Below, in pieces: positions 1 to 64,000 of a stretch of 64,000 bases of DNA. A program made the position numbers and the translations under genes. Origin of the DNA: Sipunculus nudus (lineage: Eukaryota > Annelida > Sipuncula > Golfingiida > Sipunculidae); the NCBI GenBank assembly GCA_026874595.1, contig CM049314.1, positions 3,433,318-3,497,317 on the forward strand, written 5' to 3'. Every line of letters starts with the position of its first letter. The first letter of the stretch is position 1. Under the pieces are notes generated by a model that did not search any database, was not told the origin of the DNA, and saw nothing but the letters and a program-made list of their open reading frames with translations.

Positions 1-314
1 TGTGAGAGGCGTTTGCAGTCGATCCAGACACAGGCACCGGGCGTTAACATCTGGACTTAATCAGTGATTTTACCGTAAAACCTGTGTGGTAAGCCCATCC
101 GTGGGACTGGCCAAAAGAGGTCTCATTCACAGGTGGTCTTTATTAAAAAGGTCCGTTATACCGGAAACCAATGTTTTCTGTTCACTCAAAAGTGGTCGTA
201 GTAGAAAAGTTTTCTTTCAGACAGGTTCCACTGTATATAAGATATACACATCCTATGAGTAACCTATATGAGTACTCGGAGGAAGTGAATATCGTCTACA
301 GTTTAAAAATAAAA
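1..314. other. No recognisable feature
   Basis: The first ~60 bp have higher GC and could be the end of an exon, but no splice site or family match supports it. The rest is unique AT-rich sequence. Confidence 0.3.
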
Positions 315-1942
315 CTAGATATTTTTTGGCACCGCAGGTGCCATAGTATCCCCAGACAATTATCCCCCCCCCCCCCCCTTTAAGAATAGGCCCCCATCTT
401 CAGCAACAATTAATATCAGACCACACTCATAGAAAAGGTCACTCTCATAGAAAAGGTCATGACCCCAATTTCAATATACATCATCCCCTAACCCATGTCA
501 ATGTATATGGGTAATATAAAAGAAATCTGTCCATTAGTTTTTGACTTATAATGCTCACAGTACTGTTAAGTGGCAATGATGGGGTATTAAACGGCACGAA
601 AACAAGTAAAAGAATAACAGGTGGCGCTACCAGTTTCCGGTACATGACAACACTATCCAAGATCTTCGATCAAATTGATTTTAGGACCAATCAATGCATC
701 CCTTATAGAGATATTAATGATTTTGTGGGATTTTTACCATATATGGCAATATTCAAGGTCAAGGCCACTCTCATAGGAAAGGTCATGACCCCAATTTAAA
801 AAGACATCATCCAAAACCAATATCTATGTATATGCATAATATGGAAGAAATCTGTCCATTAGTTTTTGACTTATAATGCTCACAGTACTGTTAAGTTACA
901 ATGATGGGGTATATTAAACGGCACGAAAACAAATAAAAGAATAACAGGTGGCGCCACCTGTTTCCGGTACATGACAATACTATCCAAGATCTTTGATCAA
1001 GTTGATTTTTGGACCAATCCTTGCATCCCTTATTGAGATATTAATGATTTTGTGTAATTTTCACCATATATGGCAATATTCAAGGTCACGGCCACTCTAA
1101 TAGGAAAGGCCATGACCCCAATTTATATATACATCATCCCATAACCCATGTCTCTGTATATGCATAATATGAAAGAAATCTGTCCATTAGTTTTTGACTT
1201 ATAATGCTCACAGTACTGTTAAGTGGCAATGATGGGGTATTAAACGGCACGAAAACAAGAAAGAATAACAGGTGGCGCCACCTGTTTCCGGTACATGACA
1301 TTACTATCCAATATCTTCGGTCAAGTTGATTTTTGGACCAATCCATGCATCCCTTATTGAGATATTAATGATTTTGTGTGATTTTCACCATATATGGCAA
1401 TATTCAAGGTCAAGGCCACTCTCATAGGAAAGATCATGACCCCAATTTAAATAAACATCATCCCATAACCCATATCTATGTATATGCATAATATAAAAGA
1501 AATCTGTCCATTAGTTTTTGACTTATAATGCTCACAGTACTGTCAAGGGGCAATTTTGGGGGTATTAAACGGCACGAAAACAAGTAAAGAATAATAGATG
1601 GCGCCACCAGTTTCTGAAACATGACAACCCTACTCATGATCTTCCATCAACTTGATTTTGGGATCAATCCATGCAAGATTTCTTGAGATATTTAAGAATT
1701 TGTGTGATTTTCCCCCAAATTGGACCTATTCAAGGTCAAGGACACTCTCCTAATCAAGGTCATGACCTCATTTTAAATAGGCGTTGTCCTCTCACCCATA
1801 TCTATACATTTATCAAGTTTGGTAAAGATTCGTGAAATATTTTTTGAGTTATCGCGCCAACAAGATTTATATGCGGCGGCGGCGGCGGCGGCGGCGGGAC
1901 CGGTAGGAAAACATAGTATCCCCCGACTTTGTCTGGGGATAC
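315..1942 (-). mobile_element. Helitron-like non-autonomous element, minus orientation (family D termini, 325-bp core)
   Basis: Read on the minus strand, the element begins GTATCCCCAGACAA with a hairpin closed by GGGGGATAC, then a GCC-repeat tract. It ends in the hairpin GGCACC-TGC-GGTGCC (328-342), a 9-nt spacer and CTAG (315-318), followed by T. Hairpin plus spacer plus CTAG|T is the classic Helitron 3' end. GTATCCCCAGACAA (346-359 as read on plus) recurs inverted at 1929-1942. The core is four ~325-bp tandem copies (about 457-1776), each with one GGTGGCGCCACC-like palindrome. No protein is encoded. Boundaries are inferred from comparison with 43572-45304. Confidence 0.65.
457..1776 (-). 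repeat. Four tandem ~325-bp core repeats
   Basis: The phrase GGTCATGACCCCAATTT or a close variant recurs near 457, 781, 1108 and 1432, giving periods of 324-327 bp. The final copy is more diverged. Each carries an AACAGGTGGCG box near 617, 944, 1271 and 1599. Confidence 0.85.
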
Positions 1943-2114
1943 AGTAAAAACTAGTAGTATGTTATAGATTTATACGTCAAGTGGCTTTGGATAACGGGCC
2001 CTTATTGTACGTCATTGGACAATAAAACTTATATATTAGTCAGCTTTTCAGTAATTAATCTAATTATTAAAAAAAATATCACATAGTCTAATAAATCCTA
2101 TATTTTCATTGCAG

Positions 2115-2231
2115 GAGGACGTGGTGCGGACCTTTCGTGCGTCCGGTGACGCGTCTGTGTTTTGGGTTCTCAGTTGCGTCGGGGCCATTTTTGGATTCGC
2201 GGCGACAGTAATGTCTGCTTTAGACGTTTGA
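2115..2231 (+). CDS. Candidate terminal exon of an unknown membrane protein
   Basis: A strong acceptor (TATTTTCATTGCAG) is followed by 38 open codons and TGA. The sequence is EDVVRTFRASGDASVFWVLS then CVGAIFGFAATVMSALDV. The stretch from VFWVLS to SAL is hydrophobic enough for a membrane-spanning helix. Local GC content is well above the surroundings, as expected for coding DNA. I do not recognise the family. No upstream exon could be placed in the preceding 2.1 kb, which includes the element at 315-1942, so the gene would start left of the window. An overlapping minus-strand frame (2060-2251) is probably a shadow. Confidence 0.45.
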   Translation, partial: EDVVRTFRASGDASVFWVLSCVGAIFGFAATVMSALDV

Positions 2232-2974
2232 GGGCGCCACCTCATATTCATTCAATCCATATCGAGCACCGGTGCATCAAGACACGAACGCCGTTTGTGC
2301 TTAAAGCCAAATCATATCTGGCCTTTCACTAATTACCAAGGGACCTAAGGAATCAGTGTAATATGATTTGGTACGAAAAATATATCATTTTCTTCGAGAA
2401 GCAATCATTTTATATCAATCATGTGACAAAGATTGATTATTTCCTTAAATTTTTTGTAGATATTATATCATAATCAGACACGCGAGCTTTCATTGTTTTG
2501 CAAATTTTGATCTTATCATCATATCGTATGTGTAGCAAGAAAGGGAAAATGTGTGAAATTGTGTGCATGAATAGCGCGGCAACACTATGGCATAAACAGA
2601 TTAAGATTGTGTCAAGAGCATAATATTTGTAGGTTTTCATCTTCTGCTGCCAATCAGAAAGATACCAATTGAGGACTTATTTATTTCAAACATCTTTTAC
2701 CAGGATAGCCTATATTCAGCTCATTTGCTGGTTTTTAACAGAGTCCTGGATAAAGTTAGAACATATAAAATGAATAAAATATACATCATACAGATACAGA
2801 TTAAACATGACATAGTGCTATATATATTAAATACATAGTTCAATACATAGCGCGAACGATTAAAAGATGTTATGCAGTAATGGAACATAGTCGTTACATA
2901 GAAGACATTGAAAATAAAATAAAATAAAATACATATCAATCTCATGAAATTGATGAAAGGTAGATTTATGGTAA

Positions 2975-3303
2975 TATACAAGTTAGAATAATATAAAATG
3001 CTTAAAATGGTCGTGATCTGAGGCATACTTTAAGGATAAAGGCAGTTGATTCCATAGTTATGGACCTGCATAGTTAAAACTAGATTTAAAACGTTCACGT
3101 CTGGGCCTGGGTAAAATCAAATTATGGCTGTCAGAAGATCGTGTTTCATATGGCATCCGTTGCAACCTGAGAACAGTTTTAAAATATTCAGGTACGTCTT
3201 CAGACAAACATTTATATACAATTGAACACAACAAATACCGATACCTTTCTTCGCACTTTTGAAAGTGCCTGTAAGCTTGCGCCACCTGATGACACGGGCA
3301 CAA
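2975..3303 (-). mobile_element. LINE (non-LTR retrotransposon) reverse transcriptase C-terminal remnant
   Basis: On the minus strand, 3303-3058 reads in part RYRYLLCSIVYKCLSEDVPE and RERFKSSFNYAGP. After one TAA stop it continues LWNQLPLSLKYASDHDHFKH. This order (YKCL...P.Y, R....LILP, F..SF.Y.GP, LWN.LP, S...FK) is the usual tail after the reverse transcriptase domain in CR1/Jockey-like LINEs. Only the tail is present and it is broken, so this is a 5'-truncated dead copy. Confidence 0.75.
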
Positions 3304-5221
3304 ACCAGAAGGTGACGTTGTAAGCCTTTAATTTCACCTTCGACTTTTTAACATAAATTTGGAGCGTTTTCTACTTATAAATATGTTAATATTTTGAAGA
3401 AAATATAATGCAAATTTTATACATGCAGATCAGCATGAGACTTTCAGTGATTAATATGCACAATAGTTTCCTATATCAGACAATGACCAGGCCTAATATT
3501 GCTGAAGAATTATTTAAAAAAATTATAGAAATACAACTTTATAAGAGTCGCCCATAGCGTGGATAAACATATTATGGTCACGGTGTTAAAATTAGGCTGC
3601 TTTCACTTAAATTTCCAGGGTGTATTTATCACCCAGTTTCGCCCCTGTACGATGTCGTAAGGTAAGAGAATGAACGACATTTCAGAACTGCCGTCGCAAA
3701 TCGTAGCTTAGGAATTGTAGGGTATGGTCATGTGTACGCATCCTGGCATACCGTAGGATATAGTATAGGCAATAGTTTTAAAATCGCAGCATGAAATGGT
3801 GGCAGAAAATCTAAGACGATCGCGGGCAATTGAACCTATAGTAAACTATAGTAGGCCTACCTGTCGGTCGGGGGGGGGGGGGGGGGCGGGGAGGGGGGGA
3901 GGAGGATTGTTTTACGGAGGGGCAGAGAATCGTCGGATTGAGTGACGGGTGTTTTTTCAGGTATTGTTGTGGGAGCAAATCGAAGCTTATAATGTAGACC
4001 AAAAATTTGCACGGTGTGTTGAGGCCTTTACATGTGGACCCTTAGTATTTCCACCATATATGTTGGCGCAACGTTCGCAAAAGGGGCATGCGTTGCTGAA
4101 TAGATCTGATAAAATTAACCAATTTAAGATTCACAATGTATATATGATTCTGAGTGGGTTTACTCGTCACGCTGAAAAGAACAAACAATTTAGCCAGAGC
4201 GTTTTATACGGAGGATTTATCTTTAGCAATCGGCCGTCTGTCCAGCTATTGACCGTGTGTAGCGCCACCTTCAGTAGCCAATTTACACTTAGGAGCCTTG
4301 GTTTGATTTGCAGAGAATTTGTGAGATATTTTTGCGACTGACTATGGTTGTGATGTCTGAATAATTCAGTCCTTGTGAATATGAAACTAATTTTATAGAT
4401 ATGATGTCATCCTTATGTATTTTATAAATCACGAGATGCAATAAATTTATTTCTTTATATTACAATGAATTACCTTTTTGTTACAATTAAGTATTTGACC
4501 AGTGATTTATTTGTCTTGGTGCTAACCCAGTACACTGCGCAGAATCGGACTTTAATAGTACCTCTCTGCTGGTCAGAGTTTGTGGGCTTCAAAATCTGCC
4601 ACCCACAATGCACCGGGGCTTCTACATACACCAGAAGCGTACCTATAGATGTAGTGAAGAGGGTTATGTAGTCTGTTTATTTGTTTGACCAGATGTTCTA
4701 AGGCAAATTACCTGAGCATGGGTGTTTTTGTTGTATGAACTTCACAGAATGAGTAATGTTTTGTAAGCACACGCATATTAAATGTAAAAAAGTGGTGATG
4801 TAGGATTTTCCCCCACAGATAATAGAAATAAACACGGGAATTTAAGTTTAAAATCGCCAAACGACCGAAAGGTCTGCCCCAAAGATATACTGCCAGTCTA
4901 TCAGGTAAACGTGATAAAGGGGGAAGCCAGAACTATCGTGGCGGCTACTGAACTTTACCTTGTGTCGATAAACGTTTAGCCCCTCAACACGTCCAAATGA
5001 CTTAACCATGTGCCGACCAGACGTTGGCCGCTGGGCCCACGTCTGGATCATTCAAGCCCAAGAGAAGAAGTGGTGCCCTGCAATTGGCCAGCCTACTTTA
5101 CAATAAGGATGGATTATTAACTGGTCAGTCAGAATATGAATATGAGAGGTAGAAGGTACTGATGTCTTAGTGTTTCCTTGAAATGTAACAAATTTTCATT
5201 TTAAAGTTTGTCAGATAAGAC
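3304..5221. other. Mostly unique sequence
   Basis: Apart from the ORF at 3955-4341 and the G17 tract at 3870, I see no conserved gene, RNA or repeat. The minus frame at 4848-5051 has no recognisable motif. Confidence 0.4.
3955..4341 (+). other. Unassigned ORF, possible terminal exon
   Basis: After a pyrimidine-rich TTTTTTCAG (ending 3960), an open frame runs about 127 codons to TGA at 4339-4341. AATAAA follows at 4440-4445. The translation (VLLWEQIEAYNVDQKFARCV...) has no motif I recognise. The codons are AT-rich and the composition does not stand out from the flanks. It could be a last exon or a chance ORF. Confidence 0.2.
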
Positions 5222-7303
5222 AAACAAGGCCTATAGCGAACCAGTGCAATGGGATTTACACCAGGTATAATGGTTCAATGCTGGAACATTACTTTTAAAG
5301 TACATGTGTAACATATACATGAACAAATCATTTACTAAACATTTTGAACAAGGACCAATTACACAAACATCATTGCTGAAATACTGGCATGGGTGCACAC
5401 AACACAAAAATGATTGTAGTTTTCGCCACCAGCCTTATATACAACAGAGCTATGCTAAATGTATACAAATGCCCAATTTTAGGCTGATATATCAAACCCA
5501 TCCTGAGAAACAAACAGGGACATACACTTTGCAAAAATTATTGTATGGGGTACCACTCGTCTTGTATATGACTTAAAGCTATCCAATTTGAATAAATATG
5601 CACAATTTCAGGCTGATATATCAAATCCCTCCTGAGAAATAAGCAGGCACATACACTGTGCATAAGTCATGGTATTTGGCGACACCAGTCTTGTGAACGT
5701 TAAAGCCATCAAAGATGTATGGATAGGTCAAAATACCAGGCCAATACATCAAACTTCTCTTGAATCAGGTGCACTGGGCTAACCAGGCTAAGGTGAGAAA
5801 GGCAGTTGCCCCGAGTGAACCGGAACAAATTGCTAGCTCTAGCTACTGTACTGAGCGAACTCTTGACCTGCACCTGGTTCCACTGAGTGATCTCTTGACC
5901 TGTAATTAGCTGCACTGAGTGAACTCTTGACCTGTTGCATAATTTGACACAGTTTGCAGTATGTCAAAGTTATAAACAGATCCAGACTGACCTTTGGCCC
6001 GTTGCCAAATCTGAAATAGATAGCAGTCTGCCAGGCTATTTATAGATACAGACTTAACCTTGGCCTGTGTGTAAATCTTTTTACACATAGTGGAAGTTTT
6101 TTGCGACAGTGCTTCTGTCATGCTGACATATCCATTAGATTTTTTTTTATCAAAATATTTAGGATAATAAAAGATGTAGTCCTTTCATCGTTAAAGGTCC
6201 AATAATTCTGCCAACAATCAATAAAGTAAACTTAAACAAAGGCCTCCTATGAATCATTTTTGTGCAATGTTACAGAAGTTGAAACAACAGTTTTGCAAAA
6301 GAAGGCCATTGCAGTCCTCAGTTTGAAATAGGCTTACTAAAATTATGAGGTTTATGTCCATAAAATACAGGTCAATGTAGGTGGTGCCAAAAAAAAACTG
6401 CAATTTTAAAAATGAGTCATGTGATCAACATTTGTACTAAACTTGGTGATGCAAGCTCCTGTAGTTTCTGAGATTATTTCAGTTTGTCTACTTGGGCAAA
6501 TGACCGAAGTCCAAATTCCTGTAAATCGGCCTAAATTAATCAAACCAAAATCATTTGAACATACTTGAGAGAGCTTATATCTGGAATTATATCCTCAAAA
6601 TATTGAACATTTTGGCTGAACAATTTCAGCAGAGAAGATTTTCAAATGTTTTCTGGCTTTGTCCCCGTAAAATGTAAATTTATGCAGGTAGCGCCACAGA
6701 ACGCTCAATCCCACATTTGATAAGCGACAGATTTTGCATAAAATTTGGGGATGCTAGCTCCTGCTTTTCCTGAGAAATTATGGGTTAATGTACTGATGAC
6801 CAACAACCCTTGTACAGAAAAGGTTGATGCAGGTGGCGCCACCAATACCTCAAATTCATATATAAGTCATGCAACCACTTTTTGCATAAAATTTTGCAAG
6901 ATTGCTCCAGCTGTTACTTATATTGTTATTTTAGTATCTTTTTTGACCAAATGACCAAGTTCAGCTTCCTGTAACTTGGCCAAAATTCACCAACTGGAAC
7001 CATTCAAAAAAACTTGAGAGAGACTGTTTCAGAGAGTTCCTTTGAAATATTGAAAAATGTGGAAAGACAGTTTCGGGGAAGAAGATTTTTAAAGTATTTT
7101 TTGCCTTTTCTCTATAAAATCTAAGTAAATGCAGATAGAAAAAAAAGGAAAATGCAATAGAGATTTAAAGTTTTTTCTTAAGATAAGACTGATTTTTTGC
7201 ATAATATTTGTTGATGCTAGCTCCTGCTGTTTTTAAGATATTGTGAGTTAACATACAGATTATAACACAACACCACACCATTACACAAGCTAACAGATTT
7301 GCT
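5222..7303 (+). mobile_element. Family C element, copy C1
   Basis: The 5' end is ACAAGGCCTATAGCGAACC and the 3' end CACAAGCTAACAGATTTGCTA, a decayed form of the family's inverted ends GCGAACCTGTG / CACAGGTTCGCTA. The core is ~300-bp repeats with phrases such as CATAAAATTTGG(T/G)GATGMTAGCTCC and GGTGGCGCCACC (6835). Also present is the TTGACCTGT...TCTGACACAGTTGGCAG block shared with C2 and C3. No ORF is supported. Confidence 0.6.
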
Positions 7304-7509
7304 AAAAAAGGCAGTCCCACAATGCCAAACTGGAAAAGGTTGGTTTTGAGTAGAAACAACATCTGGCGAAAGTGTGCTAAACCAGATCCTTCAGTAGAAA
7401 CGAATAATGGAAAAAATACATTCCCAGCTTTTCATGTCCCTGGATTTTACCCATAAATGATTTAAAAAGGCAAATCTTTATTAAACTGTGTGATTCATTG
7501 CCCAAAAAT

Positions 7510-9947
7510 ACAAGTGACCCATGGGTCATGAAGCTCAGCTGCCAAGCATGACCTGTGACATCATGGACTGAGATTCACAACTTCCAGTCAAATTTTGAAG
7601 AACCAATTCGCCAATTTGTTGAAAATTTTCTATGACAACAGAAATATATATTACCTATGTCTGGTTAAAACACAGTGAATTGATGGTCTGAGGAAAATGC
7701 ATGATTGTTAAGCTATCAGGAACTATTCCAACAGCTTGCTTGAAACCTGTCAGTCTCAAAAGGAACACCACAAAGGGCAAATATAAGATCAAAATATATA
7801 GCAAAAATCAAGGAAATACATGCAAGAATTATTGAGAAACATGTGCTTCTGTATGAATTTTTATTCAATACAAGCCAACTGTACTGCACTTTTATAAATG
7901 ATGGTAATATTTATTCAGAAATATTTGACCCAATCCTTTACAAGATTACATAAATATACATCCAACTGCATTCACTTTAACTGTTCTTGAGATAATATGA
8001 TCAAAAGGAATTAAAAGATGGTTGCCTGGTGGCCATATTGGACTTCTGACAAGTCTGAAATCAGACAACAAACATTCTCTAAATCGGACCAAACATTAAA
8101 GAAAAATTACTGAAACTGCCCTGAAGAAAGAATTTCTAAGGTGGCTAACTGGCAGACATAATGGATTTCTGACAAGTATGACATTTGATATCCCACATTC
8201 TCCAATAAGAGACCAAACTTGGGGCAAATTATCCAGTAATAAATGCCCAAAATAATTCAAAAGGCATGTCCAGGCCCTCATATCAGATTTATAGATATGC
8301 AATTGTAAAAAGTGTAAGTCCAATATTTTTATTATCACTCTGCTTTTCAATGGGGTCAGCAGGGTAGGTAAACTGCCAAACCTGAAAGAAAAGAAATGCA
8401 GAAAGCATGACTAGGAGTCTTGAAATTAAACAAAAAGCCATCCTAAATCAAGGTACACATCCACATATTATGAGAACAAACACTTGCTTTTATATGTGGT
8501 GATATATATTAAAATATTCAGATATCTAGGAAACTAAGTTTATTGCTAGGATTCCAAAAAAAAAACTGCAAAATGTTCCCATCATCTTATAAATCAGTAG
8601 CTAAACCTTAATACTATACTCTCATAGTCTTAATGCCTGGCTGAAGCATTCTGACAACAGTGTTTTTGTTATGAAGTACCGAGGTACTTATCACTGAGCC
8701 TTATCACTTAATAGGCTGATACAAAAGGGAGTCATATGTCACCAGTGTTACTCACAATTACAGCCACACAGGCAGATGTACCAGCTGGAGTGGGATGGTT
8801 ATATATACAAGAAAAATAGAGATGGTCTATAAAATAAGTAATTGTGAACATCCCTGACCTATGACCTTGGCCTTTTGCCCATATATCAACTGGATTCTTT
8901 CTAAATGATGGGTAACTACTGACCACTTAAATCTGGTGTCATTACTTGGCAACCAATGGGTGAATAACTTTGACCTGCAACCTTTAACCTGCTGACCAGC
9001 TGACCCCAAAATCAATAAGTTATTTATTCAAGCAAAAAGACCCATAAATATGAAGTTGAGTCAAAATGAGTGATGCATAGATGTGGCATATGTGAAAGAC
9101 TGAAGGTTTGGGTTGAACAGTTACACTTGAAATATGCTCACAAGCATTTAGAACAATTAAATATTGTGACCTTGACCTTTGACTTTTTGACCTCAACATC
9201 AATAGGCTTCTTCCCTTATTGGTAGGTAAGCCATATATGACAGATGGAAGGTACAGATTGAAAAGTTTGCCTGAAAATGACTCCACACAAGAAGTGGGTG
9301 CTGTGAACTTGACCTTTGACCTCAAAATCAACAGGTCTTTTCCCCTGTTGGCAGAGAAGCGATATCAGTGCTGGAAGGTTTGGAATGAAAAGTCTAGCTT
9401 GAAATGTGTCCACTACCTTTTCAAAGAAGTGGATCCTGTGATCCTGACCTTTGACCTTGTGACCTCAAAATCTATAGGATTCTTCTCCAACTTAGTAGGT
9501 GAGCTATATGTGAAAGATCAAAGAATTGGGATGAAAGGGTTGGCTTAAAATGCATCCACAGGCTTTTCAAAGAAGAGGCTCCTGTGACCTTGACCTTTGA
9601 CCTTTTGACCTAAAAAAAATTATGGTTCTTCCCCTGTTGGTAGGTGAGCTGTATGTGAAAGATGGAAGGTTTGGGATGAAAATTTTGTCTCAAAGAGTTA
9701 TTTCTGGGGGGTGCAAACACACCCCATAACTTCGAGAATATAGGTCGCAATGACCTAATTTCAGGTTTGCAAGGAGATCTTTTTATAACCTCTAAGACTG
9801 CATAGGGTTCATGGCCCTAGCCCCTACGGTTACGATTTGTGCCCTGCTAACGGATGGACGGCCGGCCGGACGGCCGGCAACAGACGGAAGGACGCCGGAC
9901 AAAGACCCATCGCTATAGCCCAGCATGACTGAAAGTCAGCTGAGCTA
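7510..9947 (+). mobile_element. Family A element, copy A1 (2.4 kb)
   Basis: It starts ACAAGTGACCCATGGGTCAT, where TGACCCATGGGTCA is a perfect palindrome, followed by GCTCAGCTG. It ends CAGCTGAGCTA, the inverse of that box. Before the end lies a CGGACGG/CCGG tract (9855-9900) and a short hairpin (TGACT-GAA-AGTCA). The core (about 8860-9700) has ~135-146-bp tandem repeats rich in TGACCTTTGACC. A2 at 32729-35161 is almost identical over its full length. Non-autonomous; no protein. Confidence 0.8.
9173..9603 (+). promoter_or_regulatory. Array of nuclear-receptor DR1 sites in A1
   Basis: TGACCTTTGACCT, the reverse complement of the DR1 consensus AGGTCAAAGGTCA, is perfect at 9310-9322, 9445-9457 and 9591-9603, and has one mismatch at 9173-9185. 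Some are preceded by TGACCT, giving an NR5A/ERR-type extended half-site TCAAGGTCA. Binding in vivo is inference. Confidence 0.55.
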
Positions 9948-10359
9948 AAAAAAATATAACAACAATGATTTTACTTCACACATTATATTTCAGTATAGAT
10001 ATGCAAGTCTGAACACAATGAATATGCGTTTATTGCTGTCCATATTTATATTTAGAGTTTCTAATATTTTTTTGTGTACACACAAGTGCAGTTGTGCTTA
10101 AATGCATTGAGATGATAGTTCAAGTTCATAAAAGATTATGGAAGAAGTTTACTAATACCTCTGGCAAATAAATGAGCTGCACAAATGGTTTATGCCATAG
10201 TTGAGACTAGTATATATGGTCTCTAATTATTAGACTAATACAATAAGGGTTACACTAGCTTTCTGGTGCTCAACTCTTTTTGCAAGTGGATGCAGTCTGG
10301 TAGTGGTTTCCAGCTGGTAAACCAGGCTTACCTACACCTGAACAAGGGAACTGAACACC

Positions 10360-10385
10360 TAAAAGTGAGTGAGTGAGTGAGTGAG
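10360..10385 (+). repeat. GTGA microsatellite
   Basis: Short run of GTGAGTGAGTGAGTGA about 500 bp past the CCNC stop. Confidence 0.8.
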
Positions 10386-10625
10386 ACCTCATCTGGCTAA
10401 TCTGAACAATGGAGTCTAATTCACTTTCTCATGTATGCCAACAAACTAGCACCACAGCTCGACCCTAAGAGTAGCCCTTATACATGACAAACTGCAATTA
10501 TTATGGAATAACATTCAATACAGGTTTAGATTCATATAATAAACTGAGGAATAAATGTGAGCAACTGTATCAAAATAAGTCAACATTCAAGCCAACTCAA
10601 GATTTCCATAATTTTCAACCCCGGT

Positions 10626-10631
10626 TTTATT
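10626..10631 (-). terminator. Possible CCNC polyadenylation signal AATAAA
   Basis: AATAAA on the minus strand, about 250 nt past the stop codon. It is one of several AT-rich candidates in the region; transcript data would be needed to choose. Confidence 0.3.
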
Positions 10632-10878
10632 TGGGACCTGAACTTTACAGTTTTCATAATCTAGATATTATTTATAGCTTGCGGATAGTTTGCACACTGC
10701 TTTGTTCAATCAAATACAAGACCATGCAACCTCAGCTGACTCTGGAGAAAGTCTAGACACAACATCAGAGGGGTATTAACTTCAAGACTAGTTCTGAAAT
10801 TAGTTCACGTCACCTCAATTATCAGTTTGTTTTACATATGCAAAAAAAAAATCCATGGACTCTCTCCACTGAATGACA

Positions 10879-10975
10879 TCATGTTTGACCTTGCTGCAGG
10901 GACCCTTGTTGCTGAGCATTTTGTTGTGAACCCTGACCGCCAGAGTTTATTTCCTGTGATGCCTGAGATGGTGGC
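10879..10975 (-). CDS. CCNC: Cyclin C exon 11, Q-rich tail and stop
   Basis: Residues 267-298 and TGA (10879-10881). The tail reads RPPSQASQEINSGGQGSQQN then AQQQGSLQQGQT. It is richer in Gln than the S/N-rich vertebrate tail. The acceptor is TTCCATGCAG. The phase joins exactly with exon 10, and the tail is unstructured by composition, so its length is expected to vary between phyla. Confidence 0.9.
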
Positions 10976-12136
10976 CTGCATGGAAATATAAAAACAAGGT
11001 GAAATGTACAATGAGGATATCAGGGCTGGTATGATTCAAAGCACTGTCAAAAAGTCATTAAAATCATGAAAATTTATTTTTCTTAAGTAAACTGATTGAT
11101 TGCCATACCAGTATATCTCACTTTATTATGAATTATAAAACATAACAAAATCACCAAATGATAGGATATAGGATATATCAGATGAGAAACAGTTTTTACC
11201 AAAGCAACAGATATGCTACAGTTTGTGAAATGAGGCACACAGTTTACCATATACCAAACTGAGGGAGAGCACCAAACTGAGGGAGAGCACCAAACTGAGG
11301 GAGAGCAACAAACTGAGGGAAAGCAACACACTGAGGGAGGGCAACAAACTGAGGGAGAGCTACAAACTGAGGGAGAGCAACAAACTGAGGGAGAGCAACA
11401 AACTGAGGGAGAGCAACAAACTGAGGGAGAGCAACAAACTGAGGGAGAGCAACAAACTGAGGGAGAACAACAAACTGAGGGAGAGCACCAAACTGAGGGA
11501 GAGCACCAAACTGAGGGAGAGCACCAAACTGAGGGAGAGCACCAAACTGAGGGAGAGCACCAAACTGAGGGAGAGCTACAAACTGAGAGAGAGCTACAAA
11601 CTGAGGGAGAGCAACAAACTGAGGGAGAGCTACAAACTGAGGGAGAGCTACAAACTGAGGGAGAGCAACAAACTGAGGGAGAGCAACAAACTGAAGGAGA
11701 GCTACAAACTGAGGGAGAGCTACAAACTGAGGGAGAGCTACAAACTGAGGGAGAGCAACAAACTGAGGGAGAGCAACAAACTGAGGGAGAGCTACAAACT
11801 GAGGGAGAGCTACAAACTGAGGGAGAGCAACAAACTGAGGGAGAGCTACAAACTGAGGGAGAGCTACAAACTGAGGCAGAGCAATAAACTGAGGGAGAGC
11901 ACCAAACTGAGGGAGAGCTACATTGTTCCTTGACTTGCTAAAATCAACTAACCTCCATAGCTGTAAATATGTTTGCTTTCATTTAGGAGATATATACAAT
12001 TTACTGCAACAGTGATAACTGATCAAAGGGTATATGAATTGATATCGAATCAATTCTAAGTCACAGTTCGCAAGCCTACTATTAAAATCATTTGACTTTC
12101 CTGCTCTTTAAAATCTGCAATGTTCCAGTTTTATCA

Positions 12137-12173
<37 letters not shown>

Positions 12174-15100
12174 ACACCCATAAGAAGTAAATAAGTAATT
12201 CATTCCACTGTTGCCCTGGGTGAACCAGGAACCTGGCTGTGTTGAAGACCTTGGCTAGAGGTCTTAGTGTGGCTGATTTTTTTTGGAAAAACTATAAAAT
12301 CACACCTTGATGCTGACTAACCCAAAGCCTTACCAATGACTAAATATGAGGGGTCTTACCTTACATGTGAATCAATGACTGGACTCACCTTGAAGGAGCT
12401 AGTTTTGGTTTCGGCATTTTACTCAGTACGCCTGATATTTCTTCCTTCTCTTTGTAACCTTTCCAGAGTTCATAAAACCCTAGTATATATCTGGTAATTT
12501 CAAGTATCTACAACAATAAATTGAATATTCACATAATTCATATAACACTGTCCCCTTGGATTTTATCCTGCAAATGTGTACAATTTTTGTAACAACAGTT
12601 TACTTAAATATTATCTAACTAATAATCCAAATTTAGCAATAATTTGAATAAAATAAGCAGTTCTCTTATGGTCTGTTTCATCCTAACCAAGACTTGTGTC
12701 TCAATAAGTATACACAGTATAGATAAATGAAGATGGACAGGAAAGTAATGAAGGAAAAATGTGATAATGTTCACACCTTTCCTTAAATTCTAAACATTTA
12801 GCCTTGTGAATGAAATGTTTGGTGTCAGTTGAAATATTCCTCAAAAGCAAATTTATTTTTTATTGTATATTTACATTAAGTGACAACAAAGCTTTACGAG
12901 TAAATAGGATTGCTTGCACTGTTTTACCAAAATCTGCATAATTTGTGAATTTGTGAATTTTTTTTTTACGATTTTGAAAAATCTTTTTTGATACTTTACT
13001 AGGATTTATTTTTATTTCAATCCATTTTTTATCATACCTGCCCTTATCATAGGTCATTTAATTCATCAATTCAACTAATCAGACAGAATCTTACTTGATC
13101 AAGATCCACTGAGAGCTCTGCAAACCACTGCTTTTTATCCCTGTCTTTAATTACACAAGCCATGTGTAGACAACCTGAAAAACAGGGAAGAACACATTGC
13201 TTATAATAATACAATGTGCATATTCATAAGAACAAGGCCTATTGTGAACCTGTGCAAACTTTAGGAGTATGAATTTTTATTTTTAAAATTTAATATTGAT
13301 CCTCTCATGACCTGCATATCTACCTTAGTCATTATGATTTCAGCCAAATGAACGTTTTGGACCTGCACATTTCGGACCAGGACATTTTAAAACTAGGATG
13401 TATCAGTCAGGATATTTTGGATATGTTCTTCTTGCCAGGAAGTGATATTGGGACAGATGAAGGGACAATTTAGCAGCATGGTTTTGGAGAAGAACATTTT
13501 AAAATGTTTTTTTAGCTTTTTCCCTATAAAATCTAAGAACAAGTTCCTCTTTTAGCCTTGGTATTGAGTCACACCTATTCATGCACGCTGGCAATGGAGG
13601 CTCAGCTTTCCCCCAGGTCAAGTTTACCTAATGTGCCACATGTAACCTTACCACTGGCTCTAACAGACTGAAACTTACCACTGGCTCTTACAGACTGAAA
13701 CTTGACCTGTTGGCAAATCTGAAATGGTTAGCAGTCTGCCAAAGTTATTTATAGATACAGAGTGCAACTTGACCTATTGTAAAATCTGACACAGTTGGCA
13801 GGTTTTAGATGTCTAGACGCTGTGTCTAGACACATCGTCTAGACGTCTGGACTGTATCTGGACACCAGGCAGAGCCAGGTCAGTTGCCATGGTGATGTCT
13901 GGACTGCACCTGGATGCACTGATTGACCTCTTTGACTTGACATGTTGAAACTTGCCATGCTGCCAAATCTGTTTTCAAACACTGAAAGCCTTTTTCAATT
14001 GGCTACACTTTTTTTTTAAGCTGTCTTTACTCTATTTATTCTAATAAAACTGACAAAACAATACCATAGAACAATTCTTGTAAAGTTTAAACCAATCAGC
14101 TTAACAGGTTCTTGAAACAAGGGACCCATGGGTCACGGCGCTCAGCTGTTATATATGATGAAAATATGATTTGGGAAAGAGGCACATGCTTGTTTTGTGT
14201 GGTAATAAATATAAGCTTTATTATGAGTTTTTGGTGTTTAGCTTATGTATGATTTTGATAGTATCTTTGGAGACAGGGAAGAGGATTGATTTCATTTATT
14301 TTATTAACAAATGGAGTGCTATTGTCACACAGATTTTGACTTGGCCATATAACTTATTAGCAGCACATATGGTAAAAGAGTTTAACTATTTATTAAATTT
14401 AACAACAAATATTGTGCCAATATAATTTTTATTAAAAAAAATATTAAGAAAATCATATGATTTTTTTTTAAAATTAAATATAACTGAAATGATTATTGAA
14501 ATAATATTATAGAATATATTCATGAATGCATTCATGAATACATTTTGAAAGCATCTGCACTGGTATTCAAATACTTTCATTTTTACCTGAATTCCCATTC
14601 TTATGCAATAAAATTTTTTAATGCAGTACATATTCATATTCGTATTCAAATACATTTGCAAAGCATTCGCACCATGTCTAGTATTTATTCAGTTTTAGCC
14701 AAACAATGATGTTGAGAATCCAGAATATACAAAATTCACAAATTTAAATAATGATCGTAAGTACCTGGTTTTATGGCTTTTATTTATGTTAAAAAAAATA
14801 AATGTAATATATTCACTTTGGACTACTTTCACATCAATCTACACACTAGACACAGTAGGAATCTAGATTAATATTATCAACTGCATCTTTGTCTATCATT
14901 AATTTCCTTCATATGATCCCTAATGATTAGTAATGAATAATTTGATTTATTTTTTTATCATTAAAATTTCACTGAAAAATACCATAGGTGACTGCATGGT
15001 GTTATTTGGAATAACATTGACATTGACATTCTATCCATCCATACAAGATTCTTACATCATCAGTAACAGCAAGTTAATTTTCTGTTACTCATCAACTAAC

Positions 15101-18100
15101 AAATTCCTTTTCTATAAATTTTTCTTTAATTTGTTATAAAAAAACCAATACAAAATTATTAATTTATTGTTTATTGTTATGTTGTTTTTCAAAACAACTA
15201 CTAGATGAGTTGGGTTGGACACCTGGATCAACTGTGGCTGGGCATTAGCTGCCTGGCTGCCCCAGTGTATGCTTCGCTCAAGCATGCATAATCTGATGAA
15301 AGGTCAACAAGGTCAACATACAGGTGACTGAAGAGGGGCTGGATTAAGCCTGGGTCTGACATGGTCTCATAAAAACATTAATAAAAGCTACAATATTTGG
15401 CCAATTTCTTTCAGCTTTCTAAACTACAAAGATGAAATCCTTATGTGTGCATTATATGAAAATTATATCAACGGTGCTCTCAGGAAACAAACGTGCCATG
15501 GCCAAAGTTGGGCAAAATTTAAGGTACTAATTTTATATTTATACTAATAACTTATAAAATTTGAAAAATTCAGAACTAATTTTTGGTATTCAATTGAATC
15601 TTGATTAAATAATGTTACATCCCTGAAAAAAAATCTCTAGCTTCAGCAATCCTCTTGTTAAGGGAGTAAATATATTTCTTGATTTTTTAAAAAGTGCATT
15701 ATGTTTGGGCCCATAACTTAAAACAATTACGCAATACTGACATCATTTCTGGCATGTGCATAGCGAATGTATAGAAAAATATGTATATTATATATGATCA
15801 AAGTCAGATCAGTGGTTTTGATATTAGGCAGTCTTACAGTGGAACAATGGGTTTTTAATGGAAAAATGAAGTTTCTCATTAATATTTCGAAGGAATTAAG
15901 TCTTAGTGATCAAATTCTTGGCATGGTGGGGGATTTTGGAGACATCTAACTGTATGCTAAATTTAAGGAACTTAGAGCTGAAGCTGGGGAGCTGAGCTCG
16001 AGCAAACTGCATATCACTAGCTTGATGTAAACTTGATGTGACATGATGCTTGAAAACTTGAATAAAATCCACAGTTTTTGATCAACTGGTTTCAAATTTT
16101 TGGTGTTAACAGACAAAATGCTAACAAAAACATGCTGTGAAAATTAAATCCACAGTACTTACAGGAAAAAACGTGCCATGGTCAAACTTGGGCAAAATTT
16201 AAGGTACCAATTTTATATTTTTGACAATTAAAAAAAAAATTAACAGATTTTGATCTAATTATTGGTATACAATTACATTTTGATCAATTAAAGTTGTATT
16301 ACTGAAAAAAAGTCCCTACCTTTCACACTTTTGGTCTTAAGTGACCAAATATCTTCCTGATTTTTTTTACAAAGTCCATTATGTTTGGGCCCATAACTTT
16401 TTTAAATTAAATAATACTGACTTAATTTCTGGCATGTACATAGGAACTATATAGAGGAATATTTATGGTAAATATGAAGAAAACCAGATGAGTGGTTTTG
16501 ATATTAGGCAGTCCTGAAGTGTGAAAATAGATTTCTAATAAAAAATTGAGGTTTTTCCTTAATATTTCAAAGGAACGAAGTCCTATTGACCCAATTTTCG
16601 GCATGGTAGGAGATTTTGGGGACATCTAACTGTATGGGGAATTTCAGATTCGTAGGTCCAATGGTGTCCAAACGTGCCAGTCTTACGGACGGACAGCAAG
16701 ACAGACAGACGACGGACAATGGACCACGACTATAGCTCAGATGACTTATAGTCAGCTGAGCTAAAAACAGTGTATAAGCTAGACACATCGTCTAGATGTC
16801 TGGACTGTAACTGGACACCAGGCAGAGCCAGGTCAGTTGTCATGGTGATGTCTGGACTGCACCTGGATGCACTGATTGACCTCTTGACTTGACATGTTGA
16901 AACTTGCCATGCTGCCAAATCTGTTTTCAAACACTGAAAGCCTTTTTCAATTGGCTACACTGCTTTGTTAAAGCTGCCTTTACTCTATTTATTCTAATAA
17001 AACTGACAAAACAATACCATAGAACAATTCTTGTAAAGTTTAAACCAATCAGCTTAACAGGTTCTTAAAAAAAACAGTGTATAATCTAGAAGAGTCTAAA
17101 CTTACATTTTTGCTTGTAAAAAAAAAAAAACAGATCAATGTTCGTGGCACAACCAACACCTCAATTTCAGATATGACTCAGGGGACAAACATTGGCATAA
17201 AATTTGGTGATGACAGCTCCAGTACGCTCTTTACACAGCGCTTTAACCATAGGTCTAGAACCTATATCGTAAGCGCTGTTTGTTATGACCTCATATCCTG
17301 AATTGCTACACCAGAGGGGAGCACTGTATTTTTGTCCAATCAGGTAAGACCTTGTGCTGGAAGACACTGCCAAGCGAGAAATACACGGAGTCAATCATGT
17401 TCATTTTGTTTTGATTGACAGCTCATCGCCACGGTAACCATCTGAACAGGCCACAGGCTCAGAGAGAATTGCCCCAGATGTGGTTTGCTTAGGGCCTTGG
17501 GCACATAGGATGCCTGGCCTGTGAGCTGTAATTCAAACCAAACTTAACAACAAAGGCTGCGTGCACATCTCGCTGGCTTGTTTAAGTTCTGCAGACAACA
17601 GATACATGGCTACGCTAACACAGTCATAATGTCATAATGTCATAATCCAATTGGTCGATGATGCGACAGAGCCCAGCGCAGAAGCAAAATCGACGTCACG
17701 GGGGTTCCCTGCAGATGGTCCCTGAAGGTTCCCGCGGATTATATTTTGACCGACGCCATCTTTTGGGGCCCAGCTTGAGATATCTGGACAGGAACCCTTA
17801 CATTCTGTTTGTTGCATAGCCAGCATTTCCAGGACTTGTCTAGTGTAGATATCGTCCCTCGTCGAGTGTCGCCCACCAGCGACGTGGCCTTCTTGCTGCG
17901 GTTGCTGCTCAGACGGGTTCTGCTGAGAGTTGGCATGGTCGTTGTTTGGCTGGTTGGTTAATCCTATATCAGAATTAGGTTTCATGGTACTCATTGCCTT
18001 TAAAACAAGTTTTCTCTGACCTCTAGATATCTTAGTCTTAACCAAGTCCACGGCCTCTAAAAGTTCTAATGCCTCCAGGGAGGTAAACCCTTCATTTTCA

Positions 18101-21100
18101 AGTAACTGCACAGTTAGGGCGTCAATTTTATGTTTCTGTGCCCATAAGAAGACTTTGGAGTCGCCGGTATCACCCATAATCTCAAAAATATGAACACATG
18201 TTGACTAAAAAGTTCAAATGGCGTGTAACTTTTAACAAGGGACCCATGGGTCACGGCGCTCAGCTGATCGTGATTGGACTATAAATGTTTCTCCACTGTG
18301 ATACTATATCAAGTCTATAAAGCTTATGAATATCATGTACATGTTGGGCTATTATAAAGGAATGTAATGTAATATGTGAGTAAATGATAAATGAAATTAC
18401 CTGACTGATGGATTAATAGAGTCAAATAAAGTGGTTTATTTTTTATTTATTTAGGAGGGGTTGAAAATTGTGATATATTTGAGCAAATATGAATGCAATG
18501 ACAGCAGTAATAAGCAGTATTAGATGATAAGGCTATTTGTTGAAGGATCTAAAGTGTATGGTAGTCTGCAAGCGTTCAATTTGACAGATATGATGTTATG
18601 ATTAACTATGCTGATGAAGTGATTTATGAATATGTGACTGTATGACACAATTTCTCTTTAGTCTTGACAAGGTACATTATTGTGATGCCCACTATGTCTA
18701 CATATTACACAATATTGACATAATTTCTGGCATGTACATAGGTACCTATGGACGAATAGTTATACAAAATATTAAAGTATGAATATATCTGATTCATCTT
18801 GTTCTTGCTTACTGAGGCTGACTTTGGGATGGGGTTCGGAGAAGGGAAAAGTGAGGGCAGCACGAAGGTGGATGTAGAAATATTCTATTGTAATGTTTTT
18901 CATTTATATAAGAATATGAAAAGCTAAGAGGAAAGGGGCCCTCCTACTTGGTAATAGTAAAGTTCTAAATATATGATTGCAAACTAATACTCTGACAAGA
19001 CTGTCATGAAGAAAAACAGTATAAGTTTTGAGATACTGTGTTGCATACGAAAATTTACAGATGGACAGGCAAGTGGACAGAATGGACTAATACCTTTATT
19101 TCACTTTCAAGAGAATAATGCATTTAAGTTTATGTATAATCCTATTTTTTTAAGCAGATCCACTTTTTTCATTAAGAAGTTTTTATCTGTATCATTTTTT
19201 TATTTACAGGTTTATAAATTTTTAATTAAAACAACCTGAAAATATAAGTTAAAATATTAGAATTGTTGCAAAAGTTGCAATCATTATTTATACAGAGTAA
19301 AAAACATTGGGTCATGTTATGCATACACATATATTTTATTATTTTTAAATCATAAATGTTTTAACTGATTTTAAAAGAAAATAATGCCACAACATGGCAT
19401 CTACAAGAATATTCCTTGAATCACTATTAAAAAGTTTTGCATATTGGAGTTTTCAGGACATGCCTAATTTTATTCACCAAAATAAAATAAAAGTAAATTT
19501 GACAAAATAAAACATCTTTTCAAATAAAGTATACACACTGTTGGTTGAATGAGGGACAAACAATATCATTGTGCTAATAACTATCCCAGTTTTAATTAAT
19601 TACTGGAATTAATAGTCAATTTCACACCTGGTGAAGTTTTTACTCTTCTGAAGTAAGGAATTACTTATCTCATGAACATCCAGACTTTCACAGCAATACA
19701 CCACTTTGTGGACACAATTAAATGTACACTTTAATCATTGTAACCCTGGTGGTTCAATACAACATCTAAAATGTAGCATGTCAAAGAATAAAATAAAATA
19801 CAGAAAAATTATAACATTCATCTAGTTTATGCACCAGCTGGGGGGGGGGGGGGATGAGTGCAGGGCCAGGGGAAGCCTGCTAGTAGTGGCCAAGCTGGGC
19901 CAAGGTAAGCTGCCTGGGGTGGGTTACATAATGCAAGTGAAGGCTGTACTACTAGGTGGGCTAGATGTAAACAACACTTGACATGGTGTGTGAAAACATG
20001 AATAAAAGCTATTCATTCCAATCAATTTCTTTTAAAAGTTCAGATTTTAAAAGATTAAATCCTTATGCATATATGCTGGGAAAATTAAATCAACAGTGCC
20101 AAAGTTGGACAAAATTTAAGGTATTGTTTTTTATTTATGCTAATAACTTGAATAATTTGCAAAATTCAGATCTAATTTTGGGTAAACAATTGAATTTTGA
20201 TTAAATATAGTTATATGCCTGAAAAAAGGTCTCTAGGTTCAGCAATTCTCATGTGAGTAAATATATTTCTTGATTTTTTAAAAAATTGCATTATGTTTTG
20301 GCCCATAACTTCAAAATAATACTCAATACTGACCTAATTTTTGGTATGTTCATAGAAAATGTATAAAAGAATGTGAATACTAAATACGATCAAAAACAGA
20401 TCAGTGGTTTTGATATTAGGCAGCCTTGAAGTGTAACAATGGCTTTTTTTTATGGAAAACGGAGTTTTTTTCCTTAATATCTCGAAGGAACAAAGTCCTA
20501 ATGACCCAATTTTCGGTATGGTAGGAGATTTTGGGGACATCTAAAATTATGTCAACAGCCTGGGGAGCATATAGATGTGCACTGAATGACCTACAGTCAT
20601 CAAAGTGGACTGCTTGACAATGTAAGGGAATACAACAAGAGCCTCCAAAAAAATTCAATAACTAGCCTAATTTTGCAGCTTTTATTTTCAAATTTCAGAT
20701 TTTAACAGATTAAATCCTTATGTATACATGGTGTGAAAATTAAATCCACAGTACTTACAGGAAAAAAACGTGCCATGGCCAAAGTTGGGCAAAATTTAAG
20801 GTACCAATTTTATATTTTTGCCAATATTTAAAAAAAAATAACAGATTTTGATCTAATTTTTGGTATACAATTAAATTTTGATTAATTAAAGTTGTATTAC
20901 TAGAAAAAAGTCCCTACCTTTAACACTTTGGGTCTTAAGTGACAAAATATCTTCCTGATTTTTTTACAAAGTGCATAATGTTTGGGCCAATAACTTTTTT
21001 AAATTATATAATACTGACTTAATATCTGGCATGTACATAGGAACTAAATAGAGGAATATTTATGGTAAATATGAAGAAAACCAGATGAGTGGTTTTGATA

Positions 21101-21293
21101 TTAGGCAGTCCTGAAGTGTGAAAATAGATTTCTAAAAAAAATTGAGGTTTTTCCTTAATATCTCAAAGGAACGAAGTCCTATTGACCCAATTTTTGGCAT
21201 GGTAGGAGATTATGGGGACATCTAACTGTATGCCGAAATTCAGATTCGTAGGTCCAACGGTGTGGAAACGTGCCAGTGTTACGGACGGACATC

Positions 21294-21326
<33 letters not shown>

Positions 21327-24300
21327 AGACGGATGGACGACGGACAATGGACCATGACTATAGCTCAGATGACTTATAGTCAGCTGAGCTAAAAATGCAG
21401 CTGCATGCTCCGCCACCGCAAGACAAAGTGAGCTAACAAAGCGCGGTACCCCACCACAATGACTCCGGGATCCTCCAGGTGGGGCCCAAATTACCTATAG
21501 ATACATCATACATTCAAAGAGCTACAGATACTGGTTGAAAACCTGAAAGAAACAATATGCTTCATATTCCTCTTTCATGTTAATATTAATGATTTCTATG
21601 TACATAGTTTATTTCTACATATGATACTATATGAAGGGGAAAGATTGCACCTGAACTGAACTGTTGAATCAGCCAAGGCCGTTCCCAGCCTGCTCTCTCA
21701 ATAACATTTAATTGTTTTTGAGTTTTATTTTGACCAAGTTTAGGAGAAATTTTGAAAGGATAGAGGTCAGATACAAAAAACTTATAGCTATATATTTGTA
21801 GATGCTACTCTGAGTCCAGTGCCCAGTCAAAAGCCCAAATGTCAAGGACACCCCAGCACAGCTCCAGACCACACAGCCAGAGGAAGCAGGGCAGCAGCAA
21901 GTTAACAACCATGACCACATGAAGACAGTTGGGCACCTTCTAGAACCCTTGTCAAACTCTCTGACTGCTGGGGGAAGGGGTGTTTAAGTGACTGGTTGTT
22001 TTTACATGCACAAAAAAATCTGTAGCAAACTGAATTTATGCTCCATACATGTTGAAGTAGAAATGGAATAAGACCATTAAATCTATCTCAGTCCAACACT
22101 ACCCACTAATTCTGCTATGTGTGCATAATAGAAGAATCAGTTCACATAGCACTGGATTTCTCTGTCAACTGACCTCACCACCACAGCCCTTACCCCCTTT
22201 TTACCTAATTATTATAATGAGACCCCAAAATGCTTCACACAGGTTTCCTTGCGACAGCTTTTAACAAGGCAATAATAATGTCACAAAGGTCTATGACGTA
22301 GACGTCACATTGATTGAAGTCATCGACTGAATCGCTGCACTGATGAATATCTTGCAGTCATTGTGAACTGTCTTGCTATATTTTGGATTATTTGTCCCAT
22401 ATGAACTACGTGCCATGCAGGTAAAACATTATTATTCATGCAGTAGATGGGGGAATGGCCCCTGCAACCTTTTGCCTAGAACTTTTTATACTGTCTAATT
22501 TGTTTTTAAAAATATCCAGGAAAACATGCTAACAAGGGTACAGGTACAGACTACACGTGTTCTGTTTGGGAGATGTCTCCCAAATTATGCAGATTATAAT
22601 ATGGTCAGGTGACTCACTGTTTACATTAATATCAGCGATCTGATTGGCTGCAAGGGACAGTTATTCTCATGATTATTCATTAAATGAATATGCTGTTAAG
22701 GTCATATAAAGTTCATGGTGAGGTCATTTTGAGGTGATATTTGGACTGACCTTGACAGGAATGACCTGATCCAATAACCCAGCGTGATCTTAATAGTCAC
22801 TTGACCTGACTCAATGTAAATATAGAAAGAAATGTGACCCACACTTTAGTTGGTTAGGACAAGCCAGACCTTTCTGATGGTAATGGGTGTTAATGATTTT
22901 ATATCAGATCAAATCTGATGTTAATGGTACTGATAAGTCTGATCAAAACCTGCAGATGTGGATAAGTGTAAGTTGTTCAGCTGTAAAGTTACTACATGAA
23001 AAGTCTGGTCACACATGTGTTAAATGATGTAACTCTGAAATGATCTAAAATACACTTACTGAGTGCAATGAGATATGGTGGGTACATGAGTGACACATCT
23101 GTCCTTAAACTGTCATTGACTATTTTCCTGCAAACAGAACACAAGTTATAGAAAATAATCAGTCATTTAAGTCCTTCTAATAAGTCCTTCTAAAAGGACA
23201 TTACAACATATACCTTGAAGTATACCAAATCAAATTTTCTGAGTTACAAGCATTAATTTGACATCCAAACAGATTTCTTTTGATAAATAAAAGTAAAGTA
23301 ATACAAGAACAGAGAGTAAAATGACATTATACATGGTTGGATTTCTTCATCTGTTTTATTATATATGTCATCTTCAGCAGTATTATTAAATCTACAGAGT
23401 TTATTGACTCATGTGCAGTATTATTAAATCTACAGAGTTTATTGACTCATGTGTATTAATTAACTACAAACCCTACAAATGCCTTGAGCACTAGGGTATG
23501 CACAAAAAGGGTACGAGTTTCCAATAGTTCAGACTGTGTGGGTGAAAAGAAGCTGAAACTTTACTTAATAAATGTGCAGAATCTATTAGTAAACCTACAG
23601 GAGGAATTGAAATTTGAGAAGATAATTCTGCTACAAACATAAAGGACTTTCAAGGGCTTCAAAGAAAAGAGTCCTAATTAAAGTACTTTAAAGGCGTTGA
23701 AATTATCGTTTCCAATAAAAGCATTTTCCAGGTTTTCAAGGACATCTCAACTCCCTGTCTCTGTTCTTACCATGAGATACTGAGGAGTTCTTCATCATCC
23801 TGAGCGATGTCTGCAGAGTACTGTAGGAGGGGTCTGTATGGGTGATACAGGATCAGACAACAGTCCTACAGGGAAAAAATAAACAAGTTATAATGGGTGA
23901 GATGCTGAGGAGTTCTTCATCATCCTGGGCAATGTCTGCAGAGTACTGTGGGAGGGGTCTGCACGGGGGATACAGGATCAGACAACAGTCCCACAGGGAA
24001 AACATATGGTAGATGAGATGGAAAAAACAAGTGACCCATAGGTCATGATGCTCAGCTGAATGGGAAGAGATTCGCAAAAGGAAATCATCTGAATGGTAGT
24101 ATATACCCATTCAACTGAAGCATCAAACAGATTAACCAACAGGCCAAGATTGTGTCTGTATTTATATATCTCAAAAAAGAGAAAAAAATGTGTAAAAAAT
24201 ACAGGTGGCTCCACGAGTCTGCAGAAACTAATAAAAAGACTTAATGGTTAATATGCATGCAAAGAATCATGGTGATCTCTGCATTAGTTGTTCAGATACT

Positions 24301-27300
24301 TCAGCTTTTGTATCAAATTTTCCATTATTCTGAGGGATACTTCGGAGTCCTACAGCTTGAAGGATACAGGTAACAGAGACCTAATTTCAGGTTTCCACAG
24401 ACACTTTTCATGGGCCTCCTTGCATGACAAGAATGAAGATTCTAGGTCCAGTTTGTGCCATGTTAACAGATGGCAGCATCCTTAAAGGTCTCAAAAATAG
24501 AGGAAAAATTAAAAATGGGACCCACGGCGCTCAGCTGTTATATATGATAAAAAAATATGATTTTGAAATGAGGCACATGCTGGTTTTGTGTGGAAATAAA
24601 TATAAGCTGTATTATGAGTTGTTGGTGTTTAGCTTATGTATGATTTTGATAGTTTCTTTGGAGACAGGGAAGAGATTGATTTCATTTATTTTATTAACAA
24701 ATGGAGTGCTACTGTCATACAGATTTTGACTTGGCCATATAACTGATAAGCAGCACATATAAGATAAGAGTTTAACTATTTATTAAAATTAAATAACAAA
24801 TATTGTGCCAAATATAATTTCTATAAAAAATAATAAGAAAATCATATGATTTTTTAAATAAAATATAACTGACATGATTGTTAAATTAATATTATAGAAT
24901 GTATTCATAAATGCATTCATGAATACATTTTGAAAGTATTTGCACTGGTATTCAAATACTTTCATTTTTACCTGAATTCCCATTCTTATGCAAGAAATTT
25001 TATAATGGAGCACTGATCATATTCATATTCATATACATTTGCAAAGTATTTGCACCATGTCTGGTATTTATTCAGTTTTAGCCAAACAATGATGTTGATC
25101 ATCCAGAATATAAACAAAGGACCCATGGGTCACGATGCCCAACTTAAGTTTGAAATTTTTGCAAATGCAAAATATGTAAAATATTCTATTGTAATGTTTT
25201 TCATTTATATAAGCATATGAAAAGCTGAGAGGAAAGGGCCCTCCTACTTGGTTATAGTAAAGTTCTCAATATATGATTGCAAACTAATACTCTGACAAGA
25301 CTGTCATGAAGAAAAACAGTAAAAGTTTTGAGATACTGTGATGCATATGAAAAATTTACAGATGGATAGGCAAGTGGACAGAATGGACTAATACCTTTAT
25401 TTCACTTTCAAGGGAATAATGCATTTAAGTTTATATATAAGCCTTTTTTTTAGCATATTCACTTTTTTCATTAATAGTTTTGATCTGATTCATTTTTTTT
25501 TATTTACAAGTGTTATAAATTTGTAATATAAAAACTGAAAATATAAGTTGAAATATTAGAATTCTAAGTTGCAATCATTATATATCCAGATTGTAGCTCA
25601 TATTGGGTCATATTATGCATACACATATATTGTATTATTTTTAAATCAAATGTTTTAACTGAATGTAAAAGAAAATAATGCCACAACATGGCATCTACAA
25701 AATTATTCCTTGAATCCCTATTAAAAAGTTTTGCACATTGGAGTTTTCAGTACATGCTTAATTTTATTCACCAAAATAAAATAAAAAATTCAGTAAATTT
25801 GATAAAATAAAACATCTTTTCAAATAAAGTATACACACTGTTGGTTGAATGAGGGACAAACAATATCATTATGCTAATTACAATCTCAGCTATAATTAAT
25901 TACTTGAATTAATAGTCAATTTCACACCTGGTGAAGTTTTACTCTTCTGAAGTAAAGTATTACTTATCTGATGAACATCCACACTTTCATAGCAATACAT
26001 CACTTTGTGGACACAATTAAATGTGCACTTTAATCATTGTAACCCTGGTGGTACAATACAAAATCTAAAATGTAGCATGTCCAAGAATAAAATAAAATAC
26101 AGAAAATTATAACATTCATCTAGTTTATGCACCAGCTGGGGGTGGGAGTGCAGGGCAGAGGGGAAGCCTGCTAGTAGTGGCCAAGCTGGGCAAAGGCAAG
26201 CTGCCTGCGATGGGTTACATAATGCAAGTGAAGGCTGTACTACTAGGTGGGCCAGATGTAAAAATCACTTGACATGGTGTATGAAAACTTGAATAAAAGC
26301 TACTCTTTTCAAACAATTCCTTTGAAATTTCAGATTTTAAAAGATTAAATCCTTATGTATATATGCTGTGAAAATTAAATCAACAGTGCTTACAGGGGAA
26401 AAACGTGCCACTGCCAAAGTTGGACAAAATTTAAGGTATTGTTTTTTATTAATGCTAATAACTTGAAAAATTTGCAAATTCAGATCTAATTTTGGGTGAA
26501 CAATTGAATCTTGATTAAATAAAGTTATATTCCTGAAAAAAAGTCTCAAGCTTCAGCAATTCTAATGTAAAGTGAGCAAATATATTTCCTGATTTTTATA
26601 AAACTGCATTATATTTGGGCCTACAACTTCAAAATAATACCCAATACTGACCTAATTTTTTGTATGTTCACAGAAAATGTATGGAAGAATATGAATACTA
26701 AATATGATCAAAAACAGATAAGTGGTTTTGATATTAGGCAGCCTTGAAGTGTAACAATGGCTTTTTTATGGAAAACGGAGGTTTTTCCTTAATATCTTAA
26801 ATGAACAAAGTTCTAATGACACAATTTTTGGTATGGTAGGAGATTTTGGGGACATCTAATGGTATGCAGAATTTTGGATTCATAGGTCCAATGGTTTTAA
26901 AACTTGCCCTGTTAACAAACGGACGGCCGGACAGCCGGACGGCCAGACGGACGGACGACGGACAAAGGACCACGACTATAGCTCAGATGACTTATAGTCA
27001 TCTAAAAGTGAATAAAATATAGGTGGCACCACCAGTCTCCAGAAACTTATGAAACATTCCATAATCAGTATCCATGCAAAGAATCATGGTGATCTCTGCA
27101 TTAGTTGTTTAGATACTTCAGCTTTTGTATCAAATTTTTCATTATTCTGAGGGATACTTCGGAGTCCTATAGCTTGAAGGATATGGGAAACAGAGACCTA
27201 ATTTCAGGTTTCCACAGACACTTTTCATGGGCCTCCTTGCATGACAAGAATGAAGATTCTAGGTCCAGTTGTTACAATTTGTACCCTGTTGGCAGATAAC

Positions 27301-28668
27301 CTATTCTTTGAAGGTCTCAAAAATAGAGAAAAAAATTCGTAAAAATTTGAAAAAAATAGAGGTGGCACACCCAGTCTGCAGAAACTGATGAATCACCTCT
27401 TGATCAATATGTATGCCGAAAATCATGACCATCAGTGTTGTAGTTATTGAGATGTAGCAGTTTGTTTTTATCAAATTTTTCATTATTCTGGGGGGGGGGG
27501 GGGGGGGGGGGGGGAGTAATTTGGAGCATCACAGCTCAAAGAATATGCGAAACAGAGACCTTATTTCAGGTTTCCATGGAGACTTTTCATAGGTCTCTCA
27601 CTGTGTCAAGAATGAAGATTCTAGGTCCAGTCCATACGATTTGTGCCCTGTTAACAGATGTTCACATTTTTAAAGGTCTCAAAATTAGAGAAAAATATTC
27701 TTGAAAAATCGAAAAATACAGGTGGCGCATCAGTCAGCGGGAATTGATGGAACATCTCATGATCAATATGTATGCCGCAAATCAAGACCATCAGTGTTGT
27801 AGTTAATGAGATATTGAAGTTTTTGAATGAAATTTTTACTATTCTGGGGGGTACTTTGGGGCCCTATAGCTTGAAGGATATGGGTAACAGAGACCTAATT
27901 TCTGATTTCCATGGAGACTTTTAAAAGGTCTCTCACTGTGTCATGATGAAGATTCTAGGTCCAGTCTTTACGATATGTACCCTGTTAACAGATGTTCACA
28001 TTTTTAAAGGTCTCAAAAATAGAGAAAAAAATTCGTAAAAAAATTGAAAAATACAAGTGGCGCAACCAGTCTGCAGTAACTGATGGAACATCTCATGATC
28101 AATATGTATGCTGCAAATCAAGACCATCAGTGTTGTAGTTAATGAGATATTGAAGTTTTTGAATGAAATTTTTTACTATTCTCGGGGTTACTTTTGGGCC
28201 CTATAGCTCGAAGGATATGGGTAACAGAGACCTAATTTTTGATTTCCATGGAGACTTTTAAAAGGTCTCTCACTGTGTCATGATGAAGATTCTAGGTCCA
28301 GTCTTTACGATATGTACCCTGTTAACAGATGTTCACATTTTTAAAGGTCTCAAAAATAGAGAAAAAAATTCGTAAAAAATTGAAAAATACAAGTGGCACA
28401 ACCAGTCTGCAGGAACTGATGGAACATCTCATGATCAATAAATATGCCAAAAATCATGACCATCGGTGATGTAGTTAATGAGATATTGAAACTTTTGTAT
28501 GAAATTTTTGACTATTCTGGGGGTACTTTGGGGCCCCATAGCTCGAAGGATATGGCTAACAGAGACCTGATTTCTGGTTTCCAAGGAGATTTTTCATGAA
28601 CCTCTTAGAATGTCAAGTTACAAGATTCTAGGTCCAGTGGTTACGATTTGTGCCAGGTTAACGGACAG

Positions 28669-28701
<33 letters not shown>

Positions 28702-31700
28702 AAAGAGTGATCGCTATAGCTCAGATGACTTACAGTCAGCTGAGCTAAAAAAGGCCGATGCAGGTGGCGCCACCAATACCTCAATTACAGATATGACCTA
28801 TGTGACCAACATTGGCATAAAATTTGGTGATGGTAGCTACAGCCGTTTCTGAGATTTAAATTTTAATATGCTTTTTTGCACAGTTAACAAAGTTCAACCT
28901 TCTGTAACTTGGCCAAAAATCTATGAACTGGAACCATTAGAACAAACTTGAGAAAGACTGTTCGAGGGGTCATTTCTGTGAAATATTGGGCAATTCGGCT
29001 AAACAATTTCGGAGAAAATGATTTTTAAAGCTTTTTTAGCTTTTTCCCTATAAAATCTAGTAAAAAAATAAACAAAATCCAATATAGGTTTTTGTATGAC
29101 TGATTATTTGCAAAAAAATTGGTGATCCTAGCTCCTGCCATTTTTGAGATAGCTATGGTTAACATACAGATGACGCACGACGCAAGACAGACGACGCACA
29201 ACGGATAACGCTGCACCATCCCATAAGCTCACAGGTTCGCTAAAAACAGATCAGTGGTTTTGATATTAGGCGGTCCTGAAGTGTGAAAATAGGATTTTAA
29301 CAAAAAATTGAGGTTTTTCCTTAATTTCTCAAAGGAACAAAGTCGCAAACAGCCAGTTTTCGGCTTGGTAGGAGATCTTGGGGACATCAAACATTATGCA
29401 GAATTTTGGATTCCTAGGTCTTACGGTTTCAAAACGTGCCACATCTACGGACGGACAGATCGACAGACAATGGACCACGACTATAGCTCAGATGACTTAT
29501 AGTCAGCTGAGCTAATAAAATTCTCATGTAGAAAAATAATGATTTTGTTCCAATAGTAAATTTGAGGTGTATGGATTTGAATGATTTTCCGTGGACATAA
29601 GGGCAGTCCAAACTCTTTTTGACTAACATAAATTTGATATTTAGAGGCAGCAGAATTCTAAACTACTGTACTTTCTCAATTTATTAGGAATCTTTTTTTA
29701 TTTTGTAAACGCTTGTTTAGTTAAACCTTATATTTTTCTTTACTATATAATTTTGAATGAAAAAAACTTGGCGCTCAGCTGTCAGGTAGCTGGTTTCATG
29801 TTGGCTGCAAACCATTCCAGCTGTAACGACAATTGTAACAATTACTTGTTTGATGAAGGTGTGTTTTGATCCAGCATATTAATCATCAAAGAATTGGCAT
29901 GGGAGTCTTGCGCCCTTGTGAATTTCCTCTGTAATTTATTAAAATATTTTGAAAGCCAAAATGATTCTAATTTCGGGACTGCCGTCAATGTTAACTGCCG
30001 ACGATGTTTAGGTGAAACGCCTCTGTCTCTCATGGGCAATGCAGTTTGTACCTGACAAGCATTCTTTCAAGCATTTCATGACATGATATCAAGCAGCATC
30101 CATATCAAACTTGAGCTTGTTTGCAAAGCATTTTATTTTTAAGATACCAAGATGCATGCCTGGTACCCCCATGCCCCATGTGCAATTCACACGGGATATT
30201 TAGCAATAAAGATTAAAAATATAATAAAGCAAATTCCATTGTTATTTACCATGATAAATCTAAATCGTTACTTCATTTATATTTTTTTTGGTCCAGGGAA
30301 GCAATGAACATCTAAACATTACACCCTTTTTGCAACATATTTATATGACTGTGTGATGGAACAACAGTAACACAGTTAGAATGATCATTTTATTTAAGCT
30401 TGATCGAGCTCGGTTAGCTTTTGGATGGGTGACCGCGTGTACAAAAGTGCCATATTGAGTGCACGGGAGCTAAGACTATTTCCTATTTTAAACATTTTAA
30501 TGCGCCTTTACTTTTCCATATTAATTTGGTATAATGCAAATCAAAGTATTCTGATAATAGGCAGATATTTTTTATAAAGTCTACTTTAATCTTATGTACA
30601 GCTACTTGCCCCTCTGTCCGCCGGTATCGCCATCTGGTGGGTAAACTTAAAACAACTGGTAGTACCATGAGTGATTGTCGTATGTCAAGTGATCGTAACT
30701 AGGCTACGTGTATAGTAGTGATCATTTTGTAAAATGACTGAGCTCAGTTTGATAAATCATTTGCGGACTCTGTAAAATCAATGTGACAGTAGGAAGCCTG
30801 TTTGTAGGAAATACTATTACCATAACAAAACAAATTTAAATATCCCTTATTTCTACTCAATCCATACAAGGGACCCATGGGTCACGGTGCTCAGCTGATC
30901 GTGATTGGACTATAAATGTTTCTCCACTGTGATACTATATCGAGTTGATAAAGCTTATGAATATCATGGACATGTTGGGCTATTATAAAGGAATGTATGG
31001 TAATATGTGAGTAAATGATAAATGAAATTACCTGACTGATGGATGAATAGAGTAAAATATAGTGGTTTATTTTTTATTTATTTAGGAGGGGTTGAAAATT
31101 GTGATATATTTGAGCAAATATGAATTCAATGACAGCAGTAATAAGCAGTAGTAGAAAGATGATAAGGCTTTTTGTTGAAGGATCTACAGTGTATGGAAGT
31201 CTGCAAGCTTTTAATTTGACAGATATGATGTTATGATTAACTATGCTGATGAAGGGATTTATGAATTTGTGACTGTATGACACAATATCTCTTTAGTCTT
31301 GACAAGGTACATTATTGTGATGCCCACTATGTCAACATATTACACAATATTGACATAATTTCTGGCATGTACATAAGTACCTATGGACGAATAGTTATAC
31401 AAAATATTAAAGTATGAATATATCTGATTCATCTTGTTCTTGTTTACTGATGCTGACTTTGGGATGGGGTTCGGAGAAGGGAAAAGTAAGGGCAGCACGA
31501 AGGTGGATGTAGAAATATTCTATTTTTAAATGTTTTTCATTTATATAAGAATACGAGAAGCTAAGAGGAAAGGGGCCTCCTACTTGGTTATAGTAAAGTT
31601 CTAGATATATGCTTGCAAACTAATACTCTGACAGGACTGTCATGAAGGAAAACAGTAAAAGTTTTGAGATACTGGGATGCATAAGAAAATTTACAGATGG

Positions 31701-34700
31701 ACAGGCAAGTGGACAGAATGGACTAATACCTTTATTTCACTTTCAAGGGAATAATGCATTTAAGTTTATATATAAGCCTATTTTTTAGCATATCCACTTT
31801 TTCCATTAAGAAGTTTTAATCTGAATCAATTTTTTTATTTACAAGTTTTATAAATTTTTAATAAAAAAAAAACTGAAAATATAATTTAAATATTAGAATT
31901 GTTGCAAAAGTTGCAATCATTATATATACAGAGTAAAAAAACTGAAAATATAAGTTAAAATATTAGAATTGTTGCAAAAGTTGCAATCATTATATATCCA
32001 GAGTGTAGCTCATATTGGGTCATATTATGCATACACATATATTTTATTATTTTAAAATCACAAATGTTTAAACTGAATTTAAAGGAAAATAATGCCACAA
32101 CATGGCATCTACAAGATTATTCCTTGAATCACAATTAAAAAAGTTTTGCACATTGAAGTTTTCAGTATATGCTTAATTTTATTCACCGAAATAAAATAAA
32201 AGATTCAGTAAATTTGATAAAATAAAACATCTTTTCAAATAAAGTATACACACTGTTGGTTGAATGAGGGACAAACAATATCATTGTGCTAATTACTATC
32301 CCAGCTTTAATTTATAACTGGAATTAATAGTCAATTTCACACCTGGTGAAGTTTTTACTCTTCTGAAGTAAGGAAATACTTATCTGATGAATATCCACAC
32401 TTTCATAGCAATACACCACTTTGTGGACACAATTAAATGTGCACTTTAATCATTGTAACCCTGGTGGTACAATACAAAATCTAAAATGTAGCATAGCCTA
32501 GAATAAGTATGAATCAAATACAGAAAATAATAACATTCATCCAGTTTATGCAACATCTGGATGGGGGGGGGGGGGAGAGGGGAGTGCAGGGCAGAGGGGA
32601 AGCCTGCTGGTAGTGGCCAAGCTGCGCCAAGGCTAGCTGCCTGGGGTGGGTTACATAATGCAAGTAAATGCTGTACTACTAGGTGGGCTAGATGTAAACA
32701 ACACTTGATATGGTGTATGAAAACTTGAACAAGTGACCCTTGGGTCATGACGCTCAGCTGCCAAGCATGACCTGTGACATCATGGACTGAGATTCACAAC
32801 TTCCAGTAAAATTTTGAAGAACCAATTTGCCAATTTGTTGAAAATTTTCTATGACAACAGAAATATATATCACCTATGTCTGGTTAAAAGTGAATTGATG
32901 GTCTGAGGAAAATGCATGATTGTTAAGCTATCAGGAACTATTCCAACAGCTTGCTTGAAACCTGTCAGTCTCAAAAGGAACACCACAAAGGGCAAATATA
33001 AGATCAAAATATATAGCAAAAATCAAGGAAATACATGCAAGAATTATTGAGAAACAGGTGCTTCTGTATGAATTTTTATTCAATGCAAGCCAACTGTACT
33101 GCACTTTTATAAATGATAGTAATATTTATTCAGAAATATTTAACCCAATCCTTTACAAGATTACATAAATATACATCCAACTGCATTCACTTTAATTGTT
33201 CTTGAGATAATATGATCAAAAGGAATTAAAAGATGGTTGCCTGGTGGCCATATTGGACTTCTGACAAGTCTGAAATCAGACAACAAACATTCTCTAAATC
33301 GGACCAAACATTAAAGAAAAATTACTGAAACTGCCCTGAAGAAAGAATTTCTAAGGTGGCTAACTGGCAGACATAATGGATTTCTGACAAGTATGACATT
33401 TGATATCCCACATTCTCCAATAAGAGACCAAACTTGGGGCAAATTATCCAGTAATAAATGCCCAAAATAATTCAAAAGGCATGTCCAGGCCCTCATATCA
33501 GATTTAATGATATGCAATTGTAAAAAGTGTAAGTCCAATATTTTTATTATCACTCTGCTTTTCAATGGGGTCAGCAGGGTAGGTAAACTGCCAAACCTGA
33601 AAGAAAAGAAATACAGAAAGCATGTTTAAGAGTCTTGAAATAAAACAAAAAGCCATCCTAAATCAAGGTACAGATCCACATATTATGAGAACAAACACTT
33701 GCTTTTATATGTGGTGATATATATTAAAATATTCAGATATCTAGGAAACTAAGTTTATTGCTAGGATTCCATAAAATAAACTGCAAAATGTTCCCATCAT
33801 CTTATAAATCAGTAGCTAAACCTAAATACTATACTCTCATAGTCTTAATGCCTGGCTGAAGCATTCTGAAAACAGTGTTTTTGTTATGAAGTAACAAGGT
33901 ACTTATCACTGAGCCTTATCACTTAATAGGCTGATACAAAAGGGAGTCATATGTCACCAGTGTCACTCACAATTACAGCCACACAGGGAGATGTACCAGC
34001 TGGAGTGGGATGGTTATATATACAAGAAAAATAGAGATGGTCTATAAAATAAGTAATTGTGAACATCCCTGACCTATGACCTTGGCCTTTTGCCCATATA
34101 TCAACTGGATTCTTTCTAAATGATGGGTAACTACTGACCAATTAAATCTGGTGTAATTACTTGGCAACCAATGGGTGAATAACTTTGACCTGCAACCTTT
34201 AACCTGCTGACCAGCTGACCCCAAAATCAATAAGTTATTTATTCAAGCAAAAAGACCCATAAATATGAAGTTTGAGTCAAACTGAGTGATGCATAGATGT
34301 GGCATATGTGAAAGACTGAAGGTTTGGGTTGAACAGTTACACTTGAAATATGCTCACAAGCATTTAGAACAATTAAATATTGTGACCTTGACCTTTGACT
34401 TTTTGACCTCAACATCAATAGGCTTCTTCCCTTATTGGTAGGTAAGCCATATATGACAGATGGAAGGTACAGATTGAAAAGTTTGCCTGAAAATGACTCC
34501 ACGCAAGAAGTGGGTGCTGTGAACTTGACCTTTGACCTCAAAATCAACAGGTCTTTTCCCCTGTTGGCAGAGAAGCGATGTCAGTGCTGGAAGGTTTGGA
34601 ATGAAAAGTCTAGCCTGAAATGTGTCCACTACCTTTTCAAAGAAGTGGATCCTGTGACCCTGACCTTTGACCTTGTGACCTCAAAATCTATAGGATTCTT

Positions 34701-37700
34701 CTCCAACTTAGTAGGTGAGCTATATGTGAAAGATCAAAGAATTGGGATGAAAGGGTTGGCTTAAAATGCATCCACAGGCTTTTCAAAGAGAAGGCCCCTG
34801 TGACCTTGACCTTTGACCTTTTGACCTAAAAAAAATTATGGTTCTTCCCCTGTTGGTAGGTGAGCTGTATGTGAAAGATGGAAGGTTTGGGATGAAAATT
34901 TTGTCTCAAAGAGTGATTTCTGGGGGGTGCAAACACACCCCATAACTTCGAGAATATAGGTCGCAGTGACCTAATTTCAAATTTGCAATGAGATCTTTTT
35001 ATAACCTCTAAGACTGCATAGGGTTCATGGCCCTAGCCCCTACGGTTATGATATGTGCCCTGCTAACGGACGGCCGGCCGGCCGGCCGGACGGACAGACA
35101 GAAGGACGCCGGACAAAGACCCATCGCTATAGCCCAGCATGACTGAAAGTCAGCTGAGCTAATAAAAACTACTGTTTTCAATCAATTCCTTTGAAATTTC
35201 AGATTTTTAAAGATTAAATACTTATGTATATATGCTGTGAAAATTAAATCAACAGTGCTTACAGGGAAAAAACGTGCCATTGCCAAAGTTGGACAAAATT
35301 TAAGGTATTGATTTTTTATTTATGCTAATAACTTGAAAAATTTGCAAAATTCAGATCTAATTTTGGGTAAACTTGATTAAATAAAGTTATATTCCTGAAA
35401 AAAAGTCTCTAGCTTCAGCAATTCTCATGTTAGGTGAGTAAATATATTTCCTGATTTTTTAAAAATTGCATTATATTTTGGCCCATAACTTCAAAATAAT
35501 ATCCAACACTGACCTAATTTTTTGTATGTTCACAGAAAATGTATGAAAGAATGTGAATACTAAATATGATCAAAAACAGATCAGTGGTTTTGATATTAGG
35601 CAGCCTTGAAGTGTAACAATGACTTTTTTATGGAAAATGGAGGTTTTTCCTTAATATCTCGAAGGAACAAAGTCCTAATGACCCAACTTTCGGTATGGTA
35701 GGAGATTTTGGGGACATCTAATGGTATGCAAAATTTTGGAATCATTGGTCCAACGGTTTCAAAACGTGCCCTGTTAACGGCCGGACGGACGATGGACAAA
35801 GGACTGCCACTATAGCTCAGATGACTTATAGTCAGCTGAGCTAAAAATGGTTATTGCACTGGAAAAGAAGAAATGGGTACTGCAGGTATAAATTCATTCA
35901 AAGCATTGCAGTGATCACCCAATGCCATACTTTATTCATTCATCACTCATTACACAGAATTAGGGTTTTTATGTTCTCTGCCCTTATACAACTGAATATG
36001 TATAAATTTACCTATGTGCATTAATAATTAGCAGGGTGCAATTCTACAATATACAAGTCTACAATATAAATGTGTTTTTCCTGACTTAGTATTTTCAGTT
36101 GATTCTGTGATGGTCTTTATATCTGAGGGGTTAAATTTTCACAATCTTCATGTTTTTAAGTAAGTTTAAATTAGTGATCTCCCCATATGAAAAACCTACA
36201 CATAATATAGCATTATTATATTAATTAATTATATAAAATATGTGCACAAAATCTTTATAATTGGACAACTGAACATTGCAAGAGTTGAAAAAATTGTTTT
36301 TAATGACATGTAATTTTAAAGATCTTACATCATTTATAATATAGCCATCTCTGAACATACAGGATCTTATTATTTATGTTAAATATCAATCATTAACCTT
36401 TTGAGTTGCTTTCCATAAAGGGACTTTTATTCTCAAAGGTTTTATTTTTGTGATTATTCCCTTCTGCAAATTCGCTAATTTGAAACCCTTGCAAACAAAA
36501 AGGCAACTACAGTAGCTGGAGTTCCAGCTGAGCTTTAACACTCACAGGTCTCATGTATCAGAAACCGATCAGTACATGTTCTTATAATTGAATAAATATT
36601 AGAATTGTCTGACTGTTTGATATTTTAATTTTTTCCTACCCTCAGCTCTTCTATAAAATATTTGTATTTTTTTTTAATCTGGCCAAATTACATGTTATAG
36701 TTACAATATTTTAGATCCACCCTTTCATCGAATTCTGTTCCACTGTCACATATTCTACTGGGGAAGATATGTGCAAATTTATTTCAGGGTCCAATCTTAT
36801 AACTATCTTTTCTGTTTATGTATGTTTTTTTTTATTTCATTAAGCAATAAAGCAAGTATGTGTACCTATCAAGGTTCTCTCCGGTAATACAGTGAAATGT
36901 AAACACATTTTATGAAGCATTTACTTACAGATGAATGTGTGTAGCTTTGGGGCTCTTACTGTAATGTTATTTATAATTTCAATGATCAAACATATTTGTC
37001 CAGGTAATATTTATCAATAATGTATCAGTTCTTGAGATCTAGCAAGTGTTAAAGGGACTCTTAAGGATACAAGTATATTATTTTTATTTAAGTAACCTTA
37101 TATAAGAAACTAAGACTTACCATTAGTTCCAATAAATTGAATTCACATTCCAGTATATGGTTTATTCTGTAGGGAAACTCTTGTGACCAAGCATACTGGA
37201 ATCTGTTTTTAACTGGAAACATGAAAGTAACAATCATTCAGCAGGTAATGGAAAAACATTCATGACATTAACTAACATGTTTTGAATTTCCATTACTCCC
37301 CGCCCCCCTTTCCCCTAACAAAGTGTATATATTTCTTTTTCATTTCCCCCAATAATTTTTCAATGCTTTCATTCTATAAACTGTGAGACTAATTCCAGAA
37401 CTATATTTTCACTTATGCTAAGTATCACATGTCTATTGCAGATTTGCAAATGAGAAACAGTGTTAAACCTGTATATATATTTGCCAAGTGAACTGTTAGT
37501 CTGTTCAGTTATAATTGAATTTTATCACTTTGCTAAATCTGTATGAATGTATATTAAAATACATGCATTACATTTGATGAAGACAACTAATTATTGGGAG
37601 GTTCAAGTTCTTTGCAAGCAGGCATTAAATGCCAATTCTTACAGATTACAATTATTAAACAAAGCTTTTACTTGTTTCCATGTTAAAAATGTTTAATGTG

Positions 37701-40700
37701 ACTCTGAGAAACCTCAGAAATTTATCCTTTTCTATGCTGCTCATACTTACCTACTGTTTGGCATGTTGAAAGCAATCTGCTGTTAGAAATGACCCCAAAT
37801 TCCTATATCAAATCACAAATTATATAACATTATGCTAAAGTGAATGTCAAAGAATGGAGTTCCTCACTAATTTTAAAATGAAATTGCATGGTGACTTTAA
37901 TAAACTGCTCAGCTGCAAAATCTTAAAATAAAAAAAAATGATATATCAACCAGCAGTTACCAAAAGAAAATTAAACATACACATTGAAAATTGCATGATT
38001 CTTCATTCTAACAAACTTGACAAAATGATTCATGATGAGATCGAAAGCTTTACAGGAAGAACTTTTTAATGATCTTTACATGCAAAGTACTTCATAGCAT
38101 TACGCATATATGTGACCTATACGTTTTGTAGTTCATCAGAAGATCTTGACCTTATGTTTTACACATTCTAAAGGAGGTTGTCTTTTTATTATTTACACGT
38201 ACCTCTACTTTGGAAGCTAGTAATACACATGTAGGGGCCATCAACAAGGGATCAACACATTTCAGTGAATTTCTGAAATACAAATCGACAAAAATCATAC
38301 AATTACCACATGCTGCAGGAGTGTAAAAATTTAAATTAAATTTCTTTCAATAAGGTTCAACAGGAACCCCCTTTCATTGCAATAATATAAACCAATTTTT
38401 TAGCCAAAAAATAATCTTGTGGTTCTTTTGTCTACAGAGTGCATATGCAGCATCAATTAACACTTAATCTTTAACACCACCACTTCATTCTCAGTCTGTG
38501 TGTTTATATGTACAGGGGATGATACTCTGCTGCATGTCAGTCTTATTACACGGTGCCTGATGAACCATTTATTTATGATGAACCCAATCAATAAGTACTA
38601 TAGGAAATATTTACTGCAGGTTTCTATATAAGATTAGTAATACTGGTAACATACACTTTGGTGTTTGTGAATAAAGTGTTCACATATAAAAAGGAGATTT
38701 AACAATTAACTACACTTTAACACATAACAATTTTTTTTTTTTGCTGTTACTTTACTTCAGGAACAGCAAGTACCAAGTCTGGTAACACAAACAAAAAGAC
38801 CACTTTCTAAGTCAGCAATTACTAGTACTCTTATTTTCAACAGGTATTCAACTATAGCATTAATTTTAATTATATTCAACACATACTTTATTAACATTAA
38901 TCATGTATGAATACAAATTCAAAGATGATTGTTTTTTACCTTTAATGGCATGTTCTAATAAAAAATTACAAACCTGGCATAAAACCTTTTGAAGTAAACT
39001 GTGGCTGTTGCAATGACCTGTTGTCTAAACTTGAGCTGTTCACCTAATGTCTGTATAACTGGAATATTAATAATTTATTTACACATATGGATGTATACAC
39101 AACAACATAGTGCTCAACAGATGATCCTACATAATTCAGTTACATTATAGAAACAGCTTGTGAAGATATACAGAATATGGAATACAATGCAGAGTAAAAC
39201 CTAGCTATAATTACCACAGAAGCATAACATAAGCAGCACAAAAGTGCATAATATGCCTGTTGTAATATGCTTTAAAGATGAGTAAAAGGTCAATTTTTGT
39301 TAAGTATTGAATTCAAGTGAGATATTTTTTTTGGTGGTAAACATTTATATAAAGTTTCATAAAAATCTACTTAATTCCTGCCAAGTTATTGCAGCCACAC
39401 CAGAAACAAGTCTGGTGACCCCTGACCATATCAAATATATGCTGATATGCCCACAATCAAACTCAAGCAAGATATTTTATTGAACAAGGCCTACATGCCT
39501 AGTGCGAACCTGTGCATTGGGGATACACCAGGTATAATGCTTCAATGCTGGACCATTACTTCTCATGTATATGAACAATGCAAGTACTAAACATTTTGAA
39601 TAAGAAACAATTACACAAACATCACTGCTAAAATTCTGGCATGGGTGCATACAACACATCTAGGGACCCATGGGTCTCAACGCTCAGTTTCTACAGGTTT
39701 CCTAACTTTGGGCAAGTAAGCCATGTGTGAGCGTTGGAAAGTTCAGGATGAAAAGTTGGTCATTATTAAAGCCTGTCTGTCTATCCAAAGCAGAATTATC
39801 ATCCATAAACTAATTTGTGAATGGATGGGCTATGTGACCTTGACCTTTGAACTATGACCCAAAAATCAAACAGAATCTCCCCTAGTGGCAGGTTAGCAAT
39901 ATCTTGAAGATGGAAGGTTTGCGATGAAAAGTTTGGCTTCAAATGCATACAAATTCCTTTTAAAGAAATGGGTCCTGTGACCTTGACCTTTGACTGTTGG
40001 ATCCCAAAATCAACATGGTTCTTACTTTAGTGGTGGGCCAATTATAAGTTAAGTTTGAAACCAGTATATCAAACTTAACTGGAATTATCATCTGGAAACT
40101 AATTTGTGTGGATGGACGGATTGACAGACAGACAGACATACAAAAAGACAGACTGACAGACAGGGTGATTAGCATAGGGCATCCACTTGTGATCAATAAA
40201 CACTCCAGGTTTTGAGACACCAGATGTAATGACAGCTGAGAAACTGACATGATTGTTGTCATTTTATAGTAAATAAATAGAAAAATATTTGTTAAAATAG
40301 GAAAACCACCACAATTCAGGAACTGACAAAACTAGTCATGGTCAATATTCAAGGCAAGATTCATGACAAACCATACATTAATTATTAAGATATTGGAGGT
40401 TTTGTATCAAATTTTTTATTATTCTGGGGGGTACTTTCAATCCCCATAGCTCGAAGGAAAAAGGTCGCAGTGACCTAATTTCAGGTTTCCAAGGAAATTT
40501 TTAATTGACCTCCCTGGATATTCTCTTAGAAGTTTCTTGCACCAGCTGTTATGATTGGTGCCCTGCTTACGGACGGCCGGACGTCCAGACGGACGAGGGA
40601 CAAAGCACCATTCCTATACCTCAGTTGACGTACAGTCAGCTGAGCTAAAAATGATTGTAGCTGGCACCACCAGTCTTGTATACAAAAAGGTTTCAGAGAT

Positions 40701-43700
40701 ATATACATATGCCCAAGTTCAGACTGATATATCAAACCCCTCCTGAGAAATAAGCAGGGACACACACTGTGCAAAAAATTATTGTAGGTGGCACCACCAG
40801 TCTTGTATACGACAAGTATACGATAATTAAAATACGATAGGTATAAATATGCCCAATTTCAGGATGATATATCAAATTCCTCTGTAGAAATAAGCAGGCA
40901 CAAAAATCACACACTGTGCAAATGTCATTGTAGGTGGTGACACCTGTCTTGTGAACGAGAAACCCATCAGACACATAGACAGGTCAAAATATTAGGCCAA
41001 TACATCAAACTTACCTTAAGTCTGATACATGGGGCTGACCACGCTTAGGTGAGAAAGGCAGTTGCCTCGAGTGAACTGTGACAAATTTGCTAGCTCAGGC
41101 TACTGCACTGAGTGAACTCATGACCTGCACCTGGCTAGACTGGGTGAACTTTTTACCTGTACCTGGCTGCACTGAGTGAACTCTTGACCTGTTGCCTAAT
41201 CTGATACAGTTGGCAGTCTGCCAAAGCTATAAACAGATTGGCTCCACATGCAGCCCTGAGGGGAATGACACCAATGAGGTGATCACATGGTGCCAATGAG
41301 GTGTTCACATGTCACCCATGAGGGGATCACATGCCTTGTGCTTGGCTGCACTGACTAAACTCTTGATCTATTGCCAAATCTGAAACAGCTGGCAGTTTCT
41401 TAACCTATGTAAATATACAGACACAATCTTGGCCTGTTAGCAAATCTGTTTATACATACTGAAAGACTTTGGCTAAAATGCTTTTTTTTCAAGCTGAAAT
41501 ATTCATAAACTTTTTATCAAAATATCTAGAAAAATAAAAGATTCAGTTCTTTCATTGTTAAAGGTCCAATAATTCTGCCAAAAATCATTCAAGTAAACTT
41601 GAACAAAGGCCACCTAAGAATAATTTTTGTGCCATGTAACAGAAGTTATAATTGAAACAATAATTTTGTAGAAGAACAGTTTTGCTTTCCTCAGTTTGGG
41701 TTCGTCATAATAATGGCCATAAGACCAACTTAAGTTTTTCTGATATTATTGAAAGAACCATGTCCTACGATAATTTTTTTGAAAAATTGAATGATTCAAC
41801 TTAACAGTTTCATCATAAACATTTTAAGCTGAAAGAGGCTAAAATTATGAGGTTTTTGCCCATAAAAAAACAGGTCAATGTAGGTGGCACATCAAAATCT
41901 GCAACTTCAAATATGAGTCATGTGACCAACATTTGCACAATACTTGGTAATGCTAGCTTCTGTCATTTCTGAAATTCTGAGATAACTATGTCAGTATGCT
42001 TACTTTGCCAAATGACCGTTCAAACTCATTTTACTCCACTAAAATTCATCAAATGCAAACATTTGAACAAACTTTGAGAGTGCTTGCCTCTGGAATCATT
42101 TATGTAAAATATTGAACAATTTGGCTGGACCGTTTACAAGAAGACTTTTAAAGGTTTTTCAGCTTTTCCCCTATAAAATCTAAGTAAATGCAGATAGCAA
42201 AAAACATAAGCTGAATCCCACAACATTTGATATGTGACAGATAGTTGCATAAAATCTGGGGATGGTAGCTCCTGCAATTCCTGAGAAATTATGGGTTGAT
42301 ATACAGATGACCAATGATGCCACAGGTGGCGCCACCAATACCTTAATTTCATATATGACTCATGTGACCAACACTGGCATAAAGTTTGGTGATGATAGCT
42401 CTGGCCGTTTCTGAGATAGTCATTTTAGTATGCTTTATTGGACAGATTACTAGGTTCAAATTTCTGTAAATTCTGCCAAAATTCACCGAACTTGAATTAT
42501 TTGAACAAACTTGAGAGAGATGGTATAAAAGATTATTTCTGTGAAATATTGAACAAATTGGCTTGACCATTTCAGAGGAGAAGATTTTTAAAGGTTTTTT
42601 AGCTTTTTCTCTATAAAATCTAAGAAAATGCAGATTTTTTTCAGATGGCTAATTTTTTGCATTAAATTTCATGATGCTTGCTCCAGTCGTTTTCGAAATA
42701 GTATGGGTTAACATATACCTGTGATTGTAAACATTGCCTGGCATAAGAGGAATAAAATCATAAATCTACATTTTTTAAAAGTTTTTAAAAAACAATCTTG
42801 TCAATATTAACCAAAGATAACCTGAAATCTAAATGTCTGGAGGCATGATGTAACGGATGCTGATAAACTGGTGCCAGGCTAGATGTATCTGCTTCACACA
42901 GCTAACATTTATGGTAAAATGACTCAATTCAATCTTTTTAATTCAGCCAAAATTCATTCTTTGGAACCATAAAAGACAATTATTATAAGAATTACTCAGG
43001 GGATTAGTCCTGTAAAATATTAAACAAATTGGCCTCAGTGACATCAGTCAAAAAACGTTTTGCAGGGATATAACTCATATGGGAAAATACAGCAAAATGG
43101 CTAAGTTAAGCTTCCCATAACTCAGCCAAAATTTACTGAACCAAAACCATTTGAACAATATTATATTATCAACATCGAAGGATAATTTATGTGTGAGATT
43201 TAAGAATTTGCCCGAGTGGTTTTTGAGAAAAGTTTTTTGTAGCCACTGAGCTAAAATGGGCTGTTATGGCATATGACTAAATTCTGCTTCCCATAACTCA
43301 GCCAAAAGTCACTGAACTGAGACCATTTGAACAAACTTCTGAAAGCAATACCCTAGGATCATTTCTCTATGATATTAAACAATTTGGCCATATGGTTTCA
43401 GAGAAGAAAGTTTTTGTAGCAGTCATTATGATACGGGCACTGATGACCCCCGTACAAAAAAGGCTGATGCAGGTGGTGCCACCAATACCTCAATTTCAGA
43501 TATGACTCATGTGACCAACATTGGCATAAAATTTGGTGATGATAGCTCCAGCCATTTCTGAGATTGTAATTGTATCCGCCAAAACAGAGTTTTGCGGATA
43601 CTATGTTTTAAGCTGCACGCCGCCGCCGCCTAGGTTTCCGGAGAACTCCTCCGTAACCGCTGGGCGGAATTTTACGAAACCCGGGATTATGTTCGGTCAC

Positions 43701-46700
43701 ATGTGAACTGCTGCGCCCCGATTTTGTTTTGACCTCTGACCTTTCCTCTGCGCTCTGCGTCCGTTTGTGCGTCTGTTTCCACACATAAACCCACATATCT
43801 CGGGAACCGTTTGACGGATCAGGAAAATTTTTTTGCACAAATGTAGCCCTTGGAGAGCTTTATAACATACACAAAAATGGTGGCGCCACCTGCAACCATG
43901 TTTGCACAGTGTCCATCTGTTCGTCTGCCTTGGGTTAAAATCACTCATATCTCTGCAGTGACTTGACTAATTCACCTGAAATTTGGCATGCGTATACATC
44001 CTGGATAGCTTTTCTGATTTTGTGACAGGTGGCGCCACCTACATTCACGTTTACGCTGCAGACATCCAAGCTCATATCTCAGGAACCGTTTGACCGATCA
44101 GGAAAATTTTTTTGCACAAATGTAGCCCTTGGAGAGCTTTATAACATACACAAAAAATGGTGGCGCCACCTGCAACCATGTTTGCACAGTGTCCATCTGT
44201 TTGTCTGCCTTGGGTTAAAATCACTCATATCTCTGCAGTGACTTGACTAATTCACCTGAAATTTGGCATGCGTATACATCCTGGATAGCTTTTCTGATTT
44301 TGTGACAGGTGGCGCCACCTACATTCACGTTTACGCTGCAGACATCCAAGCTCATATCTCGGGAACCGTTTGACCGATCAGGAAAATTTTTTTGCACAAA
44401 TGTAGCCCTTGGAGAGCTTTATAACATACACAAAAAATGGTGGCGCCACCTGCAACCATGTTTGCACAGTGTCAATCTGTTTGTCTGCCTTGGGTTAAAA
44501 TCACTCATATCTCTGCAGTGACTTGACTAATTCACCTGAAATTCGGCATGCGTATACATCCTGGATAGCTTTTCTGATTTTATGACAGGTGGCGCCACCT
44601 ACATTCACGTTTACGCTGCAGACATCCAAGCTCATATCTTGGGAACAGTTTGACCGATCAGGAAAATTCTTTTGCACAAATGTAGCCCTTGGAGAGCTTT
44701 ATAACATACGCAAAACTGGTGGCGCCACCTACAGCCATTTTTGCACAGCTCCTGTCTGTTTGTCTGCCATGGGATAAAATCACTCATATCTCAGCAGTGG
44801 TTTGACATATCTGGCTAAAATTTTGCAGGTTTATACATCCCCGACAGATCTCTTGATTTTATGACAGGGGGAGCCACCTGCATTCTAGTTTATGCAGCAG
44901 ACATCCGAGCTCATATCTTGGGAACTGTTTGACCGATTGGGCCAAAGTTTTGCATGTGTATAGTTCTCACATAGCTCTTTATCATACGCAAAACTGGTGC
45001 CGTCACCTGCAACCATTTTTGCTCAGCGTCCATCTGATTGTCTGCCTTGGGCTAAAATCACTCATATACATGTAGTGGTTTGACTTATCTGCCTTAAATT
45101 TTGCATATGTATACAACTGGGACGGCTTTCTGGATTTTGTGGTAGGGGGGGCAACCTTCATACACAATTTGGCTGCAGACATCCATGCTAATATGCAACA
45201 CTTCACTCTATTTCCCCTTGCCACTTAATCCATGCCTCACTTCACCCGTTCCACTCTGATTTAGGCAGATACACATAGTCGCTTGTCGACTACCCGTATT
45301 CTAGTTTTAGTATGCTTTTTTGGACAGATGACTAAGTTCAACTTCCTGTAACTTGGCCAAAAATCACCGAACTTAAACCATTCGAACAGACTTGAGAGAG
45401 ATTGTTCCAGGAATCATTTCTGTGAAACATTGGACAATTTGGCTGCACAGTTTGGGATAAGAAGATTTTTAAAGCTTTTTTAGCTTTTTCACTATAAAAT
45501 CTAAGAAAATGCAATTAGTCAAAACATAAGCAAAATCCGATAGAGTTTTTTAGAAGACTAATTTTTTGCATAAAATTTCGTGATGCTTACTCTTGCCATT
45601 TGCAAGATAGTATAGGTTAATGTACAGACAACTTAGACGGACGACGCCACATCATCGCATAAGCTCACAGGTTCGCTAAAAATATAAGCATTAAATTTCA
45701 TGAAAAAAAAAATCAATTTCAGGATTATCAGCTACAACAGCACCACCAAAGGCCAATGGGCAGATGTGCATAAGGCCAGATCAACCCTGGCTGTACCATT
45801 AACTGATAAACAAACTTTTTTACCTCCAAAAACACTGGGGAATTGGTTGGTGATAAGTAGTTCCCGAGACATTGCCGAATGTACTGACAATAGTGGAATG
45901 ATAAAAATTTTTATATCATTACCAAGATAAAAAAGACTGATATCATCCCAAAACTGAGATATTCTGTACTTACAATTGGCAAAGAAGATCATTATTTTCT
46001 GATATGTTTCTTCTGTCAGGAGTTTTAGGTCACTCTGTCTCTCCCTTAACAGGTCCTGTCTGTCCAGGAGCCACTGATGACTGTAAAATAAAACACATGA
46101 GAACCATTACTATCTTCTGTCATGAGTTTTAGGTCACTTTGTCTCTCCCTCAACAGGTCCTGTCTGTATAGGAGCCACTGATGACTGTAAAACAAAACAC
46201 ATGAGAACCATTTCTATCTTCTGTCAGGAGTTTTAGGTCACTCTGTCTCTCCCTCAACAGGTCCTGTCTGTCCAGGAGCCACTGATGACTGTAAAACAAA
46301 ACACATGATAACCATTACCATCTTCTGTCAGGAGTTTTAGGTCACTCTGTCTCTCCCTTAACAGGTCCTGTCTGTCCAGGAGCCACTGATGACTGTAAAA
46401 TAAAACACATGAGAACCATTACTATCTTCTGTCAGGAGTTTTAGGTCACTCTGTCTCTCCCTCAACAGGTCCTGTCTGTCCAGGAGCCACTGATGACTGT
46501 ACAACAAAACACATGATAACCATTACTATCTTCTGTCATGAGTTTTAGGTCACTTTGTCTCTCCCTCAACAGGTCCTGTCTGTCTAGGAGCCACTGATGA
46601 CTGTAAAACAAAACACATGAGAACCATTTCTATCTTCTGTCAGGAGTTTTAGGTCACTCTGTCTCTCCCTCAACAGGTCCTGTCTGTCCAGGAGCCACTG

Positions 46701-49700
46701 ATGACTGTAAAACAAAACACATGATAACCATTACCATCTTCTGTCAGGAGTTTTAGGTCACTCTGTCTTTCCCTCAACAGGTCCTGTCTGTCCAGGAGCC
46801 ACTGATGACTGTAAAACCAAAACATGATAACCATTACTATCTTCTGTCAAGAGTTTTAGGTCACTCTGTCTACCCCTCAACAGGTCCTGTCTGTCCAGGA
46901 GCCACTGATGTCTGTAAAACAAAACACATGATAACCATTACCATCTTCTGTCAGGAGTTTTAGGTCACTCTGTCTCTCCCTTAACAGGTCCTGTCTGTCC
47001 AGGAGCCACTGATGACTGTAAAATAAAACACATGAGAACCATTACTATCTTCTGTCAGGAGTTTTAGGTCACTCTGTCTCTCCCTCAACAGGTCCTGTCT
47101 GTCCAGGAGCCACTGATGACTGTACAACAAAACACATGATAACCATTACTATCTTCTGTCATGAGTTTTAGGTCACTTTGTCTCTCCCTCAACAGGTCCT
47201 GTCTGTCTAGGAGCCACTGATGACTGTAAAACAAAACACATGAGAACCATTTCTATCTTCTGTCAGGAGTTTTAGGTCACTCTGTCTCTCCCTCAACAGG
47301 TCCTGTCTGTCCAGGAGCCACTGATGACTGTAAAACAAAACACATGATAACCATTACCATCTTCTGTCAGGAGTTTTAGGTCACTCTGTCTTTCCCTCAA
47401 CAGGTCCTGTCTGTCCAGGAGCCACTGATGACTGTAAAACCAAAACATGATAACCATTACTATCTTCTGTCAAGAGTTTTAGGTCACTCTGTCTCCCCCT
47501 CAACAGGTCCTGTCTGTCCAGGAGCCACTGATGTCTGTAAAACAAAACACATGATAACCATTACCATCTTCTGTCAGGAAATTAAGGTCACTCTGTCTCT
47601 CCCTCAACAAGTCCTGTCTGTCCAGGAGCCACTGATGTCTGTAAAACAAAACACATGATAACCATTACCATCTTCTGTCAGGAAATTAAGGTCACTCTGT
47701 CTCTCCCTCAACAGGTCCTGTCTGTCAAGGAGCCACTGATGACTGTAACACAAACACATGATATTTATAACCATTACCATGATGTAATAATTTATAATGC
47801 GTCATGATTTTCTCAACCTGATGGCCTGTGGCAAGGTAGAAAAATAATGATTTTTATTACTTTCATCATTAAAAGTTCAAATTTATTAAAAAGTAGTAAT
47901 GAAAATCTATAACCTAGTCAACCACTCTGCAATAAGAATATAATAACTCATGCACTTAAAGAGGTTGTATATTAATCCCCCCCCCCTAACTATCCAGAAT
48001 CACAGATCACTCGCTGATGTATACAAGGGAAGGTATAACATCCTTAGTCATAAATTGTCTTTAAACCTGTCACCTGATGATCAGGAACATTCACCCTAAT
48101 AAACAGCACCCCACATGCTGCAAGGCAGATAGCCCTGGCCCCACTGATCTTTTTTATCTACACTGTGAGAGAGCACTAGAAGAACATTTTAATGAACAAG
48201 AGAAATGCAAGTTAACAATAAAATTATTAAATGACCAGTGAAAAGTCATATTCATAATAAAAAAAAAGATGGTTAATTTTGTTGTTGATACTGGTCAGGG
48301 AACCGGACATAATTTATGCAGACTGAACATCAGGCACTTCCCATAGCAATACACAGTCAGACCAGTGTGAGTTATTGCACAGCACTAACCATCTGACCAA
48401 GAACTTTACTTTTGGTCTGGGGTAAGCCGGCCAAAGGTATTTCATTGATAATTTTCAGCAACTGCATCAGAGTTAGGAATTTTCTTGAATTCAGAGAATC
48501 TGCATCATCCAAGAAAATTACCAAATAATGTTCAGAATTGCTGAATGTTATCTAGGATTTATTGACTACAGTAGATAAACTGGAACATTTAAATTATTTT
48601 ATTGCTTTTATTATAGTCAATAAATACCAAATATTAACATGAATAAATTTACTTTAATCATTTTGCAGTCTGAGGTGAGTTTTATATTTTATGGAAGTGT
48701 ATTGAAAAAAAAACAGAATTACTCCCAAACATATAATCATGAAAATAGTGAAAAATATATTAAAAAATTTCTGTTTCTTGTATATTTGTCTTATCTTATT
48801 ATCATTACTCATAAGGAACTCAAATAAGTACCGTACTTCAAAATACTTAATTGTGCAATCCTTGAAAATCTGTTTATACTGATTCACATCACCTTATTTT
48901 TTGTCAAGTATACTCTGATATTCTCTGTTTGTATTATCATGAATATTTTGTCATCTGATGGATTACTTACAATAAATAAAAGAAACAAAATTAAGCCAGA
49001 ATGTTTATTTTTTTAGCTGTTATCTTTCTGTAAAGAATGCTTCTCCAAAATGGGCTAGTTTTCATACAATAGCTAAATCTGAGTGGAAACTGGAAATGGT
49101 ACAGACCTCTAGTTCTGGGACAGACATATTACAGATTTACAGTGTGTCTTGAGCTTCAGATACTTCATATCTTTATTCAATTAGAGAATGCATTTCATTT
49201 ATCTAGCAGATGGAACGCATACAAACAGTCTACATAGCATTTGTTCTGAGTACTTCTGGCCCTGTGTGTTGATAGCCTGTCCTAGTGAGTGGAAAACTCA
49301 AAACTGGTTACTGGCACATGAAATTGTTCTAGCCTGCAAGGTGCATGTACTACATTTCAGCTGGGTGGGCAGGGAAGCAAGGGTTAGCAGTGATGATATA
49401 ACACTTGCATGCACATAACCGCAATATATACAGCAATATCCAGGATCCTGGATACCGCCGCATAAAAAGCTTCAGAGTAAACATGAGAACTTAAAACCCT
49501 TGTCGAAAAAAATTGTGTATAATCAAATATTGCGTTTATGACAAGAAAACTTAAGTTATCTTAAGAAGATTAGTACTTTATTTGAATGACTAAGAAATTC
49601 AGCTAAATATTTTGTTTTTGTATGTAAACAAGACTTGCTTTCAAAACTTTGCGACCCAGGCGTTGGAAATTGTCTCAAAATCTGAAAAAGAACTGCGTGA

Positions 49701-51248
49701 CCTTTCCTTGTTGAGCCAACACCACCCTTTACAACTGGTTACACAGGCAGCTGCTGGCCAGCTGTGGCTTGGGGAAAACCCAGAGCAGACATTGTTCCCT
49801 TGTATCACTGTTTATAAGGACAATATATTCTTCGAATCAACATTTAAAGTGGACAAACACTGTCTAGGTGGTATGTAATATGCGCATTTGATAGGAATAT
49901 CTTTATTTCATAATGAATACAACATTTTCAAACAAAATATAAGAATTTAATTGTCATGTGGAATGTCTCCAGTTTTCTCAAATCATCTTCTAGGGCTCTC
50001 GCACAGCGTAGCGAAGTAAGAGAGCACGGGAGCTAGGGCTAGCATGCACTAAGCTGGCTGAAACAATCACGCCGGCTCACCCAGGCACCTTGTCTCGGCC
50101 CAAGACGTGTGATTCCGATCCGCACGCTCCTCTCTGTCAACGTCTTGGGAACGACTCTTAGGAAAACGCCTCGTAAGGTTCCAAATAGGAGACCCCTTTG
50201 GAATCGTATAATTGATATTTCAAGCGGTGTCAACATAAAATAATTACCTTTTTGTTGTCTTTGGATGTTTTGTTAAACATCTGTAAAGTATTGGCACCAA
50301 AATAATGCTCAATAGCCCTACTTATCCATAATTTTGCCAAGAGCTGATGTGTTTACATAGAGAACATGCCGCCATGATTACATTAAATGACCGACAATCC
50401 TTTGCAACGGGATTTAGACTGGGAACCCACTCTGATCTTATCGCTGTTTGATCTGGAAAAAGCGGGCGATAAATCTCGGTGGCAAGTACCAGTCGATCAA
50501 TGTCCGCTCATTACAAATTCCTGTATATTGTTATGTTTAAATCATGGCGGGCTTATAAGGATTGTTAGGGATAATATTTCATTAATATATTAAGGTAAGA
50601 ACGTGGTAAAGTTGCCAGAAAGACCCATTTACTACCAAAGACACTAACAGATGCATTTTGGTGTGTATATTTAGTAATTTTAAGAGTTTTTTTGGTGCCT
50701 TCTACCAGTGTCTACCATTTCACCATTACAAGGCCTAACTGTACAGGCCATTTCCACAACTGTGATCGTATCACAGTTGTGGATCCCCAACAACCAGGCA
50801 CCCAACACACAGGGTCAGAAGTAATCAGAACAAGTGCTGCGAGACCCTTTGTAAATACTGCATCCGCTCGATAAATGAAGACAGTAGCCTGTAGCTCTAT
50901 ATGATATACATTTCACAGCTCAGAGCCACAACTGGGTGACGGACCCTGGGTCTAATATAAAATAAGGACATACCACTTAGTGTTTCTTTACTTTATATAT
51001 CGAACGGATTATCGTTTAATTACTAATCAAAAAGAAATTATCAGTGAGTACAACATCTATGAAGGTGTCGTCAAGCCTAAAATACCGGTGAATTGTCCAG
51101 TAATCAGTCCTGACGAATGACATATTTGACTGTCAACTGTCATTTGCCCACTGTAACGATCTCTCACTTCTCACGGCCAAAGTATTATTTAATATCGACA
51201 AATATGTGAATCTTACTAATGTGAACTCTGCCAGAAGTTCCCCGCCAT
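10879..51248 (-). CDS. CCNC: Cyclin C gene, 11 coding exons (full coding span)
   Basis: Cyclin C binds CDK8/CDK19 and forms the Mediator kinase module in the nucleus, regulating RNA polymerase II transcription. Joining 51217-51248, 45974-46080, 38974-39058, 38203-38272, 37751-37802, 37121-37212, 23771-23865, 23060-23127, 13095-13174, 12389-12507 and 10879-10975 on the minus strand gives 897 nt, 298 residues plus stop. Every border is GT-AG and every phase matches. The protein begins MAGNFWQSSHY, as in animal cyclin C, and keeps the cyclin-box landmarks MAPTC (86-90), ASKVEEFG (94-101), INHILECEF (132-140), DCCLILYHPYRPLLQY (147-162), KQWFAELSVD (215-224) and LSKMPKPK (255-262). Vertebrate cyclin C is about 283 residues; the extra length is a Q/S/G-rich tail. 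Introns range from 400 bp to about 13 kb, and the largest are full of repeats. The coding frame shows no break, so the gene looks functional. Homology was recognised from knowledge of the family, without alignment software. Confidence 0.95.
11247..11922 (+). repeat. 18-bp minisatellite (about 37 copies) in CCNC intron 10
   Basis: The unit is CAAACTGAGGGAGAGCAM (18 bp). Subtypes with CACC, CAAC and CTAC spacers occur in runs. Because 18 is divisible by three, long frames stay open on the minus strand (LSLSLV/LSLSLL repeats), but these are repeat artefacts. Confidence 0.95.
12139..12169 (+). repeat. (CA)n microsatellite
   Basis: About 15 CA dinucleotides within intron 10. Confidence 0.95.
12389..12507 (-). 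CDS. CCNC: Cyclin C exon 10
   Basis: Residues 228-267, containing ILEITRYILGFYELWKGYKE and LSKMPKPKLAPS. This is the last helix of the second cyclin fold plus the conserved MPKPK at the start of the tail. The acceptor is TTGTTGTAG and the donor GTGAGTCC. Confidence 0.95.
13095..13174 (-). CDS. CCNC: Cyclin C exon 9
   Basis: Residues 201-227, including CLHMACVIKDRDKKQWFAEL and SVDLDQ. The QWFAELSVD motif is highly conserved in cyclin C. The acceptor is TTTTTCAG and the donor GTAAGATT. Family C element C3 starts about 57 bp upstream of the acceptor (13231). Confidence 0.95.
13231..17225 (+). mobile_element. Family C element, copy C3, interrupted by B1
   Basis: It starts ACAAGGCCTATTGTGAACCTG at 13231. 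A ~300-bp core unit (TAGACACATCGTCTAG... to ...AACAGGTTCTT) occurs at 13815-14116 and again at 16764-17060, with element B1 between them. C-type core with GACTCAGGGGACAAACATTG and TTTGGTGATGACAGC follows at 17140-17220. The normal GGTTCGCTA 3' end is missing, so the copy is truncated at about 17225. Confidence 0.5.
14117..16763 (+). mobile_element. Family B element, copy B1
   Basis: It starts ACAAGGGACCCATGGGTCAC then GGCGCTCAGCTG, and ends CAGCTGAGCTA. The 3' hairpin has arms GCTCAG-A-TGACT and AGTCA-G-CTGAGC around TAT. A GGACGGACAGCAAGACAGACAG tract precedes the hairpin. The core has two ~700-bp repeats (15400-16100 and 16100-16700) with the phrases AACGTGCCATGG and CAGTGGTTTTGATATTAGGCAG. 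It is inserted between two tandem core units of C3. Confidence 0.7.
17632..18177 (-). CDS. Intronless ORF with SAM-like N-terminal domain, likely mobile-element derived
   Basis: An uninterrupted 181-codon frame begins at a true ATG inside cyclin C intron 8, on the same strand. Residues about 8-65 (FLWAQKHKIDALTVQLLENE..., SLEALELLEAVDLVKTKIS, GQRKLVLKAM) resemble a SAM/death-fold module: a DL pair, then I..GQR..L..A. The middle is Q/N/S-rich and low complexity. The end (SSWAPKDGV...FASALGSVAS) is unrecognised. Local GC content is about 50%, unlike the flanking intron. The length and layout would fit the first ORF of a DIRS/Ngaro-type element or a captured retrocopy; no recombinase or reverse transcriptase is visible nearby. 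Function unknown. Confidence 0.45.
   Translation of the reverse strand: MGDTGDSKVFLWAQKHKIDALTVQLLENEGFTSLEALELLEAVDLVKTKISRGQRKLVLKAMSTMKPNSDIGLTNQPNNDHANSQQNPSEQQPQQEGHVAGGRHSTRDDIYTRQVLEMLAMQQTECKGSCPDISSWAPKDGVGQNIIRGNLQGPSAGNPRDVDFASALGSVASSTNWIMTL
18235..21391 (+). mobile_element. Family B element, copy B2 (3.2 kb)
   Basis: The 5' terminus is ACAAGGGACCCATGGGTCAC and the 3' end the B hairpin plus GCTA. Its first ~1.7 kb matches the first part of B4 (30866-32728). Two core repeats (about 20000-20560 and 20690-21260) are followed by a CGGACGGACAGACAGACAGA microsatellite (21280-21340). A G14 tract sits at 19841-19854. The minus-strand frames here are not conserved genes. Confidence 0.7.
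21392..23059. other. Unique part of CCNC intron 8
   Basis: No repeat termini, ORF of interest or RNA gene seen. Scattered TGACCT half-sites occur at 22690-22800. Confidence 0.4.
23060..23127 (-). CDS. CCNC: Cyclin C exon 8
   Basis: Residues 178-201, reading WKIVNDSLRTDVSLMYPPYL then IAL. It corresponds to WRIVNDTYRTD...YPP in vertebrates and begins the second cyclin fold. The acceptor is TGTTTGCAG and the donor GTAAGTG. Confidence 0.95.
23771..23865 (-). CDS. CCNC: Cyclin C exon 7
   Basis: Residues 147-178, starting DCCLILYHPYRPLLQY and ending DDEELLSIS plus two bases of Trp178. The acceptor is TTCCCTGTAG and the donor GTAAGAAC. A diverged duplicate of the entire exon lies just upstream in transcription, at 23896-23990. 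Confidence 0.95.
23896..23990 (-). pseudogene. Decayed tandem duplicate of cyclin C exon 7
   Basis: These 95 nt match exon 7 without gaps, with about nine substitutions. The frame stays open (DCCLILYPPCRPLPQY...), but His154, Tyr156 and Leu160 positions have become Pro, Cys and Pro. The acceptor AG is now GG (CCCTGTGG) and the donor GT is CA, so normal splicing should skip it. The duplication unit is 125 bp, including a short piece of intron. An element of family E begins 37 bp beyond it. A remaining role as an alternative exon would need unconventional splice sites and seems unlikely. Confidence 0.85.
24027..28747 (+). mobile_element. Family E element, interrupted by composite B3
   Basis: It starts ACAAGTGACCCATAGGTCAT next to the decayed exon 7 and ends CAGCTGAGCTA at 28747 after a CAGA/CGGA microsatellite (28664-28695). 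The core is ~300-bp repeats (about 27005-28640; first copy 24190-24514) containing CTGCAGRAACTGATG, TGAAGATTCTAGGTCCAG and ACAGAGACCTAATTTC. One repeat has its CTGGGGGGTACTT motif expanded to G25 (27490-27514). Confidence 0.6.
24515..27005 (+). mobile_element. Composite family B element B3, nested in E
   Basis: It starts GGGACCCACGGCGCTCAGCTG with B1-type sequence, then a second B 5' terminus (ACAAAGGACCCATGGGTCAC, 25114) leads into B2-type sequence with a core repeat and a GGACGGCCGG tract. The end reads GACTTATAGTCATCTA, a B tail that has lost GCTGAG. The E repeat resumes directly at 27005, which shows the nesting. Only one 3' end is present for two 5' ends, so one copy is truncated. Confidence 0.55.
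28748..29242 (+). mobile_element. Family C 3' fragment (C4)
   Basis: Begins within a core repeat (GGTGGCGCCACCAATACCTC at ~28762) and ends with the intact family C terminus CATAAGCTCACAGGTTCGCTA. The 5' part is missing. Confidence 0.6.
29243..29514 (+). mobile_element. Family B 3' fragment
   Basis: CAGTGGTTTTGATATTAGGC to the hairpin tail and CAGCTGAGCTA, directly after C4. Only the last core portion, a short GGACGGACAGA tract and the terminus are present. Confidence 0.6.
29515..30865. other. Unique part of CCNC intron 6
   Basis: Contains the 5S-like fragment and an isolated GGCGCTCAGCTG (29769-29780), which matches the B 5' box without a partner 3' end. Otherwise nothing recognisable. Confidence 0.4.
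30393..30452 (+). ncRNA. 5S rRNA-like 3' half (pseudogene or 5S-derived SINE)
   Basis: CGGTTAGCTTTTGGATGGGT followed by GACCGCGTG matches the 3' half of eukaryotic 5S rRNA (CGGTTAGTACTTGGATGGGT GACCGCCTG). A preceding TTAAGC also fits the 5S AGTTAAGC. The 5' half, including box A, is absent, so it is not a functional gene. A 5S-derived SINE is an alternative. Confidence 0.6.
32729..35161 (+). mobile_element. Family A element, copy A2, nested in B4
   Basis: Almost identical to A1 from ACAAGTGACC to CAGCTGAGCTA, differing by scattered substitutions and small indels and by the GGCCGGCCGGCCGG tract (35070-35090). It lies within B4 with no visible target-site duplication: the flanks CTTGA and ATAAAA join to the uninterrupted host sequence. 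It is therefore younger than B4. Confidence 0.8.
34389..34819 (+). promoter_or_regulatory. Array of DR1 sites in A2
   Basis: Perfect TGACCTTTGACCT at 34526-34538, 34661-34673 and 34807-34819, and a one-mismatch copy at 34389-34401, matching the sites in A1. All lie in cyclin C intron 6. Confidence 0.55.
35844..37120. other. Unique part of CCNC intron 6 before exon 6
   Basis: AT-rich sequence with no element termini or coding signal. Confidence 0.4.
37121..37212 (-). CDS. CCNC: Cyclin C exon 6
   Basis: Residues 116-146, including KNRFQYAWSQEFPYRINHI and LECEFNLLELM. EFPYR.NHILECEF is a strong cyclin C signature. The acceptor is TTTCCAG and the donor GTAAGTC. The following intron (23866-37120) is 13.3 kb of mostly nested mobile elements. 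Confidence 0.95.
37751..37802 (-). CDS. CCNC: Cyclin C exon 5
   Basis: A 52-nt exon, residues 99-116, reading EFGVISNSRLLSTCQTV. It completes the KVEEFG motif begun in exon 4. The acceptor is TTGATATAG and the donor GTAAGTATG. The second half of the segment (LSTCQ) differs from the vertebrate IAAAT, the most divergent stretch of the first cyclin box here. Confidence 0.93.
38203..38272 (-). CDS. CCNC: Cyclin C exon 4
   Basis: Residues 75-98, including LKCVDPLLMAPTCVLLASK and VE. The MAPT and ASKVE motifs belong to the core of the first cyclin box. The acceptor is GTATTTCAG and the donor GTACGTG. Confidence 0.95.
38974..39058 (-). CDS. CCNC: Cyclin C exon 3
   Basis: Residues 47-75, first cyclin box. 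It includes IQTLGEQLKFRQQVIATA followed by TVYFKRFYAR. The acceptor is ATATTCCAG. The donor is a less usual GTTTGT, but the phase joins correctly to exon 4 (AG plus A gives Arg75). Confidence 0.95.
39659..40647 (+). mobile_element. Short element F (A/B-type termini) nested in C2
   Basis: Starts TCTAGGGACCCATGGGTCTC and ends CAGTCAGCTGAGCTA. It mixes two A-like core repeats with near-DR1 sites (39841, 39983) and a CAGACAGACAGA tract, then an E-like core unit (TTATTATTCTGGGGGGTACT) and a second CGGACGGCCGGACG tract. It appears to be a chimera of A and E cores within one pair of termini. Confidence 0.6.
43572..45304 (+). mobile_element. Helitron-like element D (280-bp core), nested in C2
   Basis: The 5' end is a hairpin GTATCCGC...GCGGATAC (43572-43601) followed by ACTATG and GCC repeats. 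The 3' end has hairpin TAGTCG-CTTGT-CGACTA (45276-45292), 8 nt, then CTAG (45301-45304) and T. The same terminal layout occurs, inverted, at 315-1942. The flanks AATT and TTTTAGTATGC match an uninterrupted C core near 42420, so insertion was into a T run. Non-coding. Confidence 0.7.
43770..45235 (+). repeat. ~280-bp tandem core repeats of element D
   Basis: About five units; three central ones are nearly identical with period 280 bp (equivalent positions 44029, 44309, 44589). Each holds two GGTGGCGCCACC palindromes (for example 44031 and 44160). Frames MAPPTFTFTLQTSK... repeat with the units and are not genes. Confidence 0.9.
45974..46080 (-). CDS. CCNC: Cyclin C exon 2
   Basis: Residues 11-47. 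It contains HQWLLDRQDLLRERQSDLK, collinear without gaps with the vertebrate segment after SSHY, and ends in IFFAN. The acceptor is TTTTACAG and the donor GTAAGTAC. The 5' two thirds of this exon, together with the acceptor and about 31 bp of intron, is the unit of the tandem array at 46081-47765. Only this copy continues into the rest of the exon and a good donor. Confidence 0.95.
46081..47765 (-). repeat. Tandem array of exon-2 5' part plus splice acceptor (about 16 copies, ~104 bp)
   Basis: Units repeat every ~104 bp. Each holds ~31 bp of intron 1, the acceptor TTTTACAG and ~73 bp of cyclin C exon 2 (HQWLLDRQDLLRERQSDLK and a few more codons). The last base of the true exon copy is 46080. 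Homologous exon starts recur near 46183, 46288, 46392, 46497, 46601, 46705, 46809, 46911, 47015, 47119, 47223, 47327, 47431, 47533, 47640 and 47742. No copy has a stop inside the exon-derived part, and most changes are silent or conservative. Units lack the rest of exon 2 and any GTRAGT donor. Variant units at 46392-46911 recur at 47015-47533, a six-unit higher-order period of about 622 bp. Confidence 0.9.
47766..49593. other. Unique part of CCNC intron 1
   Basis: AT-rich, with a C8 tract near 47980. No gene recognised; the frames at 48639-48887 and 49188-49418 lack motifs and coding composition. Confidence 0.4.
49594..49870 (+). other. Coding-like exon candidate in cyclin C intron 1, antisense to CCNC
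   Basis: An open frame of about 90 codons runs into a good donor (GGTG|GTATGT at ~49870). It includes ALEIVSKSEKELRDLSLLSQ and QLVTQAAAGQLWLG, with balanced codon use in an AT-rich region. There is no ATG start, and a plausible acceptor (TTTTTGTATGTAAACAAG) lies near 49629, so an internal exon fits better than a whole gene. I do not recognise the protein. It may belong to a nested gene, or be a captured exon. Confidence 0.3.
51217..51248 (-). CDS. CCNC: Cyclin C exon 1 (start codon)
   Basis: The exon encodes MAGNFWQSSH plus two bases of Tyr11. The ATG is followed by GCG, and the residues match the nearly invariant cyclin C N-terminus, which fixes the start. The donor is GTAAGA, just below 51217. 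The upstream sequence (51249-51400) has no obvious TATA box; the 5' UTR length and transcription start cannot be set from sequence alone. Confidence 0.95.
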
Positions 51249-53929
51249 TTTCTTTCTGCACTTTACACGAGGATAAGCTAATCATTCATGAAATATGACG
51301 AATAAATTGACTGATTGACTCTTTGGCGGTCCTCTTTGTTCCCTAATTTCGCCCATCAGAAAGCCGGGTGTCACCGGAAAACATATTTTCTTAAGTTTTT
51401 CCTGGATTTTTATATAATATGAACCACCGTTATGTTTCAGCTTTGTTACTTTTTCTACACTTATAATTACACCTTACTTCTAAGATTAATAATAAAATAC
51501 ATAAAATGATGAAAATATCTGAATGTTAAATATAAAATAATTTAGGCTATGCATTTAAGGTTTGAAGAAATTTACAAAATCATAGCCTTAATTTTTACGC
51601 AACTCTACATTCTATGGTACACGTAGTGTACAATAAAATTTCATATGTCAAAATAATTCCGTGGATAATTTCTTTTACAAATGTAAAACTTCTTTAAATC
51701 AGACACCTCTAGATATATGCAAAATATACAAATTATCATATTAAGTTTGCAAAATATCAAAGGAACAGTGGGCCTACTGGTTATTATGAAAAAAAAATAC
51801 AAAAAGACGACCAAGGGCTCTTTGAATCCCCTATCATAACTCATAAAATACGTACAGTTGTAGGGGGTTTCCCCACAAATAATATAAAACAACACAGAAT
51901 TTACAGTTCAAGTAACAATAAGTGATTTTTTTTTTTATTTTTAATTTTCTAACAGATAAGGTAATGATGGTTTATGCTTCAAGATACCTCACAATTAATT
52001 CAAGATAATCTACAAATAGTGTCATCCACGATTTATTTAGCTCATAATTATGCAAAATGTACAAACTACCTCATTAAATATCCAATAATCGAAAAGGCCC
52101 CTGGGCTCATTAGACCCTACTGAAAAAAAAAACAAGTAAGCTTTGACTCCTCCATTATAAAACACGTCCAGGATTTCTTTCACAATGCATGGTGATTAAT
52201 TAATTCACTTTTTTACTTGAGGAATGATATGTAAAGTCTCTAACGTTTTTAAAGATTTTTGTCTGTCTTTTACATTAAGATAATAGTCCTAATTAAAAGT
52301 GTAAGAAATGTACTGAATTAATAAAAAAAGAGCACATGTTTATTTTCTAAAATTATTAAATTAAAAAAAACACACACACGCACAAAACATATCACACACA
52401 CAATTAAATACTCAAATGACCGTGTTAACAACATTACGGGCCCCTGGGTAAAACAATAGCCCGGGCCCCCCACGTGCAACTAATTCAATAGGCCGGGCCC
52501 CCTACACGCAACTAATAAAAACTCGACAAAGGCCTAGTTTACTCATATGAACGAAGCCATTTTTTCAACCCCCCCCCCCCCCCAACACTAGCTTACTCCT
52601 TTAAATTTCTCCAAGCCCTTTTGTGCGACTGTTTAAAAAATGAAAGTATAATAGCATAATATAATTAGTGAGGCATAATTAGTAGTATAATTTTGATTGC
52701 TGGTATAGGTACACTGTACAGGGTGACACCATGATTCTGCAGTCCTTAAAGGGGTACACATAATTTAGTCTGGTAGAAATTACACTTCACAGTAGCGTTT
52801 ATACATCCAGACATTTATATATAGAATTTTAACCACTTAAATAACAGATAATAATCTAGTCCACCCCTTGATGATTAAAGAGTAATTGCTTGAAAAACAA
52901 ACCAGTATAATCAGTGAATACTTAAATTATGTGCACCGGCCCTCATATGTTCACAGCTGCACAAAGAATTGCATCTGTATAATGACAACATTTGCTGAAC
53001 ATCGATACCAAATTTACCCGCAGTTACCACTACCATGCAAATGACACTAAATGATACCATTTGATCATCATAATTTATTATCATTACAGTCAACTGATCT
53101 TCATTACGTCAGGCAAGTTCTGCTGCTTCATTGTTATCAAGAGCTCCAGCGAAACAAAGCGACTAATATGCAGGTTGAACACTCCTGTATATAGCAGTTC
53201 TTGAACATGTTTTTTTGCACAAAAAAGTGCATTACTCTGAAATTAAATGAATAAAGTAAAAAAAAAAACTTGTTAAAAGAGACTTTTATTCCTAATATTT
53301 ATCAATATTTTTCTCGCGTTTTAAAAAATTAATGCTGATATACGTAGATATGGCCCTTGACCACGTGCCCAGTTTACCGACCCCCCCCCCCCCCCCCCCC
53401 ACATCACTTACACACGTCATAGGGCATTCACACACAATCATTCAAGACTTACACTCGCACACTCGGTATATTTTCTACAATGCCTGATATGCCTGCATCT
53501 AAATGTTCCACAAAATCTGTAAATGTGGTAGCATATAAGCATTGTATGTCTTGGTTTGAAATTAGAATTATTACAGTTAAAAATAGTTCGAACATGGCCA
53601 TACCCATACAGCTCTACAATGCTCACAGGTTTCACATGCTCAAATCATAAGTGAGGATAGGAACATGTTATATAGATCTGTATTGATATGGAAATTTGAA
53701 AGTAGATAAAAATACTCTGTTTTAACTCAAACTTGATCACTGCATGATACATCCACGAAAATATGAGTATACAAGTATATATGTTTATGAGAAATTACAA
53801 GTTCACGTTATTCGGTAGTACCGGTTCCCTTAATCATCACTGTGACAGCTACAACAACACACACACACACGTATATACGACTTTTCTGTGTTTACCTTTT
53901 TCATATATAAACAATGAACCAGCATGGCT

Positions 53930-53941
<12 letters not shown>

Positions 53942-53987
<46 letters not shown>
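53942..53987 (+). repeat. (AT)n microsatellite
   Basis: About 23 AT units. Confidence 0.95.
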
Positions 53988-53990
<3 letters not shown>

Positions 53991-55214
53991 ACAAATATTA
54001 TACAAGGTTCAAACCCAGGAAACACATAAAATTATACAAACACAAACTCAATGCAAAGCATCTTCACAACAAGAACCAAGATTACCCAAAAGTACTACCC
54101 AGCACGAAGTCTGACATGTTAACATATAAGGTACATAGACATTTGCAATATAAATTGTGTATTGTCTGTTCATTTTGGCTGAATACAATAGTTTGTCAGC
54201 AAAACCATCCCTCCACGTCAAGGACTTTTTATCTGGGAGTTAACACAATCCACGTGTGATTGTTTGTGATTGACTGCATGAACAGACTTCCGATCTTGCG
54301 CATGCGTGACAACTCCAAAACAAAGCAAATAAACATCACAGAAGACCCACAGAAGAAACATCAGTTGGAAACTTGAAAAATCTTGAGTTGTGAAGTTGTA
54401 CGGTACGGCCAATAGGTGGCGTGTGCTCTATTTTCACGTTTCAAGCGGACCTATGATGAATGAATAATATTTAATATGTAAAAATGTAATTTCAGTTTAA
54501 AAAGCATTTGCAAGCCATTAAAAGAACAAACAACCATTACCTCAATTATCCAAGAGTTTTATTTTCAAAATTTAGGAAGAAAGACAGAGTAGTACTTTTA
54601 ATCTGTAGATTTTTATTTGTATATTAAGATGTTGTTATAGTTAAGTGCTTAATTGTTGCTAGATGTGAGATATATCGTATGTTTGTTTGTTTTTTTTTTT
54701 ACTTCTTAATATTGAAATCTTCAAACCAACTGAAAAAAATGTGTTTAATATATAGCGGATATAATATAAGATGAACTGAGCATTGCACATATGTACATTA
54801 CATCATTTACATGGAGCTAAAAGTTATTTGAACACATTTAAAAGTAAAATGAAAGTAATGTAGATTCACAATACTCGAACCTTGCGTGTAGTACGGAAGC
54901 ACATACAATCAGCTCTTGATGGACTTTTACTAATGACATTTGATCTTAGACTTTGGTGACCGCAGTAAGGAGCAGCTAGGGCGCTCAACACATTGGGAAA
55001 AAGGGTCTAATCACACATGAGCAAACAAAAGTTGGAGGAACCATTATAACTTTACAGTACTAGTATCTCATTGTATACAATCAACACACAGTAAATGTCT
55101 TTGTATGTTTTCATGCTGTCTGATGGCTGATATACCAATTAATCAGTAAAGAAACATGTGAAAACTGTACATATTGTTGCAACTTGTGTGCCTACAAATA
55201 TGTTTATTTTTTTT

Positions 55215-55391
55215 GGGGGGGGGGGGGGGGGGGTTGCCGACCAGTAAGATTTTTCAAGATCGGCCCCTACCCTGGTTGAACGCTCTGCAGATATCCTATG
55301 TTATGAGAGTGCCTAACAGTCGTGCTTCACTCAAATATGTCTCTGCCTTTTTGGGAACCTTCAGTGTGACGACCCTCACTGTTTTTTTTTT

Positions 55392-55422
<31 letters not shown>

Positions 55423-55423
55423 G
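55215..55423 (+). repeat. Homopolymer G and T tracts
   Basis: G19 at 55215-55233 and T20-G22 at 55382-55423. Similar long G or C runs are at 364-378, 3870-3886, 27490-27514, 52569-52583 and 53381-53400. Lengths are uncertain because such runs are poorly sequenced. Confidence 0.8.
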
Positions 55424-57712
55424 TGCGAGGGGGTTGAATACATACCCAGGACCCGCAGGTGAGCTCGTTCGAGGCCAGGATAGTCGTGTGAAAATGCGCT
55501 GTCACGTGGTCCGAAATCCACATGTAATCCTGCAGATGTGTATAAACTTGGTGGCAAACCATATAAAACTGAAGGCAGTTTCCTCTTCCAATAGAAAAAA
55601 ATAATAAGAAGATAATCAAAAAGTTAATTCACACCTGGACAGCACCGCTCGTTGATCTGATTCCTAGTCCTGTGCCAGAACCGGTCTTATTGTGGAGATA
55701 CAGGCGCAATGCGATACCACGCTCTTATTGGTCGAATACAATTATTTGTTCTGTGCGTACCCTGGTGTTCGGACCCGGAAAATCTTTGATGTACAAAGCA
55801 TTGGTTACAAGAGAGGAGTTCTTGGACGAATGCAGTATATAACCGCTGCGTGACGAGCGTAGAAGTTGAGCAGCATAGGCCATTTTGTTGCAACAGGTTC
55901 CCACGAGGTCACTCGGTGCGCGTTATATCTGTGCGGGAATGGGCCTTTAATACTGGGAGTCAGTGGGCATTTACATTTGACATCGTGGCAATGAAAACTG
56001 CTCTGCATTGGCCATACATCCTGCTGTAACGTTATGGCTATAAGAGCCTGTTAGTTTAACATTTAACTGACGCATTGACACAAAACATACATATGAATGT
56101 ACAGATAATGTACAGATAATGTACAGATATGCCTGTTTGCTGTCGGGAATTTAATAAACATATAGGAGGGTTATACAATATGTTCTGTTATAATGGATTC
56201 GGTTTCGCACATGGTGGGTTAGAAAAATACCGAAACACCTAATTTATGTTTAGTAACAATATACTTGTAGGTCGTGAGGCGTTGTCATAAGTCAGGAAAA
56301 ATATATTTTTTCATAGGGATTTCAAGTGTGATGTTTAATAATACAAGTTCGGCCACTATGACATCTGCAAACTCCCTTGTGTCGGAGGGATTCTCTGATG
56401 TATTAGACTGACACGTTTCATTTAATCAGAATATAGATAAAACATGGTCTCAGCTACGATTGGTTTACACTTCATCATATAAAAACAACATATTGCTTTT
56501 TATCAAAATAGGAAGCCCAAATATGCTATTCAAAGTAACAGAATTTAGGTCGTGGTAAAACGCTACACATCGACGATATAGTACTACAAATGGACTGCTA
56601 TGTACTTATTCAACGCAATTGTATGTCTTTAATTTTTTTTTCAGGATTATTTCTTACAAACTTGATAAACGACATGTATTCAGTGATCAACTAACATTTG
56701 TAATCTACCTGACCACAGTCAAAGAAGTTACACACTTGTTGCTTAAGTTCACATAGACAATAGCGACATTTTGTCCCTCATAAGAGAGACCATCGACATG
56801 TCAGTGTATAGGCCCTATCATGCAGTCCAATATAAATGCTTACAGAGTCATGTATTCACGGCGATGTGGAGAGAGGGGAAGCTCAAACAAGTTCATAAAG
56901 GCTGCGCGACTTCAGCCGTTGCAATTGGAGATTAAGCCAGTGGTGTCTGGATGAAAAATGACATGATCTGCCAAAGGTTGATTATGGTTTTGCTCTCACG
57001 TCAGAGACTGTGCTGAAATCCGGAAATGCCCGTCTCCCCTCGTGCCCACGTTCAGCGATAAGTCACCTGAAATGTCGGCGTTATTACATGTTACCAACGG
57101 CCCGGGCTTGTGCCGGCCTACTTAATGAAGTAAGCACGGAAGGGATATGTGTCAACTGCCCACATGCAAAGATAAACCATGTCACTCTACACTTTCAGCA
57201 TGACGATGTGATTCCCAGAATGATTTCAAACATGACGATTTTACAGAGTTGACTGCGGCCTGGATCATCATAAACTTTGGAGGCCTCCGCTTCCTGCAAA
57301 AAAAAATCTTTAAAAATTACCATTCATTTGATTTAATTTGTAACTTTAAAAAATCTACGTCGGTTCTGCTCCAAAGTAATATATAAGAGCAAGTCCAAAA
57401 TACTCGGACGTATTGGAGTGACTGAAGAACGCACTCGCCCTTGATTTAAATTTCTTTCGCTCAGATGCTTGGGAACATTAAACATTTATAGGTTAATATA
57501 TTAAGAGCGGCCCCAGTGTAAAACATTGTATAAATCCTTTAATCAATATCAAAATTTCAGATTTGAGAATATAAAACAACAACTAGGTTTTGTTATTGAT
57601 ATTCAATGCTATTATATTTTTGTCATTCATGGTCACATAGAGCTAAGCCCCCAATTGCGTTAATTCGGCACATGGGGTCTGCTGTCATGCCCATGTCATA
57701 GTGTCTGGGTGG

Positions 57713-60700
57713 ATCTTTGACGGAGTCCGGGTTTTCTTTTCACGAATCAACTCTGCACTGTCATGTCTCTTCAGACCTACTTTCTATCATAGATCTTTAA
57801 CGGGGTCCTGGTTTTCTTCTGAAGAATCAACTCTTCACCATCATGTCTCTTCAGACCTGCATTCTATCAAAAATCTTTAACAGGTTCCGGGTTTTCTTCT
57901 GAGGAATCAACTCTGCACCGTCATGTCTCTTCAGACCTGCATTCTATCATAAATCTTTAACGGAGTCATGCGTTTTCTTCTGAGAATTCAACTCTGCACC
58001 GTCATGTCTCTTCAGAACTGCATTCTATCATAAATCTTTGACGGAGTCAGGGTTTTCTTCTCATGAATCAACTCTGCACCGTCATGTCTCTTCAGACCTG
58101 CATCCTATCATAAATCTTTAACGGAGTCCAGGTTTTCTTCTCATGAATCAATGTCTCTTAAGACCTGCTTTCTATCATAGATCTTTAACGGGGTTCGAGC
58201 TTTCTTCTCATGAATCAACCCTTCACCGTCATGTCTCTTCAGACCTGCTTTCTATCATAGATCTTTCACGGGGTCCGAGTTTTCTTCTCATGAATCAACT
58301 CTGCACCGTCATATCTCTTCAGACCTGCTTTCTATCATAGACCTTAAACGGGGTCCGAGTTTTCTTCTCATGAATCAACCCTGCATCGTCATGTCTCTTC
58401 AGACCTGCATTCTATCATAGATCTTTAACGGGGTCCGAGTTTTCTTCTCATGAATCAACTCTTCACCGTTATGTCTCTTCAGACCTGCTTTCTATCATAG
58501 ATCTTTAACGGGGTCCGGGTTTTCTTCTCATAAATCAACTCTGCACCGTCATGTCTCTTCAGACCTGCTTTCTATCATAGATCTTTAACGGGGTCCGGGT
58601 TTTCTTCTCATGAATCAACTCTTCACCATCATGTCTCTTCAGACCTGCTTTCTATCATAAATCTTTAACGGAGTTATGCGTTTTCTTCTGAGAATTCAAC
58701 TCTGCACCGTCATGTCTCTTCAGACCTGCATTCTATCATAAATCTTTGACGGAGTCAGGGTTTTCTTCTCATGAATCAATTCTGCACCGTCATGTCTCTT
58801 CAGACCTGCATTCTATCATAAATCTTTAACGGAATCCGGGTTTTCTTCTCATGAATCAATGTCTCTTCAGACCTGCTTTCTATCATAGATCTTTAACGGG
58901 GTCCGAGTTTTCTTCTCATGAATCAACCCTTCACCGTCATGTCTCTTCAGACCTGCTTTCTATCATAGATCTTTAACGGGGACCGAGTCTTCTTCCTTAA
59001 ATGAATCAACTCTTCACCGTCATGTCTCTTCAGACCTGCTTTCTATCATAGACCTTTAACGGGGTCCGAGTTTTCTTCTGAGAATTCAACTCAGCACCGT
59101 CATGTCTCTTCAGACCTGCATTCTATCATAAATCTTTGACGGAGTCAGGGTTTTCTTCTCATGAATCAACTATGCACCATCATGTCTCTTCAGACCTGCA
59201 TTCTATCATAAATTTTTAACGGAGTCCGGGTTTTCTTCTCATGAATCAATGTCTCTTCAGACCTGCTTTCTATCATAGATCTTTAACGGGGTCCGAGTTT
59301 TCTTCTCATGAATCAACCCTTCACCGTCATGTCTCTTCAGACCTGCTCTCTATCATAGATCTTTAACGGGGTCCGAGTTTTCTTCTCATGAATCAACTCT
59401 TCACCGTCATGTCTCTTCAGACCTGCTTTCTATCATAGACCTTAAACGGGGTCCGAGTTTTCTTCTCATGAATCAACTCTGCATCGTCATGTCTCTTCAG
59501 ACCTGCATTCTATCATAGATCTTTAACGGGGTCCGAGTTTTCTTCTCATGAATCAACTCTGCACCGTCATGTCTCTTCAGACCTGCTTTCTATCATTGTC
59601 CTTTAACGGAGTCCGGGTTTTCTTCTCATGAATCAACTCTTTACCGTCATGTCTCTTCAGACCTGCTTTCTATCATAGACCTTTAACGGGGTCCGGGTTT
59701 TCTTCTCATGAATCAACTCTTCACCGTCATGTCTCTTCAGACCTGCTTTCTATCATAGATCTTTCACGGGGTCCGAGTTTTCTTCTCATGAATCAACTCT
59801 GCACCGTCATATCTCTTCAGACCTGCTTTCTATCGTAGACCTTAAACGGGGTCCGAGTTTTCTTCTCATGAATCAACCCTGCATCGTCATGTCTCTTCAG
59901 ACCTGCTTTCTATCATAGATCTTTCACGGGGTCCGAGTTTTCTTCTCATGAATCAACTCTGCACCGTCATATCTCTTCAGACCTGCTTTCTATCATAGAC
60001 CTTAAACGGGGTCCGAGTTTTCTTCTCATGAATCAACCCTGCATCGTCATGTCTCTTCAGACCTGCATTCTATCATAGATCTTTAACGGGGTCCGAGTTT
60101 TCTTCTCATAAATCAACTCTTCACCATCATGTCTCTTCAGACCTGCTTTCTATCATAGACCTTTAACGGAGTCCGGGTTTTCTTCTCATGAATCAACTCT
60201 TCACCGTTATGTCTCTTCAGACCTGCTTTCTATCATAGATCTTTAACGGGGTCCGGGTTTTCTTCTCATAAATCAACTCTGCACCGTCATGTCTCTTCAG
60301 ACCTGCTTTCTATCATAGATCTTTAACGGGGTCCGGGTTTTCTTCTCATGAATCAACTCTTCACCATCATGTCTCTTCAGACCTGCTTTCTATCATAAAT
60401 CTTTAACGGAGTTATGCGTTTTCTTCTGAGAATTCAACTCTGCACCGTCATGTCTCTTCAGACCTGCATTCTATCATAAATCTTTGACGGAGTCAGGGTT
60501 TTCTTCTCATGAATCAATTCTGCACCGTCATGTCTCTTCAGACCTGCATTCTATCATAAATCTTTAACGGAATCCGGGTTTTCTTCTCATGAATCAATGT
60601 CTCTTCAGACCTGCTTTCTATCATTGATCTTTAACGGGGTCCGAGTTTTCTTCTCATGAATCAACCCTTCACCGTCATGTCTCTTCAGACCTGCTTTCTA

Positions 60701-63700
60701 TCATAGATCTTTAACGGGGACCGAGTCTTCTTCCTTAAATGAATCAACTCTTCACCGTCATGTCTCTTCAGACCTGCTTTCTATCATAGACCTTTAACGG
60801 GGTCCGAGTTTTCTTCTGAGAATTCAACTCAGCACCGTCATGTCTCTTCAGACCTGCATTCTATCATAAATCTTTGACGGAGTCAGGGTTTTCTTCTCAT
60901 GAATCAACTATGCACCATCATGTCTCTTCAGACCTGCATTCTATCATAAATTTTTAACGGAGTCCGGGTTTTCTTCTCATGAATCAATGTCTCTTCAGAC
61001 CTGCTTTCTATCATAGATCTTTAACGGGGTCCGAGTTTTCTTCTCATGAATCAACCCTTCACCGTCATGTCTCTTCAGACCTGCTCTCTATCATAGATCT
61101 TTAACGGGGTCCGAGTTTTCTTCTCATGAATCAACTCTTCACCGTCATGTCTCTTCAGACCTGCTTTCTATCATAGACCTTAAACGGGGTCCGAGTTTTC
61201 TTCTCATGAATCAACTCTGCATCGTCATGTCTCTTCAGACCTGCATTCTATCATAGATCTTTAACGGGGTCCGAGTTTTCTTCTCATGAATCAACTCTGC
61301 ACCGTCATGTCTCTTCAGACCTGCTTTCTATCATTGTCCTTTAACGGAGTCCGGGTTTTCTTCTCATGAATCAACTCTTTACCGTCATGTCTCTTCAGAC
61401 CTGCTTTCTATCATAGACCTTTAACGGGGTCCGGGTTTTCTTCTCATGAATCAACTCTTCACCGTCATGTCTCTTCAGACCTGCTTTCTATCATAGATCT
61501 TTCACGGGGTCCGAGTTTTCTTCTCATGAATCAACTCTGCACCGTCATATCTCTTCAGACCTGCTTTCTATCGTAGACCTTAAACGGGGTCCGAGTTTTC
61601 TTCTCATGAATCAACCCTGCATCGTCATGTCTCTTCAGACCTGCTTTCTATCATAGATCTTTCACGGGGTCCGAGTTTTCTTCTCATGAATCAACTCTGC
61701 ACCGTCATATCTCTTCAGACCTGCTTTCTATCATAGACCTTAAACGGGGTCCGAGTTTTCTTCTCATGAATCAACCCTGCATCGTCATGTCTCTTCAGAC
61801 CTGCATTCTATCATAGATCTTTAACGGGGTCCGAGTTTTCTTCTCATAAATCAACTCTTCACCATCATGTCTCTTCAGACCTGCTTTCTATCATAGACCT
61901 TTAACGGAGTCCGGGTTTTCTTCTCATGAATCAACTCTTCACCGTTATGTCTCTTCAGACCTGCTTTCTATCATAGATCTTTAACGGGGTCCGGGTTTTC
62001 TTCTCATAAATCAACTCTGCACCGTCATGTCTCTTCAGACCTGCTTTCTATCATAGATCTTTAACGGGGTCCGGGTTTTCTTCTCATGAATCAACTCTTC
62101 ACCATCATGTCTCTTCAGACCTGCTTTCTATCATAAATCTTTAACGGAGTTATGCGTTTTCTTCTGAGAATTCAACTCTGCACCGTCATGTCTCTTCAGA
62201 CCTGCATTCTATCATAAATCTTTGACGGAGTCAGGGTTTTCTTCTCATGAATCAATTCTGCACCGTCATGTCTCTTCAGACCTGCATTCTATCATAAATC
62301 TTTAACGGAATCCGGGTTTTCTTCTCATGAATCAATGTCTCTTCAGACCTGCTTTCTATCATTGATCTTTAACGGGGTCCGAGTTTTCTTCTCATGAATC
62401 AACCCTTCACCGTCATGTCTCTTCAGACCTGCTTTCTATCATAGATCTTTAACGGGGACCGAGTCTTCTTCCTTAAATGAATCAACTCTTCACCGTCATG
62501 TCTCTTCAGACCTGCTTTCTATCATAGACCTTTAACGGGGTCCGAGTTTTCTTCTGAGAATTCAACTCAGCACCGTCATGTCTCTTCAGACCTGCATTCT
62601 ATCATAAATCTTTGACGGAGTCAGGGTTTTCTTCTCATGAATCAACTATGCACCATCATGTCTCTTCAGACCTGCATTCTATCATAAATTTTTAACGGAG
62701 TCCGGGTTTTCTTCTCATGAATCAATGTCTCTTCAGACCTGCTTTCTATCATAGATCTTTAACGGGGTCCGAGTTTTCTTCTCATGAATCAACCCTTCAC
62801 CGTCATGTCTCTTCAGACCTGCTCTCTATCATAGATCTTTAACGGGGTCCGAGTTTTCTTCTCATGAATCAACTCTTCACCGTCATGTCTCTTCAGACCT
62901 GCTTTCTATCATAGACCTTAAACGGGGTCCGAGTTTTCTTCTCATGAATCAACCCTTCACCGTCATGTCTCTTCAGACCTGCTCTCTATCATAGATCTTT
63001 AACGGGGTCCTAGTTTTCTTCTCATGAATCAACTCTTCACCGTCATGTCTCTTCAGACCTGCTCTCTATCATAGATCTTTAACGGGGTCCGAGTTTTCTT
63101 CTCATGAATCAACTCTTCACCGTCATGTCTCTTCAGACCTGCTTTCTATCATAGACCTTAAACGGGGTCCGAGTTTTCTTCTCATGAATCAACCCTTCAC
63201 CGTCATGTCTCTTCAGACCTGCTCTCTATCATAGATCTTTAACGGGGTCCGAGTTTTCTTCTCATGAATCAACTCTTCACCGTCATGTCTCTTCAGACCT
63301 GCTTTCTATCATAGACCTTAAACGGGGTCCGAGTTTTCTTCTCATGAATCAACTCTGCATCGTCATGTCTCTTCAGACCTGCATTCTATCATAGATCTTT
63401 AACGGGGTCCGAGTTTTCTTCTCATGAATCAACTCTGCACCGTCATGTCTCTTCAAACCTGCTTTCTATCATAGTCCTTTAACGGAGTCCGGGTTTTCTT
63501 CTCATGAATCAACTCTTTACCGTCATGTCTCTTCAGACCTGCTTTCTATCATAGACCTTTAACGGGGTCCGGGTTTTCTTCTCATGAATCAACTCTTCAC
63601 CGTCATGTCTCTTCAGACCTGCTTTCTATCATAGACCTTTAGCGGGGTACGGGTTTTCTTCTCATGAATCAACTCTTCACCGTCATGTCTCTTCAGACCT

Positions 63701-64000
63701 GCTTTCTATCATAGACCTTAAACGGGGTCCGAGTTTTCTTCTCATGAATCATCTCTGCACCGTCATGTCTCTTCAGACCTGTTTTCTATCATAGATCTGT
63801 AACGGGGTCCGGGTTTTCTTCTCATGAATCAACTCTTCACCGTTATGTCTCTTCAGACCTGCTTTCTATCATAGATCTTTAACGGGGTCCGGGTTTTCTT
63901 CTCATGAATCAACTCTTCACCGTCATGTCTCTTCAGACCTGCTTTCTATCATAGATCTTTAACGGGGTCCGGGTTATCTTCTCAGGAATCAACTCTTCAC
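57713..64000 (+). repeat. 80-bp satellite array with 1738-bp higher-order repeat (continues past window)
   Basis: The monomer is about 80 bp: CTTCAGACCTGCTTTCTATC ATAGATCTTTAACGGGGTCC GAGTTTTCTTCTCATGAATC AACTCTTCACCGTCATGTCT. Some monomers lack ~15 bp (ATGAATCAATGTCTCTTC). The rare variant GAGTTATGCG occurs at 58671, 60409 and 62147, exactly 1738 bp apart. Copies between these points are nearly identical, and the third copy departs near 62930. At 57962 a related variant begins a shorter block. Frames here are not coding because 80 is not a multiple of three. Confidence 0.95.

Follow-up and report, generated by a model that had tools for sequence, protein, structure and literature searches.

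The 3′ end of intron 1 of the cyclin C gene carries a tandem array in which the splice acceptor and the beginning of exon 2 recur in 16 decoy units that lie ahead of the true exon. We consider it highly probable that this array is a mirage-type minisatellite, which would have arisen through tandem duplication and unequal exchange, would be close to neutral and would have its upstream acceptors mostly ignored. In the amphioxus study (PMC3087553), a mirage is a minisatellite that duplicates an exon-intron boundary while normal splicing is reported to be undisturbed.

The 146-aa protein obtained by joining exons 1 to 6 matches PDB chains named cyclin-C over residues 1–146 (E 3.2e-71), and exons 1, 2 and 3 when joined read MAGNFWQSSHYHQWLLDRQDLLRERQ... 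The gene, the strand and the exon 1 and exon 2 junctions assigned in an earlier note on this DNA are borne out. Cyclin C is a conserved subunit of the Mediator kinase. No second copy of the gene was present among the genome matches listed, and a genome search with Cyclin_N placed none of its 20 listed matches in the cyclin C gene, presumably because the exons are short.

Within the window, i.e. the whole 64-kb stretch of DNA that was analysed and which is free of N, Tandem Repeats Finder reported a repeat at 46009-47763 with a period of 104, 16.9 copies, 94% matches and a score of 3111, far in excess of chance. Seventeen exon 2 starts were counted, namely the 16 decoys and true exon 2, and all 17 retain the acceptor AG. 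The array was thereby confirmed as 16 tandem units derived from a cyclin C exon fragment and its acceptor, as the earlier note had proposed with its figure of about 16 copies; its unit length of about 104 bp likewise agrees with the 14 units of 104 bp and two of 103 bp. Each unit consists of the acceptor and the start of exon 2, as had been described, the exon piece being 72 nt rather than about 73 nt. The coordinates (Table 1) also agree with the claim that the decoys lie between exon 1 and true exon 2 and so precede the true site. Ten distinct sequences occur among the 16 decoys, two of which show no difference from the true site over 114 nt, a stretch that begins 42 nt upstream of the acceptor boundary and includes the first 72 nt of the exon. 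The flank of the first unit is homologous to the unit tail (37 versus 32 nt, with 6 extra nt and minor differences in the pyrimidine run) and probably represents the end that intron 1 had originally.

Table 1. Features of the cyclin C gene and its exon-derived copies (positions in the window)
Feature	Position	Strand	Basis
Cyclin C exon 1, coding part (ATG ... TA)	51217..51248	-	donor GTAAGA next; protein match
Cyclin C intron 1 (5136 nt), array at 3′ end	46081..51216	-	sequence
Upstream flank of first unit, homologous to unit tail	47743..47779	-	sequence comparison
Array of 16 decoy units	46081..47742	-	repeat calls and copy alignment
Decoy exon pieces 1-8, starts	47742, 47638, 47534, 47431, 47327, 47223, 47119, 47015	-	
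Decoy exon pieces 9-16, starts	46911, 46808, 46704, 46600, 46496, 46392, 46288, 46184	-	
Higher-order repeat: blocks 47534-46912 and 46911-46289, each of six units and 623 bp, 1 difference	46289..47534	-	
True exon 2 (107 nt), terminal array copy	45974..46080	-	donor GTAAGT from 45973 down
Cyclin C exon 3 (85 nt)	38974..39058	-	sequence
Upstream partial copy of exon 7, lacking last 2 nt and donor	23898..23990	-	sequence comparison
Seventh coding exon of cyclin C (YHPYRP exon)	23771..23865	-	donor GTAAGA

The unit junctions and the first-unit flank show that a tandem duplication linked a position 72 nt into exon 2 with one lying 32-37 nt before the acceptor. Unequal exchange would then have raised the number of units until 16 decoys stood beside the true exon, an expansion that includes the recent duplication of a six-unit block, as shown by the one difference in 623. 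Since each duplicate covers a single exon edge, the remainder of exon 2 and the strong donor GTAAGT are retained by the last copy alone. Under exon definition, recognition of an acceptor depends on a downstream donor, and the argument from exon definition in the earlier note was sound in that a good donor follows the last copy only. Established knowledge of splicing, together with the cell's requirement for functional cyclin C, suggests that the last copy would be paired with this donor while the upstream acceptors would mostly be passed over. Mis-splicing would then be low-level at most and would yield mostly RNA with an early stop, in which case the array would most likely be near-neutral and variable in length. 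The intact reading frame suggests that regular cyclin C splicing would be undisturbed, and the splicing machinery probably passes over the array, which is less likely to be a control device.

Several of the features by which mirages are recognised were encountered here: the units are tandem and minisatellite-like, each spans an exon-intron boundary with the authentic boundary standing in the series, and concerted evolution is visible in the block difference of 1/623 and in the two decoys that equal the true site over 114 nt. Both exon edges are affected when the genome is considered as a whole, cyclin C itself being hit on the acceptor side only; either edge can likewise be hit in amphioxus according to PMC3087553, which describes mirages in Adh3 and in the globins BflGb6 and BflGb9. 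The units of BflGb6, like those of cyclin C, combine the 3′ end of an intron with the 5′ part of exon 2, but they measure 150-160 bp as against 104/103 bp and number 6 or 3 depending on the haplotype, compared to 16 at cyclin C and 68 behind a kinase exon described below; the host genes also differ. The same source reports that the authentic boundary is still used and that clusters evolve in concert, to which cyclin C is likened here at the level of DNA, and that mirage repeats could act as cryptic splice sites, a statement that weighs against a silent array.

Other systems show partial likeness. In human segmental-duplication genes, minisatellite expansion over exon-intron boundaries alters gene structure (PMC2812944), as could be said of cyclin C; many of those repeats lie in exons or give new introns, in recent paralogues and with transcript support, whereas cyclin C has no second copy among the listed matches. 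Intragenic copying of exon sequence also underlies tandemly duplicated and mutually exclusive exons (PMC9013439), although the cyclin C copies are partial, cover one exon edge and have no comparable donor. The decoy exon in intron 4 of human OGT (PMC12017769) is, like the cyclin C units, an unannotated exon-like intronic stretch with acceptors and weak donors, but it is a single stretch of ~150 bp that has been tested and is regulated, while the putative decoys of cyclin C are 16 copies derived from the next exon.

Similar arrays occur elsewhere in this genome. The partial copy of exon 7 (91.7% identity to exon 7 over 109 nt) has seven differences in 93 nt and a dead acceptor (AG to GG), and reads as a decayed member of the same class in the same gene. 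The starts used for exons 4, 5, 7 and 9 in this comparison lay 1-2 nt too late, with no effect on the outcome. A survey of 80 kinase loci, covering 81 of 138 matches (136 of 959 candidates scored), and of 49 of 63 chaperonin matches, all hand-picked as short and probably spliced exons rather than sampled at random, revealed edge copies at 4 of 129 exon loci, on the acceptor side at L064 and L108 and on the donor side at L013 and L073. The decoy acceptor of L108 has lost its AG. At L013, 68 decoy donors in 65-bp units follow one kinase exon; GT is kept in 68/68 units, but the anchor used to find the units contained that GT, and with 23 of the 65 alignment columns showing no variation the constancy of GT is not special, so that selection on these donors was rejected for want of a sign at the splice site. 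Looser criteria gave 6/80 kinase loci, and stricter ones 5/80 kinase and 1/49 chaperonin loci. Three candidates were dropped: L039 (30 nt, 83%, seen under looser criteria only), L084 (71%, the repeat starting past the donor) and L069 (a pair of related exons, both complete, at 74%, with no edge copy). Same-strand repeats were found in 31 of 258 control flanking stretches (22/160 and 9/98), so exons are hit less often than flanks, and no closely spaced array was noticed among the kinase matches listed (136 of 959 candidates scored). The view that this is an unusual origin for a minisatellite may hold generally but does not hold in this genome, given exon 7 and the 4/129 loci, and PMC3087553 had already named the structure in amphioxus.

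The principal alternative is that the units, with their good acceptors and weak donors, are functional splicing decoys on which spliceosomes would assemble, stalling intron 1 or diverting RNA to decay, copy number thereby tuning cyclin C in a manner comparable to the OGT decoy exon; we regard this as improbable. In its favour, 13 of the 16 units pair their acceptor with a weak GT (GTAATG) 74 nt downstream, i.e. 2 nt past the exon piece, and a unit spliced in ahead of exon 2 brings a stop at codon 47 or 11 in 16/16 units, as expected of a poison or decoy exon, although three of these have no GT donor. For all 16 units, a frame read on from the upstream acceptor as far as the true donor runs into a stop, which favours the main reading, and the stop that the earlier note expected on reading into the next unit appears at codon 51 or 57 in the 13 units that continue exon 1 with an open frame. 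That note had described the frame of the units as open, which is correct for these 13; the remaining three (47638, 47534 and 46911) begin with A and form TAA at the exon 1 junction. It had also called the units donor-less, which is true of the three units with GAAATG but not of the others, whose contexts are ATG/GTAATG (6 units) and ATA/GTAATG (7 units).

These donors were scored on a matrix built from the ten true donors located in the cyclin C gene. All ten have G at +5, where the decoy GTAATG has T; ATG/GTAATG scored 3.0 and ATA/GTAATG 1.4 against 2.6 to 10.5 for the true donors under leave-one-out scoring, the former thus exceeding the weakest true donor of the gene on this matrix. On a second matrix ATG/GTAATG scored 5.2 and fell among the true donors of the gene (4.0 to 12.3); both results count against a silent array. 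Sites of this quality are common, which favours the main reading: of the 345 GT sites in the intron, decoys counted, 18 (second matrix) or 36 (own matrix) score at least as high as ATG/GTAATG. The copies do not each possess an acceptor and a usable donor, as mutually exclusive exons would, because 3/16 have no GT and 13 have GTAATG without G at +5. The missing GT in three units, the loss of AG in the exon-7 copy and in L108, the L013 array of 68 donors with no sign of splice-site selection and the amphioxus mirages, with which splicing is reported to proceed undisturbed (PMC3087553), all speak against functional decoys. Poison-exon or length-dependent control of cyclin C by the array is possible but improbable; the broader proposition that this lineage repeatedly makes hypervariable splice-decoy arrays whose length tunes host splicing between individuals, the cyclin C units holding back or diverting intron 1, is accorded the same low credence.

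An assembly artefact, in the form of an inflated repeat number or a misassembled array, is still less probable. The two 623-bp blocks that differ at one site would fit such an error, and one draft genome seemed to contain an aberrant assembly of an amphioxus mirage (PMC3087553). Against this stand the window without N, the ten distinct sequences among 16 decoys, the similar array at an unrelated exon (L013) and the array length of 1.7 kb, which would be short for an assembly built from long reads.

It is very improbable that the units serve as alternative mini-exons, one 74-nt unit ending before GTAATG and replacing the 107-nt exon 2. As the difference is 33 nt, exon 1, unit and exon 3 join in frame, a point absent from the earlier note, and the frame is open through exon 3 in 13/16 units, 10 of them with GT; cyclin C would then be shorter by 11 residues, 13 being replaced by two, in what we take to be the first cyclin-box helix. 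However, a frame match has a one-in-three probability by chance, the donors are weak and missing in three units, three different units stop at the junction, and the PDB cyclin-C chain shares 7 of the 13 residues that would be replaced. Frame openness was rejected as a sign of selection and is uninformative, since the chance of meeting no stop is 0.13 to 0.35 and one change does create the junction stop in three units.

A synonymous skew within the exon pieces would also favour mini-exons. Nine of 15 changes are synonymous against 4.4 expected (P 0.0036), in a randomisation which kept the kinds of change and which was chosen after the data had been seen; four reduced sets gave P values of 0.0039, 0.0033, 0.0072 and 0.031, the last from the smallest set (6/9), and the count becomes 8/15 (P 0.021) if the position 40 change of one unit is assessed in the consensus sequence and not in that unit's own background. 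Purely neutral evolution of the duplicated units would not predict this skew, a point against the main reading; it could be accounted for if alleles of the true exon, which is under constraint, had been copied into the units. Variable columns number 12/72 in the exon piece and 5/32 in the tail (14 full-length tails). Because the exon piece as a whole shows no conservation and allele copying would give the same skew, the skew was rejected as proof of selection for coding use of the decoys.

Chance arrival of a mobile repeat or a dispersed satellite at the exon edge is scarcely credible: nothing among the listed genome matches supports it, a 27-nt core (up to 3 mismatches) has at least 17 matches in the 1.43-Gb assembly, all 17 listed ones lying at cyclin C, the same pattern read backwards has none listed, and all 30 listed matches (of at least 30) of the 65-bp L013 array lie at its own locus.

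Taken as mirage-type minisatellites, these exon-edge arrays would belong to a class of minisatellite that has drawn little notice, although amphioxus examples have been described, and their recurrence in this genome suggests that the class extends to another animal. The cyclin C locus offers a natural test of exon definition, as 16 acceptors are transcribed before the true one, and this test is sharpened by two decoy acceptors that equal the true one over 114 nt while the conserved protein is still needed; the 68-donor array at L013 offers the mirror test. Such arrays may be misinterpreted by software for gene prediction and short-read alignment, and the arrays themselves could feed intron gain or the evolution of exons.

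Joining cyclin C exons 1 to 6 yields a protein that aligns along its full length with PDB chains annotated as cyclin-C (E 3.2e-71) and also matches Pfam Cyclin_N. A search of the whole assembly (G000, 1.43 Gb) with this protein returned 23 matches at E ≤10, of which 21 fall within the cyclin C gene, the decoy copies of exon 2 included, and the remaining two have E >1. The gene does carry, as the earlier note had observed, an amplified exon 2 acceptor, in the form of 16 tandem units before the true exon, itself copy number 17 of the series.

Fourteen units measure 104 bp and two 103 bp, with 10 distinct sequences among them; in each, a T-rich tract leads into the acceptor AG, after which come nucleotides 1-72 of exon 2. 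The AG is present in all 17 copies. Since decoys 47015 and 46392 (named by the start of the exon piece) match the true site exactly from −42 nt of the acceptor to 72 nt inside the exon, true and false sites are indistinguishable within these 114 nt. The exon core (≤3 mismatches) gave 17 listed matches in 1.43 Gb, a count that may be a lower bound, and their confinement to this one locus rules out a dispersed repeat. Among the genome matches listed, neither the core pattern read backwards nor a second haplotype copy of the array was found.

Features of the cyclin C gene and sampled loci with exon-edge copies
Feature	Position	Strand	Remarks
Cyclin C exon 1, coding part	51248-51217	minus	
Cyclin C exon 2 (true)	46080-45974	minus	
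Cyclin C exon 3	39058-38974	minus	
Exon 2 edge array	3' end of 5136-nt intron, between exons 1 and 2	minus	
Exon 7 upstream partial copy	23990-23898	minus	91.7% over 109 nt including acceptor region
L064			acceptor side; three decoy acceptors
L108			acceptor side; one decayed copy, AG lost
L073			donor side; one decoy donor and further fragment
L013 (with L134)	G000:C4, about 93857200-93861750	minus	donor side; kinase exon, 68 decoy donors, 65-bp period

Other tandem arrays in the window have units of 324 bp (435-1779), 18 bp (11255-11922), 336 bp (27533-28594), 280 bp (43794-45194) and 80 bp, the last extending over 6 kb with higher-order structure to the window end (57713-64000). Two short tandem pairs each recur at a second place with almost the same consensus (9417-9681 and 34633-34897; 5846-5935 and 41103-41192) and are probably parts of dispersed repeats.

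At the unit junctions, exon position 72 (..GAAGA) abuts TGGTAATGG, and the flank of the first unit reads TGGTAATGGTTATAAATATCATGTG..TTACAG, which is the junction stretch with 6 extra nt and a slightly different pyrimidine run. A single duplication thus linked the interior of exon 2 with intron sequence immediately 5' of the exon's acceptor. A six-unit block is present twice (47534-46912 and 46911-46289) with one difference in 623 positions, followed by three copies related to the block units, the true exon 2 being the last. From this arrangement we infer that the array grew by ordinary unequal exchange, with the true exon 2 within the exchange zone.

The units had also been said to lack a donor; this is correct for exon 2's own donor, absent from the 16 units inspected, but T[GA]GTAATG follows the exon piece in 13 of them (ATG/GTAATG in six, ATA/GTAATG in seven; GAAATG in the other three). 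All ten located true cyclin C donors have G at +5, where the decoy GTAATG has T. A matrix built from these ten donors scored the decoys at 3.0 and 1.4 and the true donors, each left out in turn, at 2.6-10.5; a vertebrate-like matrix scored ATG/GTAATG at 5.2, with one true donor lower (4.0) and two slightly higher (5.4, 5.6). Intron 1 GT sites scoring as high, decoys included, number 36 of 345 and 18 of 345, respectively. Based on these scores and this background, the decoy donors are weak rather than absent.

An exon running from a decoy acceptor as far as the true donor would contain a stop in all 16 units, at codon 51 or 57, and the open frame that the earlier note ascribed to the units does not apply to the three starting with A, which give a junction stop (codon 11). 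A 74-nt mini-exon inserted before exon 2 brings a stop in 16/16 units. Spliced straight to exon 3 it preserves the frame, because 107−74 = 33, and 13 of 16 units remain open, ten of these having the GT; the predicted protein would carry two residues in place of 13, and the PDB cyclin-C chain has the same residue at seven of those 13 positions.

The exon pieces show 15 distinct changes, 9 of them synonymous where 4.4 would be expected (P about 0.004; 0.003 to 0.031 in reduced sets; 0.021 when counted as 8/15), possibly because the units are frozen copies of true exon 2 alleles. Variable columns make up similar shares of the exon piece (12/72) and the tail (5/32, from 14 of 16 tails), which speaks against strong selection on the decoys. 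The array is probably near-neutral.

Exon 7 has an upstream copy of the whole exon minus its last 2 nt, lacking the donor and with the acceptor AG changed to GG; true exon and copy differ at 7 of 93 sites (four synonymous, three residue-changing). Of 129 loci surveyed, 80 cover 81 of the 138 kinase-domain matches and 49 come from the 63 chaperonin matches; four of the 129 have clear exon-edge copies. The exon 2 array is thus not special in this genome. Same-strand repeats occur in 31 of 258 flanking control stretches, and exons are therefore affected less often than their surroundings. The L013 array mirrors that of cyclin C on the donor side: it lies behind an exon ending ..YSTK and repeats the exon's last ~20 nt plus the donor GTAGAT. 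Its 69 anchors, true donor included, all have GT, and 59 share the nine letters AAGGTAGAT; GT is invariant, yet so are 23 of 65 columns. All 30 matches listed lie at its own locus.

The sampling also yielded two related kinase exons ~0.9 kb apart (L069, G000:C9:46371331-46373594), 74% identical and covering the same domain part, which are candidate mutually exclusive exons. Nine full-length 547-aa chaperonin frames of equal score, on eight small contigs (C61, C62, C66, C72, C73, C75, C89, C99), are probably bacterial sequence within the assembly, from a symbiont or contaminant.

Exon definition is established for long introns. A duplication over one exon edge would leave copies without the other edge, and such copies would be tolerated because a lone acceptor or lone donor makes a poor exon; whole-exon duplications would often break the frame. 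Exon definition may therefore be the filter by which exon-edge arrays survive. The main alternative to a near-neutral array is that its acceptors and weak donors act as splicing decoys, by analogy with OGT intron 4, where a decoy with weak sites causes intron retention and its 5' sites are required (PMC12017769).

The features of the cyclin C array and the other edge copies of this genome match those of mirages, a type of minisatellite-like array described from the amphioxus Adh3 and globin genes, in which an exon-intron boundary is duplicated in tandem (PMC3087553). Mirage units combine an intron 3' end with an exon 5' part; either exon edge may be duplicated, lengths differ between haplotypes, and the arrays undergo concerted evolution. 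The amphioxus data suggest that regular splicing is left undisturbed, although the authors point out that the repeats could function as cryptic sites. Repeats at exon-intron boundaries have also been surveyed in human genes of segmental duplications (PMC2812944). Mirages likely extend beyond amphioxus, and the cyclin C array is a fresh instance of an already known kind, recurrent in the genome of S. nudus.
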